Origin: Rosa chinensis
Taxonomy: Eukaryota > Streptophyta > Magnoliopsida > Rosales > Rosaceae
Assembly (NCBI RefSeq): GCF_002994745.2
Contig: NC_037094.1
Coordinates: 6,432,001 to 6,496,000, forward strand
Direction of reading: 5' to 3'
Length of the DNA stretch: 64,000 nt
The notes beneath the pieces are model-generated. The model did not search any database. It saw only the letters and a list, made by a program, of their open reading frames with translations, and was not told the origin of the DNA. This document shows, piece by piece, positions 1 to 64,000 of this stretch (positions are counted from its first letter, which is position 1; each line of letters opens with the position of its first letter). Both the position numbers and the translations under genes were made by a program.

Positions 1-3000
1 GCATTGAGATTCCAAGAGATGAAATCCAATGACCGGATTTCAACCACGACAAAAACCATCTTCCTTTTCCTCAGTGAAGAAAACAAAACCAAATGACAGA
101 TATGAGGTTAAACAAAGTACTTTCAATTCCAAAAACTCATAAGAAATGCCATCATGTCTTGTACATACAGTCTTTTCCTATCACTGTTCTTGTCAAATTG
201 GTATGTGTATGGTATTTTGTTTCAAGTTGGTATGTATATAGTATATTCTCTTCATACTACTGGGATTTGGGCGAAACGATTAGTTATTGCATAAAATTAA
301 TATATCAATACATTAGTGTACTGTAGACTTTCCGTGTGACTTTAAGGATGAAGTTTGAATCCGCTCCCAATCTCTATAATCTCTTTGGCCTCCTTAGCAT
401 TAGCAAAAAGAAAAATGCTTTGAACGAGTGATAACTTTGTTAGAGAATCCAATTAATCACAGCTTGCAAAGTTTCAGCCTTTTATAAGAAGAGAATCCAG
501 CATGAGTACATGTTATTATCTAAAATGATAACTTATTTATTTTAAACATTCTTTGCTCAGTGCTGCTTAATTATAAATAATTGGTCAAACTTCCAATTCA
601 AATGCTATATATCTGTTATCCTCTGCATCATCCATAAGTTCACAAAGTGGCAAAGACGGTCGATTGCTCTATATCTAGCTGACTAGCTAGGTATTCGATC
701 ATAAACCTTTTGCTGCTACTAATCAAGTCCAACTTGTTGAATAAAATGAATTACCTTTTCCCTTAGGTGAGGACACCTGCATGTAGCTCGATCGTAACAA
801 GAACTTAGGGTCTAGGCCTGGTTTTAGGGTTTCACCGATAATGCATATACAAGATATATACCTGCTTGTAAATAATTGGAATTCCAGCAGTTTCTGATAG
901 TTTTGAGTTTTGAGGGAAAATGGTTATAAATGCAAATGATGAACAGTTCAAACTCATGGAATTATATACAGTTGTAGATACTCAAGTTGCAAGAAGGATT
1001 GAAGAATAATTAATTTCAATCTACTGAAGGATACTGATCGATGAACGAGCTATTATTACAATATTTGCAAGTCAAAACTTGAGAAATTAGAATGCAATCC
1101 TTATGTTCCACTGTTTTTTGAAAGAGAGAATATAACAGCATTATGACTATGAATAATGGTTTCTGTCCAGTACCCCTTAAATAGGTCCCCCTGCCCTTTA
1201 TTTTCACAGGACAAAGCATGTTTTCCCAGGCAAATAAAGGTAAGAATATGTCAATCCAATATAACACAATAATCAAACACTTAATTAGTGAGATCTGTGT
1301 TATTTTTTCGTTCAATCACAATCTAAACAGCTGGTTTTTAACTAAGCAGGCTGTGTTCTCTTTATGAACAAAAGGTTAAAGGGAAAAAGAGAAAGACAAC
1401 CAGCAATCCAAAATCCCATTGCTGGATTTTAATTCCCCCCTTTTAGCAGAAAAAAAAAAGTTGTTTTGATGCAGTTGACTTAATTCTCAACGGCTATGAT
1501 GAAGCGTGTGTTGTTTCCAGGAGACAAAATCATGGTCTTTATGCTTGATAAAGATGAAGGGTGGTGATGCTAAGAAAAAAATGGAGCAAAACCTTTCTGT
1601 TCTTTTGCAATACTTGTGGGTCTCTCTCTCTCTCTCTGTGACACACCCACCCACTAACACACAAATTGGGATGCTGCGCGCTAAGTATGGTTTTAAAGCC
1701 AGAGACCTTATAATGAGCAATGTTGACTAACATATAAACACACCAAAATGACTATGTTCATGAATAATAGGCATTTTTTGGAATTGGATGATTACTCTCA
1801 ATCATATATATGTTATATGCTATTCTCTCAATCATATGTGTTCTATTTTGTTCGTCGACCACATTATCTTGATCTTTTGAAATTTTCTCACTCATTTTAA
1901 AATTTTACTCCTACTTAAGTATGTTTTACACATTTAATAAGCATCTTAACCGCTCCATGTACACAAACACAAATTTCCATATTTTAGTGAAAGCCAGCAT
2001 GAAACCCCCCATTGAGTTTTAGCAAAGCAAATTGAAACATTGAGGATCCAGAAAAGAAAAGAAAAGAGGGAGTGGTCCTTAGCTATTTAGGTAATTTATT
2101 GAAGTAGGATTCAGATGGATAGATGGGTGTAATGTCATGTAGACATGAAATAAGAGTGTGAAAGATCCAAATTGGGAAGGAAGAGTAAAGTAGGGTTTTG
2201 CCCAATTTGGTGACTTGGGTGGGGTTTTTTAATTAGTACTGTGCTATATGAAAGTCAAGATTCTCAGACTAGCCATGAAGAGCTTGAGGATATGTAATGG
2301 GGACCCATAAAAATATTTCATCTCATCTCATCTCATATCATGCAGCAGCAATAGTAGCAGCAGCAGCAGAAGTGCACCAGCATATATTGTATCCAATCTA
2401 TTATGAAGAATTATGGGTGTCCCCTAAAGCTTTTTAGAGCTTGGACCTTGGATACCCTACAAAGAGAGAGAGTCTTGTTTCAATTAATACAGCTTTGGGT
2501 TGAGCTAGCTAGCTGTACCAGTTGATCAAGCTCTGAAAGTCACTGAGCTAGCCCTAGCTATGGAGATCAAGCATAAAACAAATTATATGCAGGATGCTGA
2601 TATATGATAGGGGATGGCTCACCAATATGGGTGCCAATGCCTCAGATTGAAAAGGCCATGAACACTATATAACAAGAGGAAGATGGTCGATCTAGCTCTT
2701 TGCCCTGTTCATACATCTTAATGCCTGAGCTGTCTCTTTCTACCCAGCCAAATGCACTTGTATATCTATAGCCTTAATTTTAACCTTAACTCGATTCTTA
2801 ACTCGGTCAAGTAATCGGTATGGCAAGCCAAAAGATAGAGATCGTAAGAGCTATATCTCTTTGAAACTATTCATCTAGCTATGTCCCGTACAATATCTTA
2901 TTTAGAAGACTCTAGATCAAGTATTTACCTCACATTCTTAAAAGAAGAACGGCAATCATCGAAACTTTGACAGCTGTTGAAAAGATCACTGTAAAGCTAT

Positions 3001-3577
3001 CAGATTATCAATCATTACTGATCTTTTTAACACAAGCAACTCCAACTCGGTAATTAAGCAAGATTTACTGATTTGTTAGCAATGGCTCATATATATATAA
3101 TCACAGCTAGCTGCATGAAAAAATTGATGGACACAGTCACAGAAGCAGTCAAGCAAGAATATTTTCATCGAGAACTGGAAGACAATTGGCATTTGATTAT
3201 TGGGAGTTTGTTTTGTTCTTGTAGAGTGTGAAGAAAAGAGAGTAAGAAAACAAGGGAGGCATTGGCAGAAGGTGAAATCAGAAGATGATCCCTACAAACC
3301 CCACAATCCTAGAAACCCTAGGACCACCCCACCAACATCTCTATACCCTTTAGCCCTTTTTTTAGTGTTACATTTCCCGAGGTAGGACCAGCCATTGGCC
3401 CACCACATCTCACTCCGAACCGGAATATTCTCTGGCCCAAATATCCGGGCTCTCCGCCGATGACCACCACTTGACTTGGCCGTTAGGGCCATTTCTATTG
3501 GCCACCACTGGGTACTCTTCCTCTCTTCCCAGCCAATAAATCACATATTCATTGCAAAATTAATAGTTCACAAGATC
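1..3577. other. Intergenic, no gene recognised
   Basis: I found no coding region with recognisable protein similarity on either strand. The reading frames present are short, low-complexity and lack splice partners. The stretch is AT-rich. It has a short CT run near 1621-1638 and a GCA/GCAGCA run near 2343-2370. I looked for common conserved plant microRNA sequences by eye and saw none. It may contain distal promoter DNA. Confidence 0.5.
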
Positions 3578-4494
3578 TTGAGATCACTCATTGTTTTTGT
3601 TTTTTTTTTTTTTTTTTTTTTATAATCGAGCCAATAGGGTCAATTTATATTCATCAAAAGCCAGAATAGACTATTAGATACCGTTCAACTGCCATTTAGT
3701 TAGACAGAAAGATAGTGGTAGTACTCACAATGGTACATAGAAAATAGACACGCTCATTGTACAATCAATACATAGACATAGCGGGATCCCCCTTTGGTAC
3801 TACTCCAGAGGCGCTAGAAGGATCCGACCCTCTCAACCTACTCTTATAGTATGGGCCAAGGCCAAAACCCTAGCCCAAAGTCGAAGCCTAGCTGCTCCAA
3901 AAGAAAGCCCAAACTCAGGTCCAGCAGGTTGCCTGCAGCAAGCCCAGATCTATCTCCAAAAAACGCGCAGTGGTCGTAGAGCACCTCCGCCTCATCCAAC
4001 CGCGCCGACCCACGTCCTCGTCGGCTGGAATCCCGCGTCCCACACTTGCCTACGTCGTCACACCATCCTACAGCCACCAAGGCGACGCCGAATCAGCAAG
4101 AAAAACCGCGCCGCCACAAAGCCCCTGGGAACCGAACCTCTGCTCAGTCCATTCGACCCACGCCACCGTCACTAGATCTGCATAACCCACGCCGCCACTC
4201 AAGCCATCCTTGCACAACCCAACCATCCCGCATAGAGCCTGCATCTGGTGCTCACCCAACCAGACATCCATCTATCCCTTGAGCCGAAGCTACTCTCTAG
4301 AACAATTTGAGCAAAGTAGCTGTCAATAGCCGTCTGACAATGACTCATTAGTGGCAAGGCAAGCCCATACCGATTCAGAACGCCACCGGACAAGTCGATT
4401 TTGCAAAACCCTATACCAAGAGACGCCGGGTTTTTCGGAGCTAAGAGAGGCTAGTAGAGAAATCCGTAATGCTCCTTTGAGATCACTCACTGTT
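3578..4494 (-). mobile_element. LINE-type (non-LTR) retroposon with target-site duplication
   Basis: The segment is bounded by an 18-bp direct repeat, ttgagatcactca(t/c)tgtt, at 3578-3595 and 4477-4494 with one mismatch. A poly(T) tract follows the left copy (about 3595-3620). Read on the minus strand this is a 3' poly(A) tail, as expected for target-primed reverse transcription. The body is GC-rich and stop-poor near its right (5') end, unlike the flanks. I see no reverse transcriptase motif, so it is non-autonomous or internally deleted. A similar element lies at 20864-21948. Confidence 0.75.
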
Positions 4495-5908
4495 GATTTG
4501 TCAGAGTTATTATTAAGTTTTTTTTTATTTTTTTTTTATTGTAAATTGATTATACATACTTTACGTGATTTAATTTAAATTGTTCATATGTTTAGCTCAA
4601 GTCTAATTTCATTTCTTCTCGAAACTTAATTTTAGCCAATAGAGAATAAAGACAAAGACAACGTCCAAAATTATTTGAGAAAACTTTTATAATAACCCTT
4701 CAAGTGATTATTTCTTCTAATCCTTTAGTGTTTTTAGTGCGGCCCCAACTTGTTATTTTCATTCAAAGAATCAAATCTCAAGGGGGTTGATTATTTTCCA
4801 AGTGAAAATGAAAGCTCATGGTTTATATTAATCGAAGTTAACATGGTAAAATAGAAGAGTGTAACAAAATCACACCGTCCAAGGTTTATATTAATCAAAG
4901 TTGCTAATTACCCAAGCTATCTTGGTTTAGCCATGTGGTCCTGGAAGACCTAGAAATGGTGAGACACACATAGATAAGGGCTTTTAGAGCTGTGCCGGAG
5001 AAGATTAGCATACAAAGCATTGTTTCGGTTTTCCTCTTTATTATTGTATTAGAAGGATGTATGTATTTTATGAAGTGATAATGGGGAAGGGCATTGATAT
5101 TGTCACTATAATGTTTAGTAGGCTAGTGGTGATTATTTTGTGTTCAGATAGATGGGGACGTCTGGTGTTGTATTTTGTGGATTTTGATGCCGACCTTCCC
5201 GTGAGTTGTTGCCTTTTGCTCTCTTGTTTCTTTTCAACTTCAAAACAGAGACTCAACATTTTCTTGCCCATATTTTCTGTCTGTTATTTGTTTGGTCTGA
5301 AATATTTTTGTCTTTTGAAAAAAATGAAGCTTCCAGTACTAGAGAATTTCAAGAATTAAGAGATGGTATTTGCAATAGATGAAATGTCGATTTCTGTTTT
5401 ACAACATCTGTCGTGAGTATTCGAGGAAACTGCTTGGTTCGATAATATTTTTGTAACATTTTGAAGAAAAAAAAGATTCAAGTTTCAATCAACGATGTTT
5501 GACAATATTGACTTTAGAGAGAAGATTAATTCAATCAAAGTTGTAAGCAAGATGTATACTATCAATCAATTACGTTTAAATATCTAAATTGTTAACAAAA
5601 TAAGTATGTCTCACTCCTAAACACAAAAATAAATAATTCTGTAATACCATTAGAAATATACAATTGAATGCCCTAATACACTTTAATTGAATGGTTTCCC
5701 TACAAATGATCCACAAATTAGACTCCCAAACCCTAAATTCCATTTTCTAGGTACCACCTCAATACCTCATAAATCTTCTTTTGGCTAATTAAGTTCATAA
5801 TATTCCCTTCTTAATACCCAGATTCAAAACCAATCATGATTCAAAACCAATCAAAAACAATAAACACACAATATAAAAGAGTAAATTGCAATTTAAACAA
5901 AAAAATTT

Positions 5909-6085
5909 CCTAATAATCATGCAATAAAAATCCTCTTCGTTTTCACATCTCTTCACTTCTCACGAAAATTTGAACATCTCATGATAATCATGTAATAAAA
6001 ATCCTCTTCCTAATAATCATGCAATAAAAATCCTTTTCGTTTTCACATCTCTTCACTTCTCACGAAAATTTGAACATCTCATGAG
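5909..6085. repeat. 100-bp tandem duplication, about 1.8 copies
   Basis: The unit beginning cctaataatcatgcaat at 5909 starts again at 6009. About 77 bases are repeated with only a couple of differences (for example cctcttcg versus ccttttcg). It lies about 0.7 kb upstream of the LHW-like start codon. Confidence 0.85.
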
Positions 6086-6386
6086 ATTTGACTGTTCCTT
6101 ACGAGAAAATCAACCATATTCACCGGGGATCGCCGGTAAACCAACTGAAAGGATTTTGGGCGAACCGATGGGACCAGTCACCGGCAAGTCCAAACAAGTC
6201 GCCAACAAGACAAAGATATTGCTACAGTAAATTTAATACTCAAGATCTCAGTGTTCCCCTTTAACTTCGGAGAATATCAGATTTCATTTTCATTTTGATC
6301 TTTTTTTTTTTTTTTTGCCAATGTGCATAATTTTCTTTGAGGTCTCATAAAGACTGTAATACAATCACATTTATAGAGAAGCAAAA

Positions 6387-6389
<3 letters not shown>

Positions 6390-6427
<38 letters not shown>
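6390..6427. repeat. (GA)n microsatellite in leader region
   Basis: An uninterrupted GA dinucleotide run of about 38 bases lies roughly 385 bases upstream of the LHW-like start codon. Confidence 0.9.
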
Positions 6428-6428
<1 letters not shown>

Positions 6429-6811
6429 CACAAAAGCAAAGCAAAGCACAAAAGTTACCAAACCACACTCCCCACCCTCCTCTACAAATATATATAAACC
6501 TTTGTTTTAATCTCAAACTCTCTCTCACTCTCTAACCGACCACTTTCAAGTTTCTAAATTTCCCACAAAACCCAAGCTTTTGGTTTGGTTTTTTGCTTTC
6601 AGATTCTTCCAACTGTCTCACCCCCCTCCCTTGTTTTGTTGCAACAACAGAAGACAGCTTGTTTTGTTTTGGAGCATTAAGGTTGCAAAGAAGAGGGGAG
6701 TTGTGTTTTGTTGGGTTTTTAGGTGTTGACTGAGTTCAGCTACCTGGTTGACTCGGACCCGGGTCATCTTATATAGGTTTGGGTTGGTGAAGTTTGGGGA
6801 TAATAGTGGAA

Positions 6812-9800
6812 ATGGGTGAAGCTGAGAAAGGTTCAGTGATCAAAGAGAGGCTTAAGGGTCTTTGTGTTACTAATGGGTGGTCTTATGGGGTTTTGTGGCG
6901 TTTTGATCAGAGAAATTCCATGTAAAGTTTCTTCCTTTTTTTGTTTTCTACTTGTTGATTTATTGTTGCCTGTGTTTTGTTCTTGTGGGATTTGGGTACC
7001 CTTTTTAGCTTTTAATGCATGTGAAGGTTTACAAAAATTTAATCATTCAGTGTCTGGAAATGTTTAAAATGGTTAAAAGTTTGCTTCTTCTTTGTTCTTA
7101 TTTTCCTCTCAAAGATTGGTCATGTATTTTTCTGCATGCTAGCTTTTTTACATTTTGTGTATGTGAGATTAAGTCTTTATTTTAGTTCAAGTTTGGTATT
7201 TGAGATTTCCAATCTGACATTAGTTTGAGGTCTTGCTCATCACAAATTCTGGGTTTGAAATGCTTTAGGTTGTTGACTATGGGAGAAGCCTATTATGAAG
7301 AGCACATGGGAGCAGTGATTGAAAATATGCTTCCACAGGTCCACATGCTTGGAGAAGGGTAAGCCCAAAATTGTACTTCATTTTCAGTTGCTCACTTTTG
7401 AAATTCCATTGCATTGTTTACCTTTTTCCCCTATCATAAAATTCATGCTTGAATACAAGATTTTCCCACAAGATTCCCTTTTGTTTCAAGACAAGCAATA
7501 GAACGTTCTAACAGGAGAATTGTACTCCATTTCCAGTCGCTCACTTTTGAAATTCCATTACATTGTTTACCTTTTTCCCCTATCATAAAATTCATGCTTG
7601 AATACAAGGATTTCCCACAAGATTCCCTTTTGTTTCAAGTCAAGCAATAGAAAGTTCTAACAGGGGTGATTTTGTTGTTGTCTAAAATAGTGTTATAGGT
7701 AAAACTGCTTTCACTGGGAAGCACCAATGGATGCATTCAGATGCTTACAATGGACAGTGGAATTCATGCAATCCCATCGAAAGTTGTCGAGATTTGTTTC
7801 AGGTAGGACAAAAATTCTTGTTAAAATGCCTTTTTTTTTTTTTCAACATTTGTTAACTACTTAATTGCAGTAGTTAGTTGTTTACTTATCTGGAAATGTC
7901 TTCTCATTTTGCAGGATGATGCCAAGTTTCGTTGCCAATTTTCCTCTGGTATAAAGGTATCATCATATCCTTTTAGTTCTTTCTGTTTTTTTCGAAAAGA
8001 ATCATGACTAGTGGAATTTTATGACAAGTCTCGTGGAATATGAACCTTTCAAAGCCATTTAGAGCTATGTTTGTTGTGTACCTTATATCATCCAACAATA
8101 AGTCATTTATTGACAATTAAATTTAATTTGCAGACAATTGCAACAGTCTCTGTGGAATCAGGAGTAATTCAGTTTGGTTCCACTGAAAAGGTAGTTGAAT
8201 GAAAGCATCTAGCTCTATACATATTTTCTTAACTTGGTTATTGTCAACATTCTTATGATCGGAAGAGAACATGTTGCCCAAATCGAGTCCCTTAATATGG
8301 TAGTTTATATAAGAGTTGCAGTATGATAACACTAAGGTATTACTTTTTTTTCAGATTATGGAGAGGTTGGAGTTTTTGGATGAAACAAAAAGGGTGTTCC
8401 GGGAGATCAAAAATCTTCATGGGCTTATTCCTCTAGCAAGTACACCCTCATGTTTGAACAATGAATCCAATGATCTAAATGAATTGTTTGCTTCCTTAAT
8501 TTCATCTGCAAACTTTCATGGCGACGTTGCCATCATGCTTGGGGATAAATCGAAAGATGTAGGAGGAAATTGTTTATCTGCGATGAATTTACAGTCTGCA
8601 GCATCTGATGACATTGGCTCAGCTGATAAAACCCCGTGGTTTAGTACATGGAACTCTGATTCTTCTTTGTTGGCTTCATATGACTCACATTTGGCATCTG
8701 ATATTGGGGTTCAGGATTCTCTCAAGACTTGCAGAAATGCAGCTCAAGACTCAACTCTCATTCAAGGCAGCTGCGGATACCAGATGGATAACCAGCAATA
8801 TCTACATGGATACCCTGTAGAGTTTAACCGAACTGATTGTTTTACAGATGTTTCCAAATCATTCATGGATGATCTTTCTCAGTGGTTTGCTGCTTCACCG
8901 GAACAGAACTTCAATGGCATGGCAACCACAATGAATGGTGACCTCTCGCAAGTGTTTGAAAGTACTTCGGTCTCACCTAGTCTGGTTAAAGGTGATACGA
9001 TTATCAATGTACCAATTGAGCATCCAGCAACTTCTATGCAAAGTTCCATCACGAATGCATTCAGTGCTGATGCTCATGAGAAATCTGTGATCATTCAGAG
9101 TGCTGGAAATGATTTGTTTCATGGTCTGGGATCAGATTTCGGATGTGGTCAAGTCAGCGATTGTTGGGAAGAGAGTATAATGCCGGTAGTTAGTGGTGGC
9201 TGCTTGGCTGCCGGTACTGATTTGACCAAAGAGCCAGAAGTTGGTTCTGCTGCTGGCCCCCGGAGAGGGTTATTCTCAGAATTAGGACTAGAAGAGCTTT
9301 TAAATGGTATGAGTACTACCAGCTCTGTGACTAAATGCAGTGTAGAAGACCAATCATCCACCAGGAAAAGGAAATTAGAAAGTTCATCTGTTGGCAGTAA
9401 TCAGGTACAGTTAGCAAGGCTTGCTGGCTCTGGAGGGAGCATGCATTTGACGGGACCTTTGTATAACTTGGACAGGACAAACTGTCTTGTACCAAAGAAA
9501 GAGGTTCTCCCAAAATCACAGGTGGGCTTATGGATCGATGATAGCTACAGTGTCAATGCTAGAAGTGCGGCTCAAGCAAAACCACAGAAGGCTGAGGATT
9601 ACACAAAGACCGCCAAGAAGAGGGCAAAGCCTGGAGAGAGTACTCGACCAAGGCCCAAGGATCGGCAGCAGATCCAAGACCGTATGAAAGACTTAAGGGG
9701 GATGATTCCCAATGGTGGCAAGGTACTTATTACTTATGCTTTCAGTGGATAACAAAGCAGGAAAGTGTTTTGTTCTATATTATACAATTTGTTTCTAAAA

Positions 9801-10692
9801 TTATAGTTTGACATTCATACGTTTGTTAATGAAGCAGTGTAGCATTGATGCTTTGCTGGACCGCACCATCAAGTACATGATTTTCTTACAAAGTGTGACA
9901 AAACATGCTGATAAGCTTAAACAACCTCATGAGTCAAAGGTTAGTTGATTCGGTTATTACTATTATATGCAGGACAAGCCTGAACAATTTTATGTATGAT
10001 GTTTCTTAACAAATGTGACACTAATTTGCATTCATTTTGTAGCTGACTGGAAAGGAGAATGGTGTGGTTCTAAAAGATCAGAGCAGTAGATCTGGTGGTA
10101 ACAATACTTGGGCGTTAGCAGTTGAGGGTCAAAATGTGGTTTGCCCTATACTCGTCGAGGACCTTAGTACACCTGGCCAAATGCTTATTGAGGTATGTCA
10201 AAAATATATGGAAGAAAGTTTTCCTCAAGAGTTTTGACAACCTTAATGTTCAATCCTCAACCTTAAAGTTCCTGACCGCAATATCTCTTTTCTGTTGCAG
10301 ATCCTCTGTGAAGAGCGTGGTTTCTTTCTCGAGTTAGCAGACGAAATACGGGGCTTCGGGTTGAATATCTTGAAGGGGGTGATGGAGAGTCGGGAGGATA
10401 AGATATGGGCACGCTTTATCGTTGAGGTGAAGCTCTAGTAAAAGATAAATGTTACTGATGCTTCTTTTCTCTATTCTTCATATTAGAACTCTAATCTTTA
10501 ATTTTGTTACAGACAACTAGGCATGTAACCAGAATAGAAGTGTTTTGGTCCCTTGTCCGGCTTCTTCAGCAAAGTGATACCAGTGTGGTTGATCCAACCA
10601 GTCGGCCCAGCAATGTAGTAGACAACGGTTTTCCTCCTGTGTTGGATAGTTTCCCGCCACGTAGTTTTCCTCCTCCCATCAGCTTGACATGA
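6812..10692 (+). CDS. LONESOME HIGHWAY-like bHLH transcription factor
   Basis: Ten coding exons join in frame to 778 residues: 6812-6921, 7269-7358, 7691-7802, 7915-7956, 8134-8190, 8355-9722, 9838-9939, 10043-10192, 10301-10426 and 10513-10692. The N-terminus (ERLKGLCVTNGWSYGVLWRF, then YYEEHMGAVIENMLPQVHM) is a bHLH-MYC_N domain. The atypical bHLH near residues 568-625 (RPRPKDRQQIQDRMKDLR, then CSIDALLDRTIKYMIFLQSV) spans the exon 6/7 junction and lacks the canonical E-box-contacting His-Glu-Arg pattern. This combination is typical of the LHW/LHL family. In Arabidopsis these proteins pair with TMO5-type bHLH factors to control vascular cell divisions. All introns are GT/AG. The start chosen is the first ATG preceding the conserved N-terminus. 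Intron 2 contains a 149-bp tandem duplication. Which LHW/LHL paralogue this is cannot be decided by eye. Confidence 0.92.
7370..7667. repeat. 149-bp tandem duplication inside LHW-like intron 2
   Basis: Copy 1 (7370-7518) and copy 2 (7519-7667) both begin attgtact and run to ttctaacag. They differ at only about nine positions, which indicates a recent local duplication. It lies wholly within the intron between exons 2 and 3, so the coding sequence is unaffected. Confidence 0.9.
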
Positions 10693-13487
10693 GAGTTGAG
10701 ACACTTTTGATTGCCGCTGGAATACCTTGAGCATTGCTTGCGAGGTTCTGCAATGATAGGTGTTTTGGTAAATGGAAAAGGTGATTGGCTACCATCCCAT
10801 CACCAGTTGCCTTAGAAGTAGTTGTGAGGTGTGCATAATGTTAAGTAGAGAGAGATTAGGATGTGATGTGCCTTCAAAAATTGTTGGTGCTGTTTTTGCT
10901 GCTCGAGTTAGTTCCCCAATTAGGAAAGGCTGTGCAAGGCATAGAACCATGATCATATGTTCAAGACATGGTGAACTAGTGTCTGCGCGGCCTCCTCTTT
11001 CTTTAGTTAGTAATTGGGATTTCATGTTTATATCTTCAACTAGAGTATAAACCCAGTAGTAGTAGGCTGATCACTGATTTGTTTTCTTGGCCTTTCTGTT
11101 GTGGCTTAATATTAATATAGTAATGATGGAATGTTGTCAATTGTCTCTCTTTTTCTCTCTTAAACACAAAATATGCAAGTAGGGATCCACAACACATGTT
11201 CTGGGGAGGAAGGACTTGAATTTGATTGCCTCACAGACCAGAGGGCATCAGTCTCAATCTTAAACACCATTTAAGGGACAATTTATTAGATGATTTACAA
11301 GATGTATATCACGATCAATTTAGTGCCTGACACGAAACCGAAATGAGAAATGAAAAAAGATTTCACCATTTGTCTATCTTGTTTACCTCATACTTTTGAA
11401 GGAACACTGAATATAACTTGATGAACATAATGTGTTAAATTTTGCATAAAGTGATATTAACCCAGTTTCAACTGCTTATCTATTTTCTTTCATCCCTCTT
11501 GCTTTGCTCATACCTCTAATGCATATCTATTCGTTCTTTGAAGAGTATCCTTCATCTCTTCCAAAGCAAGATGGCTGTTCGATTTGATAGTACTTAGCTT
11601 TAACTTTGTTCTTTTACTTAGGAGAATCTTTTTTTTTTTTCGTTGAACAGATATTTCTTTGGATTTCTGTATGCATATACTGTTACACTATGACGCACTA
11701 GAATTCTAATACGCTTAGATATATTATTATTAGGTACGCATCTGACTCGGCACAGTTGAAAATTAGGCATGATAATTCTGTTGGTTCCAAGTTTTCGCAG
11801 AGGGATAATTATGGTAGATAAATTAAAATACCAACATCCTTCTGAGTTAAAATTTAGTTTCTAGGATTCATATGAGAAATAAAACGTATCCTAAGTTTGA
11901 AACATAGCAAGCTTAATGCAACTTAAGAGTATAAGCTGAGGGTTTAAACTTATTGAGGTCTAGTACAGGTTTAGATCAGCTTTCGGTAAAGTTTGGTGCT
12001 AATACATCTAAAATATACATTTAAGAATGTATGATAATCAATCTGATAATATTGTGGAGTAGTAGCTTTTTGATGATAGCTGAAATAGCCTTTCAACTCG
12101 ATCAGTGCATGCAGCTGTGGAAAGTCTTGGCTCTCAAGCTTGAGGAGGAGATAAGTGCTTTTTCCATTCAACTATTCAAAGTGATATCAGCCAAGTTTCT
12201 ACTGTAATGCTAAACTTTATGTAAGAAAATATATAAGCACCTTTTTGGTTCTATTCCTGACCTAATTTGCTTATATTTCGAAATTAAAATATGCCATGTT
12301 GGAGTCTCCACTAGAGTTGAAACCCACTATTGTTTTGGCTAAAGATTTAGTATTGGACTATTGGCTCTCTGTACAATTTTCCCTGTCTTTGTGAAACAGC
12401 TGTGGAGTAATTTAAGCAACTGAGAATAAGATTGACCAAATAAAAAAGGAAGATAAAAGAATTCGGGCATTCAGAAAAGGGAAAAGGACAAAGTACTAAC
12501 ACTGTTTTTTCCTAATAGGACTTGGAAGCAGATTTTTCTTCAACAGCTGAATAGAAAACCATAGAGGGAGGCCTATGCAATTAGTTGGAAGCAAATGGCT
12601 TCTTTTAATAAAACAGAAGGATGTTACCATCTGATCAATGTTCACAATATAGTACACATAGTACTTGCAGAATGATATCAGAAATTGCATTTCATGAGTG
12701 GGTGTTTCCTAATTATCTTATCCATCTGATCACATGAACAGTTAACACATATATCAGAATATATTTATTTAGAACTACTTGTTCATAGTGCGCTGATGTT
12801 CCCACTAAAAATTGTAGGACACATTATGTCACCTGTTACTGAAGTTTGGTGTTAGGTCATGAAGATTTTGGTTTTAGGTCATTGAGACTCTTTTCTCTTT
12901 GTGGAGCATTAAGGAAATGAGAGTGCTTATGTTACCAATTTCTCTGAGAAATTTTTTTATGAAATGAGAGATGAAAGTGAAAGTCGGCACACAGTAGGTA
13001 CCATACAGCTAGTAGTTTCCTAATTACATTTGGTAATTTTCCACTAGCCAAATCCCATGTAGCTTGATGTTAAGTTTTTATACCAACTGACGGATTGGCA
13101 GTTATCAGATATCATTTAAGACTGCACTTTGGCTCTTTGGTTTCTGAAGTGAAAAGGACTGATTGATAATGATGGTACTGTGAGATGAAATGCATGTATT
13201 TACCAGTTTTGAGGGTTAAACTTTAAACATGCAACTTTTGATGAGCAGAGGAGATTTTAATGAAACTTCTAGATTTCACATGTGTCCAACAAAAGAGGGC
13301 ATTGGCCTCTAGCCTATGACATTGCCTTTTCATTGGAGGTTTGTTTATTACAAACCACTATGAGACGTCAGAAATCCACTATATATACTTCAATAGTCAC
13401 TCGGCTTTCCTCACCAAAGCTTAACCATTTCTTTGAGTTCCATTTCAACTTAGAAGTTGGCAATCACTTGTTTTCTTGTTGGCAAAA
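10693..13487. other. 3' region of LHW-like gene and ALMT upstream region
   Basis: No further gene is recognised. About 10693-11150 is probably the 3' UTR of the bHLH gene. From about 11960 to 13310 the DNA has a diverged second copy at about 16030-17235, on the other side of the ALMT gene (see that repeat). This makes it the duplicated upstream or promoter segment of the transporter. Confidence 0.5.
11960..13310. repeat. ALMT upstream block A, first copy of diverged direct repeat
   Basis: This block shares a colinear series of matches with 16030-17235. They are a ttcgg...agtttggtg(c/g)taata patch, tag(c/t)tgaaatagc then gatgcagctgtgg, tctccacta then gaaacccactattg, an exact gcctatgcaattagttgg (12571 and 16468), and gaagtgaaaaggac then tgataatgatg (13145 and 17052). 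Spacing is similar in both blocks, with small indels. Confidence 0.75.
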
Positions 13488-15487
13488 ATGGCTCAAGAGA
13501 AGGAAATGAGCAGGGTGACTGAGTGGAGGATAAGAATGGCAGATGGTTCATCTGAAGCTTTGGCTCCAGAAGCCGGGCTTGCCTGCCGAGCTTGGCTTGC
13601 TCTGAAGGGTCTGATTATGGGGTTGGTTCTGAAAGTGTGCAATTTCTTCAGGAAAGCTTGGGATTTGGGACAAAATGAGCCTAAAAAAGTGATTCATTGC
13701 TTGAAAGTAGGGATGGCACTCACTGTTGTTTCACTGTTTTACTACATGAGACCTTTGTACGAAGGTATGGGAGGAAATGCTATGTGGGCAGTTATGACTG
13801 TTGTGGTTGTCTTTGAGAACACAGTGGGTAAGTTCCTAGCTAGCTTCTCTTAGATTACATAATTTTCTGCAAGATAAATATGTTTTTATTAGGAGGTGAG
13901 GTAAAATGGGTTATTTGAGTTTTCCTAATTTGTATGGGACTATCTGATGTTAAGTATGGCTCTCATTGACTGAAGTTAAACATTTCACTCTCTAAATGCA
14001 GGTGCAACAATATGTAAAAGTTTAAACAGAATTTGCGGAACTTTTGTGGCTGGCTCTCTTGCCATTGGCATCCATTGGATAGTGAGTCAATCAGGAAAAG
14101 AATTCGAGCCTTTCATCAATGGGATTTCAGTATTTTTGTTAGGTATGTACTATGTAGTCCTACTAATGTTAATTTCCCCCAAAAAAAACTGGCTAAATAA
14201 GACTACTAATGCGTTTCTTTATTATTTCAGCTTCTGCAGTTACCTTCTCAAGATTTATACCATCAGTGAAAAAGCGATTTGATTATGGTGCAATGATCTT
14301 CATCCTCACATTCAGTTTAGTTGCAGTGTCGGGTTACCGGGTGGATAAATTATTGGAAATGGCAAACAATAGAGTATACACCATCATCATTGGGACTGCA
14401 TTATGCATTATGATAACCATGATTATTTACCCCATTTGGGCTGGGGAGGAACTCTATATGCTCATCACCCGAAACATGGACAAACTTGCCTATTCCTTAG
14501 ATGGTACTTACATACTCTAATCACATAAAAACCAAATATATGGTCAATCATGTTTAGGACAAAGTCACTGACTTTATAAGTCTTGCATTATATTTCAGGT
14601 TGTGTCGGAGAGTATTTCAATGAAAGCGGAAGCTCTTCTGAGGGTGACAAGGAATCTGCTAAGAAATTACTTGGCTACAAATGTGTTTTAACCTCAAAAG
14701 CAACAGAAGAAGCCATGGTATTTAACAACATAATTGCATACTTTCATCAAGTTACATTAAGTAATCACTTTCTGAAATTGGCATTGTATATATATTATAG
14801 GCTAATTTTGCAAGATGGGAGCCTGCACATGGCCGCTTCAACTTCAGACATCCATGGAAACAATACCTCAAAATCGGGGCATCAATGCGCGCTTGTGCTT
14901 ATTGCATTGACGCCCTTGATGGTTGCGTGAATTCCGAAAATGAGGTAACTAAAGATCTGTCATCTTATATTAGTTCTTGAAAATAGAAAGATATCATCAA
15001 TGATTATCTAGCTTCAACTACTTCATCTGGTCAACAGGTTCCTGAGTTGATAAAGAAGCATATGAGCAACATTGCTTTGAAAGTAAGCTCTGAGTCTTCA
15101 AGAGTCATCAAAGAGCTTGCAAAGACTATGAAGACAATGAAGAAATCATCTACTATAGATTATTTAGTTGGAGAAATGAACAATGCAGTCTTGGAGCTCC
15201 AAGAGGACTTAAAATCTCTTCCTACTTTATTTATTAATCCGCAGCCACTACAAGGAGCTGACTGTCCTGAAAAAAAGAACACGGGAGCAGTTGCTCTCAT
15301 GGATATCATGCCACTTGTGACTTTAGTTTCTTTACTGATTGAGATTGCTACAAGGATTGAAGGATTGGTTAATGCAGTTGAAGAACTAGCTGAGATGGGT
15401 GAGTACAAGTCAGTTGCAGATGAGAAGAATCAAAACCAGCCAGTTAGTAAAACTAATGTACCAGATGAACATAAGGAAGGGGTGTGA
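13488..15487 (+). CDS. Aluminium-activated malate transporter (ALMT family)
   Basis: Six exons join in frame to 488 residues: 13488-13827, 14002-14142, 14231-14503, 14599-14717, 14801-14944 and 15038-15487. The N-terminal half has several hydrophobic segments from about residue 65 to 220 (for example VIHCLKVGMALTVVSLFYYM and AMWAVMTVVVVFENTVG), as in the ALMT membrane domain. The family's WEP motif is at residues 297-299 (ARWEPAHGRFNFRHPW). The C-terminal half is a helical cytosolic domain. ALMTs are anion channels that conduct malate and other anions at the plasma membrane or tonoplast. The sequence does not show which membrane this one uses. An ATG at 13488 gives the usual start just before a conserved KGL...NFFRKAWDLG stretch. 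Length and exon layout are normal for the family. Confidence 0.93.
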
Positions 15488-17483
15488 GGGTTGTGCATAA
15501 TGTTGATTGGTAGATTGTCATATTACTAAAGATGTGCTGTAAATTACCAAATCTAACAACTTGGATCACAGTATTTCCAAACAAAAAAAAAAAACTTGAT
15601 CACAGTTTAAATCCTTCCATTTTTGGCAATGTCACTCTCACCAGTGAAATAGCTGTTAAGTTGGGCAGTATATTTTTGTTGGTCCCTTCTGTAATTTGAA
15701 TGAAATGAGCTTCAGTCGCTTTCACTTTTCCAGGTACCAATTATTGGTTTATCTGCTAAGCCGTGTCGTATATGAGTACATCCTACAAATTTCTAAACCT
15801 GAATAATCATATAGAATCTGCACAACTAAATTAAACTGAAAAATAGAAAAGTTAATTAATTACATGAAAGTGAAAGTCAAAGTGAAGGATAGACCAGAGT
15901 ATACTTTTGGGGTCTTTTTTCAAAGTCCATGTTTACATTGGAAATGAACTACGAGAACTTACTGATCATAATTTCATAAGTATAATATTAGCACAACAAA
16001 CATAATTCGAGGAATCAAACTGGGATTTAGAAGTTTTATATCAGATTTCGGCATAGTTTGGTGGTAATAAATACAGCCAATCTCACAATATTGTTTAGTT
16101 TTATTTTTGATAGTTGAAATAGCATTTCAAAACAGTGGATGCAGCTGTGGAGATGAGTCCTTTTCCTTAGTGATATCAGCAACAAATTCAACCCAGTTTT
16201 CAAATTTCAACTACAATGTAATGCTTAACTTTATGCAAAGATATATAGGTACCTCAATTTGGTCCTATTCATGACCTAATTTTGCTCTGTATCATTTATA
16301 TACATACACATCAATAGTTATTGGGATCTCCACTACATATGAAACCCACTATTGATTTGGTTAAAGATCTAAGATTTGCCCTGTCTTTGTGGTCTGTGCA
16401 ACAGCTGTGAGTAAGATATATAGGAAACTGACGCATATAGAAGATTTGACCTTCAAAAGATATGGGAGGCCTATGCAATTAGTTGGCAATCAGAGGACTT
16501 GTTCTTATAATAAGACAGAAAGAGAATTATATATATGAGACTGCAATTATTCAATCAAAGATCCTCACCACAATACACAATATCAACATAATAGTATCCT
16601 AACTTTTATTTCTTGAATTGAGTGGTGTTTCTTAATTAACTTATCCAGGGGAAGCAGATGAAAGAGGTATCTGATTACACATCCACTTAAGAAAAAAAGA
16701 AGAATTAACACATGTAACATATATTTATAAACTTAGACCTAACCGAACATAGTTGCATGTTCAATTGTGGGTTTAGGAGACATTATGTCACCTATTCTGT
16801 TCATGAAGGATCAAGATATGATTCTAGGTTTGGTTTTTCTGTTATTAATCAAGACTTTTCTCTTAAAAAATATAACAATTAATTAATGCTTGCAACAATT
16901 ACCATTAATGTACTTGCAGATTTTCCTTGAACTAAAAAGATGAAATCTGCACAATATATTGCTAAAATGCATGACAATTAAAAGGCACCCTATTCCATTC
17001 TACAAAAAGTGCTGCACAGCAAGTTTGAAAACTACCAGCCTTTTGGTTTCAGAAGTGAAAAGGACAAACTGATAATGATGCACGGTTCATTCCTAGATTC
17101 AAATGCATATATTGATATGTATATTATGAACTCTGCAGAGTGATTAACAGACCCCTCAATGACTCAATGTATTAGGCTCTAAATCTGATGGCAACATGAA
17201 GATCATCAGGTAGAGAATATCCTCTAGCTTTGCCATCTTGGCACTACAATCGTCAAACTTGTAAAATCCCTTCAAGAGTGCAACAACCTTGGTGTAATTC
17301 CAGTTCTTTAATCCTTATTATTTTTCTTTTACTGTTGTTAAGAAGACGAATAATTCCATGAAAATGATATCCTCTTGCAACGAAAGAAAACATATGTTCC
17401 CTTGCAAAATATATCAGACTATTGTCTTTAAACATATTGTATATAACAGCTAGCCTTTATTTCCTGATAAGCATGCATATATG
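15488..17483. other. Intergenic region holding a second ALMT-upstream block
   Basis: No gene is recognised. From about 16030 to 17235 it repeats the DNA that precedes the ALMT start codon, but no ALMT exon follows the second copy: no membrane-segment or WEP coding is found after it. The remainder is AT-rich DNA leading into the displaced tail of the minus-strand JAZ gene. Confidence 0.55.
16030..17235. repeat. ALMT upstream block B, second copy without a gene
   Basis: Diverged direct repeat of 11960-13310, in the same orientation and with the same order of matching patches. Where the ALMT start codon would be expected there is only non-coding sequence followed by the JAZ gene tail. This suggests a tandem duplication in which the second ALMT body was lost or never included. 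Confidence 0.7.
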
Positions 17484-17645
17484 TCAGCCTTGATGAGATG
17501 AATTGAGAGAAAAGTGGCCTAAACGGGAAGGGAAAGGTGAAAGGTCAGGAAGCAGTATCCGATTTTCTTCATTCAATCCCTTCCCCTTGTCAGCCTCATT
17601 ATCCTCCTCCGCCTGCTTTTCTCTTGGAAGGGCATAAGGTGATTC
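17484..17645 (-). pseudogene. Orphaned C-terminal coding tail of the JAZ gene
   Basis: Read on the minus strand just beyond the hAT-like insertion, the sequence resumes at CCT TAT (Pro-Tyr of the PY motif). It stays open for 50 codons to a TGA at 17484-17486. The composition (acidic, Lys-rich, then Pro/Ser-rich) suits a JAZ C-terminus. The frame is the one that would continue ATC ATC AGC AAA TCA CC from 18354 if the insertion and one copy of its 8-bp target duplication were absent. It is now cut off from the gene by about 0.7 kb, including an in-frame stop. An open frame here suggests the insertion is fairly recent (inference). Confidence 0.75.
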
Positions 17646-18336
17646 TAGGGGTGTGCAAAACACGGTACAAACCGACCAAACCAGTCGAAACCGACCGGTA
17701 AATATGGTTTGGTACTTTGGTTAAGGTTTTTTAGCGTTAAAATATGAAAGCCGGTTCAATACCGAACCAAACAGTTTATGAATTAGCTCGGTTTGGTTTT
17801 TCTTTTACTTAAACTGTGAAACCCGAACCGACCGGTATGTATTAAATATAATAGGAAAAAAATTTAAATTTATATACATAATATATATATATATATATAT
17901 ATATATTTGTGGGTAGTCTTTTATAAGCAAGTTATAAATCTCCAATTATAATTTGATTCTCAAAAGGGTAGTAATGATATACAACCATATTGAATCCTAG
18001 ATCCAAAAGGCTTAAAACCCAAATAAGTGAATCATTTTGAAACTATTTTGGATTTTGTTCTTTGAATATTAGTTTTGGATTTTGATTATTAAATTTTTAT
18101 TATTGAGATTGAGTTTTAGTATTTTTACTATGAATTTTTTGTAAACAAAACGTCAATGCTATATAGGTTAAAACCGCCTTACCGACCGAACCAAACCATC
18201 TTTAAATGGACTGGATTGGATCGGATTAAGTTTATTTTCTTCGATGACTGGTTGTCTAAAATGTCTAAACTACTTACTTTGGCATAAAGACGATTTGAAG
18301 TCAAAACCGATCCAATCCAATCCGCGTGTAGCCCTA
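17646..18336. mobile_element. hAT-like MITE inserted in the last JAZ exon
   Basis: This 691-bp element has short terminal inverted repeats: left taggggtgtgc, right reverse complement tagggctacacgc. It is flanked by an 8-bp target duplication, ggtgattc at 17638-17645 and ggtgattt at 18337-18344 (7 of 8). Subterminal regions are rich in accgacc/ggttt motifs on one side and ggattgg/ccaatcc on the other. An (AT)n run lies at 17879-17906. No transposase coding is visible, so it is non-autonomous. An 8-bp duplication and taggg-type ends are typical of the hAT superfamily. Confidence 0.82.
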
Positions 18337-19814
18337 GGTGATTTGCTGATGATCCTACAAAAACACAATATGCAAACAATAATTAAGGTATATTTTTTCT
18401 TTAATTAAAGTATACTACATGGAGAATTAATGTGTTACGTACTTTAATTGATAATACCTACTAACCATTGGTCTAGTGGTACTTTTCTATACAATGTATG
18501 AGTCCCAATATGTTTGATGCCCCGGCCCCATTCCGGCCAAGATTAAAAAACTGGTATTAACAGGATCGTACTCTAAATTTACCTGTCCCTAGGCTTTTCA
18601 AGAAAACATTGCAGAGAGTATCTACTTGCCATAGGTATTCCTGAAAATGGCAAATGAGTGAACTAGCTTGTATCATTATATATAATGACAGTAATGGTAA
18701 AAATTCAGTATAACACTAATTACAAAAATCTTATGACAAACCAAAAACGTCCTGCTATTCATAGCTAGAATTGGTTTATTCTTAATCTGATTTGGTTTAT
18801 AGAAGATAACTCATTAATTATGAAGGTGTAAAAGAACCACATACCTGCTCTTAACTTGGAAGCCGATCGTAACTTTGATTTGTTAGATGGTTTTCTCACA
18901 TTTGGCTTTGGCCTTTCTGCAACCACAGGTTTCAGTAATGAGCTTTCACCAGCTAGACGCATAATCGCTTGAGCCTACAATAACGACATCGCAATGCATG
19001 AGTAACTCAAAATTTACTGTTGTTCTGTGGAAGTCAATTATAGGCCTAAAACGGTTGCCTCGATCATTTTGTTCACCTTATGTTCAGTCATGACTCATGA
19101 GTGAACACGTACACATATCATAACATAAGATTTCACTATATTATACTATTATAGTATAGAATATGAATTTAAACAAAAGTTGAAAAAATGAAATATGTCA
19201 GCTACAACATAGCATCCATGGATTGGATAAGCTCCGAGCATGTGTTTATTTATTTCCTGAGAATAAAATTGAGAATATCTTCATTTATTTAATTTGAAAA
19301 TCTTAATTTTTCACCTTATCTACAGGAATGTTGTCGTAGACATTGATAACCCCATTGAAGAATATTGTGAGTTGTTTTGACGTCTTGTCGTTTGATGGAG
19401 TTGCTTCTACTTCACCACATGATCTGCATTGGTATATATACAACAACAAATACGTATATTGTCATGTATTTGATTTTTTATGAAGTAGACAAATAAAGAA
19501 TTAATATATGCGTACTGTAGTTGTGGAAGCAACACTTGCTCTAGCAGAGACGGGGGTCGTCGGAAGTTATTCCAAGGGAGCTCTAATTTGCGATTAATTT
19601 CCACATTTATTTTAGCATCCATGTTGTTTTGATTTTTTGTCAACAGATATTTTTTGAAGAACCAAACACTCTCAGATATACTGTCATTTCTTGATGATCT
19701 TAAGCTACTATTTCTTTGCTGGTCATCTAGGGTTTGAAAACAAGAATTAGATAGTGCATCATCATTTGTATGGTTGTTCTCTATGGTGGTTATAATAGCA
19801 GTGCAGCAAGACAT
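18270..19814 (-). CDS. JAZ: JAZ/TIFY jasmonate repressor with transposon-altered C-terminus
   Basis: Minus-strand exons 19516-19814, 19315-19423, 18845-18974, 18583-18640 and 18270-18354 join in frame to 226 residues. Exon 2 carries the TIFY (ZIM) domain with TIFF instead of TIFY at residues 119-122 (KQLTIFFNGVINVYDNIP). Exon 4 carries a Jas domain, IPMASRYSLQCFLEKPRDR, degenerate at several usually conserved places (canonical JAZ proteins have LPIARR, then SLxRF, then KRKDR). In the family, TIFY mediates NINJA/JAZ contacts, while Jas binds MYC factors and COI1 in the nucleus. The last exon should encode a final PY. Here the hAT-like MITE gives SPR plus a MITE-encoded tail ending at a TAG (18270-18272). 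If intron 4 is retained, translation stops directly after RDR (TAA at 18579-18581), giving 199 residues. The start is the first ATG of a 299-nt exon with no recognised N-terminal motif. Exon 1 is the least certain part. Confidence 0.85.
18465..18545. mobile_element. Possible tRNA-derived SINE relic in JAZ intron 4
   Basis: On the plus strand a box A-like tggtctagtggta (from about 18469) is followed some 45 bases later by a box B-like gtttgatgcccc. This is the spacing of a pol III promoter in a tRNA-derived SINE head. No clear target duplication or poly(A) tail was found, so this is tentative. Confidence 0.35.
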
Positions 19815-22635
19815 GGTGTTGCTCTCCCAAGTAGCTAGATAGAGAAGCCTTCAACCCTATGACATCATCAAATATTAGGAGACAAATGAGAAAAAGAAAA
19901 AAAAAGTGACAGCGGGTAACCAATTCTAATGAATAAGAGATCAAATAAACCTAACCAACTAAAGCTTCACACAAGGCATACATAAAGCTTGTTCAAATGA
20001 TCCAAATTGTTCACTCATTAGGTTTATATGCAAAGGTTAATTATATGAGAAAACAAGAGGAATGAGAATCTTGGTAATCTAGACTATGCATGTAAACGAA
20101 TATATTTGATAATAAATGCATGATTAAATGACTACACGATGTATCATTTAGCTGAATTTTTACAAGGACGTACTGTCTTCGCATTATGATGACCTAAAAT
20201 GCGAATGGTCGATCGACTTTGATCCTTGAACATGCAAGCTCTAAATAATAGGGAGAAAGTCCGCAAACTATACTACTATAGTGTGATGGCGTATGTTTTT
20301 TCTGTTGAAGTATGGATATATATAGAAAGAGAGAGAGAAGCATAGCGATTGGGAGTGTCGCCTGGGGAGAAGTTGCTGGTAATTAATATAATGAAAGGCA
20401 GGCTACGTACAGGGAGTAAAGGGTAAGGCTTTCGATGCATACGAAATCAAGTTTAACTCATCTCCATGTCTTCATCTGGTTCTCAATTCGAATAATTATC
20501 TTTTCTCTTTTCTTCTTCTATCTAAATTGTCACTATCCAAATAAAAAAGAAAAAACAAACATTCTATCTGCGTTTATGAGAAAGACATCCTGGAATAGAC
20601 TAACAAACGAGTAATCACGAGTAAATTAGGCGTATTAGTTAAAAGGAAACAACAAATTAGCATGATGCCCTGGACAAGCATAAGAATTTTATTTCATGCC
20701 GGGCATTGCAAAGCATGTGATTATCAAATATTTGACTTCCTTGCCCTGGCTGCTGGGAGTCAAGTACTTAAGTTTATATTCTAGCTAGCGAATCTAGTGA
20801 TATTACTATTAAATATTCTTCAATATACAAATCATTCCGATCGTTGATTTAAAATTTTTGATAGAGTGCTCACTTGATTTTTTTTTTTTTTGAATAAAAG
20901 GCTAGTGCGGCTGCCCTTAAGTCTTGATTAATGAAACCGTCGAATACAGGGGGGGACATTGAGCCTAAACCCCTTATTACAATAGGCACTTAGAGTACAT
21001 CCTGAAATAATATCATGAGTCTCTACTAAACAATTGTATTCAAATACGCACTAACTAGCAAAGAATGCGTTCCAGACGGTTCTATTTGCTTCCCAACGGT
21101 GACACAACGGAAAGATAACTCGATCTGCAACTCGAATACAACGTAGCATAATATCCATTCTCACAGCTTTCCCATCATGTTGCCACTGGAAAATACATCC
21201 AGTGACACCAAGTTTCACCCTGCCACTAGGAGGTAGCGATCATTTGACAAAGCAAGGAACTCACCGCCTACCTAGAGCAGACAAGACATTTTGAGTGCAC
21301 ACACATGCAGAAAGCCCGACTAGCCCTACACAACGAATGCAAAGACTTATTGCTCGCAAATTGCGGAAAACAACTAAACAACATAAAACAGAGCTGTGTC
21401 CCCCTGCCACCACAACCACCTTCCCACCACCAGTGTTGAGCCACCCACATGCCACCGTCGCAGTCCAACCAACGACGGTCAACTTCTGGCCACTCCAGCC
21501 AGCACATGGAACTTCTGCAAACGGATCCGGATCCATCGTCTCCGCAAAGTCATCGATCGCAACCGGCCTTTGATCTGCACCCTCCAGCCATCGAGTCCGG
21601 CCGGCCAACCAACCCCCAACAAATGCCTCTCCGACCCAGCAGAAGCCAATCCGATCTCTGATCCCAGCGCACTTCCTTGACACAGCCACTTCATTCGACC
21701 CAGAAAAACAACACAGGACACCTCTTGATCCAGACCTTTGAGCTTGAGACACAACCCTGAAACAGACCACCAGTCCGACCTCCCCCAACATTGGTCGGCT
21801 AGGCCAGAGGCCATCGCCGACATCGAGGCACAGCCGGACAGGCACTATAATAGGCAACGACGTGCTCTAGGATTTTCCTGGAGAAAGAGAGAGAGAGCTA
21901 CTCTAAGTGTTTCCCTCTCAGATTTGACAGACTGAGTCCTCACTTGATATTCGCCCTAGTTGTGAATTTGATAATGTTTCTCATCCACAATATTGGAAGA
22001 GGTCAAAGGTTCCAAAGAAACATAGAAAATTATCAATTGTCTCAGACGAAAAATATTGAACTAAGAGATTATAGAAATCCAGTGGAACCCTAAGTGATCC
22101 AACAAAAACATTAGAGGGGAGCATTGGTTTATAGCATCTAGATGACAACTCAAAAAGTAGATAGACAATTCTTAGGTTTACCTGATGGTGAACTTTTTTA
22201 TTTATTTGTTATTCTATGATTATCCAACTTACTCGTTCATACCACTTGTGATTGATTGAAAATCTTTCCCGGCCTTACTATTTCATATCGGAACCTTTCT
22301 GTAAAAGAGTCTTCGTCTTCATCACTATCCAAAATGCATCAAAAACCTCTGGCTCAACTGGGGTGAAATTGAGAATCACTCATCATTCCCTCAGACCCAA
22401 ACCACGCTTAATTATTCTAAAAAAGTCGACAAACAATAGCTTTTACATCAATACTTTCCATCAAACGGCGTGTCGTTTATCCAGTCTAAGGCTCTTGCAT
22501 CAATCCCATCACTCAATGTGGGGTTTAGCCCATATCTCAGATTCATTTGGGCTTACAGACCCAAGAAACAAGAAAGAACGTTCTTGAGTCTTCAAAAACC
22601 CTCAAAAACCCTGGAAATTCCAATAGATTCCGGCC
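19815..22635. other. JAZ 5' region, a retroposon and ZNHIT2 upstream region
   Basis: No host gene is recognised. The JAZ leader and promoter should lie from about 19815 upward. A LINE-type retroposon fills 20864-21948. From about 21950 to 22635 the DNA leads to the ZNHIT2 homologue, with the final 100 bases (aaccctcaaaaaccctgg...) resembling a plant 5' leader. Confidence 0.5.
20864..21948 (-). mobile_element. LINE-type retroposon with target-site duplication
   Basis: A 15-bp direct repeat, gagt(g/c)ctcacttgat, flanks the segment at 20864-20878 and 21934-21948. A poly(T) tract (20878-20891) follows the left copy, so the element lies in minus orientation with its poly(A) tail at the left. Next to the tail is a 3'-end-like stretch (read plus: gaataaaaggctagtgcgg). 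The right, 5', half is GC-rich with long open frames on both strands that match nothing I recognise and are probably compositional. It has the same architecture and orientation as the element at 3578-4494. Confidence 0.7.
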
Positions 22636-24739
22636 ATGGCGGACTCCATAATCACCTCTGAGAAACCCTCCACCTCGTCCCCTCTCGACCCTCCTTCCCG
22701 CATCGTCTGCCACGTGTACGCTCTTCCTCCTCCTCCTCCTTTTCCATTTCCAAAGCTCCCTTCTTTAAATTTTCCCCCAAATTCTGATTGCCCTAAATCT
22801 CTTTGCTTTTCTCTCAATGCAGTTGCCAGAAGCAGTTTTCACAGTACACGTGTCCTCGATGCAACTCACGCTACTGCTCTCTTCACTGCTACAAGGTAAT
22901 TTCCACGGATTGTTTGGATTCTGTTTTGGTGAAATTTTGGTTAATGGTTTTGGTGATTTTGTGGTGAGCAGTCTCATAATATTCGATGCACCGAGTCGTT
23001 TATGCGAGATAATGTGGTCGGGGAGCTAGGGCAATTGGGGCCGAATGACCAAACAAAGCAGAAGATGATGGACATACTGAAAAGGTTTCACTCTGAAGAT
23101 GAAGCTGATGGCATGGATGAGGATGTGGATGGTAATTTCTTTGTTTCTTTTACGAATGCTGTTGTTTATTTTTACTGTAAATTGTATGTTTTAGTTTGTA
23201 AGTATCACATTGCGAGATATAAGATTACACATTTGCTGCTTAGGAACAGAGAAGTATTTTCGACTGAGGGTTTGGTACGGCTTTGGTTGAGGAATTAGAG
23301 GTGAACTGTGGTATGTATGAAGGTTTGTTGGGTTAAGGTTGAGTGAAGAGTTGGATGCCTTTGAATGATTACTAATGAAGTTGGTGTTACCAAATCGTTC
23401 ATAAGCCGAAGGCTGCCATTAGATAAAGCATCGAAGTAGTATGATTAGTGTCTTTGGGAAATTTTGCTCTGGAATGTAAAACTTGTTGTAGTTGGTCTAT
23501 GAATCATTGAAGCCTAATGATGGCTGCTCCCTAGTTTTTCAGTCCTTATCGACTTTCCTAAAACATATTCATATTTAAGTTATGGTCCTTGACTGATTTA
23601 TCAGAAAATTGGATTCCTGACCAAGATCTTGTCTTATTTTTCAGCTGATTCTGCACTGTCTGAGGAGACTATTAAAAAAGTGCTGTCTGGTAAGTTCATT
23701 CATGTCTTGCAGTTATTCTGATCAGATAAACAGTTTGCAGTCCTTAGTTTATAGTTGTCATCTTAACCCGTATGTCTTCTGGATTATCCGTTCTTTAAGT
23801 ACCTGGCCATATCTGATAGCTAACACGAGTTTATTGTAATCAATCTTTGCAGGAGGTGAAGTTAGTTTTGATGATCTATCTGCAGAAGAGAAGAAACTAT
23901 TCCAAAGAGCTGTTGCTTCTGGAGAACTGAGCAAGATGATTAAGCCTTGGGATCCTTGGTGGTTGAAGCCTTCTGCCAGGACAATATCCTTCAGCAAAGA
24001 AGGAACCCAACTTATCCAACCGCTTGCCAAAGAGGACGAACCAATGTCACCAGAAGAGGATCAAGAAAGCAGTCAAGCAAGTGAGATTCCACCAGGTCCT
24101 GAGACACCACTGCCTCCCCTCAGCAAGCTTAGTTCCGCGAAGCCATCGCCATTCTTAGCTGTTCATCTGGTCGACATTATATACAGCTACTGCTTTGCTC
24201 TTCGTCTCTACAATGGTGATTGGCAATCAGATGCCACAGGCTCAGCTATGGTAGTGCTCTCCGTGTCATCTGTATTGGGTCAAGGAGGGCAGCCGGAGAC
24301 TGTCCTGGAAGCTCTATCTTATTGCTTGGAGCAGACCTGCTCTCCGGCTTTCAGACAGATGGGTGGCGTGCAATTTGGACTAGGTCTCGTAGATGATGTA
24401 ATAACCCTATTAACATTAGGAACCCCTGCATTGCTGTGCTTGCTTTGTGATCTGCAGAGGATGGTCCAGGCCGGGGAGACCGAGCTGAAATCAGAGAAAC
24501 CACGAAAATCAAGAAGAGCTGAAATTAGGAGTAAGCTGAAGCAGGCCGAAAGGAAAATCTACTTCCTCATGTGTTGGGTCCACGAGCAACCTGGGGAAGC
24601 TTGGTCTTCCTTAGGAGCCATCGTAAGGGCAGAGAAGAGTTCAGCTATGAACTATGAAGCTGTCTCAAGGTCTGGCAAACCGGACAACAAAGCAGAACCC
24701 AGGAGCAAAGTTTTGATTCAAGAGATTAAAGATATCTAG
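22636..24739 (+). CDS. ZNHIT2: Zinc finger HIT domain-containing protein 2 homologue
   Basis: Five exons join in frame to 414 residues: 22636-22715, 22823-22895, 22972-23131, 23645-23689 and 23853-24739. The N-terminus holds a complete zf-HIT finger: C25-x2-C28, C37-x2-C40, C45-x3-C49 and H53-x3-C57. The exon 1/2 junction falls between Val27's first two bases and the rest, which fixes the donor at 22716 rather than at 22714. The large last exon (SAEEKKLFQRAVASGEL, then IKPWDPWW) is the long region seen in ZNHIT2. In animals and yeast ZNHIT2-type proteins work with the R2TP/HSP90 co-chaperone in assembling snRNP and other complexes. The plant role is inferred by homology. It is an ordinary housekeeping gene with no break seen. 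Confidence 0.9.
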
Positions 24740-25264
24740 GCAATCTCTTAGTTCTTCCTTTCAAAAAGAAGCACAGAGTGTATTAATAGTTTTTTTTTTT
24801 TGTTTTGACCAAACAGAATGTATTAATAGTTAACTGTAATGACTTGTAAATGTGATGGTGTATTTCTGTTCAGAATTGTCAAGTGATGTAATTTTCTTCA
24901 AAGCATTTTATCTTTAGGCGATTCGAACACCTAACCTATCGTAATGCCAACTCACTTGATTACGACGTCGTTGGCTATCCACTTTATTGTCGGTTACTCA
25001 CTCACCCGCCGATAATGTACATCATTTTCGTGCCTTTTCCCCTGTAAATGGCATTTAGGTAATTTTAGAGATAACCAGGGGTTATTCTGCTATTTCCGTC
25101 CCAAAACTATATGAGCCTTGGTCACTCTCTCTGGTTGCGATAAACCCCAGAGTCGTCTCAGAGAGAACACCTAACAATTCCTGGAACGTCGTCGTCTCGT
25201 CTCGCTCGGCTTCGTCTTCTCCGATTGGAACCAGAAGGCCCTCTGCAACAATCTCAGGTCAGAT

Positions 25265-28106
25265 ATGAGTGATCCGAGCGACAAGTTAGCGTATTTCCAA
25301 GCGATCACGGGTCTTGAAGACTCCGATTTGTGCGTCGAGATCCTCACCGCCCATGGCTGGGACCTCGAGCTCGCGATCTCCTCCTTCACCACCCCCGAGA
25401 ACCACACCCCTCCGCCGCCGGAGAATCACGCCGCCGGCACCTCCTCTACTGTCTCTGACGCCGGCGAGGCCTCGCAGTTCGTTTCTCATTCCGGATCGCC
25501 TCCGAACGCCGCGGTGGCTCCCGGGCTGGTCTGGAGGGTGATTACTCTGCCGATTTCGGTCATTTCCGGTGGTCTAGGGTTGATTTCCGGCGCGATTGGG
25601 CTTGGTATGTGGGCCGCGGGAGGCGTGCTGTCGTACTCGCTCGGGATGATTGGGCTGGGCCCGGGCCGGGGAGGCGAGGGCTCGGCGAGGTTAGTGTCGG
25701 TGTCGGCTGTGGCGACGGAGGCGATGGAATTCGTGGCGAGTTTCGAGAGGGATTATGGGACGAGGGGCCCGAATTTCGTGAGCGAAGGGTTTATGGAGGC
25801 GTTGCAGAGATCGAGGAACTCGTTCAAGCTGTTGTTTGTGTACTTGCACTCGCCGGAACACCCCGATACGCCGTCGTTCTGCGAGAGGACTCTGTGCTCC
25901 GAGGCCTTGGCGGCTTATATCAACGAGAACTTTGTGTCGTGGGGAGGGAGCATTCGGGCCAGTGAGGGATTCAAGATGAGTAACAGTTTGAAGGCCTCGA
26001 GGTTTCCTTTCTGTGCAGCTGTAATGGCTGCCACGAACCAGAGGATTGTGCTGCTTCAGCAGGTATGTTACCATTGAAGCTCCATGAGTTTAATTGTTGA
26101 TAGTTTGGCTTTATTGTTTTAAAGTTGGGGTTAATATCATATCACTGAATTGAAAGCTTGTCGGTAACTAATGGGAAATCTTGGAGTATAGTTTAGTTCT
26201 ATCAAGGGGTTCAAGGTCATTTGGTGATGAACAAGAAGATGGAGGAATAGAGTTTATATCATTTTAACTTCTGAAGAAATGTTGTGAGGAAGTTAGAACT
26301 AAAGGTTCCTTGGCTCTATAGAGGGTCAAAGTTCTCATCACTTGTGGAAAGAATACATTTGACTCATTTATATGGTTGGTTTCTGTTGCTCATAAATGAT
26401 TGCATTGACCTGTCGGTATTAGCAATTGTAAAGTCATGGGGTAGAAACAGCGATTGTGTAGTGTCTTTAAGTGTCATGGGGTAGAAAGATCTGTCGCTTT
26501 TGCAATATGACTCTTTTTTCCTTGCAATGTGTTTCATGCCCAAGTTGGATAGTGAGTACTGGTAGCAGAACAATGATAGTTTGATAAAGTGACTGGTATT
26601 AGTGAATGTTGGAAATGATGGCAACCATCTGTAGTTTAGATTTCTGGTTCTTCTTCTTCCCCTTTATTTAATTTTATTGATGCATATTACTTTCATTTTC
26701 CCTTTGTTTTCATTTCTAATGATTTCTAATGCTGTTTTGAATCTCAATTTTTATAGATGTTTATTGGTTTTTGTTGTTTTTTGTTTTTTTCCCACTAAGA
26801 CTTCAATGTGTATAGTTGGGCTAAACTTGAAGTTAGAATAGATTCTGTTGGAGGGAATAGAGGCCAAAAGAAATCTATAATGTATAACTATTAGGAAAAA
26901 GTTCTGCTATGAAATTGAAGGTGGTGACTGTTCAATGTGATCTTTTCATGATTGCATGACAATGTGTGAATTCTGCTGACACTGCTCTTGTTAATTGGTG
27001 GTCCGTTATGATTAAATGTTTTCTGAACTTTAGTTTTTTTAGGATTATGTTAAGCTTAAGCATTAGAAGATCTCTTTTTGATTGCCTAGCAAAAGGGTTG
27101 AATTATGTCAGCTACTGGTATATTTGTGTATTTGGAGGGTTAATTTATCTTTCTCATGTTTTGCAGGTTGAGGGACCAAGATCTCCTGAAGAAATGCTTT
27201 CAGTACTGAACAGAGTGGTTGAAGAAAGTGCTTCTGTTCTTGTTTCAGCGAGGCTTGAGGCAGAAGAAAGGAGAAACAACATACGTTTAAGGGAGGAGCA
27301 GGATGCTGCTTATAGAGCAGCACTCGAAGCTGATCGAGTATGCTAATAGTTAATCTAGGTTTTATTTTTTGTTTTCTTTTCAATAATGAAGTATGTACTC
27401 CCTTTGCCCTAATGTTATCATTCTTTGGTCAGGCAAGGGAAAATCAGATGAGAGAAGAGCAAGAACGCCTGGAAAGAGAAGTTGCTGAAGCTGAGAGGAA
27501 GCGTAAGGAGGAAGAAGAGGCTCGTGAGAGAGAAGCACGTGAAGCTGCTGAGAGAGAAGCGGAACGAGCTAGGATACGTCAGGAGAAGGCCTTGGCCCTT
27601 GGTGCTGAACCAGAGAAAGGACCTGATGTTACACGAGTAATCCCTCTTGCCTCAGATCTTAAGCATTTCTTATTACTAATGCAGCAAGTTCACTTTGGTT
27701 ATATCAAATTTATTCTATCTATAATTTTCACGCTCTTATCAACTGTGAAGGCATCATTTACCAGAACTCTAGGCATGCACTTACTGTAGTGGTTGCATGT
27801 TCCATGCTTCTGCGTTCATTATTGTAATCATAGATAATAGTTCTCCAACCTAATCAATGTTATTTGGCAAATCAGGTTTTGGTGAGGTTCCCAGCCGGAG
27901 AACGCAAGGAAAGAAGGTTCCACCGTACCACTACAATCCAGTCTCTATATGATTATGTTGACTCTTTGGGTTGCTTGGACGTCGATGATTACAGTCTGGT
28001 CTCTAACTTTCCCCGGGTGGTATATGGTCCAGAGAAGGCCAACTTAAACTTGAAAGAAGCAGGGTTGCATCCTCAAGCCAGCCTTTTTGTGGAGCTGAAT
28101 TCTTGA
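25265..28106 (+). CDS. PUX10: PUX10-type UBX-domain CDC48 adaptor (FAF2/UBXD8-like)
   Basis: Four exons join in frame to 467 residues: 25265-26062, 27167-27337, 27433-27636 and 27876-28106. The domains in order are: a UBA-like helix bundle (about 6-42, KLAYFQAITGLEDSDLCVEI), a hydrophobic hairpin (about 88-131), a UAS thioredoxin-like domain (about 140-300), a charged coiled coil rich in Glu and Arg (about 315-385), and a C-terminal UBX domain (about 389-466) with the CDC48-binding loop SNFPR. This is the layout of Arabidopsis PUX10, which recruits CDC48 to lipid droplets via the hydrophobic hairpin for turnover of ubiquitinated oleosins. Function here is by homology. Length is close to the family's. 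The first exon is strikingly GC-rich compared with the rest. Confidence 0.93.
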
Positions 28107-29676
28107 GTACTTGAAAACGCATCAAAGTATTGATATCAAAGTTAGTAGACAGATTGAGACCTGCAAACTGCTAGTAGGGTACTTTTGTTTTGCTTCTCTA
28201 TAGTACGATCCATTTTGTTAGAACGATATGACGAGGTAAGATAGATACAATTTGTGTCTAATGTGGATGGGTAGTTTCTTTCAATGCAAATTCTTTCGTG
28301 CAAGCGACCCTTAAATGCAAGCGGGGTTTGAAATGAATAATGATACCGACTGTCGATTGAAAACTCAAATAAGTTTTTTTTACCATTCGTTTGATCAGTG
28401 TGAAGTGGTTCAAACTTCAAAGTACGGTTGGTTTCTGATGCTTGGTCAATTATGCAACAACAATACTAGAATGAAATGAAACGTGGAATTTCTGATGTTG
28501 AATTTGTTGGACTTGCATCATGCCTCCATCTACCTACTCCAATTTGCAAGTCCAACAAACAGGAGCCACATTTCTACAAAGCTTATATATTAAAAAAAAA
28601 AAATTACTAAAAACAATGGCTTCGCCCGGGTTCGAACCGGAGACCTTCAGTGTGTTAGACTGACGTGATAACCAACTACACCACGAAACCAAGTGACAGT
28701 TAGTGCCTGAATGTAAATAGATAGCCTGTATGTAAATACATGCTCTCTTCGTATTTCATCAAGTTACGAGTTACCTTTCATCAATATTTTGCGCTAATTA
28801 CCTTATTTATTTTTATTCCATCATAATAGTCTTGCATTTTAAAATTTCTGGTTGCACAGTGGTAGCATACCAATCTAACTACCAAGTGAGATTGACAACT
28901 TAAAAGTAGGTCATATTCACTTATAAAGTGAAAATGATTAAAAAAAGAATCTTAACTTTATTAAAAGAAAACTTAATAATTAATCGAATAATTGGATACT
29001 TACAACAACTTAAAATAATATTTAATATTAGCACACATGTTAAAAAACAAAGACGTTGAAGTTTGAACACTCCGATAATTAATTACACATATTTACCACA
29101 AACACTATCAAAAGTCTTAGATGAAAAAAAAATAATCCATCGGACATTTCAATTAATCAAAAACAATATAATCTTTAAAAGTTGAAACCGTAAAGAATCG
29201 TAAATAAATCTAGAATAACCTACTCTAATCTTAACTCCTACTCAATAGAATCCTTGACAGATACACTCTTTATCATTGAAAATATCAGGTCAATCTTGCT
29301 ACATCAAATTCCACCTTTCAAGGACAATTCAAATTAGTTAAATATGGATAAATATCTAACCAAAAATATAAAATTAATTATGGAAAATCCAATAAGCCAA
29401 TGTTTTAACCTCTCCACCAATTCATAAATAAAAAATTAGATGTTTCAAAAAAAAAAAAAAAAAATTTAGATTCGAGGCTTCCAGCTCCACAACAACGTGA
29501 ATCTTGTCATCGCGGTAAAGTCCAGGCCTTCCTCTCCAAATCAAAATCCGTATTTGACCCCAATTCACAACCCCTGGGGTTTCATTTCCTCTCCCTCCTC
29601 CGTCTCCGTCGCCGTTTCTCCGCCGTCAAATCCCTAATTTTGCCGAATCGGCGATCCGAAAGATGCAGAGAGCGCC
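28107..29676. other. Intergenic, AT-rich, contains tRNA-Val
   Basis: Apart from the tRNA at 28617-28690 I see no gene. 28107-28500 is probably the PUX10 3' UTR. About 28800-29460 is very AT-rich without recognisable repeats. From about 29480 the DNA becomes GC-richer and leads into the WNK leader. Confidence 0.5.
28617..28690 (-). tRNA. tRNA-Val (anticodon AAC)
   Basis: The minus strand folds as a full cloverleaf. The acceptor stem is GGTTTCG with CGAAGCC (one G-T pair), the D arm contains box A (TGGTGTAGTTGGTTA), and the anticodon stem TCAGT/ACTGA encloses the loop CTAACAC (anticodon AAC). The T arm is CCGGTTCGAACCCGG (box B). There is no intron. The discriminator is A (28617) and CCA is not encoded, as normal for a eukaryote. 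Downstream on the minus strand lie T runs (within 28591-28616) that would serve as a pol III terminator. Confidence 0.95.
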
Positions 29677-29886
29677 ATGGCTGAGTCTGGGGTAGATTTG
29701 ACGACGTGGAGAAGCTCAATTCCGAACGGGACTTCGGATATGGCATTGTGCTCCCGCGACACGTGGTTCATCGGCTGCCGGTTTCGTCTCCGATCGGCGT
29801 TCGACTCGTATTCCGTTGCCTGTGAGGCGTTTTCTGAACACCGTGTTCGTCTGATTCCGGCCGCCGTTAGAATGAAGCTGCTCTGA
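29677..29886 (+). promoter_or_regulatory. Upstream ORF of 69 codons in the WNK leader
   Basis: An ATG at 29677 opens a 69-codon frame that ends with TGA at 29884-29886, 74 bases before the WNK start at 29961. It does not overlap the main frame. The first residues (MAESGVDLTTWRSSIPNGTS) match nothing I recognise. If the transcript begins upstream of 29677 (likely from the GC/CT-rich leader from about 29560), ribosomes would meet this frame first and WNK translation would depend on leaky scanning or re-initiation. Conservation is unknown. Confidence 0.45.
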
Positions 29887-29960
29887 TAGTTTGTGTTTTC
29901 TGCGAGAATCGTTTTTTTCGTCTGAAAGATTGTTTCTTTTGGTTGGAATTTTGTTCGAGA

Positions 29961-32342
29961 ATGGATTTCTGTGCTGGATTGGTTGGTGTGAAATCTGATT
30001 CTGATTTTGTGGAGGAAGATCCCACTGGGAGATTCTTAAGGGTACCATTTTTCGGAATTTTGGAAATTCAATTTCTGTTTATAAATATATAGATGTATGA
30101 TATTGGCATTTGGGATTTTGTTGGATTCGAAATTATGTAATTGGTGCTTGTTTTTGTGTTTCAATTTTCACAGTCTGATGAAATCTTGGGGAGGGGAGCA
30201 TTCAAGACTGTGTATGCTTTTCTAGCCGTATCTTGCATTGGGTTCTTTTGTAGCTAAGATTGTAGCTTTCTAAGAGTTTTTTTTGATTAGGTTGCGAATT
30301 TGTTTGTTATCTTATTTGTATGGTGTTTCGAAATGTGTAGATATAAGGCTTTTGACCAAGTTGAAGGTTTAGAGGTGGCATGGAGCCAGGTGCATGTTGA
30401 GGATGTGTTGCAGACCCCGGAGCAACTCCAGAGATTGTATTCGGAGGTGCATCTGCTGAAGTCGTTGAAGCATGAAAATATTATCAAGTTCTGTAACTGG
30501 TGGGTCGATGATAAGAACAAGACCATCAACATTATCACAGAGTTGTTCACTTCTGGGAGCTTGAGGCAGTGAGTTACTTTGACTCTTTTAACTGTTTCAT
30601 AGTTCGTGTTTTTAGCTGGATTCTATTAGCAAATGGTATTCATTGGTTTATTGGATGTAGGTATCGAAGGAAGCATAAATGCGTTGAATTGAGGGCCATC
30701 AAGAAATGGGCAAGGCAGATTCTTCGAGGCCTGCACTATCTGCATTCTCACAATCCTCCAATTATTCATAGAGATTTGAAATGCGACAACATATTTGTCA
30801 ATGGAAATCAAGGGGAGATTAAAATTGGAGATCTTGGACTGGCAATAGTCATGCAGCAGCCTACTGCCCATAGTGTGATTGGCACTCCAGAATTCATGGC
30901 TCCCGAGCTTTACGATGAGGAATATAATGAATTAGTCGACATCTATTCTTTTGGCATGTGCATGCTAGAAATGGTGACTTGTGAATACCCTTACAATGAA
31001 TGTAAGAATCCCGCCCAGATTTATAAGAAGGTTACTAATGTAAGTTTCTAATGCCATGCATTATGAATTGCTTCCGTACTTGTCAATTTCTAGACGGTGA
31101 ACTAAGTTTTCGCCTAACTTCCTTTGCTGCAGGGCATAAAGCCTGCTTCACTCAGTAAAGTGAGTGATCCTCAAGTCAAGCAGTTCATAGAGAAGTGTCT
31201 GGTTCCAGCATCAATGAGACTACCTGCAGTGGAGCTCTTGAAAGATCCATTCCTTGCAATTGACAATTTGAAGGAGATTACTTGTGCTCCATTGGGATCA
31301 CACAATTTGATGCCCGTGTTACTGAACACGGCACAGCCTGAAGCTCGTCCGATGGATGTAGATGCTAACTACCAGAAGATTTCTGCTGGCTCTTGCAGAA
31401 AAAGTGTTGATGCAACTTCCATCTCATCCAACCCCTCAGTTCTGGAGTTACAGAGATTCACAGAGAATAATGCTTTCACTTTAAGAGCAGAGAAAAATGC
31501 TGATAATACCATTGCATTGACTTTGCGTATTGTTGATCCATGCGGTAAGTATATCTGTGATGCAAAAAGGTTAATTTGTTTCCCTTATTTTCATGATCTG
31601 AAACTGAATATTATTTGGTCATACAGGTCATGGTAAAACTATCCATTTTGAGTTCTACCTCGATTCGGATACTGCAATTTCAATTGCAGGGGAGATGGCT
31701 GAGCAACTTGGTCTTTCAAATGATGATGTCTGCGTAACAGCTGAGTTAGTTGATAGCTTGATTATGAAGCTTGTACCCAGCTGGAAACCTACATCTGAGA
31801 GTTCATCATGTGGAGCAAATAGTTCATGTGGGGATCAGCGTGTACGTCAAAACGGGTGCCCTTGGGGTTCCGCGTTGGTCAAGGCTGCATCAATGATTTC
31901 AGATATCTCAGCCGAGTATGGCACCACTACTGCCTCAGATGCCACTAAGGTCAAAATTCTAGAATCAGACAAGTACAGTTTTGATGACTGCTATGAAGGT
32001 TCAGATGGGTACGGTTCCAGCCCAGATTGTATGATTCTTGGTCATTTTAAGCAGAAGAATTATGAGGATAATTTTGGGGATTCTCTCGTGATGAATGACT
32101 CAGCAATGAACTCTACTATCTGGAGCCCTAATAGATCAAAAACTTATAGCTTATCAAGCATTTGTTCATTGTTTGAGTTGTCTCTAATGGAGAAACATCC
32201 AGACGATGGGTTAAAAGTGGAGCTGGATTCAATTGATCTGCAGTTTCATCACCGTTTTCTTGTGCTCTTGAAGATGAAGGAAGAGGCAGTACAAAGTGCA
32301 AAGAAGAAGTGGATAGCAAAGAAGAAAATGGGTGTCAACTAA
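29961..32342 (+). CDS. WNK8: WNK8-like serine/threonine kinase
   Basis: Six exons join in frame to 617 residues: 29961-30041, 30174-30211, 30341-30568, 30661-31039, 31133-31544 and 31627-32342. The WNK hallmark is clear. The ATP-anchoring lysine sits in subdomain I (GRGAFKTVY, Lys38), and the usual subdomain II lysine is absent (EVAWSQV). The catalytic loop is HRDLKCDN (152-159, Asp154), and DLG (173-175) replaces DFG as in plant WNKs. The APE equivalent is [11 protein letters not shown]. After the kinase an OSR1-C-like domain (about 352-430) is followed by a Ser-rich region and the conserved C-terminal helix ([19 protein letters not shown]). In Arabidopsis WNK8 acts with RGS1 in sugar and G-protein signalling and phosphorylates a V-ATPase subunit. 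Assignment to WNK8 rather than WNK9/10 rests on overall resemblance. Confidence 0.93.
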
Positions 32343-32996
32343 TATACATATTAGATATTCTTTGCAAGGGTGGTTTTTTCTTTTCCCATTGTTTGTTTTC
32401 TATACTAGAGTTCAAGTGTGTCATTTTTTAAACTCCGGCAAAATCAACTATGTCTGCCGTTAGTATCATTTCATTTATTGACAGTAGCCATCCGGTGAAT
32501 TTATACTACCGAATTTTTTTCTACAACCTTTTCCGAGACTTTCCCCCCGAGAGTCAATTCTCTTACGTGACATGCAATTTTTACCCTCTTCTTAACGTGG
32601 TAATTCTGTGTATTGCATCTATGGTAGAAGATTGTGTTTTATAGTTAAGTAACGCCCAAAATATCCCAAATCATTTGTGATTGTATGTGACTGTTGCACA
32701 CCCAATTCACGTGACAGCATTGTTGTTTGGCCATAGAGTATAGAAGTAGAAGATAATTGTTGAACTCTACTACTGTACGGCAGAAAAAATTAGACCATAC
32801 TCTGGAAATTAGGAGCCAGTTGACCCAACTCACTGCCTGTACTCCTCTTCTGCCTCACCTGCACTCGGAGCCTTAAACTGCACCGGATGAAATTCGAGGC
32901 TGCTTTGTTAATCGAGGGCTTTACGAAACGGTATCACTTTTATCCTTGTCTGTTTATCTAAGGTTGTATTGTTTGGTGCCGTTAACTGTTGCAGTT
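32343..32996. other. Spacer between WNK and RPW8-NB gene
   Basis: Holds the WNK 3' end and the upstream DNA of the next gene. I see no further coding or repeat. Confidence 0.5.
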
Positions 32997-35900
32997 ATGA
33001 CGTCTCTGGCTCTAACCTTTCTGGGAGGAGCTCCTTTTCAACTGCTGTATGAAGGCGTTAAGATAGCTATTCGCAAAAGTAACAAGTTTAGAACTTACCT
33101 CGAAAATCTGGAAATGACGCTAGGCTGTTTGCAACCATGGATCATTCAACAGATAAGAGCAAATAATGTGCAGCTGAATCTCCCAAACAATCTGATACAA
33201 GATCTTGAAATAAAAATGGAGGAGGGCTAAGAGCTGGTTTACAAGTTATCAAGGCTTGGCGTTTGGAACATCCGTGTCTGGGGAAATTGCTACAATTGTA
33301 TAAAGCCTAATTACGCAGACCAACTTGCTGAATTGGACAGATCTCTTAGATTACTATTGGAAATACTAAAGCTGGAGGAAATGAGGAATGTTCAGGAGAA
33401 CTTACTATTGGGGAGGAACCACAGTGACAAACAAGATGATTTGGACAAAAAAATGTCTGAGTTATTGAAAGTGCATCAGGAAGTTCTGAAAGCGCAGAAA
33501 GAAATGTTTGATATGATGAGAGTGCAGCATGAGGCTGTACATGAGGCAATGCAGAGAATTAGAGCTGATGCTGTGCAAAATGTGCAAGGAGAAACTGCCC
33601 CTGCTCCAGCTCCAGCTCCAGCTCTAAGAATAGTATTTTGGGTGCTGTATGATGTTGTTATACAAGTGAAGGTCAAGAATATAATGTGTAAACGCCTCCT
33701 TCAAGAATTCAAATCCACGCTCGACTTCTTAAAACCACTGATAGAAGAAATGGCAGAAAGTAACAAACTATTGCATCTTCCAGAGCAGGAACAAGAGAAG
33801 TTTATTATTCAAATGAGGGAGGGTGTCGAGCTCATTGGCAAGTGCTCCAAGGTTAGCAAGTGGCATAGTTACAAAAAGTATGCATGCACCAACAAACTTC
33901 TTAAATTAGATGAATCTCTCCGGGGGCTATTCCATAAAATGAGTATGCAGATTGCAATCCATGTGAAGGAAGGTTTGATTTCGATAAGTAGTATGGAGGC
34001 AATGATCAAGAAAATTGAAGAGAGTGGTGTGATACAAAATCAAAGTCAAGTTGTACTCACTAAACCACAACCTCCACTGCATGAAGCTGGATTGGATGTT
34101 CTGGATACGCATGGAAGTAAGGATGTGGAGGGAACAGGAGATGATTTAAATGAGAAAGAGGTTGGCGTGAAGCAAATTGGAAGAGATGGTACGAGACAGA
34201 ATGAAAAAGAGATTGAAGGTTTGAGTGAAGTACCTGAAAATTCATCCCCTAAAACTACATTGGATGTGCAAGGAACAAAGGATATAAATGAGTCACTAGA
34301 TTCAGAAAGTGTACATATAGCGCAGACCAAGCAAAGTCAAGGGACAAGGATGGTTGAAGCTCCAGTTGCTGAGTCATATAAATTTCCATTCCTTATGGTT
34401 GAATCGGATGTGTATTTGAGGGAATTAAAGAAGAAGATTTTTGAGGATCAGGTGGCGATGCTTGTGATTACAGGTCCAGCAGGATGCGGGAAAACCACAC
34501 TGGCAAGAATGTTTTGTGAAGATCAGGAGGTCAAAATGAAATTCAAGAATATTTTCTTTGTCCATGTTTCAGAAAATCCCAGATTGGATTTTATTGTCCA
34601 ACAACTATATGAACAAAAGGATTCAGTGGTACTTGAGCTGCAAGAAGATGCAGTTAACTGGCTGCAACAGTTTCTAAAGGAAACAGGAGGAGACCCTTCG
34701 TTGTTGGTCTTGGATGATGTTTGGTCCGGATCAGAATCTCTTCTTGATAAGTTTGATGGATTAAGAACTTCAATGCACAAGATTTTGGTGACATCAAGAT
34801 CTGAATTTCCACGATTTGATTGTTATCTAGAAAACCTAAAATCACTGGATGATGAAGAGGAAATGGCTCATCTTAAGGGAAAGGTAATTTCTTAGTTTCC
34901 ATTATACAACATATGTGCTTAATTATAGCCCTAACAAAGGGTGAAAAGATATGGGGAATTCCCGCACATTAAAATACTCGATCAAAGCCAGTTGAACCTC
35001 AGAGGCCTCTTGCTTTGTTTTTTCCTTTTCATTTGTATATTGTGTTCATTTTTCCATTAACAATTTGTTCATTTTCTTCCAGGTGACAATGTATGGTTTT
35101 GTTATCTATGTTTCTTTTTTTTCACCTTATTCATCTCATTGGCCACTACTATGCGAATTATAAATTGTTCATCAACATGTTCAATTTCTGGATACAAAGT
35201 GGTATCCACATGTTGGTTTTCTGGTAAATCAATCCTTTTGCAAATGTGTTTTGATCCGGTCTTAAAAATCTAATATTTGGCTTAAAAACTAATATAATAA
35301 TTTTGTGTTGATATGCATATCTCTTTATAGCAAAGTTTAGGATTAAATCACTCATGTCCTAAGTGTATAAGAACTTTTTGAACATATACGAATCTGTAAA
35401 CAGAGCACATACATTTCACATGAAAATGCAACTGAATTAGAAGCTTCTTGAGCTATTCATTAGGAGTTTTGATTATCTGATCATTCAGTGAGATATCTGT
35501 AGCTTCTTAAGGTGACATGAAAAAATTTCTTGTAGAGTATAAAGTCCTTACCTTCTTTTGCAGAATGAATTGTTCTGCAAAAATAATGCAATTTCATATT
35601 TTGGATTTCGTTAATAGCTGAAATTATCTTATTTGGGAATTTGGTTATTTAATGCTGCATTCAGGTCGTGGCGGCCGTGAGAGCTACAGGGGACTACCCA
35701 GAAAGAGTGGGCAAACCTATATGTGAGGTATGCTGATGTTTTGTGATGCATTTAAGGATTGAAAATTGGCATTTCTTCCCTGGTCTTCACAATGTGACAG
35801 TAACATCAACTTATGGCATTTGTTGCTTGATGTCCAGTATTATTTAAAGACTGGGACCTGTAAATTTGGTCCGTCCTGCAAGTTCCATCATCCGAAACAG

Positions 35901-37357
35901 GGAATTGGATACTTGAGCTCTTTGTATGGACTGACACAGCTATCTTCTCCCACCCATGCCCTTGAAAGACCTTATACCTCTGTCGTACCATCATCAGTTG
36001 GCCCTTCTAGCAGCAGCCCAAATGAACAAGCCTTCCCAGAGAGGCCTAGAGAACCTGAATGCCAGCATTACCTGAGAACTGGATACTATAAATTTGTACC
36101 CTCATGTCGGTACCACCATCCTCGAGATCAGATTGCACCAAGGACAAATTGTCTCCTCAGTCCAGTTGGTCTTCTTGGCAATTCAGGTATGTATGTTATT
36201 TGTTGCATACATTGGTGATATATCTTCTATTATTTTGTAGAGTTGATATATTAATTGCCTTCTCAAATCTGTAAACGACGATCTCTTACAGGCTCTAATG
36301 CTTGGCCTTCATTCAGTCAAGTGTCATTGTCAATGGAAGATTTTCAGACGTCTTTGGATTTGAAATTGAATGCTCAGCATAGCCTTCTCCAGACACCAAT
36401 GTCACCTTGTGTATCCATAAGTCGAAGAATAAGCAGCAATGACAAGTCCAGTCAGTCAGATGTAGAGGATAAGAGTGAGCTTGATGAGATTCAAAGCCAA
36501 ATTTCAGGTGTCACTGTTCCGGAGTCTCTACATGATCCACTTGAAAGTAAAGATCAATGTCCAATGAATGTGAACAACACTTTGGAATATGCAGCTTCAG
36601 GGACAACTCCGAATTCAGTTAACGTTGATGGTCAGTCTGTTACTTGTAACAGCAGTAAGTGTATAAACTACTTCGTTCAATTAGTCAATGTCAATAATTC
36701 TGATCATTCAGAGCTAGCTCCACATGTATTTTAATCTCCATATATCTCATGCTTCACGATTTGGTTGCAACTTGTGTGTTATAGTAGGTGAGATTGGAAG
36801 CATATCACAGAAGCAGGGAGTTAAAGAAAAAGTTGCATTTAGAACAAAATCAGAGATCGAGATATTGGATGATGGATTCAAATGGAGGAAGTATGGGAAA
36901 AAATTTGGGAAGAACAGCACAAATCCAAGGTATAGCAAATTAACAACACCAAATGCAAATAAATACAATTTACAGCGAAGACTAGATGCAGGCTAGATAG
37001 CTACAGACCAAAAAAATAAAAGCTAGATAAATTGCTGATACATATGTAATCTCATCATACTATCATTACTATGTTGATTGCAGGAATTACTATAAGTGTG
37101 CATATGAAGGCTGCCCAGTGAAAAAGAGAGTTGAAAGAGATGGACAAGATCCAAGTTATGTAATTACGTGTTATAACGGGGTTCATAACCATACAAGCCT
37201 TGGCAAAAGAACCCAGCGAGTACCCGCCAGCCACCCTCAACCTCTCCCTTTTCCCCTCCCTATAGGGAAGGAAGAGAGCTTTACGTTCGATCATCTTGCA
37301 GACGATAATCAGGAAGAGAGCGTTCTGTTCGATCATCTTGCAGACCATATTCAATAA
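32997..37357 (+). CDS. Chimeric RPW8-RPW8-NB-ARC-CCCH-WRKY resistance gene, one internal stop
   Basis: The exon chain 32997-34883, 35665-35727, 35838-36186, 36292-36654, 36788-36929 and 37084-37357 keeps one frame through five GT/AG introns, for 1026 codons. Exon 1 alone encodes two RPW8 domains (about 1-160 and 215-340, separated by a Pro/Ala run), a linker and a partial NB-ARC. The NB-ARC has a P-loop (GPAGCGKTTLAR, about 493-504), kinase 2 (LLVLDDVW, about 569-576) and an RNBS-B-like ILVTSRSEF. GLPL, MHD and leucine-rich repeats are missing. The RPW8-NB pairing marks the helper-NLR (RNL; NRG1/ADR1) class. The CCCH and WRKY parts are described separately. An in-frame TAA (33228-33230, codon 78) interrupts RPW8 domain 1. 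The first later in-frame ATG is at 33381. The locus may be a pseudogene, an expressed truncated form, or have a sequencing error. That it is one transcript is inference from phase matching. Confidence 0.6.
33228..33230 (+). other. In-frame stop codon in RPW8 domain 1
   Basis: The frame reads MEEG, TAA, then ELVYKLSRLGVWN. The paralogue at 48894 reads MEEGVKLVAKLSSVGIWN at the same place, so the family's reading continues on both sides. No GT/AG pair was found that would cleanly remove the stop while keeping the domain. Confidence 0.9.
34884..35664. other. 781-bp intron or gap between NB-ARC and CCCH exons
   Basis: The sequence begins GTAATT and ends GCATTCAG, so it can be an intron in phase 0. 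It contains no coding segment resembling the missing NB-ARC parts (GLPL, MHD) and no transposon ends that I recognise. Confidence 0.55.
35665..36186 (+). CDS. CCCH zinc-finger exons (ZFN1-like), partial and internally placed
   Basis: Exons 35665-35727 and 35838-36186 encode a fragment of a ZFN1-type CCCH protein, with TGDYPERVGKPIC joining YYLKTGTCKFGPSCKFHH across the intron. Finger 1 is intact (C-x8-C-x5-C-x3-H). Finger 2 (ECQHYLRTGYYKFVPSCRYHH) has Tyr where the second Cys belongs, so its zinc site is incomplete. ZFN1 proteins normally have five fingers and their own N-terminus. Here the first and last fingers and any start codon are absent, and both ends fall at splice sites. That is why I treat these exons as part of the upstream gene rather than a separate one. 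CCCH fingers bind RNA or DNA. A role as an integrated sensor domain is inference. Confidence 0.75.
36292..37357 (+). CDS. WRKY domain exons, WRKYGKK variant (group IIc, WRKY50/51-like)
   Basis: Exons 36788-36929 and 37084-37357 encode KVAFRTKSEIEILDDGFKW, then RKYGKKFGKN, then the zinc site C-x4-C-x23-H-x-H (YYKCAYEGC, VHNH). The intron splits the domain after NPR, the usual place for group IIc. WRKYGKK replaces WRKYGQK, as in WRKY50/51, which act in salicylate/jasmonate crosstalk and PR1 control in Arabidopsis. The preceding exon (36292-36654) encodes a Ser-rich segment of unknown origin that links CCCH and WRKY in matching phase. The tail after the WRKY domain contains a repeated DHLAD motif. 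If the upstream fusion is not real, this would be a WRKY gene lacking a clear start. Confidence 0.85.
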
Positions 37358-37707
37358 TTAGTGTTCATCTTCCGGACAATATTGAACAAGTAGTGCATGC
37401 TCATCTTGCAGGCCATATTGAATAAGTAACATTCTTATATTATATACTGCTACTAGCTTGTGAATTTGGAAGGACTTGCAAATATTTGAAATTTTCTTTT
37501 TTTGAATTTCAATTGATTGATGTCCTAATGGTATCAGGATAGAGCAGTAGCTCTATACATATAGAAGAACAATACATTTGATTATATAGAGATTCTTATA
37601 TAGGGCAAATGTACCACGTGTCTGGTAGGGTTGTCCAATGACCAATCAATGAATATGCACGAGAAAAATATTTTAATAAGTAAAAATAGTTTCATTAACT
37701 TTCTCCC

Positions 37708-37913
37708 TGTTGTAGAGAAACTGAAATTGAGAGGAATTTACTGTATATTCTCATTGATAATATATAGAGGATTACAATGCATAGAATCTCAATCATACAA
37801 GGAAAGTAATCGTACATTGAATATGAATCTAGATCATTCTAATTTAACCCTATTACCACTAGGGCAAGTAACCTAGAGTTTGGGCCAAACACAAGTTAGG
37901 ATTTACTTGAACA
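37708..37913 (-). repeat. 3' LTR of the copia element
   Basis: 206 bp. Matches 46374-46591 apart from about eleven substitutions and a missing 12-base piece (aggggcctcttt-like). Confidence 0.93.
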
Positions 37914-38105
37914 CTCCCCCTTGTGTTGCCCAAAAGCGGTGCTTCTCTCGTTGCCTTGTTAAAAACCTTGCCGAATAACAAAAACCCAGTGGGACAAAAA
38001 TAACCTCGATCGAAGGGGAAAAAGAGCACAACACACCCTTCACGATTCGAGACGAACATGTAGACATCTCCCCCTGATGTCTGTGCCTCTCCCTGATGAC
38101 TACGG

Positions 38106-40244
38106 TCATGGGAGTTCAGATAATTTCCGCAAGCCAATTCTTGCCACATGTTTCTCGAACGTGGATTTGGGCAATGACTTAGTAAACAAGTCTGCCACAT
38201 TGTCCTTAGATCGGACCTGGTTCACTTTGATCTTGAGGAGCTTCTGTTGTTGCTGATTGTAGAAGAATTTAGGCGATATATGCTTGGTGTTGTCACCTTT
38301 GATGTAGCCTTGCTTCATTTGTTCAATGCAAGCAGCATTATCCTCATAAATGCTTGTTGGCTCATCTGTGGTAGACTTCAGACCACAATTGCTTCGAACA
38401 TGCGTAACTATGGACCTAAGCCATATACATTCACGAACTGCTTCGTGAAGAGCAATAATCTCTGTATGATTCGAAGAGGTAGCGACTAAGGTCTGCTTTG
38501 TAGACCTCCAAGATATCGCGGTCTTTCCCACGGTGAAAACATAACCAGTTTGGGAGCGACCTTTGTGTGGGTCAGAGAGGTACTCAGCATCAGCAAAACC
38601 TTCCAAAACACTTATATCATTTTGGGATGGGGAGAGGGAACGCAGTCCACCATACGTGGCGTCCCTGACACTAGATGGGTCCGAATCCATCTTTTCTCTA
38701 TAGGGATAGAACAAGCCCATATCAATCGTACCACTTAGGTATCGAAAGATATCTTTAACACCAGTCCAATGACGTCGTGTTGGTGCAGAGCTATATCTAG
38801 CTAGCAAGTTCACAGCGAATGAGATATTTGGTCTTGTGCATTGTGCTAAGTACAATAATGCGCCTATTGCACTTAGGTAGGGCACTTCTGCCTCTAGCAC
38901 TTCTTCGTCGTCATCTTTTGGACAGAATAGATCCTTCTTTGGATCAAGACTACGGACGACCATTGGGGTGCTTGAAGGCTTAATCTTGTCAGTGTTGAAA
39001 CGCCTAAGCATCTTTTGGGTATAAGCTAATTGATGAATCAGGATACCATCTCTACGGTGCTCAAGTTCTAAACCGAGACAAAACCGTGTTTTCCCAAGAT
39101 CTTTCATCTCAAACTCGGATTTCAAATGTTCAACGGTTTCCCTTAACTCTTTAAGGGTGCCAATTATGTTCATGTCATCAACATAAACCGCTACTATTAC
39201 AAATCCGAAACTTGTCCTTTTTATGAACACACATGGGCATAGTTCATTATTGACATATCCCTTTCCAATCAAGTAGTCACTTAGACGGTTATACCATATC
39301 CGTCCAGATTGTTTCAATCCATGTAGTGAGCGTTTTAATCTAATTGCAAACACACTCTGTGGTTTAGAGCTATTTGATTTAGGTAACTGAAGTCCATCTG
39401 GGACCTTTATGTATATTTCCGTATCTAGATCCCCATATAGATACGCTGTAACCACATCCATTAGCTGCATGTTCAGTTTTTCAGAAACTACCAAACTGAC
39501 AAGGTAGCGGAACGTTATGACGTCCATTATGGGAGAATAGGTCTCCTCGTAGTCGATTCCAGGGTGTTGTGAGAAGCCTTGCGCCACAAGTCGAGCTTTG
39601 TACCTTACAATCTCGTTTTTCTCATTACGCTTTCTAACGAATACCCATTTGTGACCAACTGGTTTGGTGTTGGGCAGTATTGGTACAACATTGCCAAATA
39701 CCTTTATTTTCGCTAGAGAATCAAGTTTTGCCTGGATCGCATCTTTCCATTTTCGCCAATCAGCTCTACGTTGGTATTCATCAACCAAGCGTGGTTCGAT
39801 ATCATCAATCTCAATAATCTCACGCGCCACTGAATACGCGAATACATCATCAATGATGATGGAGTTTCTTTCCCACGTCCCATGTACACTAATGTAATTT
39901 ACAGAGATCTCTACGTTCTCAGGGATAAGTTCTGACATTGAGGCGTCCCCCAATGATGTCTCTTGGACATAACCATAATCCGGAACATTCTCATGGGACG
40001 GATTTTGAGTATCGATGATCAAAGGATTTGTTTGTGCCTCATTCGCTTTCTTTCTAGGGCGAGTATCCTTCGAACCAATCGGTCTACCGCCCTTCCTTGC
40101 GGGACCTGCGGCCATAGACGCCACATCATTGCCATTCTGGTCAATGGCGCCATCTCTTGGTGTCACAGGAGTGGCGTTATGTCCATTATTTGGGACATCA
40201 ATCCTTGCAGGCACGTTTGCAACAGGTATGTGTGATCTCGTCAC
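38106..40244 (-). CDS. Copia reverse transcriptase and RNase H
   Basis: An unbroken 712-codon minus-strand frame. It has RT fingers (WKDAIQAKLDSLAKIKVFGNVV), the copia motif MDVVTAYLYGDL, the catalytic YVDD (in VAVYVDDMNIIG), and an RNase H domain with GFADAEYLSDPHKGRSQTGYVF and YEDNAACI. It is the C-terminal part of the copia polyprotein. Homology continues upstream past this ATG to about 40385 with a TAG stop in between, so it is a fragment of a longer ORF rather than a separate gene. Confidence 0.95.
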   Translation of the reverse strand: MTRSHIPVANVPARIDVPNNGHNATPVTPRDGAIDQNGNDVASMAAGPARKGGRPIGSKDTRPRKKANEAQTNPLIIDTQNPSHENVPDYGYVQETSLGDASMSELIPENVEISVNYISVHGTWERNSIIIDDVFAYSVAREIIEIDDIEPRLVDEYQRRADWRKWKDAIQAKLDSLAKIKVFGNVVPILPNTKPVGHKWVFVRKRNEKNEIVRYKARLVAQGFSQHPGIDYEETYSPIMDVITFRYLVSLVVSEKLNMQLMDVVTAYLYGDLDTEIYIKVPDGLQLPKSNSSKPQSVFAIRLKRSLHGLKQSGRIWYNRLSDYLIGKGYVNNELCPCVFIKRTSFGFVIVAVYVDDMNIIGTLKELRETVEHLKSEFEMKDLGKTRFCLGLELEHRRDGILIHQLAYTQKMLRRFNTDKIKPSSTPMVVRSLDPKKDLFCPKDDDEEVLEAEVPYLSAIGALLYLAQCTRPNISFAVNLLARYSSAPTRRHWTGVKDIFRYLSGTIDMGLFYPYREKMDSDPSSVRDATYGGLRSLSPSQNDISVLEGFADAEYLSDPHKGRSQTGYVFTVGKTAISWRSTKQTLVATSSNHTEIIALHEAVRECIWLRSIVTHVRSNCGLKSTTDEPTSIYEDNAACIEQMKQGYIKGDNTKHISPKFFYNQQQQKLLKIKVNQVRSKDNVADLFTKSLPKSTFEKHVARIGLRKLSELP

Positions 40245-40399
40245 TTTGGCAAAATCAGAAAATGCATCAGGCAGAGTGTCTGCTACGTTCTAGAGCTCGA
40301 TTATTCTTCGCACTTCAAGTTCGGACTGTGTGGTATGGGGATCGAGATAAGACATAGTGGGGACGGACCACGACAATTCATGTCGTTCCTGTTGAACAT

Positions 40400-42425
40400 A
40401 TGTGTTTGATTTGAGCATTTTTCATTCGCCTATCGCGTAACAATCAACACGGTCATCAAAGATGGGAAGTATTTACGTCCCGGTTTATCGTACCTCGGGG
40501 ATTATGAGCTAGCTAAGAATCCTATGGTTCTAGGTCACCGAAAATCACTTGCACAAACAAATAAAAATAGAAAAAATGCTAAACAAGACACCGAGCCTCA
40601 TTCAAGCATAACTTTGCATTACACAAAGTCACATAGACGGCCTTGCACCAAGCAAGGCCTAGATAGGGCCGTGAAACACACAAAAGTGTTTTTAATGCTC
40701 ACGCCCACATGGATTTATAAATGAATGGTAGTGGGAAAGTCACAATGTTTTTTTTTGGATTTTCAGAAATGATAAATAAACTAACAAACTGCGACATAAA
40801 AATAAGATAGATAGAAGGATGGGATGCATTGCATCAAGGTCACCATGGAAATTCAAGGTTTTCCACACAAATCTAAAATCACATGGAATGATGATGATTA
40901 ATTCAAATGATGCTTCAAATTTTTTGTCGGATTTCCATTTCGCATTAAGAGGTCAAAAAGAAAGCTAAATTGATTGTCATAAAATAGTAGTCAAACCCTA
41001 AACAAAAACAAGAAGAAGAAAGAATACTTAGTTTTTGGCTACCCTATACTAGTCTCAAACCTTATGCCTTGTTAGGGCCATAAGTGTTCAAAACTAAAGG
41101 CTTTAGGTTTCGACAATCGATTGTAACACACTCTAGCAACCATCACCACAAATAATAAGGTCGAAAATAGTATTTGTGATAACAATTACCCTACCCAACA
41201 ATTCCGAATACTATTCCGACAATCAAGGGTAATAATACTCAAAATTGGGTGACTAGAGAACCACAATCTAAGAAATCCAAATGGAAATAGAGAAATGTAA
41301 TGGGCAAATTCCACCATACTCATGCCATAATCTAAATTGAAATATAAATTCTCCAATTTAATATTCCAATTCCAACACACCAAACATAGATTAAGGAGGG
41401 GAAAACCTAAACCATACATCTAGAGTGAAGAAATTAAAGTAAGAGTACACAAATCATATGAATAAACATCAATTTTATTAATTCCTCAACAAAACCATAC
41501 AAAACTAAACTTGGGTTTCAAAACCCTAAAACCATGAGAGGTCACACACAAATATATATCAATACACATCAAACAACACCATAAGAAAGAAATAAGAGAG
41601 AGAAAGAAGAGGGAAAGAGAGGAGAAATCCATGAAATTTAAGGCAAAGCTTGTCACTAGCTATTGCCATAACTTCATGGCTTCTCTTGCTACCCTTATGA
41701 AGCCATGGTGTAGAGATGGTGGCCTAGATACCGGAAATGTGTGTGCCTCCTCCTTTTGCAAGCTTACATGTGAAGAATGGGGGATGAAGAAGAGAATAAG
41801 AGGTGAGAAGGGAGAGAAATCCCAAATTCGGCCAAAATGCCTAAGGTGAAGAAAAATGGGTCTTAAGCTTTTGAAATGTGTGTGCAAAGGTGCTTAAATA
41901 TTCCCTTGGGTTCAAGGGTCAAGATTAGACTTGTACCCAAGATCCAAGGGCTAAAAAATAAGTAGCAAAAGGGTAAAATGAAAAGACTAAAACAACCTAA
42001 TAAAAATGTAGAGAATTAGAAGTTTAGAAAATATTTTGGAAAATATAAACAAAATAGGAGGACAAAAGTGTAAGTGAGTGTGTGTCTAGTGTGAACACAA
42101 ATAAATATCTTCATCCACATGTGTGATGTGTGTGGTCCATTATTATTGTCATTATATCAATTTTGAATTTGAAATTTAAATACAAAGATGTATACAAATG
42201 GGCTTGAGTCTTCACTTGTGTACTTCTTTAGTCTTGGGCCTCGGACTTCTTACTATTGGGCCAAGTTGAGTCCTTTAGTCGAAAGTTGACTTTTTGCTCA
42301 AATTCACTCTTTGTTTAATCTTTTCCCTCTCTTGACCATAATTTCCTACAAATGAAGAAAACAAAGTAATATTACGAAATAATGCTCGAGTATTCGCTAA
42401 TTTCAAGGTAATTAGGGCTAGAAAC
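40400..42425. mobile_element. Unidentified 2-kb insertion inside the copia polyprotein
   Basis: The copia polyprotein similarity stops near 42430 (after SLGADKNTDSH) and resumes near 40400-40440 (QERHELSW), so about 2 kb of foreign DNA splits it. The insert is AT-rich, with no transposase or RT similarity and no clear terminal repeats. It starts and ends near cgcctatcgcgtaacaatc and attcgctaatttcaagg. A short palindrome, acacacgtaaatcgtgtgt, sits at its right border. The exact borders are uncertain. Confidence 0.55.
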
Positions 42426-43600
42426 ACACGTAAATCGTGTGTGAATCAGTGTTCTTATCTGCCCCTAACGATGGGAAGGCTGTCTCATCAAAGTGACAAT
42501 TCGCAAATCTAGTGGGAAAAAGATCGCCTGTCAAGGGTTCAAGATAGCTGACGATGGTTGGAGATTCATATCCAACATAAATGCTCATTCGTAGTTGTGG
42601 ACCCATCTTAGTACGCTGTGGCGGCGTAATAGGCACATAAATGGCACACCCAAAAATGCGTAGGTGCGAGATATCAGGCTCGTACCCAGTCACTAGCTGT
42701 AACGCAGAGTAAGATTGGGTTGCAGTGGGTCGTAGACGAATTAGCGTCGATGCATGCAATATTGCATATCCCCAAGCAGAAACAGGGAGATTGGTGCGTA
42801 TAACCAATGTCCGCACTATCATCTGTAGTCGTTTGATAGCGGCTTCTGCGAGACCATTTTGGGTATGAACATGGGGAACTGGATGCTCTACATCAATCCC
42901 CAGTGACATGCAATAGTCATCGAATGTTTTTGATATAAACTGCCCAGCATTATCTAGTCGAATTGACTTAATAGGATGATCAGGGTAGTGATCCAATAGA
43001 CAGATAATCTGGGCGAGGAGTTTAGCATAAGCAGCATTTCGAGTGGACAACAGCGCGACATGTGACCAGCGTGTCGACGCATCAACCAATACCATAAAGT
43101 ATTTAAAAGGTCCGCATGATGGTTGAATTGGTTCACAGATATCCCCTTAGATTCTCTGTAAGAACGGAATGGGTATTTTAGGATCCTTTGTGTAGGACGG
43201 TCTCGGTCCTAATTTTCCAAAGGAACAGGATTTGCAAAATGAGCGAGGGGCCTTAGAAGCAACCAATGAGAATTTTGATTGGGCCTGAGCTTCTGTAGCG
43301 CTATTAGAAGCAAAGTGTGCCTAAACATCTCCCATCATGGAATTAGAGCCATGAGAATTGGTGTGTGTGGCGTCATGGCCACGAGGAGAGGCAACCATGT
43401 CGTCATGCTCATGGTTGGCGCCATTGATGTCGTCATCACATAGGACTTGGGCAGGCCTATGGCTCCCCAAGACGGCTGCAGCGCCAGAAGCTGCAATTGT
43501 TGCTGTCTTGCTAAGTCCAAGAATCAATTTTTGATTCTTGCTTCTACTCACTCTGAAGAATGGATGTCTGTGTGAAGTCTTTAGTATACGGAGCATTATA
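42418..43600 (-). pseudogene. Copia GAG-pre-integrase and integrase, broken
   Basis: On the minus strand, GHPGRDIMLRILKTSHRH and CKSCSFGKLG correspond to the pre-integrase and HHCC region. MVLVDASTRW...IRLDNAGQF...HTQNGLAEAAIKRL is the DDE core. Stops interrupt the frame near 43321 and near 43147. The C-terminal part is cut by the 2-kb insertion. Confidence 0.85.
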
Positions 43601-43785
43601 TCACGACCAGGATGCCCTAGTCGGTCATGCTAAAGCCAATATGTGTCTGAATCCAAGAGATCTTCTCTTATGACATTATTGGATGCAATTGGTCGAATTG
43701 TAGTGACATAAAGTCCACTAGATTGACATATAAGCTTCTCTAAGATGCGATTTAGTCCGCAATCATTAGAGGTAATGTAAAGGAA

Positions 43786-44073
43786 CTATTTTCCGTTCTC
43801 ATTATGCGTTTCCGCATGAAATTTGTTGGCTCTTATATCTTTAAAGCTCAATAAGGTTCGATTTGTCTTAGGAACGTAGAGAGCTTTAGTGACTTTAATC
43901 AAGGTGCCATTTGGCAATAGGAATTGGGCCATTCCATGTCCTTGAACTAAACCTGATGGCCCAGCCATCGTAGTCACAGAGGAATATGTAGGAAACATCT
44001 CTAAGAATAATTGCATATGTTGTAGAATGGTGTGCGTAGTCGCACTATCCGCAAGACATTGTAGTTCATCCAT
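43786..44073 (-). pseudogene. Copia protease segment
   Basis: The minus-strand frame has the aspartic protease site region LADSATTHTI followed by LPNGTLIKVTKALYVPKTNRTLLS, characteristic of copia protease. It is separated by a frame break from gag and by further breaks from integrase. Confidence 0.8.
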
Positions 44074-44429
44074 TCCTAAAAGAAAAGCTCATAATTAAAA
44101 GTGAGTCATAAAGAAAAGCACTCAACTTTTATTAATAAGCCAAATGGAATTACATCATCGTTTCTTTAACAAAAAAGAATCTAATCCAATAAACTAGCTA
44201 ATGCAAAACAATGGTAGTCGTCTAACTCATTTTGGTAATTTCAATGCAAATGTGACCAGGTGAGTAGAGAGATGTCGGTGAAGCAAAGCTCACTTAAGTA
44301 CCACTTATCTCAAAACCTTCCTAGACATCACACTTACATTGAGTACGCCTCTTTGAAGAAAGACTAATACCATTGGCATCTACTATAATAGTATGACAAT
44401 TGCCTACATCTCTTGGAAAATAAAAAGAC

Positions 44430-45520
44430 TTAATCAAAATTTCCAGTTTCTGGGTCTTGATCCTTGTAGTCTTCCACCCTTAGATCGAGATTGCCATCTT
44501 GATCTTCTTGTTTCATGTAATTTGCCTCCCTTGCTTCACGATACATCTTGTATGCGTTTGCAACGTTCTGGGATGCTTTACACGCCCTTACCCAATGTCC
44601 AGGTAGTCCACATATGAGACAAGCATCATTATGGTTAGGTTCCCTTGATTGAGGTGCTTTGGGAGCGCTATGAGGACAGTTATTGCCTTTGGTGGCATCA
44701 CCACCATAACCGGAGGCTTGGCCTCTCTCTCTCTTCACACTTTTACCTCCACGGTTCCGTGCACGCCTATCTTAGTGGTTTCCTTCCTCTTTAGGGCGAG
44801 AATATGGATTAGAACGTCCAGAATATCCCTATTCTTAGGGTTTCGCTCCTTGCGTCCTCCCTTGGAGGCGCGACTATAATTAGACTCCGGATTTGACTCG
44901 GTTCCCACGGGTCTAGAGTTATAGTTCTTCACAAGTATGTTGTCCTACTTTTCAGCTACGTTCATGGCACCAATTAGCTCATGAAATCTTGTGATGCGTC
45001 TAGCATTGACATCAATCCGATAGTTTTTGGCTATCATCAATGCAGAGACGGGGAAGGTGGAGAGAGTCTTCTCGATCAACATCGTATCAGTGATTTTCTG
45101 TCCACAGAATTCCATCATAGACTTGATACGAAGTGCTTCTGAATTGTAGTCAAGTACAGACTTGAAATCACAGAAGCGGAGGCTATGCCATCTCACTTCT
45201 AAGTCTGGAAGCAGGGAATCACGGACGTTGCCAAAACGCTGCTCAAGTTCTACCCATAGTTTTCTTGGGTCTTCCTCATTGAGGTACTCATTTTAGAGCT
45301 CGTCATTCATGTGCCTTGTCATGAGAATGATGGCTTTAGCTTCATTCGCCTCTCTCTTAGCTCTATTTGCTTCAAAAGCAGCAGCTTGTTGAGGAGTAAG
45401 CATGTCCTGACTTGGCTCTTGGATCGTACTTAGGATCCCATCAGCCTTAAGATTTTGGCGCACATCACGGACCCACTTGTGATATCTTGCGCCTGTTGTT
45501 CAGGTTACTCATCCTAAAAA
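44430..45520 (-). pseudogene. Copia gag with zinc knuckle, several breaks
   Basis: Minus-strand gag similarity runs from MSNLNNRRKISQV near 45515 through FCDFKSVLDYNSEALRI to the zinc knuckle CLICGLPGHWVRAC (C-x2-C-x4-H-x4-C). Stops and frame changes occur near 45470, 45295, 44945 and 44740, so no full gag can be made. Confidence 0.85.
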
Positions 45521-45939
45521 ACAACAAGAAAATAGGGTTAGTTTCGGAGCGAAAAGGGCTACCACAAAAAACTATAAAATTTATGAGCGTAGTCGTTTCC
45601 AAGAAATTAGGGATTTTCTGATCGTAGTCGCTTCCAAGAAAATCCGATTCCAAGAGGGGTTTTGGATTTAGATCGAAACAATGATGTATGTGGTCGATCG
45701 TTTTTCTTCTCAACAAACTCTAAGTTTGGAGGACTCTACACACTCCAAGCTTGGAGTGAGCACGAATCCCCACAGTTCGGCTATTGGTCTCTCCTATGAA
45801 GAAGAAAGGGGGGTAGAAGAAGGGATGTTGGAAGTCCCCGAGAAAAAAAGAAAAACTCAAAAACGGGAACTTTCAGTAAAACATACCTCTTAGGATTGCA
45901 GGGCGTACTCGATCCTCGTTGTAGGATTGTAGATGAGCT

Positions 45940-46160
45940 TCAGTCCTAGGCGAGCATTATAGGGAGATGGCGGTCGCGAAGTCGCAGTAGTCGCGCTGTA
46001 GAGGGCGTGTCCCAGGAATGAGGAGTCGGGGGGGTTGCGGGACTGCGGAGTCGCGGGCGAGTCGCGGTGTCGCAGAGGTCGCTAGGATCGCAGAGTCGCG
46101 GGCGTGCTATATTGAGGTGTCGCGGTCTCGAGGTCGCGGGTGAGTTGCGGTGACACTGGG
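45940..46160. repeat. gtcgcgg-rich leader of the copia element
   Basis: Short irregular repeats of (g)gtcgcgg, gagtcgcggg and tcgcagaggtcgc crowd this stretch between gag and the 5' LTR. It is much more GC-rich than the rest of the element. The repeats lie in the untranslated leader and are not exact tandem copies. Confidence 0.7.
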
Positions 46161-46373
46161 GTCACAAGGGCAGGTGAGCGCATGTGAAGGCAGAAGGCGA
46201 ACAGGGCTTGCGGGAGCTGCAGGGGCAGTGAGGCTAACCTGGTAGGGTTAGCGTTGAGTTACGATGCAGGGGCTGCGGGGCAGTAGTAGCACAGGCAAGG
46301 CTAATTCAGTGGAGTTTGATCAATTTCTGTGTTTTGGTTTCTAAAGCTAGGGTTAAGGCTCGTGCTGATAACG

Positions 46374-46591
46374 TGTTGTAGAGAAACTAAAATTGAGAGG
46401 AATTTGCTGTATATTTTTATTGATAATAGGGGCCTCTTTATATAGAGGATTACAATGCATAGAATCTCAATCATACAAGGAAAGTAATCGTACATTGAAT
46501 AGGAATTTAGATAATTCTAATTTAACCCTATTACCACTAGGGCAAGTAACCCAGAGTTTGGGCCAAACACAAATTAGGGTTTACTTAAACA
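46374..46591 (-). repeat. 5' LTR of the copia element
   Basis: 218 bp, TG..CA ended, followed directly by the ctccc target duplication. On the minus strand it precedes the primer-binding-like site. Confidence 0.93.
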
Positions 46592-46657
46592 CTCCCTAAG
46601 TATTATCTTTTTTATTTAACAAACTATCTCCCCTAAGTATTATATGTTTTATAGGAT

Positions 46658-47344
46658 AGGGTCTTGCTAAATATACCCAGCAAATTTCTTAGTATACACC
46701 CAGCAACAAAAAATTATTTCATATTTTTCCACTTTACCCTTATTCAAAATGTGAAGAAACAGATATCACACCCAGCCACCATGCCATCCCCCATTTCACC
46801 ATGCAGCTGACAGACCTCAGTTGTTTGGCAGCTTCTTTCCCATCTCTGTGATATTCTTCTTTTGCGCAAGGAGTTGAAATTACACTCTGGGCATTGGAGA
46901 CATTTGCTATAGTTAATTCTTCTTTTTTCCAAAGACATTGCACACGGCTTGTGTGTTCAGTTACCGCTCTCATATTGCAGAACTGATTCTATTCCTTTCA
47001 TTTTTAATTGTGCAAGAGAAGACCACAATATTAATGGCTATGACCAATCTACTGTAGTTCCCCCTCCATTGTTTAATTCTTCTCCATAAACTTTATTCTA
47101 CTTTTATATCCCATGCAAGTATGTATAGTATTCCATACTAAGGAAGGACAGCGATAGGTATTGCAAATTTGATTGCTGGTTTGAAACTTAGTATTCTGCC
47201 GGAGGAATCGAAGAGGAGGGCGCGATGGCTGGTGTATTGCAGATTTGCATTTTGTTTTTTTCAAGGGTAAAGTGGGAAAAGATGAAATAATTCTTGGTTG
47301 CTGGGTATACTAAGAAATTTGCTGGGTACATTTAGTAAGACCCT
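46658..47344. mobile_element. DNA transposon with long (about 50-bp) terminal inverted repeats
   Basis: The left end, agggtcttgctaaatatacc and on to cccagcaac (46658-46707), is the inverted copy of 47297-47344 with two substitutions and a 2-base indel. Long TIRs of this kind suggest a Mutator-like (MULE) element. No convincing target duplication was found. The 590-bp interior has no transposase. It is richer in mixed-sequence open frames than the flanks, so it could hold captured host DNA (inference). Confidence 0.8.
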
Positions 47345-47403
47345 TTTTTATTTAATAAATTTCTTATGATTGCCAAAAAAAAAAAAACTATTTTAATTGT
47401 ACT

Positions 47404-47516
47404 AACACTATATGTATTCTTGAGGGTGTGTGTGTTTGGTAGGGTGGTAAGGCTTTGGTCTCATATATAAGAGGTCAGGAGTTCGAACCCCATCAAGGGT
47501 GGGAATGGGGTGGGGT

Positions 47517-47549
<33 letters not shown>

Positions 47550-47564
47550 ACTATATGTATTCTT
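47404..47564 (+). mobile_element. tRNA-derived SINE with perfect 18-bp target duplication
   Basis: The direct repeat aacactatatgtattctt at 47404-47421 and 47547-47564 is perfect. Between the copies lies a 125-bp unit with box A-like ggtagggtggtaagg, box B ggagttcgaacccc about 35 bases on, and a 3' poly(A) of more than 20 bases. This is the complete anatomy of a short plant SINE. The perfect duplication indicates a recent insertion. Confidence 0.9.
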
Positions 47565-47804
47565 AATACAATCCCTTTACTGGACTTTTTTTTCCTTATC
47601 CTTCATTTCTATTAGTTACTTAGCTTTAGCCCCTTTACAATTGAATAAAAGACCTCTTGGTCTAACAAGTTGTGAGCTATCTAGTGGAAAAGAGATTGAA
47701 AAACAAGCATATAATAGCGTGTGTTGTGAAATTGCTTATGAGTGATTTACATGTAGTCATTAAAAAATATCTAATATATGAGTTTAGTAGGTTATATTGG
47801 GTCA

Positions 47805-48345
47805 TCTAGTGGCGGAGCCACATTGGGGCACGCTGGGTCCCGTGACCCAATAAGCTTTTAATATAAAAGTAGTTAGGTTACAAAGAATCACAAGCAACTA
47901 GCATAGTGCAGTGGTCTTGGCTTTGTCATGATACGTTACAAGTCCATGGTTTGATTCTGGCTACCTTCAATGCTTTCTGTTTAAATTTTTTCCAAAGGTT
48001 TAATTCTAGCTTGCAACATTAATAACTATTAATATTACTATTCTTTTTGACAAATTTTTTCCAAAGGTTTCAGTACTTTTTGTTTAAATTTTTTCCAAAG
48101 GTTTAATTCTACCTTACAGCGCTAATAACTATTAGTCTTACTATTTTTTTTTGTGGCTTGCTATTATGAACTTGATATAATTTTAACAATATTTTTATCT
48201 TAAATAATCTTATTTCTAGAATATTGCTATCAAATTTTTTTATCAGAAATTTTAAGTTTTGATATATAATTTGAGTTCTAAAATTTTTTCTTTTCAATTT
48301 CGAAAAATCCTCATCTAAGATGAAGTTCTAGTTCCGTCACTCGTT
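47805..48345. mobile_element. Non-autonomous element with imperfect gtggcggagcc-type ends
   Basis: The left end, ctagtggcggagccac (47806-47821), is an imperfect inverted match of the right end, gttctagttccgtcactc. Inside is a box A/box B-like patch (47898-47965) and a 65-bp direct repeat, gtttaaattttttccaaagg and following, at about 47980-48044 and 48079-48143. No coding is seen. The borders are approximate. Confidence 0.45.
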
Positions 48346-48893
48346 GTTACTTTTTAGTGATTTGGAAAACTCTTGTAAAATAGAAAGGCCTATGTATCGA
48401 CTCTCAACTTAATCATAAATTTCTTGTTATTTTTCAAGGTCTTTTTATGTTTTGATATTAGTTAATTTCTGTCTCTGCCACTCAGGTCATCTATATGTCT
48501 ATTTGACTGATGAATTAATTTGACATTCGATTTACAGTTTTACACGCGTTCTATCCAAAAAAATAAAAAGGAAGAGAATATATAAATTCAGTTGGGGCTC
48601 GCTATATGATAAAATATTTGGATGTCACATCGCTCTCTGGTCATCATCTTATCTTAGCCATTACGCATAAGCCATACACAAACCCAATCTATTACCTATA
48701 GAATGACCGGACAAGTATGTACAATTACTTAAACTGCGAAGTAACGTGACCGTCTCTTCTTTGATATCTTAGCCATTACGAAATGGGCCACGTCTGGGTC
48801 CCCTAATCTCTTACTTAAAAGGAAAGGGAGGCCATTGCTCAACAGCCGAACCATCGAGCAAAACTGGTTTGAATCCAAGTCAAAGTCATAGCT

Positions 48894-49853
48894 ATGCCGG
48901 CCAAGCTGATCGGAGGACCGCTGTATAATCAGCTTTTTGATGGTGTTAAGACAGCAACAGGCAGGAGTACAAAGTTCACCTCCCTCCTCGAAGATCTCAA
49001 ATTCACGCTAGTCTCTCTGCAACCACGAATCAATCGACAGAGAGGAGATCAGCACGATGCGGAAATTCATCATCTCCTTCCAAATGAGGAAATACAAGAT
49101 CTTGAGCGACAGATGGAGGAGGGAGTGAAGCTGGTTGCCAAGCTATCAAGTGTTGGAATATGGAACTACCACTGCATGAAGAGTAACTACTCCGACCAAC
49201 TAGCTCAATTGGATAGGTCTCTCAGAAAAATGTTATACATACTCAAGCTGCAGGAAGAAAGAGATATAATGGAGCTCTTGCTTGTTGCTAGGACAATACG
49301 CGACAGACAGAATGTTTTGGAGAGAAGACTGTGTGGTTTACTCAAAGTGCAGCAGGAGAAAACCGATGGCAATGGTCACGTCGGCAGCGGAGGAGGAGGA
49401 GGGGCTGGTCGGGAGCTGGAGCATGTATTTTGCCGTCTACTTGAATCCCTTGTTTTGGAAGTTTATGTACAATTGAATGGGAAAACGAGGTTCAGTCCCG
49501 TCTTGGCAGATTTGAAATCGACGGTTAGGTCCTTCCAACCACTCATGGAAGAAATATCAGATTATAACAAGTTATTGCATCTACCGAAGGAGGAACTAGA
49601 CAATTTGAGGAAGCAACTGGAGAAAGGTATCGAGCTGGTCGACAAGTGCTCCAAGGTTCCTCAAGGGGCGAGCTACAAAAAGTATGAATACGCCGACGAA
49701 CTACTTGAGTTGGATGACTATCTTCAGAGATTGTTGTGTATGATGAGGGAGCAGGTAGCAAAGGATTTGAAGGAGACCTTGGTTTCTGTAAGCAACATGG
49801 AGATGATGTTAACGCGAATTGAAGAGGGTAGTAGTGGTCTGGCACAAAATTAA
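48894..49853 (+). CDS. Tandem RPW8-domain protein, no NB-ARC
   Basis: An uninterrupted single exon of 319 residues. It contains two RPW8 domains, about 4-135 (LYNQLFDGVKTATGRSTKF, ending CGLLKVQQEK) and about 170-315 (FCRLLESLVLEVYVQ, ending MEMMLTRIEEG), joined by a Gly-rich linker. It is the closest relative in the window of exon 1 of the chimera at 32997 (shared QMEEGVKLV / KMEEG, CSKV, YADxLLELD patterns), but stops before any P-loop. RPW8 domains form helical bundles that target membranes and trigger cell death in Arabidopsis. Whether this copy is a stand-alone RPW8 gene or a truncated RNL is open. The DNA after the stop shows no NB-ARC coding. Confidence 0.88.
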   Translation: MPAKLIGGPLYNQLFDGVKTATGRSTKFTSLLEDLKFTLVSLQPRINRQRGDQHDAEIHHLLPNEEIQDLERQMEEGVKLVAKLSSVGIWNYHCMKSNYSDQLAQLDRSLRKMLYILKLQEERDIMELLLVARTIRDRQNVLERRLCGLLKVQQEKTDGNGHVGSGGGGGAGRELEHVFCRLLESLVLEVYVQLNGKTRFSPVLADLKSTVRSFQPLMEEISDYNKLLHLPKEELDNLRKQLEKGIELVDKCSKVPQGASYKKYEYADELLELDDYLQRLLCMMREQVAKDLKETLVSVSNMEMMLTRIEEGSSGLAQN

Positions 49854-50707
49854 ATCAAATCGATCCACCTCCGGGCTTGAAAAGTTTTTTTTTTGTTTGT
49901 TTTTTTGTTTTGTTTTCATTTGATACAGCCCATGTATGTATAAAGCCACAGTACTCTCAAGACGTTTAACGTTACGAGTGCAATGCAATACGCCAATATC
50001 TCACGATGGTGAGATTGTCGAGTACAAAAACATACAACATGTACATGACCCTTCCTTTTGTTCTGTTTTGTTTTTAGTTTTCGGGTTTATTTTGTTATTT
50101 TAGTATGGCCACTTACTACGGAAAAAAGTGGTAGTGGCTAGAAAAATTAGACAGCTGGTCCAGCTATCACGCAGTAGAATAGAATAGTGTTTTCACTTTT
50201 CAAAAGTCGGGCTGTAAAAGTCTACTCTCTCACAACTCCCTCTTTTCTCTCATTCTATTTTTTCTCTATAATAACTATCACAGTATCACTGAATCTATTT
50301 ATTCTGCAACAACTATCCACTTTTCTAATTTTTTTTTTAACAACGAAAATTTTTTGTATACATGCAGAGCATGTCATTGCAAACTAGTACATACTATTAT
50401 TAAGGAAAGAGAGCTTGCTCTCCAAAACAAATACCAATTTAACCCTTATATATTAAAAAACTATGAAATATAATTAATCAATAGAGATAATATAGTAAAT
50501 TGCAAAATAGAAACAAAAAAATAAAAAATAAAAAAAAAATGCAGAAAATGTGGTAGTTGTATGAAAAATTTTCCCACTACCTTTAACTTCTCTCCACATA
50601 CAAAGTGGGCGGGCCCTGCCAGTATATATATATAAACCAATTGTGGGGAGAGATGGTTAAATTTTTGAAGTACATGTAATGCCCACAGTCAAGCTCTAAC
50701 GTCAAGC
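49854..50707. other. Downstream of RPW8 gene, no gene
   Basis: AT-rich 3' flank with T runs and no recognisable gene. An imperfect inverted repeat (ggccacttactac / agtggtagtggc) lies at about 50106-50139. Confidence 0.5.
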
Positions 50708-51129
50708 TAGGGGTCGTCAACGGGCCAAGCCGGGCCCGACCCGGCCCATTCATATTTGGCTTGGGCCGGGCAGGGCAGGGCCTTGCTATATTTTTAAATA
50801 ATTGCGGGCCTAGCCGGGCCGAGCTTTATTAAAAATCAAAGGATCCAAACCCGTCCATATAAAGAGGGCCTTGCAGGCTTTTTGGGGCAGGGCCGGGCTT
50901 GGCCTTGCGGGCTTTTTTGGGCTGGGCCTTGCGGGCTTTATTTATAAATAAATATTTAAAGACACAAGTTTTTTTTTTTTTTAATCAAGCTTTGGAAATT
51001 CAATGGATAATGATCAAATACAACCAAAGATAACAGATATATATATAACTATATTGTACCAAAAAAATTCTATATTTATATATAGATACTAATTTATTGA
51101 TAAATAAATTTTTAAAGACACTAATTTTT

Positions 51130-51818
51130 TATAAATCTATATTTATACATCATACACTCCAAAGAGCTACATATAACAATTCAAAGAAAATGAGAAACCG
51201 ACCATTGGATGAGTTTATTACAATAAATTATACTGTGGTAAAAAATTTAGCCAATTTCACCATATTTTCGAATCCGATCGGATTGGTCAACCGTAGTCAC
51301 TTATATATTTTATTGGTTGACCGATGGCGTGGCAACCGCGAAACGTGCTTATTTTTTCACATCACGTTTGTATATATTCCATCGATGGATGTGCGTGGAC
51401 ATAAAATAAAAAAAAAATTAATTTTAATTACAAACACATTGGACTATACTAATTTTATTCCTAAAGTTATATGACTTATACATTGCGTTTAAATTGTTTA
51501 TGTTCATTCTAAAGCAACCATGAAGTGGAAAATGAATTCGGAGAAACCAACAGCTTGATGGAGAGATTGTAATGTTTTATGGTGGTTGTAGAAAATCCAG
51601 CGAATTTGGTTCTCGTTTCGAATTTGATCAACTAGGTCAAACGTAGTTACTCTTATAAACTTATATTTATATATCATACACTCCAAAGAGCAACCCCTAT
51701 CAATTCAAAGAAAATAGAAAAACCGACCATTTGATGAGTTTATTACAATAAATTATTAGTGTGGTAAAAAAATTAGCCAATTTCACGATATTTTCGAATC
51801 CGATCGGATTGGTCAACC
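51130..51818. repeat. Diverged direct repeat of about 160 bp
   Basis: 51130-51292 recurs at 51654-51818 with shared blocks atcatacactccaaagag, gatgagtttattacaataaa and cgaatccgatcggattgg. A weaker third match (51610-51656) suggests the unit is part of a longer decayed array. Confidence 0.8.
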
Positions 51819-51877
51819 AATATGTAGAATATATACATGCACATTAGCACATATTTTATATAGAAGTATAAGAAGTT

Positions 51878-52395
51878 CCACACACACACACACACATTGA
51901 TATATATATATATATATATATATATAAACACACACACACACACACACACACATATATCTATATATATATATATATTTATTATGCGGTAATGCATATATAT
52001 CTTTTCTATATATATACATTTGGAAGCTTCACATATTGCAAAAAAAAAATAGCAAGCTCAAGGAAAAGAAGATAGTAACAGAAGGCCCAACTAGCCATTT
52101 TTTCTCATTGATTCTACAACCTTCCATATATATGTTTATAAACACACACCGACACACACACACACACACAATATATATAAACACACACATAAATATATAT
52201 CTCTATGTACACACACACACACACACATATATATATATCTATATCTATATATATATATATATATAACACACATATATATAAACAAACACATAAATATATA
52301 TATATATATATATCTATATGTGTCTATATATATATATTTATAAACACACACACATATCTACATATATATATAAACACACACACACACATATATAT
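51878..52395. repeat. Compound (CA)n/(TA)n microsatellite tracts
   Basis: Alternating runs of ca and ta dinucleotides occur, for example (CA)n 51879-51896, (TA)n 51900-51926 and (CA)n 51929-51952, then again from 52142 to about 52395. All reading frames here are artefacts of the repeats. Confidence 0.95.
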
Positions 52396-52541
52396 AATAT
52401 TTTACTGGCTTTTACGGGCCGGGCCGGGTTTTTGCGGGCCGGCCCACTACCCACCGAGGCGGGCTTTTGCGGGTTTTTTAAAGGGCCGGGCCAGGCTTTT
52501 AGCCCTCAGGGCCGGCGGGACTCCATCGGCCCACTTGATCC

Positions 52542-52635
52542 TAGCGAGTCTACCGGCACCAACCAGAGTTAAAAAAATAATAATAAAAAAATAAAGTTCG
52601 ACTCCTAGCGAGTCTACCGGCACCAACCAGAGTTA
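52542..52635. repeat. 30-bp direct repeat around an A-rich spacer
   Basis: The stretch beginning agcgagtctaccggcacc and ending aaccagagtta occurs at about 52543-52572 and again at about 52606-52635. The spacer is a 33-base A-rich run (aaaaaataataataaa...). The copies are identical. Confidence 0.85.
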
Positions 52636-53336
52636 GCGAGGCTAGCGGCCAGTGAGCCCAACAACAGCTTCCGCTAGACCCATGCGCTTGCAACTTTACC
52701 ACCATCGCTAGCGGATTGCAACAACGCCAATCTTTGGCGCTTTGCCAATCGCTATGCAGGCACCGCTAAAGAGTCACACTGTCAACATCACTTTGTACAC
52801 CCAGAACATTACTCTGGACATCCATTTACACCCTCATCTATCCCTTTTTCACCAACACAGCCTTCGATCAGCTTCAAGACGTCGTTCTTCCCTTTACGCT
52901 CTCATCCTTCCCCTGAGAGTCAATTCACAATAGCGCTAAGCGCCAGTCACAGCAGCGCCAAGCACCAATCTTCTTCCATCATCATTAGCGCATAGCGCAA
53001 TGGAGCATCAATTCCTTACCAGCACTGAGTGTCAATCACCGCAGCGCCAGCACCGAGCTTCAATCACCGCAGCGCCAACCGTTAGCACACAGCGCCTAGC
53101 GCTTAGCTAGTCTAGCGGCGCAAACATCCGCCAACAGCCAAGCAAAGCTTCCGCCAAACAAAGCGTCTAGTGTCTAGCACACTAGCGGAGCAACATGCCA
53201 ATGAGTTAGCTCGCCTAAGCGGCACAAGCGCTTACCACTAGCACATCCTCCACTAGCAAGGTTCGCGTCTACCGCTAGCACCGGCCTTCGCTAGCGCCCA
53301 GCAAGGCTAGCGCCTACTGCCAAGCTGCAACTATGT

Positions 53337-53417
53337 CAACCGCTAGGGTGTACCGCCAAGCGACAACCGCTAAGGTTCACTGCCAAGTGACAACCGCTAA
53401 GGTTCATTGCCAAGCTT
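53337..53417. repeat. 27-bp unit in three tandem copies
   Basis: Units at 53337-53363, 53364-53390 and 53391-53417 each begin caaccgcta(a/g)gg and end gccaag plus three bases. Copies 2 and 3 differ at a few positions, and copy 1 is more diverged. Confidence 0.85.
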
Positions 53418-54557
53418 CACCGCTAGCTGCACCACCAAGCGACACAGGTGCAAGCAAAACTCTACCAATCGACTTCGCCAAGCTTTGATTCCGCCAAGAG
53501 ACTCTGTCGACCATAATCCCTAGGCATGACCAAAAGGGACTCACAGCGGCAACATGGCATCGAATCCTTACCTCGTTCGACTAATGACAGACTAGGCCGA
53601 CTACTCGGAAAGGCACTCTTTGAGCCTCTGGACACCCACCACCCAAAATTCATTGCCGTTACAATCTTTCCGATCCTTTTAACTATCCAAGGGCTGCTCA
53701 TCACAATGAGTCTTCACTCGGACCTGCAGCACTTTGATGAAAAACAAAGTCCCTTTTGTTTTCACATGCAATTGTGCCCATATTTTCAAGTCGAGCGTTA
53801 ATCAAAATATATATGCTTGTTGCGTTCAGACTTTCGTTCTGTGCTTCAGTGAATAGCTGAACACCCTATCACCTACGCACACGCATGTGCCCCATATCCA
53901 TGATTTGATTACACGCGTACACTAAGTTGATTATGTGTACATACATGATACATGTCAAACTGACAACCACATGATCTACTATGCTATAATTTATTGATAC
54001 GCATGAACAACATCATGTATTTGCCCCATATATCTGTCATGGCTTTGTTTATGCTCTGTATACTTTGACAGTGAGATTCACAGCACATGGTTAACCTCAA
54101 ATGTATGGTTATTTATTAACTCTATCATAAACCCAAGGACTAAAATATCGAATATAGAGGATATATCGACAGTCCGAAAAATTGAAATTTCGATGGAAAT
54201 ATCGAGGAAATATCGATATCGATATATATTGGAGAAAAATGATGGAAATTTAAAGAAAAACTTAGAAATTTTGAATGAAACTTTTGCATATGTTTATTTG
54301 ATCAATTATCTACTTTATTTCAAACGAAAATGTTGAATAAATATTGTTAGATTTTGAGTTGTAGTAATTTAAGGTGAAGTAGCATATGCTGAGTCGTCTA
54401 ACATTTCTTGATATTTAATTTAATACTCTTAGTGTTTTTCAACTTTTATAATAGATGAAATAGTGAATATGATTAATTACTCCAATAAAACAAACTAAAG
54501 TAATAAAAATTACTAAATTTAATATTACTAGGTTTTGATTTATGTAGTCTGTTTTAT

Positions 54558-54823
54558 TGGTAAATTTGTAATCAATAACCAATTTAGGATTAAATATTTT
54601 TTTACCACCAATTCTCAATTTGGAATACCAATATTTCAAATATTTTACTTTAGAAGAAAGGTATGAAGCATGAAGCTACGGAACTTGAATTGTGTGATAA
54701 ATTCAATGAAAATGTTCTTTTTTTCTTCTAAAGTAAAATATTTGAAATGTTGGTATTCCAAATTGAGAATTGGTGGTAAAAAAATATTTAATCCTAAAAT
54801 GGTTATTGATTACAAATTTACCA
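54558..54823. repeat. Long near-perfect foldback, 101-bp arms and 64-base loop
   Basis: Arms 54558-54658 and 54723-54823 are inverted copies with about two mismatches by eye. For example, ccaatttaggattaaat pairs with atttaatcctaaaatgg. A transcript through it would form a nearly continuous 100-bp duplex. Confidence 0.9.
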
Positions 54824-55014
54824 TAATTTTCTGATCACCTTCTCGTATTAAAAGATGCAACAAATACGCAAGTGGCTTTGTTGCAAGATTGGTTGAGTCA
54901 TTATCACTTTCCATGAGCAACCAGGGTTCGACTCTTGGACTGCGCATCAGATAAATTTTTGTTTGCAATTTCAAGTCTCAGTTGGGCACGTGGGCCTTGA
55001 GGATTGGGCGGGGC

Positions 55015-55945
55015 TAGAGGTGGCAAACGGGCCGGCCCGACCCTGCCCATTTTAAGAGGGCCTAGTCGTGCTTCGTGCCGTGCTTGGGCCGGCCCATTTA
55101 TTATTGTGCCGGGCTCGTGCCAGCCCATTTACTTAAACATTAAGCCCGGCCCGGCCCATGGCCCGAGCCCATATAGTGTCGGGCCGTGCTCGTGCCGGGT
55201 CAATAACGGGCCGTGTTCGTGCCTACCCACTATAAAACACGATTTTAAAATCTTAATTTGAACAAATAGAAATTAATTTTATTTAACTATTTACTATTTA
55301 GAAAATTAAAATAAATTAAGTTCTACAACGTTTTTCTTAATCTTAGCTTTTTAAGATTAGATTTCTAATAATTTTTTATATTTCACTATAAGAAAGAAAG
55401 AAGAAAAAAAAAATCAAAATATATTGTTTTTAGTATATTATTGTGAGATTAATCTTTATTAATATAATAAAGATTTAGTATCTATTATTCTTTCATTCAT
55501 TCTATAGTTATATTATTATGAGATTAGTCTTTATTAATAAATATTAGAAAAAATACTTATGTCAAAACAAGGATATAATGTTTTGTTTCATTATTTTGAC
55601 AATATAAAAGAAAGTATTGGTGGAATTGTCATGAGATTTTAAATAAAAATGTCTCATATTCAAATCTCATCATTATAGCTTTTTAATATTTTTTCTTTAA
55701 AAAAATGAAATTTTGTGTTTGTAACGGGCCGGCCCACAATATGTCGTGCTCGGGCCGTGCCGGGCACAGTACGGGCTTGGGCTGGGCCGGGCCAATGGGC
55801 CAATATTCTTAGGCCCAGCCCGACCCGTTATTCTAACGTGCTCGGGTCATGCCGGGCCACTAACGGACTTGGGCCGGGCCGGGCTGCTTTTAAGCGTGCC
55901 GGGCCCGTGCCGTGCTCGTGCTTTGTGGTCCATTTGCCACCTCTA
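55015..55945. mobile_element. hAT-like non-autonomous element, perfect 8-bp target duplication
   Basis: The target duplication ggcggggc is perfect (55007-55014 and 55946-55953). The terminal inverted repeats, tagaggtggcaaacgggcc and (right, reverse complement) tagaggtggcaaatggacc, match at 17 of 19 positions. Subterminal gggccggcc and gtgccgggc repeats lie on both sides of an AT-rich core without coding. These are standard hAT features. Confidence 0.92.
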
Positions 55946-56095
55946 GGCGGGGCCACGTGATAAATAAAAGTTGTCAAGAATTTCAGGAATTCTAGCAAAT
56001 TTCGAATATTTTGAGAAAAATTCGGAAATATCGCGAAATTCTCAAAATTTCGGTCGACATTTCTTTGGTAAACAAGGAAAATATTGGGGTCTTTC

Positions 56096-58680
56096 AAAAA
56101 CGAAAATTTCTTTTCAGTCATTGCATAAACCAAGCTTGTCCTACTTGGCTTATTTTGCTTGCTTAAAGCTCATTTGCAATTGTGATTAAGCATCAGTACT
56201 CCTACATTTTGAGTATGCACTTTGATATGAGCTTTTTATTACATTACTAATGTCCGGTGATTGATGATATTTTGAAGTTGCAATCAACCTATTTAGTTTT
56301 TATACTAGCAGTAGACAATCACCCATCACAAACATACATCACGTATCTGTGTTAATATGGTTACCTATCTCATGATCACAGTAAATCAGCTTCGATTTTG
56401 CCTTCACGTAGTTGAAATAGAATTCAAACTGGCATGTGCCACTTGCTCACAAGGACTAAACATCCTTGCAAATGACATAGGTGCTAAACTTGTCATATTT
56501 TCATTGCATACATGATCTGCTATGCCTTTATTCAATGCCATCTATCAATAGCATAATACACTTGTATGTTAAGCTCTTCTTACCTCTTAATTTATCTGGC
56601 TCACTGACATGTATACGAAGCTATGGACACCGTGTGCCCAGTATTCTCTTATCAATCACCTGCTAGACATGCTTTCTCATATCCTCACATGTATATATGT
56701 CTTTTAACTTATGTACATGGTGTCATCAAGATTGCTGTGCATTTCTAGCTTCTGTAGTTTGAAAGATACTCATGCTTCTAACTATATATTTTATGGGCTT
56801 GGGCATATGTACATAAATATAAGCTGTTGCATATATGTTGTCAGTATGGTATACATTCCAAAACGTACGCAGACTTTATACAGCAATACTGAGCCTTGGC
56901 ATATATTTGACCTAGAAGTATGCATATGCATTTTGCCTAAACAATCTAGGCTATATCCCGGGCACTCACCATCTAGCTACTTAGCTACACATATATATTG
57001 CTCATTGCAAACTTTCGTGTACGCATTTAATTGGTGCTTAATTCACTTGCCTCCATCATTATCAAAATTGGCATGCCTCAATTAGTCTGCTGCACAAGCA
57101 ACTTGGCTCCTTATTCATATCATAGTCACGAGCATGTTCGATGTGGTCAATCAGTGTCTAGATGGCTTATATAAAAAGTATTTTAATTTACCATTTATAT
57201 AAATTACATTGCACCCCTTGAATGCACTACCATTTGTTAGCGACTTAGAGTGAGTCCTGGCTTAATGTTAGGAATATAATATATTGTAATTATTTCGTAG
57301 TTAATACTTACCTATTGTATTCTTGTAATATTCTTTATATACCTCCACTGTGAGATGAATCTAATATCAGACAATTCATTCTCTCAATCTCGTTATATTT
57401 GACTCCATTGCTATCCGGTACATACATTTTACAAGCATTTAATATTATTACAATATTATATGCTAATCATTTACTTCATTTTATATTAAAGGATACATAA
57501 TCACCGATCACCTCTCCAATTAGTGAAATCATCATCCTTCTACTACGGAAACTTCACTGGAGCAATGAAGTGTCATGCTTGGACAACTCCAACATGATTT
57601 GGGTACTTATGGTGATTCCAATTCAAACCCATTCCAATTGGCATAAGATAAGTAAAACACTACATCTCATTTTTTATGCTCTTGCCCTTAGAGCTATTGT
57701 CATATCAAAGCCATGGTTTTTATGTTTCAATGATCTTTAAAGCATGCTTCTAACTTGTATCAATTTTAGTATCACACCTACTATGATTACATGCTATTGC
57801 CATGCCTTAACATGTCTCCTACAACCCTTAAGCATGTTTACAAAAATGCAAAAATGTTATTAACAACTTTACTAATTAAGTACATGCTATATACATGCCA
57901 TGCTTATATCAATTTAATGTGACACTCACTTAAAACAAACTATGCCATGCTTGAAACGTTGTGACACTTGTGACTTAGTTAAACTTGTTCGAGTTACGAC
58001 TTGCTTGGGCCACGCCCCGCATGCTCACACAGCGCCTACCCGCTCAACTACACTTAACTTGCTCGATCACAATCCAACTTGCTTGAATATATCCAACATG
58101 CTTTAGTTAAGCTCCAAGTTCATAATGCTTCATATATTCATTGAGAGCTACTCCCAAATTTTATATGGACACCAATTACACTTGCTGCTATCTATTAGGC
58201 ATGTTACATGGCTATAAGATCCACATATATGACTTGCTATGCTTAGTTGTGATTGTTTATACAATTAGCAAACTTTACATATACTCTATATGTAAGCATA
58301 TTTTGTCAAGCCTCCAGGCACCATACTTTGTCAAACTCTCCATACGAGAAAAAGACCTAAAACCGGTCTAGACTCCAAGAGTCTATGGTCCAGACCAACC
58401 ACCAAGCGGTAAGGCAACGCCTCATAATGACGATGACCGCTATGCGGCATCGCAGTCAAGCTTTTCTTCTTAGGAAAAGAGTAAAATGACAGGTTAACGC
58501 AGCCAACGGTACTAATCAAAAGATTAGGTTCGCTACCTAACACCCACTGCTTAAACCCAGCTCCCTTCATCAAACAATTTTCCGACCATACGGAGGTCTA
58601 TAGCTAGGAGTGGGCGACTCCTTGGATGGCCTAATAGGGGCCCGCCTGAAAAGGCAACGAGGATGAGGAGACGACTTTAA
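56096..58680. other. Old retroelement-like DNA, no gene recognised
   Basis: AT-rich, catgc/tgcttg-rich DNA without reliable coding. It probably continues the element that begins before 54130. It contains an LTR-like fragment (57264-57400). Confidence 0.4.
57264..57400 (+). mobile_element. Copia-like LTR fragment
   Basis: Begins tgttaggaatataatatattg, has a TATA-like tctttatatacc and ends with cattctctcaatctcgtta, a typical short copia LTR layout. No target duplication or internal domain is seen, so it is a solo or truncated LTR. Confidence 0.45.
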
Positions 58681-58777
58681 CCACAAAATGGTTCTGTCTC
58701 AAATTTTTTTAGCGGACGAATTCTCAGCTTTTGAAGACAAATTGATTTCGTCCCTAAATGGGTTTTCTCTAGTAGTG
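58680..58777 (-). mobile_element. CACTA (En/Spm-type) transposon terminus
   Basis: Read on the minus strand from 58777 the sequence starts cactactagagaaaaccc and continues with gggacgaaat and gaattcgtccgc subterminal motifs, the signature of a CACTA end. The opposite terminus was not found, so the element is truncated or split. Only the right end is certain. Confidence 0.65.
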
Positions 58778-59158
58778 AACCTCACACAGGCTCAATACCT
58801 TATACATTAGGACCCAGATTGCCTTGAGCTAAGCCCAAGCCCGAAGGCCTAAGCCTAAATCAAGTCTTTCTTAGCAAGAAAGCTCCCCTACCCCATCAGC
58901 CCAAAGTTGAGCCCAAGCCTAAACCCAAGAAAACGGATGAGGGGCCTCCCTGCACTGCTGCTCTGTTGCCTCCGCCACCGTCATGTCCTCCGGCGGCAAA
59001 CCTTTTGACCACAACATCAGATCGAGTGCAGGAATTCACAGAAACATGAGCCCGCCGCCTTGCCTCCCTGAATTGACCGATCGCGCTGCTTCCTATCTAA
59101 AGCACATGCACGCCGCTTGTCCACACCATGACACTCGACCAAGGCCGAAAACTAGGGA

Positions 59159-61990
59159 TGTAACGTCCCAAACCGTAGACGTTGACTGATTCACTAGTTA
59201 TTGGACGATAAACGACGCTCACGTTTTACTTAAGTTTCGGTACTATTAGGGGCCTGAATAGTTGACTTTTTGTTCAGGTCAAAATTTGAGAAAGCTTTCT
59301 TGATGAAAGTTGTAGAGGACGTTAAACCAAGTTCGGGGACACGTGGCACGCTAAAATCGGAGTTGTAACGAAGAAGTTATAAGGGATTTAAGTTAGTGGC
59401 AGTTTTGTAATTTTGTAGAATTCATGTCTATAAATAGAAATCTGGACTTTTCATTTCGAGAAAGCCCCGAAAATTTCCAGCTTTCTTCCTTCTTGCCGAT
59501 GTAACTTTCCGGCGTCACCGGTGCCTCGTCCGGCCACCTATGGCCATGAAATTAGTGTCAATCTCTTTGCCTTGAAACAAGGTTTCTATCCATATATGCC
59601 TTGCACCCTATCATTCACCATAGACAACGAATTGAAGCTAACAATAGTTCGCTGTAGCAGCTAGGGTTTTCTGGAAAATTTTCCAGATTCCGGCCATCTC
59701 TGGCGGCATTTTTGGGCTTGATCGATGCGCCTCGAGACATGGATGTTATCCCTCCAAGCTTTTTTCCACAAATCGAAGTGAAATTGACGAATCGAAAGTT
59801 TGAATTTCTTGAGCACTATTCAAATTGGGTACCCACTGTGCATTTGATGTTTCAAGCAGTTCTAGGTGTTTTCTGGTTTGATGGGTAGTTGAGAAAAATG
59901 TTTAGAATGATGAGAAGGTGGTGCAATCGGATTTTGGTGGCCATCGGAGGTGGTGGCTGGCGGCTGCCACTGTAGATGATGCATGGCGGCGCGTAGAACA
60001 GTGATTTAGCTTATGTTTTTAGCTGGTTAAATCCTATAATTGATGTAGAATTTATATATGTGAGTTAGGTGAAGATTGGAGAAGTTTTGAATTGATTATG
60101 AATTTTCAAAAAGTTAGAATTTCGATTATCGATTTATGAGAATCCGACCGTCGGATATCTCTCCGTTCTGCCTCGGAACCTTTAAATTAATGAATTGGTA
60201 TTAGAGGTAAAATTTGGGTTGAATCAGAAAAGAAATGAAAATGTTGAATTATGAGGATATGACGTGGGAATCATGTTTAATTTCCGGATAGTTATTCACA
60301 AATTATAATTGTGTACAGGGCGACGTACTGAGTTACTGCTCGTTCAGGGAAACCGTTTGCATGGTCGCCTAAACAGTACTGTGAGTGGACATTTATTTTA
60401 AATTAATTGTGCATGCAGTATATTAGTATTTTCAGATTGAGATTTAATTTATAATTTGAATTATTGAGTTTATGGTTTTATGAGATTTGTTTTATTGAGT
60501 TTTATTTATGAATTACTAGGTTAGTATTGAAATTCCTTCCCGAGGGCTTTTAGTAGATTTTCGAGATAGTTATTTATGAGTTATTGAGTTGAGAAATGAT
60601 TTCGAGAAGTAATTAATTAAGAAAATATCATGAGAATGATTGATTTTGAATATCGATTTATATGAGAATATACAAGTACGAATGTTTATCAAATATTTGA
60701 GCATGATGGAATTATCGAGATTTCTTGAGTTTTGAGCTCCGCACTTATAAGCTTTGAAGTTATATTGTGAGATTTCTTTCCGAAAGCATTTATTGATTTA
60801 CCGAGTATTTGATTTATGCTTTCGAGGATTTATTGAGATGTTGAGCTTTGAGTTATCGAGATATTCTTAAGTTATGCTTTCGGTGAATTATTGAGGATTT
60901 ATTGAATTAAGGTCGGGTTTCTTTCCGAAAGCAATTATTTTAAAGAGATTGATTCCAGTTCACTGAGGAGGTAAACAAGTCAGCGCATGCATGCTTTACC
61001 TGGTCAGCAGTCCCTTCTATGTAATAGTCTGGTCGGCAGTCCATTCCAGAATATTCCGGTCAGCAGTCCCTTCCAGAATATTCCGGTCAGCAGTCCCTTC
61101 CGATGCATCATCTAGTCGGCAGTCCCCTCCATATGACATGCGGTAGTTAGTCGGCAGTCCCTCTAACTACCTATGGTTAGTCGGCAGTCCCCTCTAACCA
61201 TCACCTCCTCGTCCGGTCAGCAGTCCCCTTCGATGAGTCACTGGTCGGCAGTCCCCTCCATGTGGCATGAGATGACTAATCGGCAGTCCCCTTTAGTCAT
61301 CGTCTATTTTGGGATCTGATTTGAGATTTAAATAATTTAATGAGATGTTTGAAATATCATTATGTAATTGAGGGATTTGAGATTTTAAAGAGATTTCGAG
61401 ATGTTCTATTTTACGTGATTGAGATTTCAGTAAAGATGATGATTAAGAGTGTTTTCAAGAATTTTACTGCAAGCGAGGTTTTAGAGAATAACTTGGAAAA
61501 GCATTAAGTTTCACTTGTACATTCGAAATTACTTATTTTTCGTCCCCTCACTCTAACGATTTTCAAATGCTTTTCTCCTGAGCCCTTCTGTTTTAAATGC
61601 CTAGGTTGCAGGCCAGATTAGCTTGAGGTCGAGCGTACATGAGGTTGAGGCATAGCTGTCATAACTTCCGCATTATAAAAAGTATCGATCATTTATCTTG
61701 TATTTTATCATCTTGTATGTCCTGTGCATTAGATTGCTCTGATAACTCATGAGATTAATATTCTTAAGTTCAAAATTGTTTTGTAAAATGGGATATGTTG
61801 TGATTTAGGGAGCAGGGTGGCTCCAGAAGAATAAGGGTGGATTATTTTAGAAGTGTAAATGTCTTTCTACAGGTTTTGGGTAGTCCACTTTTAGAGGAAG
61901 TTCCGCCAAATTTTTGGTAGAATTTATTTTAAGGTGGGCCCTGCAGAGCCACTTAGGATTTCAATGTGAAATCTGGGGCGGGTCCTGTCA
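59159..61990 (+). mobile_element. 2.8-kb solo LTR with stem-loop array
   Basis: Starts tgtaacgtcccaaacc and ends gggcgggtcctgtca, flanked by aggga (59154-59158) and aagga (61991-61995), a 5-bp duplication with one change. A TATA-like ctataaatag (59429-59438) would start transcription about 30 bases later. No gag or pol domain lies inside, and no partner LTR is in the window, so it is best read as a solo LTR of a large (probably Ty3/gypsy) element. The stem-loop array lies at 60990-61301. Confidence 0.7.
60990..61301. repeat. Ten stem-loops sharing a tc(a/g)gcagtcc loop
   Basis: The core tc(a/g)gcagtcc(c/a) starts at 61004, 61033, 61060, 61087, 61116, 61151, 61181, 61217, 61244 and 61280. Each core is flanked by arms that pair with each other but differ from unit to unit. 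Examples are ggtagttag/ctaactacc (61142-61150, 61163-61171), atggttag/ctaaccat (61173-61180, 61194-61201) and gatgactaa/ttagtcatc (61271-61279, 61293-61301). Loops are 12-13 bases. Other units pair with G-U or single mismatches. Confidence 0.85.
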
Positions 61991-62404
61991 AAGGAGCCCA
62001 AGCTGGTGCAAAACCTTTTCTGGTTCCCTAAAACACCGCTGATCTATTCAAAGCAAGAATCAGGCTGAGCAATCTTCTACAGCCAAGACTCGAGCCACAC
62101 CACCCCTGCACGAGTTCGTCGACCAAACCGGCGAAAAACTACGCACAAATGTGTTTGAAGCAAGACTGAATCAAAGCCTCGAATCTTGATCAGGACCCGA
62201 TGGCGCCACCACCACTGAACTCGTAACCCTAGCTGTCGGCTAGGTTTCAGCTAGAGAGAAAAAAAAAAAACAAAACAAAAAAAAGTCCCTTTTTTTTTTT
62301 GGTCAAGTATGCTGGTGTCAAACCATTAAGAATAATGGTATAGTCTTACATGTTAAATTTTAAATATTACATAAGTTGTCATATAAAATGTAATGCATTT
62401 GATA

Positions 62405-63149
62405 TAGGGGTCATCATTTGGCCCTTCAGCCCTAAGCTCTCCGGGCGCATAGGGCCGAAGCCCGACGCGGCCTTTGCATTAGGCAGGCCAGCCTAACCTT
62501 TTTTCAAATAGAGTAGGGTATGGGCCATGAAAATGAAACTCAGCTCGGCCCGGCCCATTTAAAGCCACCCAATTAAGCCTAATAATTTTCTATTTTTATA
62601 TTTTTTAAATATGTTTTTCTTTTTTCTATAACATACAACTTATCTTTTTTTTTTTAATTGATTTCCTAAGCTTTATTTTCTTTAATTTTTCTTCCCTTTG
62701 TTAAACAACAATTAATTTTGGAAGATTTAGAGAGATAGTTAATTGAATATAACCGCCTTAACTAATATTTATAAATGTTATAACTTATAAGTTAATTCCA
62801 ATATATATATATATATATATATTAAATATGATCAACAAAAAATAATGAGTTTTATACTGCCTATATAACCATTGAGCCACATTCTGAATAATAATAATAA
62901 TAATAATGTATTTCTTTCTGTTAAACAAATTAAGGCCATTTTAGGCTCATTTCGGTCATATTTGGCCCTATTCATAAGGCAGGCCCGACCTGGCCCTTTC
63001 GGTCTTAATGGCACGGGTCTTTCGGGTGGATAAGGGTTAGCATATTTAAGCTCCGGCCTGACCCTATTAGGCCCAAAATTTTGTTGACTTTGACTAGGTC
63101 GGGCCAGGTCCGACCCTAAGTCTTGAAATTTAGGGTAGAATGACCCCTA
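62405..63149. mobile_element. hAT-like non-autonomous element, perfect 8-bp target duplication
   Basis: The target duplication atttgata is perfect at 62397-62404 and 63150-63157. The ends are taggggtcatc and, on the right, gaatgacccta-type (reverse complement taggggtcatt). Subterminal gggcc/ggccc motifs, a (TA)n run (62802-62821) and an (AAT)n run (62887-62909) lie inside. No transposase coding is seen. Confidence 0.88.
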
Positions 63150-63661
63150 ATTTGATATAGGAGAAGTAATTTACCTAGCACTATTTATAAATACGTATAC
63201 CAACAACAAACACCGCCATTGCGCCGCTAGACTAGAAACGTTTAGAGAAATTTGTTTAATTAACATGCTCTTCAAAGCCGCTGAAGAGAGAAAAAAAAAA
63301 AGGAAAAATATTGGAGATGCTCTCTATCATTCAACTTCATGTCAAGTAGAAGAAATGATTTTATTTTGGGGTATCTTCCTTGAGGTTTTTGAAGCTATGC
63401 CTGAAAGTCCATGATAGAGTTCTCTAGTTTTGTGGAAAATGTTTGCCAAAAGACCATTACATACGCCACTTTGCCTCGTGCCTGTTCCTCTGCAACGAAT
63501 TTCAAACTTACCGTGGGCATGTGGGGCTGTGAACAAGGCTGTTGAATCCCCATTGAGTTGTTCTTTTGATGTACCTTCTCCATGCTTTTGTGATGAACGT
63601 ACAACTATCCTTCTTTCCTCACAATCTTCAAGGGAGGAGGCTGGAATACAATGGCTATAAG
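63150..63661. other. Unassigned DNA near the window end
   Basis: No gene that I recognise. A minus-strand frame of about 110 codons (63342-63683) has mixed composition but resembles no family I know and runs into the neighbouring MITE. Confidence 0.4.
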
Positions 63662-63921
63662 AGCAAGTCCACCTGTGGGTCACCAGGTCACCTACTATTC
63701 ACTGATTTTTATGTGTATTTTCACTCTCTTGGTTACGGGCACAGTGTATTTCGTGTCATGGGTCGCCCTGTGTTACCCTGTGTCAATTTCTGGGTCACCC
63801 TGGTGACCTTCAAATTGACATGGTGACTCATGTCTTATTGAAAACTGTGCCTGTGACCAAAAGAGTGGAAATAAACACTAAAAAATAGTGAATAATAGGT
63901 GACCCAACTGGTGAACTTGCT
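63662..63921. mobile_element. Small MITE with agcaagtccacc-type ends
   Basis: This 260-bp element has inverted ends, agcaagtccacc on the left and ggtgaacttgct on the right. They extend imperfectly through ggtcacc, tattcact and tttttagtg-like stretches. It is flanked by ataag (63657-63661 and 63922-63926). The interior is rich in ggtgacc/ggtcacc. No coding is seen. Confidence 0.75.
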
Positions 63922-64000
63922 ATAAGTTACAGCTTGGGATAGTTATATCCTTTTGTTGAGGTGACGAATTCTCGCCCACTCATTTGTTGTGAGATACCGA

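Follow-up and report, generated by a model that had tools for sequence, protein, structure and literature searches.

A tandem-RPW8 gene fused to CCCH and WRKY domains in roses, with a broken copy in Rosa chinensis

The gene described here joins two RPW8 domains and a truncated NB-ARC domain to CCCH and WRKY domains; this fusion is real, and the copy in the window, a stretch of 64,000 nucleotides of Rosa chinensis chromosome 7, is broken. The reading that we prefer, to which we assign a probability of roughly 0.6, is that an ancestral rose tandem-RPW8 gene became fused to CCCH and WRKY modules to give an LRR-less NLR-ID that would act as a bait, and that its product has been lost in the R. chinensis reference.

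The splice sites and phases of all six exons were verified in the window sequence (Table 1). The sequence-only reading had described an RPW8/NB exon ending at a phase-0 GT donor, followed by five exons that encode CCCH and then WRKYGKK and run in matching phase to one stop, with junctions at 34883/35665 and 36186/36292. The donor and the junctions proved correct, and downstream of the TAA all exons do splice in a single frame, which ends at 37357. The frame was also said to be open from 32997; it is in fact interrupted by the TAA at codon 78, which had been overlooked. RPW8 is confirmed by the intact second copy; the first, cut by the stop, alone scores 24.5 bits, below the curated Pfam cut-off of 30.4; the RPW8 match at the window gene was also tallied with one TAA. 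The LRR-less RNL-type protein with CCCH and WRKY is supported as a lineage, represented by the predicted Rosa rugosa LOC133745360, and is not supported as an intact R. chinensis gene. No Rfam match was found in 29000-40000, and no direct or inverted repeats of at least 60 bases in 34880-46000.

Table 1 Features of the fusion gene and of a neighbouring paralogue, in window coordinates
Feature	Position	Strand	Remarks
Exon 1, first RPW8 up to the stop, 77 aa	32997..33227	+	Pfam RPW8 E 2.3e-5, profile 10-75
In-frame TAA, codon 78, inside first RPW8	33228..33230	+	Not in the R. rugosa orthologue
Second RPW8, intact	33618..34010	+	Pfam E 1.9e-21, profile 7-138
Truncated NB-ARC: P-loop, kinase-2, RNBS-B; without GLPL, MHD, LRR	34416..34805	+	Pfam E 1.8e-15, profile 5-138/248
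Exon 1 donor AAAG/GTAATT, phase 0	last exon base 34883	+	
Intron 1	34884..35664	+	First 60 bases similar to the post-NB-exon intron of canonical paralogues
Exon 2, beginning of C3H32-type fragment, phase 0	35665..35727	+	
Exon 3, C3H32-type fingers 2 and 4 in succession	35838..36186	+	Pfam zf-CCCH, two stretches
Exon 4, linker, in frame	36292..36654	+	Identity to R. rugosa: 116/121 aligned residues
Exon 5, N-terminal half of WRKY (WRKYGKK)	36785 or 36788 to 36929	+	TAGTAG acceptor gives two starts
Exon 6, WRKY zinc half, C-terminal extension and stop	37084..37357	+	
Neighbour tandem-RPW8 paralogue; NB or partner not detected	48873..49853	+	Pfam RPW8 E 2.4e-35, two stretches; tblastn

LOC133745360 of R. 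rugosa, a predicted model with isoforms X2 (P0122) and X3 (P0121), carries RPW8, NB-ARC, CCCH and WRKY in one model, the kind of relative that the sequence-only reading had proposed to look for. It has the RPW8-RPW8-NB-CCCH-WRKY order of the window gene, with two RPW8 stretches, in the same frame and with the same junctions; its identity to the window gene, by which we regard it as the orthologue, is even over seven segments (93.0-98.5%), and up to the stop 75 of the 77 window residues are identical to P0122 1-77. Because the predicted R. rugosa protein shares order, frame and junctions, the fusion is more than chance. The two genes differ in that the R. rugosa gene has no stop at codon 78, retains an intact finger 4 where the window gene has lost one zinc-ligand Cys, and ends right behind the WRKY domain, whereas the window C-terminus is 52 residues longer. 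At the TAGTAG acceptor of exon 5, X3 uses the first site and X2 the second, and both sites are present in the window. The AlphaFold2 model of P0122 is poor (mean pLDDT 46), with helices for both RPW8 domains, an alternating NBD, and CCCH and WRKY parts that are unusable. Among the matches listed (best 120 of 1103, best 120 of 128, and 16/16), none was an R. chinensis entry for the fused protein, which counts against the preferred reading.

One could also imagine that a truncated RPW8-NB gene and a WRKY gene starting from the exon-4 Met are two transcription units, merged by gene prediction only. Exon 4 does contain an early in-frame ATG (SMEDFQTSLDL), the R. rugosa record is itself a prediction, and the relatives P0133, P0128, P0145 and P0244 end directly after NB. 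Such a division would, however, strand the CCCH exons, which had been said to lack a start of their own and of which exons 2 and 3 indeed contain no in-frame ATG; moreover, the exon-1 donor has a native look, all parts are united in either isoform of R. rugosa, and the window gene, unlike P0133, has no stop right behind NB. We regard this division as quite improbable.

The fusion might, on the other hand, be a relic that arose by chance as the RNL cluster turned over and that is now a decaying, functionless pseudogene in roses. The codon-78 stop, the lost zinc ligand of finger 4 and the C-terminal extension point this way, as do the damage to the sibling loci L011 (where a stop interrupts the second RPW8) and L012 (where the first RPW8 changes frame) and the pieces of retroelement pol immediately downstream of the gene; the truncated NBD together with the decay in R. 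chinensis would also fit. Yet the R. rugosa prediction reads through 972 residues without a stop, and its finger 4, its P-loop and the zinc ligands of its WRKY domain are intact; frame and junctions have been kept across six exons since the split of the two rose species. We consider a relic unlikely. As regards the R. chinensis copy, it is compatible with the preferred reading: since the codon-78 stop lies upstream of five introns, the full-length product would be lost there, and a 77-aa peptide and nonsense-mediated decay are predicted for the R. chinensis reference.

The NB part finds its best PDB sequence match in At5g66900 (8yl6_C, E 1.4e-31), which we take to be NRG1. A remnant LRR nearby was rejected, as the ARC2-LRR part of P0147 gave no tblastn match in the 64-kb window at E<=1e-4. 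From its sequence, exon 1 seems to keep a native NRG1-type donor. When bases 7-60 of intron 1 were aligned, anchored at the donor, with the introns of the canonical paralogues L001, L003 and L005, a 60-base length picked after looking, shuffles scored as high in 0/2000 cases for L001, 19/2000 for L003 and 12/2000 for L005, and the donor-anchored scores were 28, 17 and 18 for intron 1 versus -14 to 6 for window introns 2-5. Over 190 bases the counts were 68/2000, 586/2000 and 351/2000 respectively, which is weak for L001 and not significant for L003 and L005. Local alignment of the first 200 intron bases beat 500 shuffles for L003 only (43 versus a maximum of 38), the values being 34 versus 40 for L001 and 36 versus 40 for L005. 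Homology of the intron is therefore demonstrated only in the stretch next to the donor.

In the CCCH part, two fingers of a C3H32-type gene of Rosaceae, numbers 2 and 4, are fused, and of the five-finger order of a C3H32-type protein only these two are present. The finger-4 region of R. rugosa is identical to F. vesca C3H32 at 73 of 86 residues, the window CCCH groups with Rosaceae C3H32, outside a supported (96/91) Prunus/Malus/Pyrus clade, and finger 2 alone is best matched in Prunus (87.5%). Capture from a rose-subfamily C3H32 is likely. The CCCH insert of P0147 was tried as a second C3H32 capture and dropped, its best matches being mixed C3H proteins at about 57-65%; we claim for this insert an apparent C3H32/34-type finger and nothing narrower.

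The WRKY domain, spanning exons 5-6 (Pfam E 1.9e-22), carries both WRKYGKK and C2H2 zinc ligands by sequence and Pfam, and it presumably belongs to WRKY group IIc, an assignment made from the motif. The protein could be a nuclear regulator and not a decoy, with CCCH and WRKY binding nucleic acid and the RPW8-NBD governing its location or oligomerisation. The zinc ligands of finger 2 and WRKY are intact by reading, and the WRKY resembles solved WRKY domains, the best match by sequence being 1wj2_A (E 8.1e-23). However, the kinase, F-box-PP2 and Kelch partners in the family are not DNA binders, and WRKYGKK variants prefer sites other than the W-box; we give a nuclear regulator little credence.

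Under the bait reading, an ancestral rose tandem-RPW8, NRG1-derived gene would have been cut within the phase-0 intron behind its NB exon, whose donor would then have been spliced to an exon, also of phase 0, from a CCCH gene of C3H32 type, followed by a WRKYGKK WRKY module. The RPW8-RPW8-NBD-CCCH-WRKY anatomy is legible in the sequence, and from it we infer the order of events. Its likeliest role would be that of an LRR-less NLR-ID in which CCCH and WRKY lure effectors directed at C3H and WRKY proteins, and signalling would fall to the tandem RPW8 bundles, either alone or via NRG1/ADR1 helpers. With neither ARC nor LRR, the usual nucleotide switch would be out of reach, so that release or oligomerisation would have to proceed via RPW8 or NBD contacts. 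Taken as evidence for this account were the predicted R. rugosa protein with all four domains, its even identity to the window gene, its two isoforms fitting TAGTAG, the RNL-like donor and intron start, the start-less CCCH exons, the placement of CCCH with Rosaceae C3H32, the stop and the Cys loss in the window copy, the many partners in the tandem-RPW8 family and the binding of effectors to the RRS1 WRKY; counted against the account were an intron match significant near the donor alone and a finger 2 nearest to Prunus.

Among named matches, the tandem-RPW8 family is confined to Rosaceae, and the partners attached to its front half are WRKY, double WRKY, SBP, HMA, kinase, F-box-PP2, CBP60, Kelch or CCCH. 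RPW8a forms one side of a single branch (support 98/99, root not fixed), and RPW8b requires two changes because the single-domain P0233, a b-type copy at L017, nests inside (root likewise not fixed); RPW8a and RPW8b each fit descent from one ancestral copy. We put at even odds the wider reading that one Rosaceae tandem-RPW8 offshoot of the NRG1 lineage, with ARC/LRR lost in nearly all members seen, became a recurrent integration platform: its front half would have been repeatedly joined to immune-related or regulatory genes, probably with DUF677 among the partners and often by phase-0 donor splicing, and a helper-type module would have become a family of possible sensors, the window gene being one product with two partners in a row. 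Splicing of this kind is seen in the window gene and may occur at L015; the Kelch junction contains no intron.

RNLs are known above all for a conserved helper role, and a helper-type NLR as a recurrent integration platform would be surprising, if true. What would then be new is a single clade with a duplicated RPW8 module repeatedly attached to the kinds of protein that effectors attack; it would become testable whether RPW8 modules can sense when both ARC and LRR are missing, and research on rose, strawberry, apple and stone fruit would gain a set of candidate baits. The copy worth studying is that of R. rugosa, the product of the R. chinensis reference having probably been lost. RNL-IDs as such are not new, with single examples already in print, because 5.8% of RNL genes, equal to CNL genes, carry an extra domain according to the available text of PMC12787737, in which RNL-IDs make up <2% of NLR-ID genes and Rosa multiflora is among the species with most NLR-IDs and greatest ID diversity.

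Compared with known systems, the window gene is like the NRG1-type helper At5g66900 in its NB, for which that protein is closest in the PDB, and in a donor region that is similar in rose paralogues, and unlike it in having two RPW8, no ARC/LRR and extra domains: of the NRG1-type RNL parts, the N-terminal RPW8 is present, and a complete NB-ARC with GLPL and MHD and a C-terminal LRR are absent. DAR5, which has a single RPW8 and which we take to be AT5G66630, is an independent Arabidopsis case with a different partner. It is, in the available text of PMC9528084, an RPW8-like NLR-ID with LIM/DA1-like domains and thus resembles the window gene in its zinc-binding partner; the description of AT5G66630 gives RPW8, an NBS in fragmented form and a zinc finger (PMC2893199). 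In apple, RPW8-RPW8-SBP-NBS-HMA and RPW8-RPW8-SBP-NBS-Pkinase were counted once each (PMC6643876, Table 2); these Malus genes share the tandem RPW8 and the extra domains, likewise have no LRR named, and differ in their partners and in the SBP between RPW8 and NB. The architecture that the sequence-only reading called unusual is therefore so in its exact combination, RPW8 with other domains having precedents in DAR5 and apple. RRS1/AtWRKY52 and the R protein-WRKY groups RW1-RW8 likewise combine NLR parts with WRKY (PMC4350883); in the part of that source available, the R-protein parts given are TIR, LRR, NBS and ARC, with RPW8 not among them, and the WRKY groups are I, IIb, IId, IIe and III, and the words "RPW8" and "CCCH" are not in its text. 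The window gene has a WRKY domain at the E value given above, and an NLR part and a foreign domain in one frame are found in the predicted R. rugosa protein, the TAA breaking that frame in the window. Effectors bind an RRS1 WRKY interface involving WRKYGQK, as described in the available text of PMC9528084. In grass MIC1, as in the Rosaceae family, one NLR clade repeatedly gains domains (WRKY, kinase, Kelch_1 and others); integration there follows an LRR-cap-like motif, whereas the Rosaceae family is RPW8-type with the LRR mostly lost (PMC5819176).

The coding anatomy proposed for the fusion gene in the sequence-only reading was borne out by Pfam and by splicing in frame. A first exon, opening with an ATG, codes for two RPW8 domains (RPW8a and RPW8b) and an NB-ARC domain that breaks off after RNBS-B (profile positions 5-138 of 248), and it ends in phase 0; five further exons continue in a single frame, with two CCCH stretches and one WRKYGKK WRKY domain, to one stop. 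The frame is, however, not open from its start as had been supposed, since an in-frame TAA at codon 78, within the first RPW8, had been overlooked. As five exon junctions lie downstream of this TAA in the spliced transcript, decay of the message would be expected.

Features of the window (C7:6432001-6496000, taken as chromosome 7) and of further R. chinensis loci (L numbers, locus-internal positions)
Feature	Position	Strand	Basis or remark
LHW-type bHLH	8313-9752		Pfam
ALMT transporter	13437-15487		Pfam
UBA/FAF1-like protein	25175-26077		Pfam
Protein-kinase gene, presumably WNK-like	29600-32342	+	ends ~650 bases upstream of fusion gene
Fusion gene	32997-37357	+	six exons
Exon 1	32997-34883	+	ATG to phase-0 donor
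In-frame TAA	33228-33230	+	codon 78
TAGTAG acceptor alternatives	36785/36788	+	exon 4/5 junction
FDHLAD.. short repeated units	37255-37430		C-terminal extension and just past stop; by eye
Copia-type pol pieces (RVT_2, integrase)	38106-40289; 42418-43146	-	downstream of fusion gene
Tandem-RPW8 genes	48873-49853; L009 2017-3531; L010 554-2596	+	within ~65 kb downstream
RPW8b-Kelch	L011 298-3018; L012 95-2805		C1:61.94-61.97 Mb
RPW8x2 and DUF677 frames	L015 333-3081		C2:14.38 Mb

With the part downstream of the TAA as query, a protein search brought up Rosa rugosa LOC133745360, the predicted orthologue, whose isoforms X3 and X2 (P0121, P0122; 95% identity over 95% of the query) hold RPW8, NB-ARC, CCCH and WRKY within a single predicted model. 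X2 shares the start of the window gene and has no stop at the codon-78 place, and X3 starts 39 residues downstream of the X2 start. Scoring the stop as a difference and leaving out residues 149-206, we found 143/148 identical residues in RPW8a, 132/134 in RPW8b, 112/116 in the linker after it, 160/172 in the truncated NB-ARC part, 129/137 in CCCH, 116/121 in exon 4 and 81/86 in WRKY. Relative to R. rugosa, the window copy has lost one cysteine of CCCH finger 4 and extends beyond the C-terminal end of the protein. X2 and X3 also differ at the exon 4/5 junction, in the way expected from the two alternatives of the window's TAGTAG acceptor; this is a sign, though no proof, of read support. Our best guess is that the intact copy in roses is a bait protein like an NLR with an integrated domain (NLR-ID), and that the full-length protein has been lost from the R. 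chinensis reference. The sequence evidence establishes the anatomy, the predicted orthologue, the stop, the RNL-like donor and the family setting. We infer that the fusion gene is transcribed; its protein would serve as a decoy, with RPW8 presumably signalling.

The donor of the first exon is RNL-like: a phase-0 GT also closes the NB exons of At5g66900-like-named canonical paralogues in the same genome, as read from protein P0172 in the case of L001 and by analogy for L003 and L005. When bases 7-60 of window intron 1 were aligned with the L001, L003 and L005 introns, a length picked after looking at the data, 0, 19 and 12 of 2000 shuffles scored as high, introns 2-5 scoring far below; a 190-base version gave 68, 586 and 351. 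Given this resemblance at the start of intron 1, exon 1 most likely keeps its native donor, and the break most likely lies within the intron, shortly after that donor. The CCCH part is a C3H32-type finger 2 running straight into finger 4. A 19-row CCCH tree groups it with Fragaria, Rubus and one more row, in no resolved order, under a Rosaceae node (85/96), and the five Prunus/Malus/Pyrus rows form their own clade (96/91). Compared separately, finger 4 is nearest to protein P0001 (94%); for finger 2 the nearest match is from Prunus (87.5%). No repeats of at least 60 bases were found in window 34880-46000.

Among the three downstream tandem-RPW8 genes, two have no detected NB and one has a truncated NB with a stop directly after it (P0133). 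Elsewhere in the genome, L012 joins RPW8b and Kelch in a single 832-aa open frame, and L011 does likewise with a stop within RPW8b; the tandem RPW8-Kelch join has no intron, and the RPW8 part is damaged in both copies. At L015, an RPW8x2 frame with a phase-0 GTAAGT donor is followed, 163 bases on, by a DUF677 frame with a phase-0 acceptor, possibly a further fusion by phase-0 splicing. At L016 a U-box kinase, a candidate partner only, starts ~2.2 kb downstream.

The wider family set comprised 126 proteins, the best 120 of 128 matches and 6 from a further search, both searches scoring only the ~8000 candidates with most shared words; many of these models are predictions and may include chimeras. 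By a profile built here, 39 of the 126 carry at least two RPW8 domains of >60 residues, adjacent in 37 (exceptions P0154 and P0169), of which 35 come from named Rosaceae among the matches listed. A Pfam scan of ten proteins, nine of them tandem-RPW8, gave as partners in the nine NB+CCCH+WRKY, NB+HMA, SBP+NB+kinase, SBP+NB, two WRKY, NB only, CCCH+NB+LRR (two proteins) and F-box+PP2; the tenth, P0233, combines a single RPW8 with a kinase. Precomputed domains list PF07887, PF20451 and PF20452, which we take to be CBP60-type, in P0242, and PF07887 with a kinase in P0245. The RNBS-B motif occurs in 20/35 proteins, only P0147 and P0153 continuing into ARC and LRR (LRR by Pfam). In these two LRR-bearing tandem-RPW8 NLRs, from R. 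chinensis and R. sericea respectively, a CCCH finger of C3H32/34 type separates RPW8b from NB-ARC.

Partners are scattered across a 44-module tree, built from 36 proteins plus 8 rose loci and excluding P0135, P0136 and single-domain P0149, in which 29 of 39 inner branches are starred. F-box-PP2 stands at two places (P0148 beside NB-only P0145, and P0243 with P0246 elsewhere), indicating either two gains or exchange. Judged by domain order, CCCH is joined to the family at a second site in P0147 and P0153. In a 67-row domain tree, RPW8a forms a single group (98/99), as does RPW8b except for P0233, the b copy of split tandem locus L017, with long-branch P0200 at the base of the RPW8b group. Since RPW8a is one group and RPW8b nearly so, and partners are spread, the tandem duplication probably happened once, partners being added later.

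Among the top-ranked open-licence literature, we recognised no description of an RPW8-CCCH-WRKY protein or of a Rosaceae RNL integration clade. Published work covers DAR5 (PMC9528084), AT5G66630 (PMC2893199), MIC1 (PMC5819176), the RNL-ID share (PMC12787737), NLR counts for Rosaceae and strawberry (PMC9685399, PMC11617207) and the RW1-RW8 groups of R protein-WRKYs (PMC4350883). Strawberry R-genes are reported to carry WRKY and F-box domains, an NB-ARC subclade being tied to WRKY (PMC6778783), and strawberry R-WRKYs have TIR, NB-ARC and LRR (PMC9229891); apple has NLR-WRKY and NLR-HMA genes, and apple and strawberry have NLR-kinase genes (PMC4759884). RPW8 itself is described with kinase and IQ, as RPW8-RPW8, as RPW8x3-Peptidase_C48 and in RNL-RNL (PMC5039405), and, in apple, as RPW8-RPW8-SBP-NBS-HMA and -Pkinase (PMC6643876).
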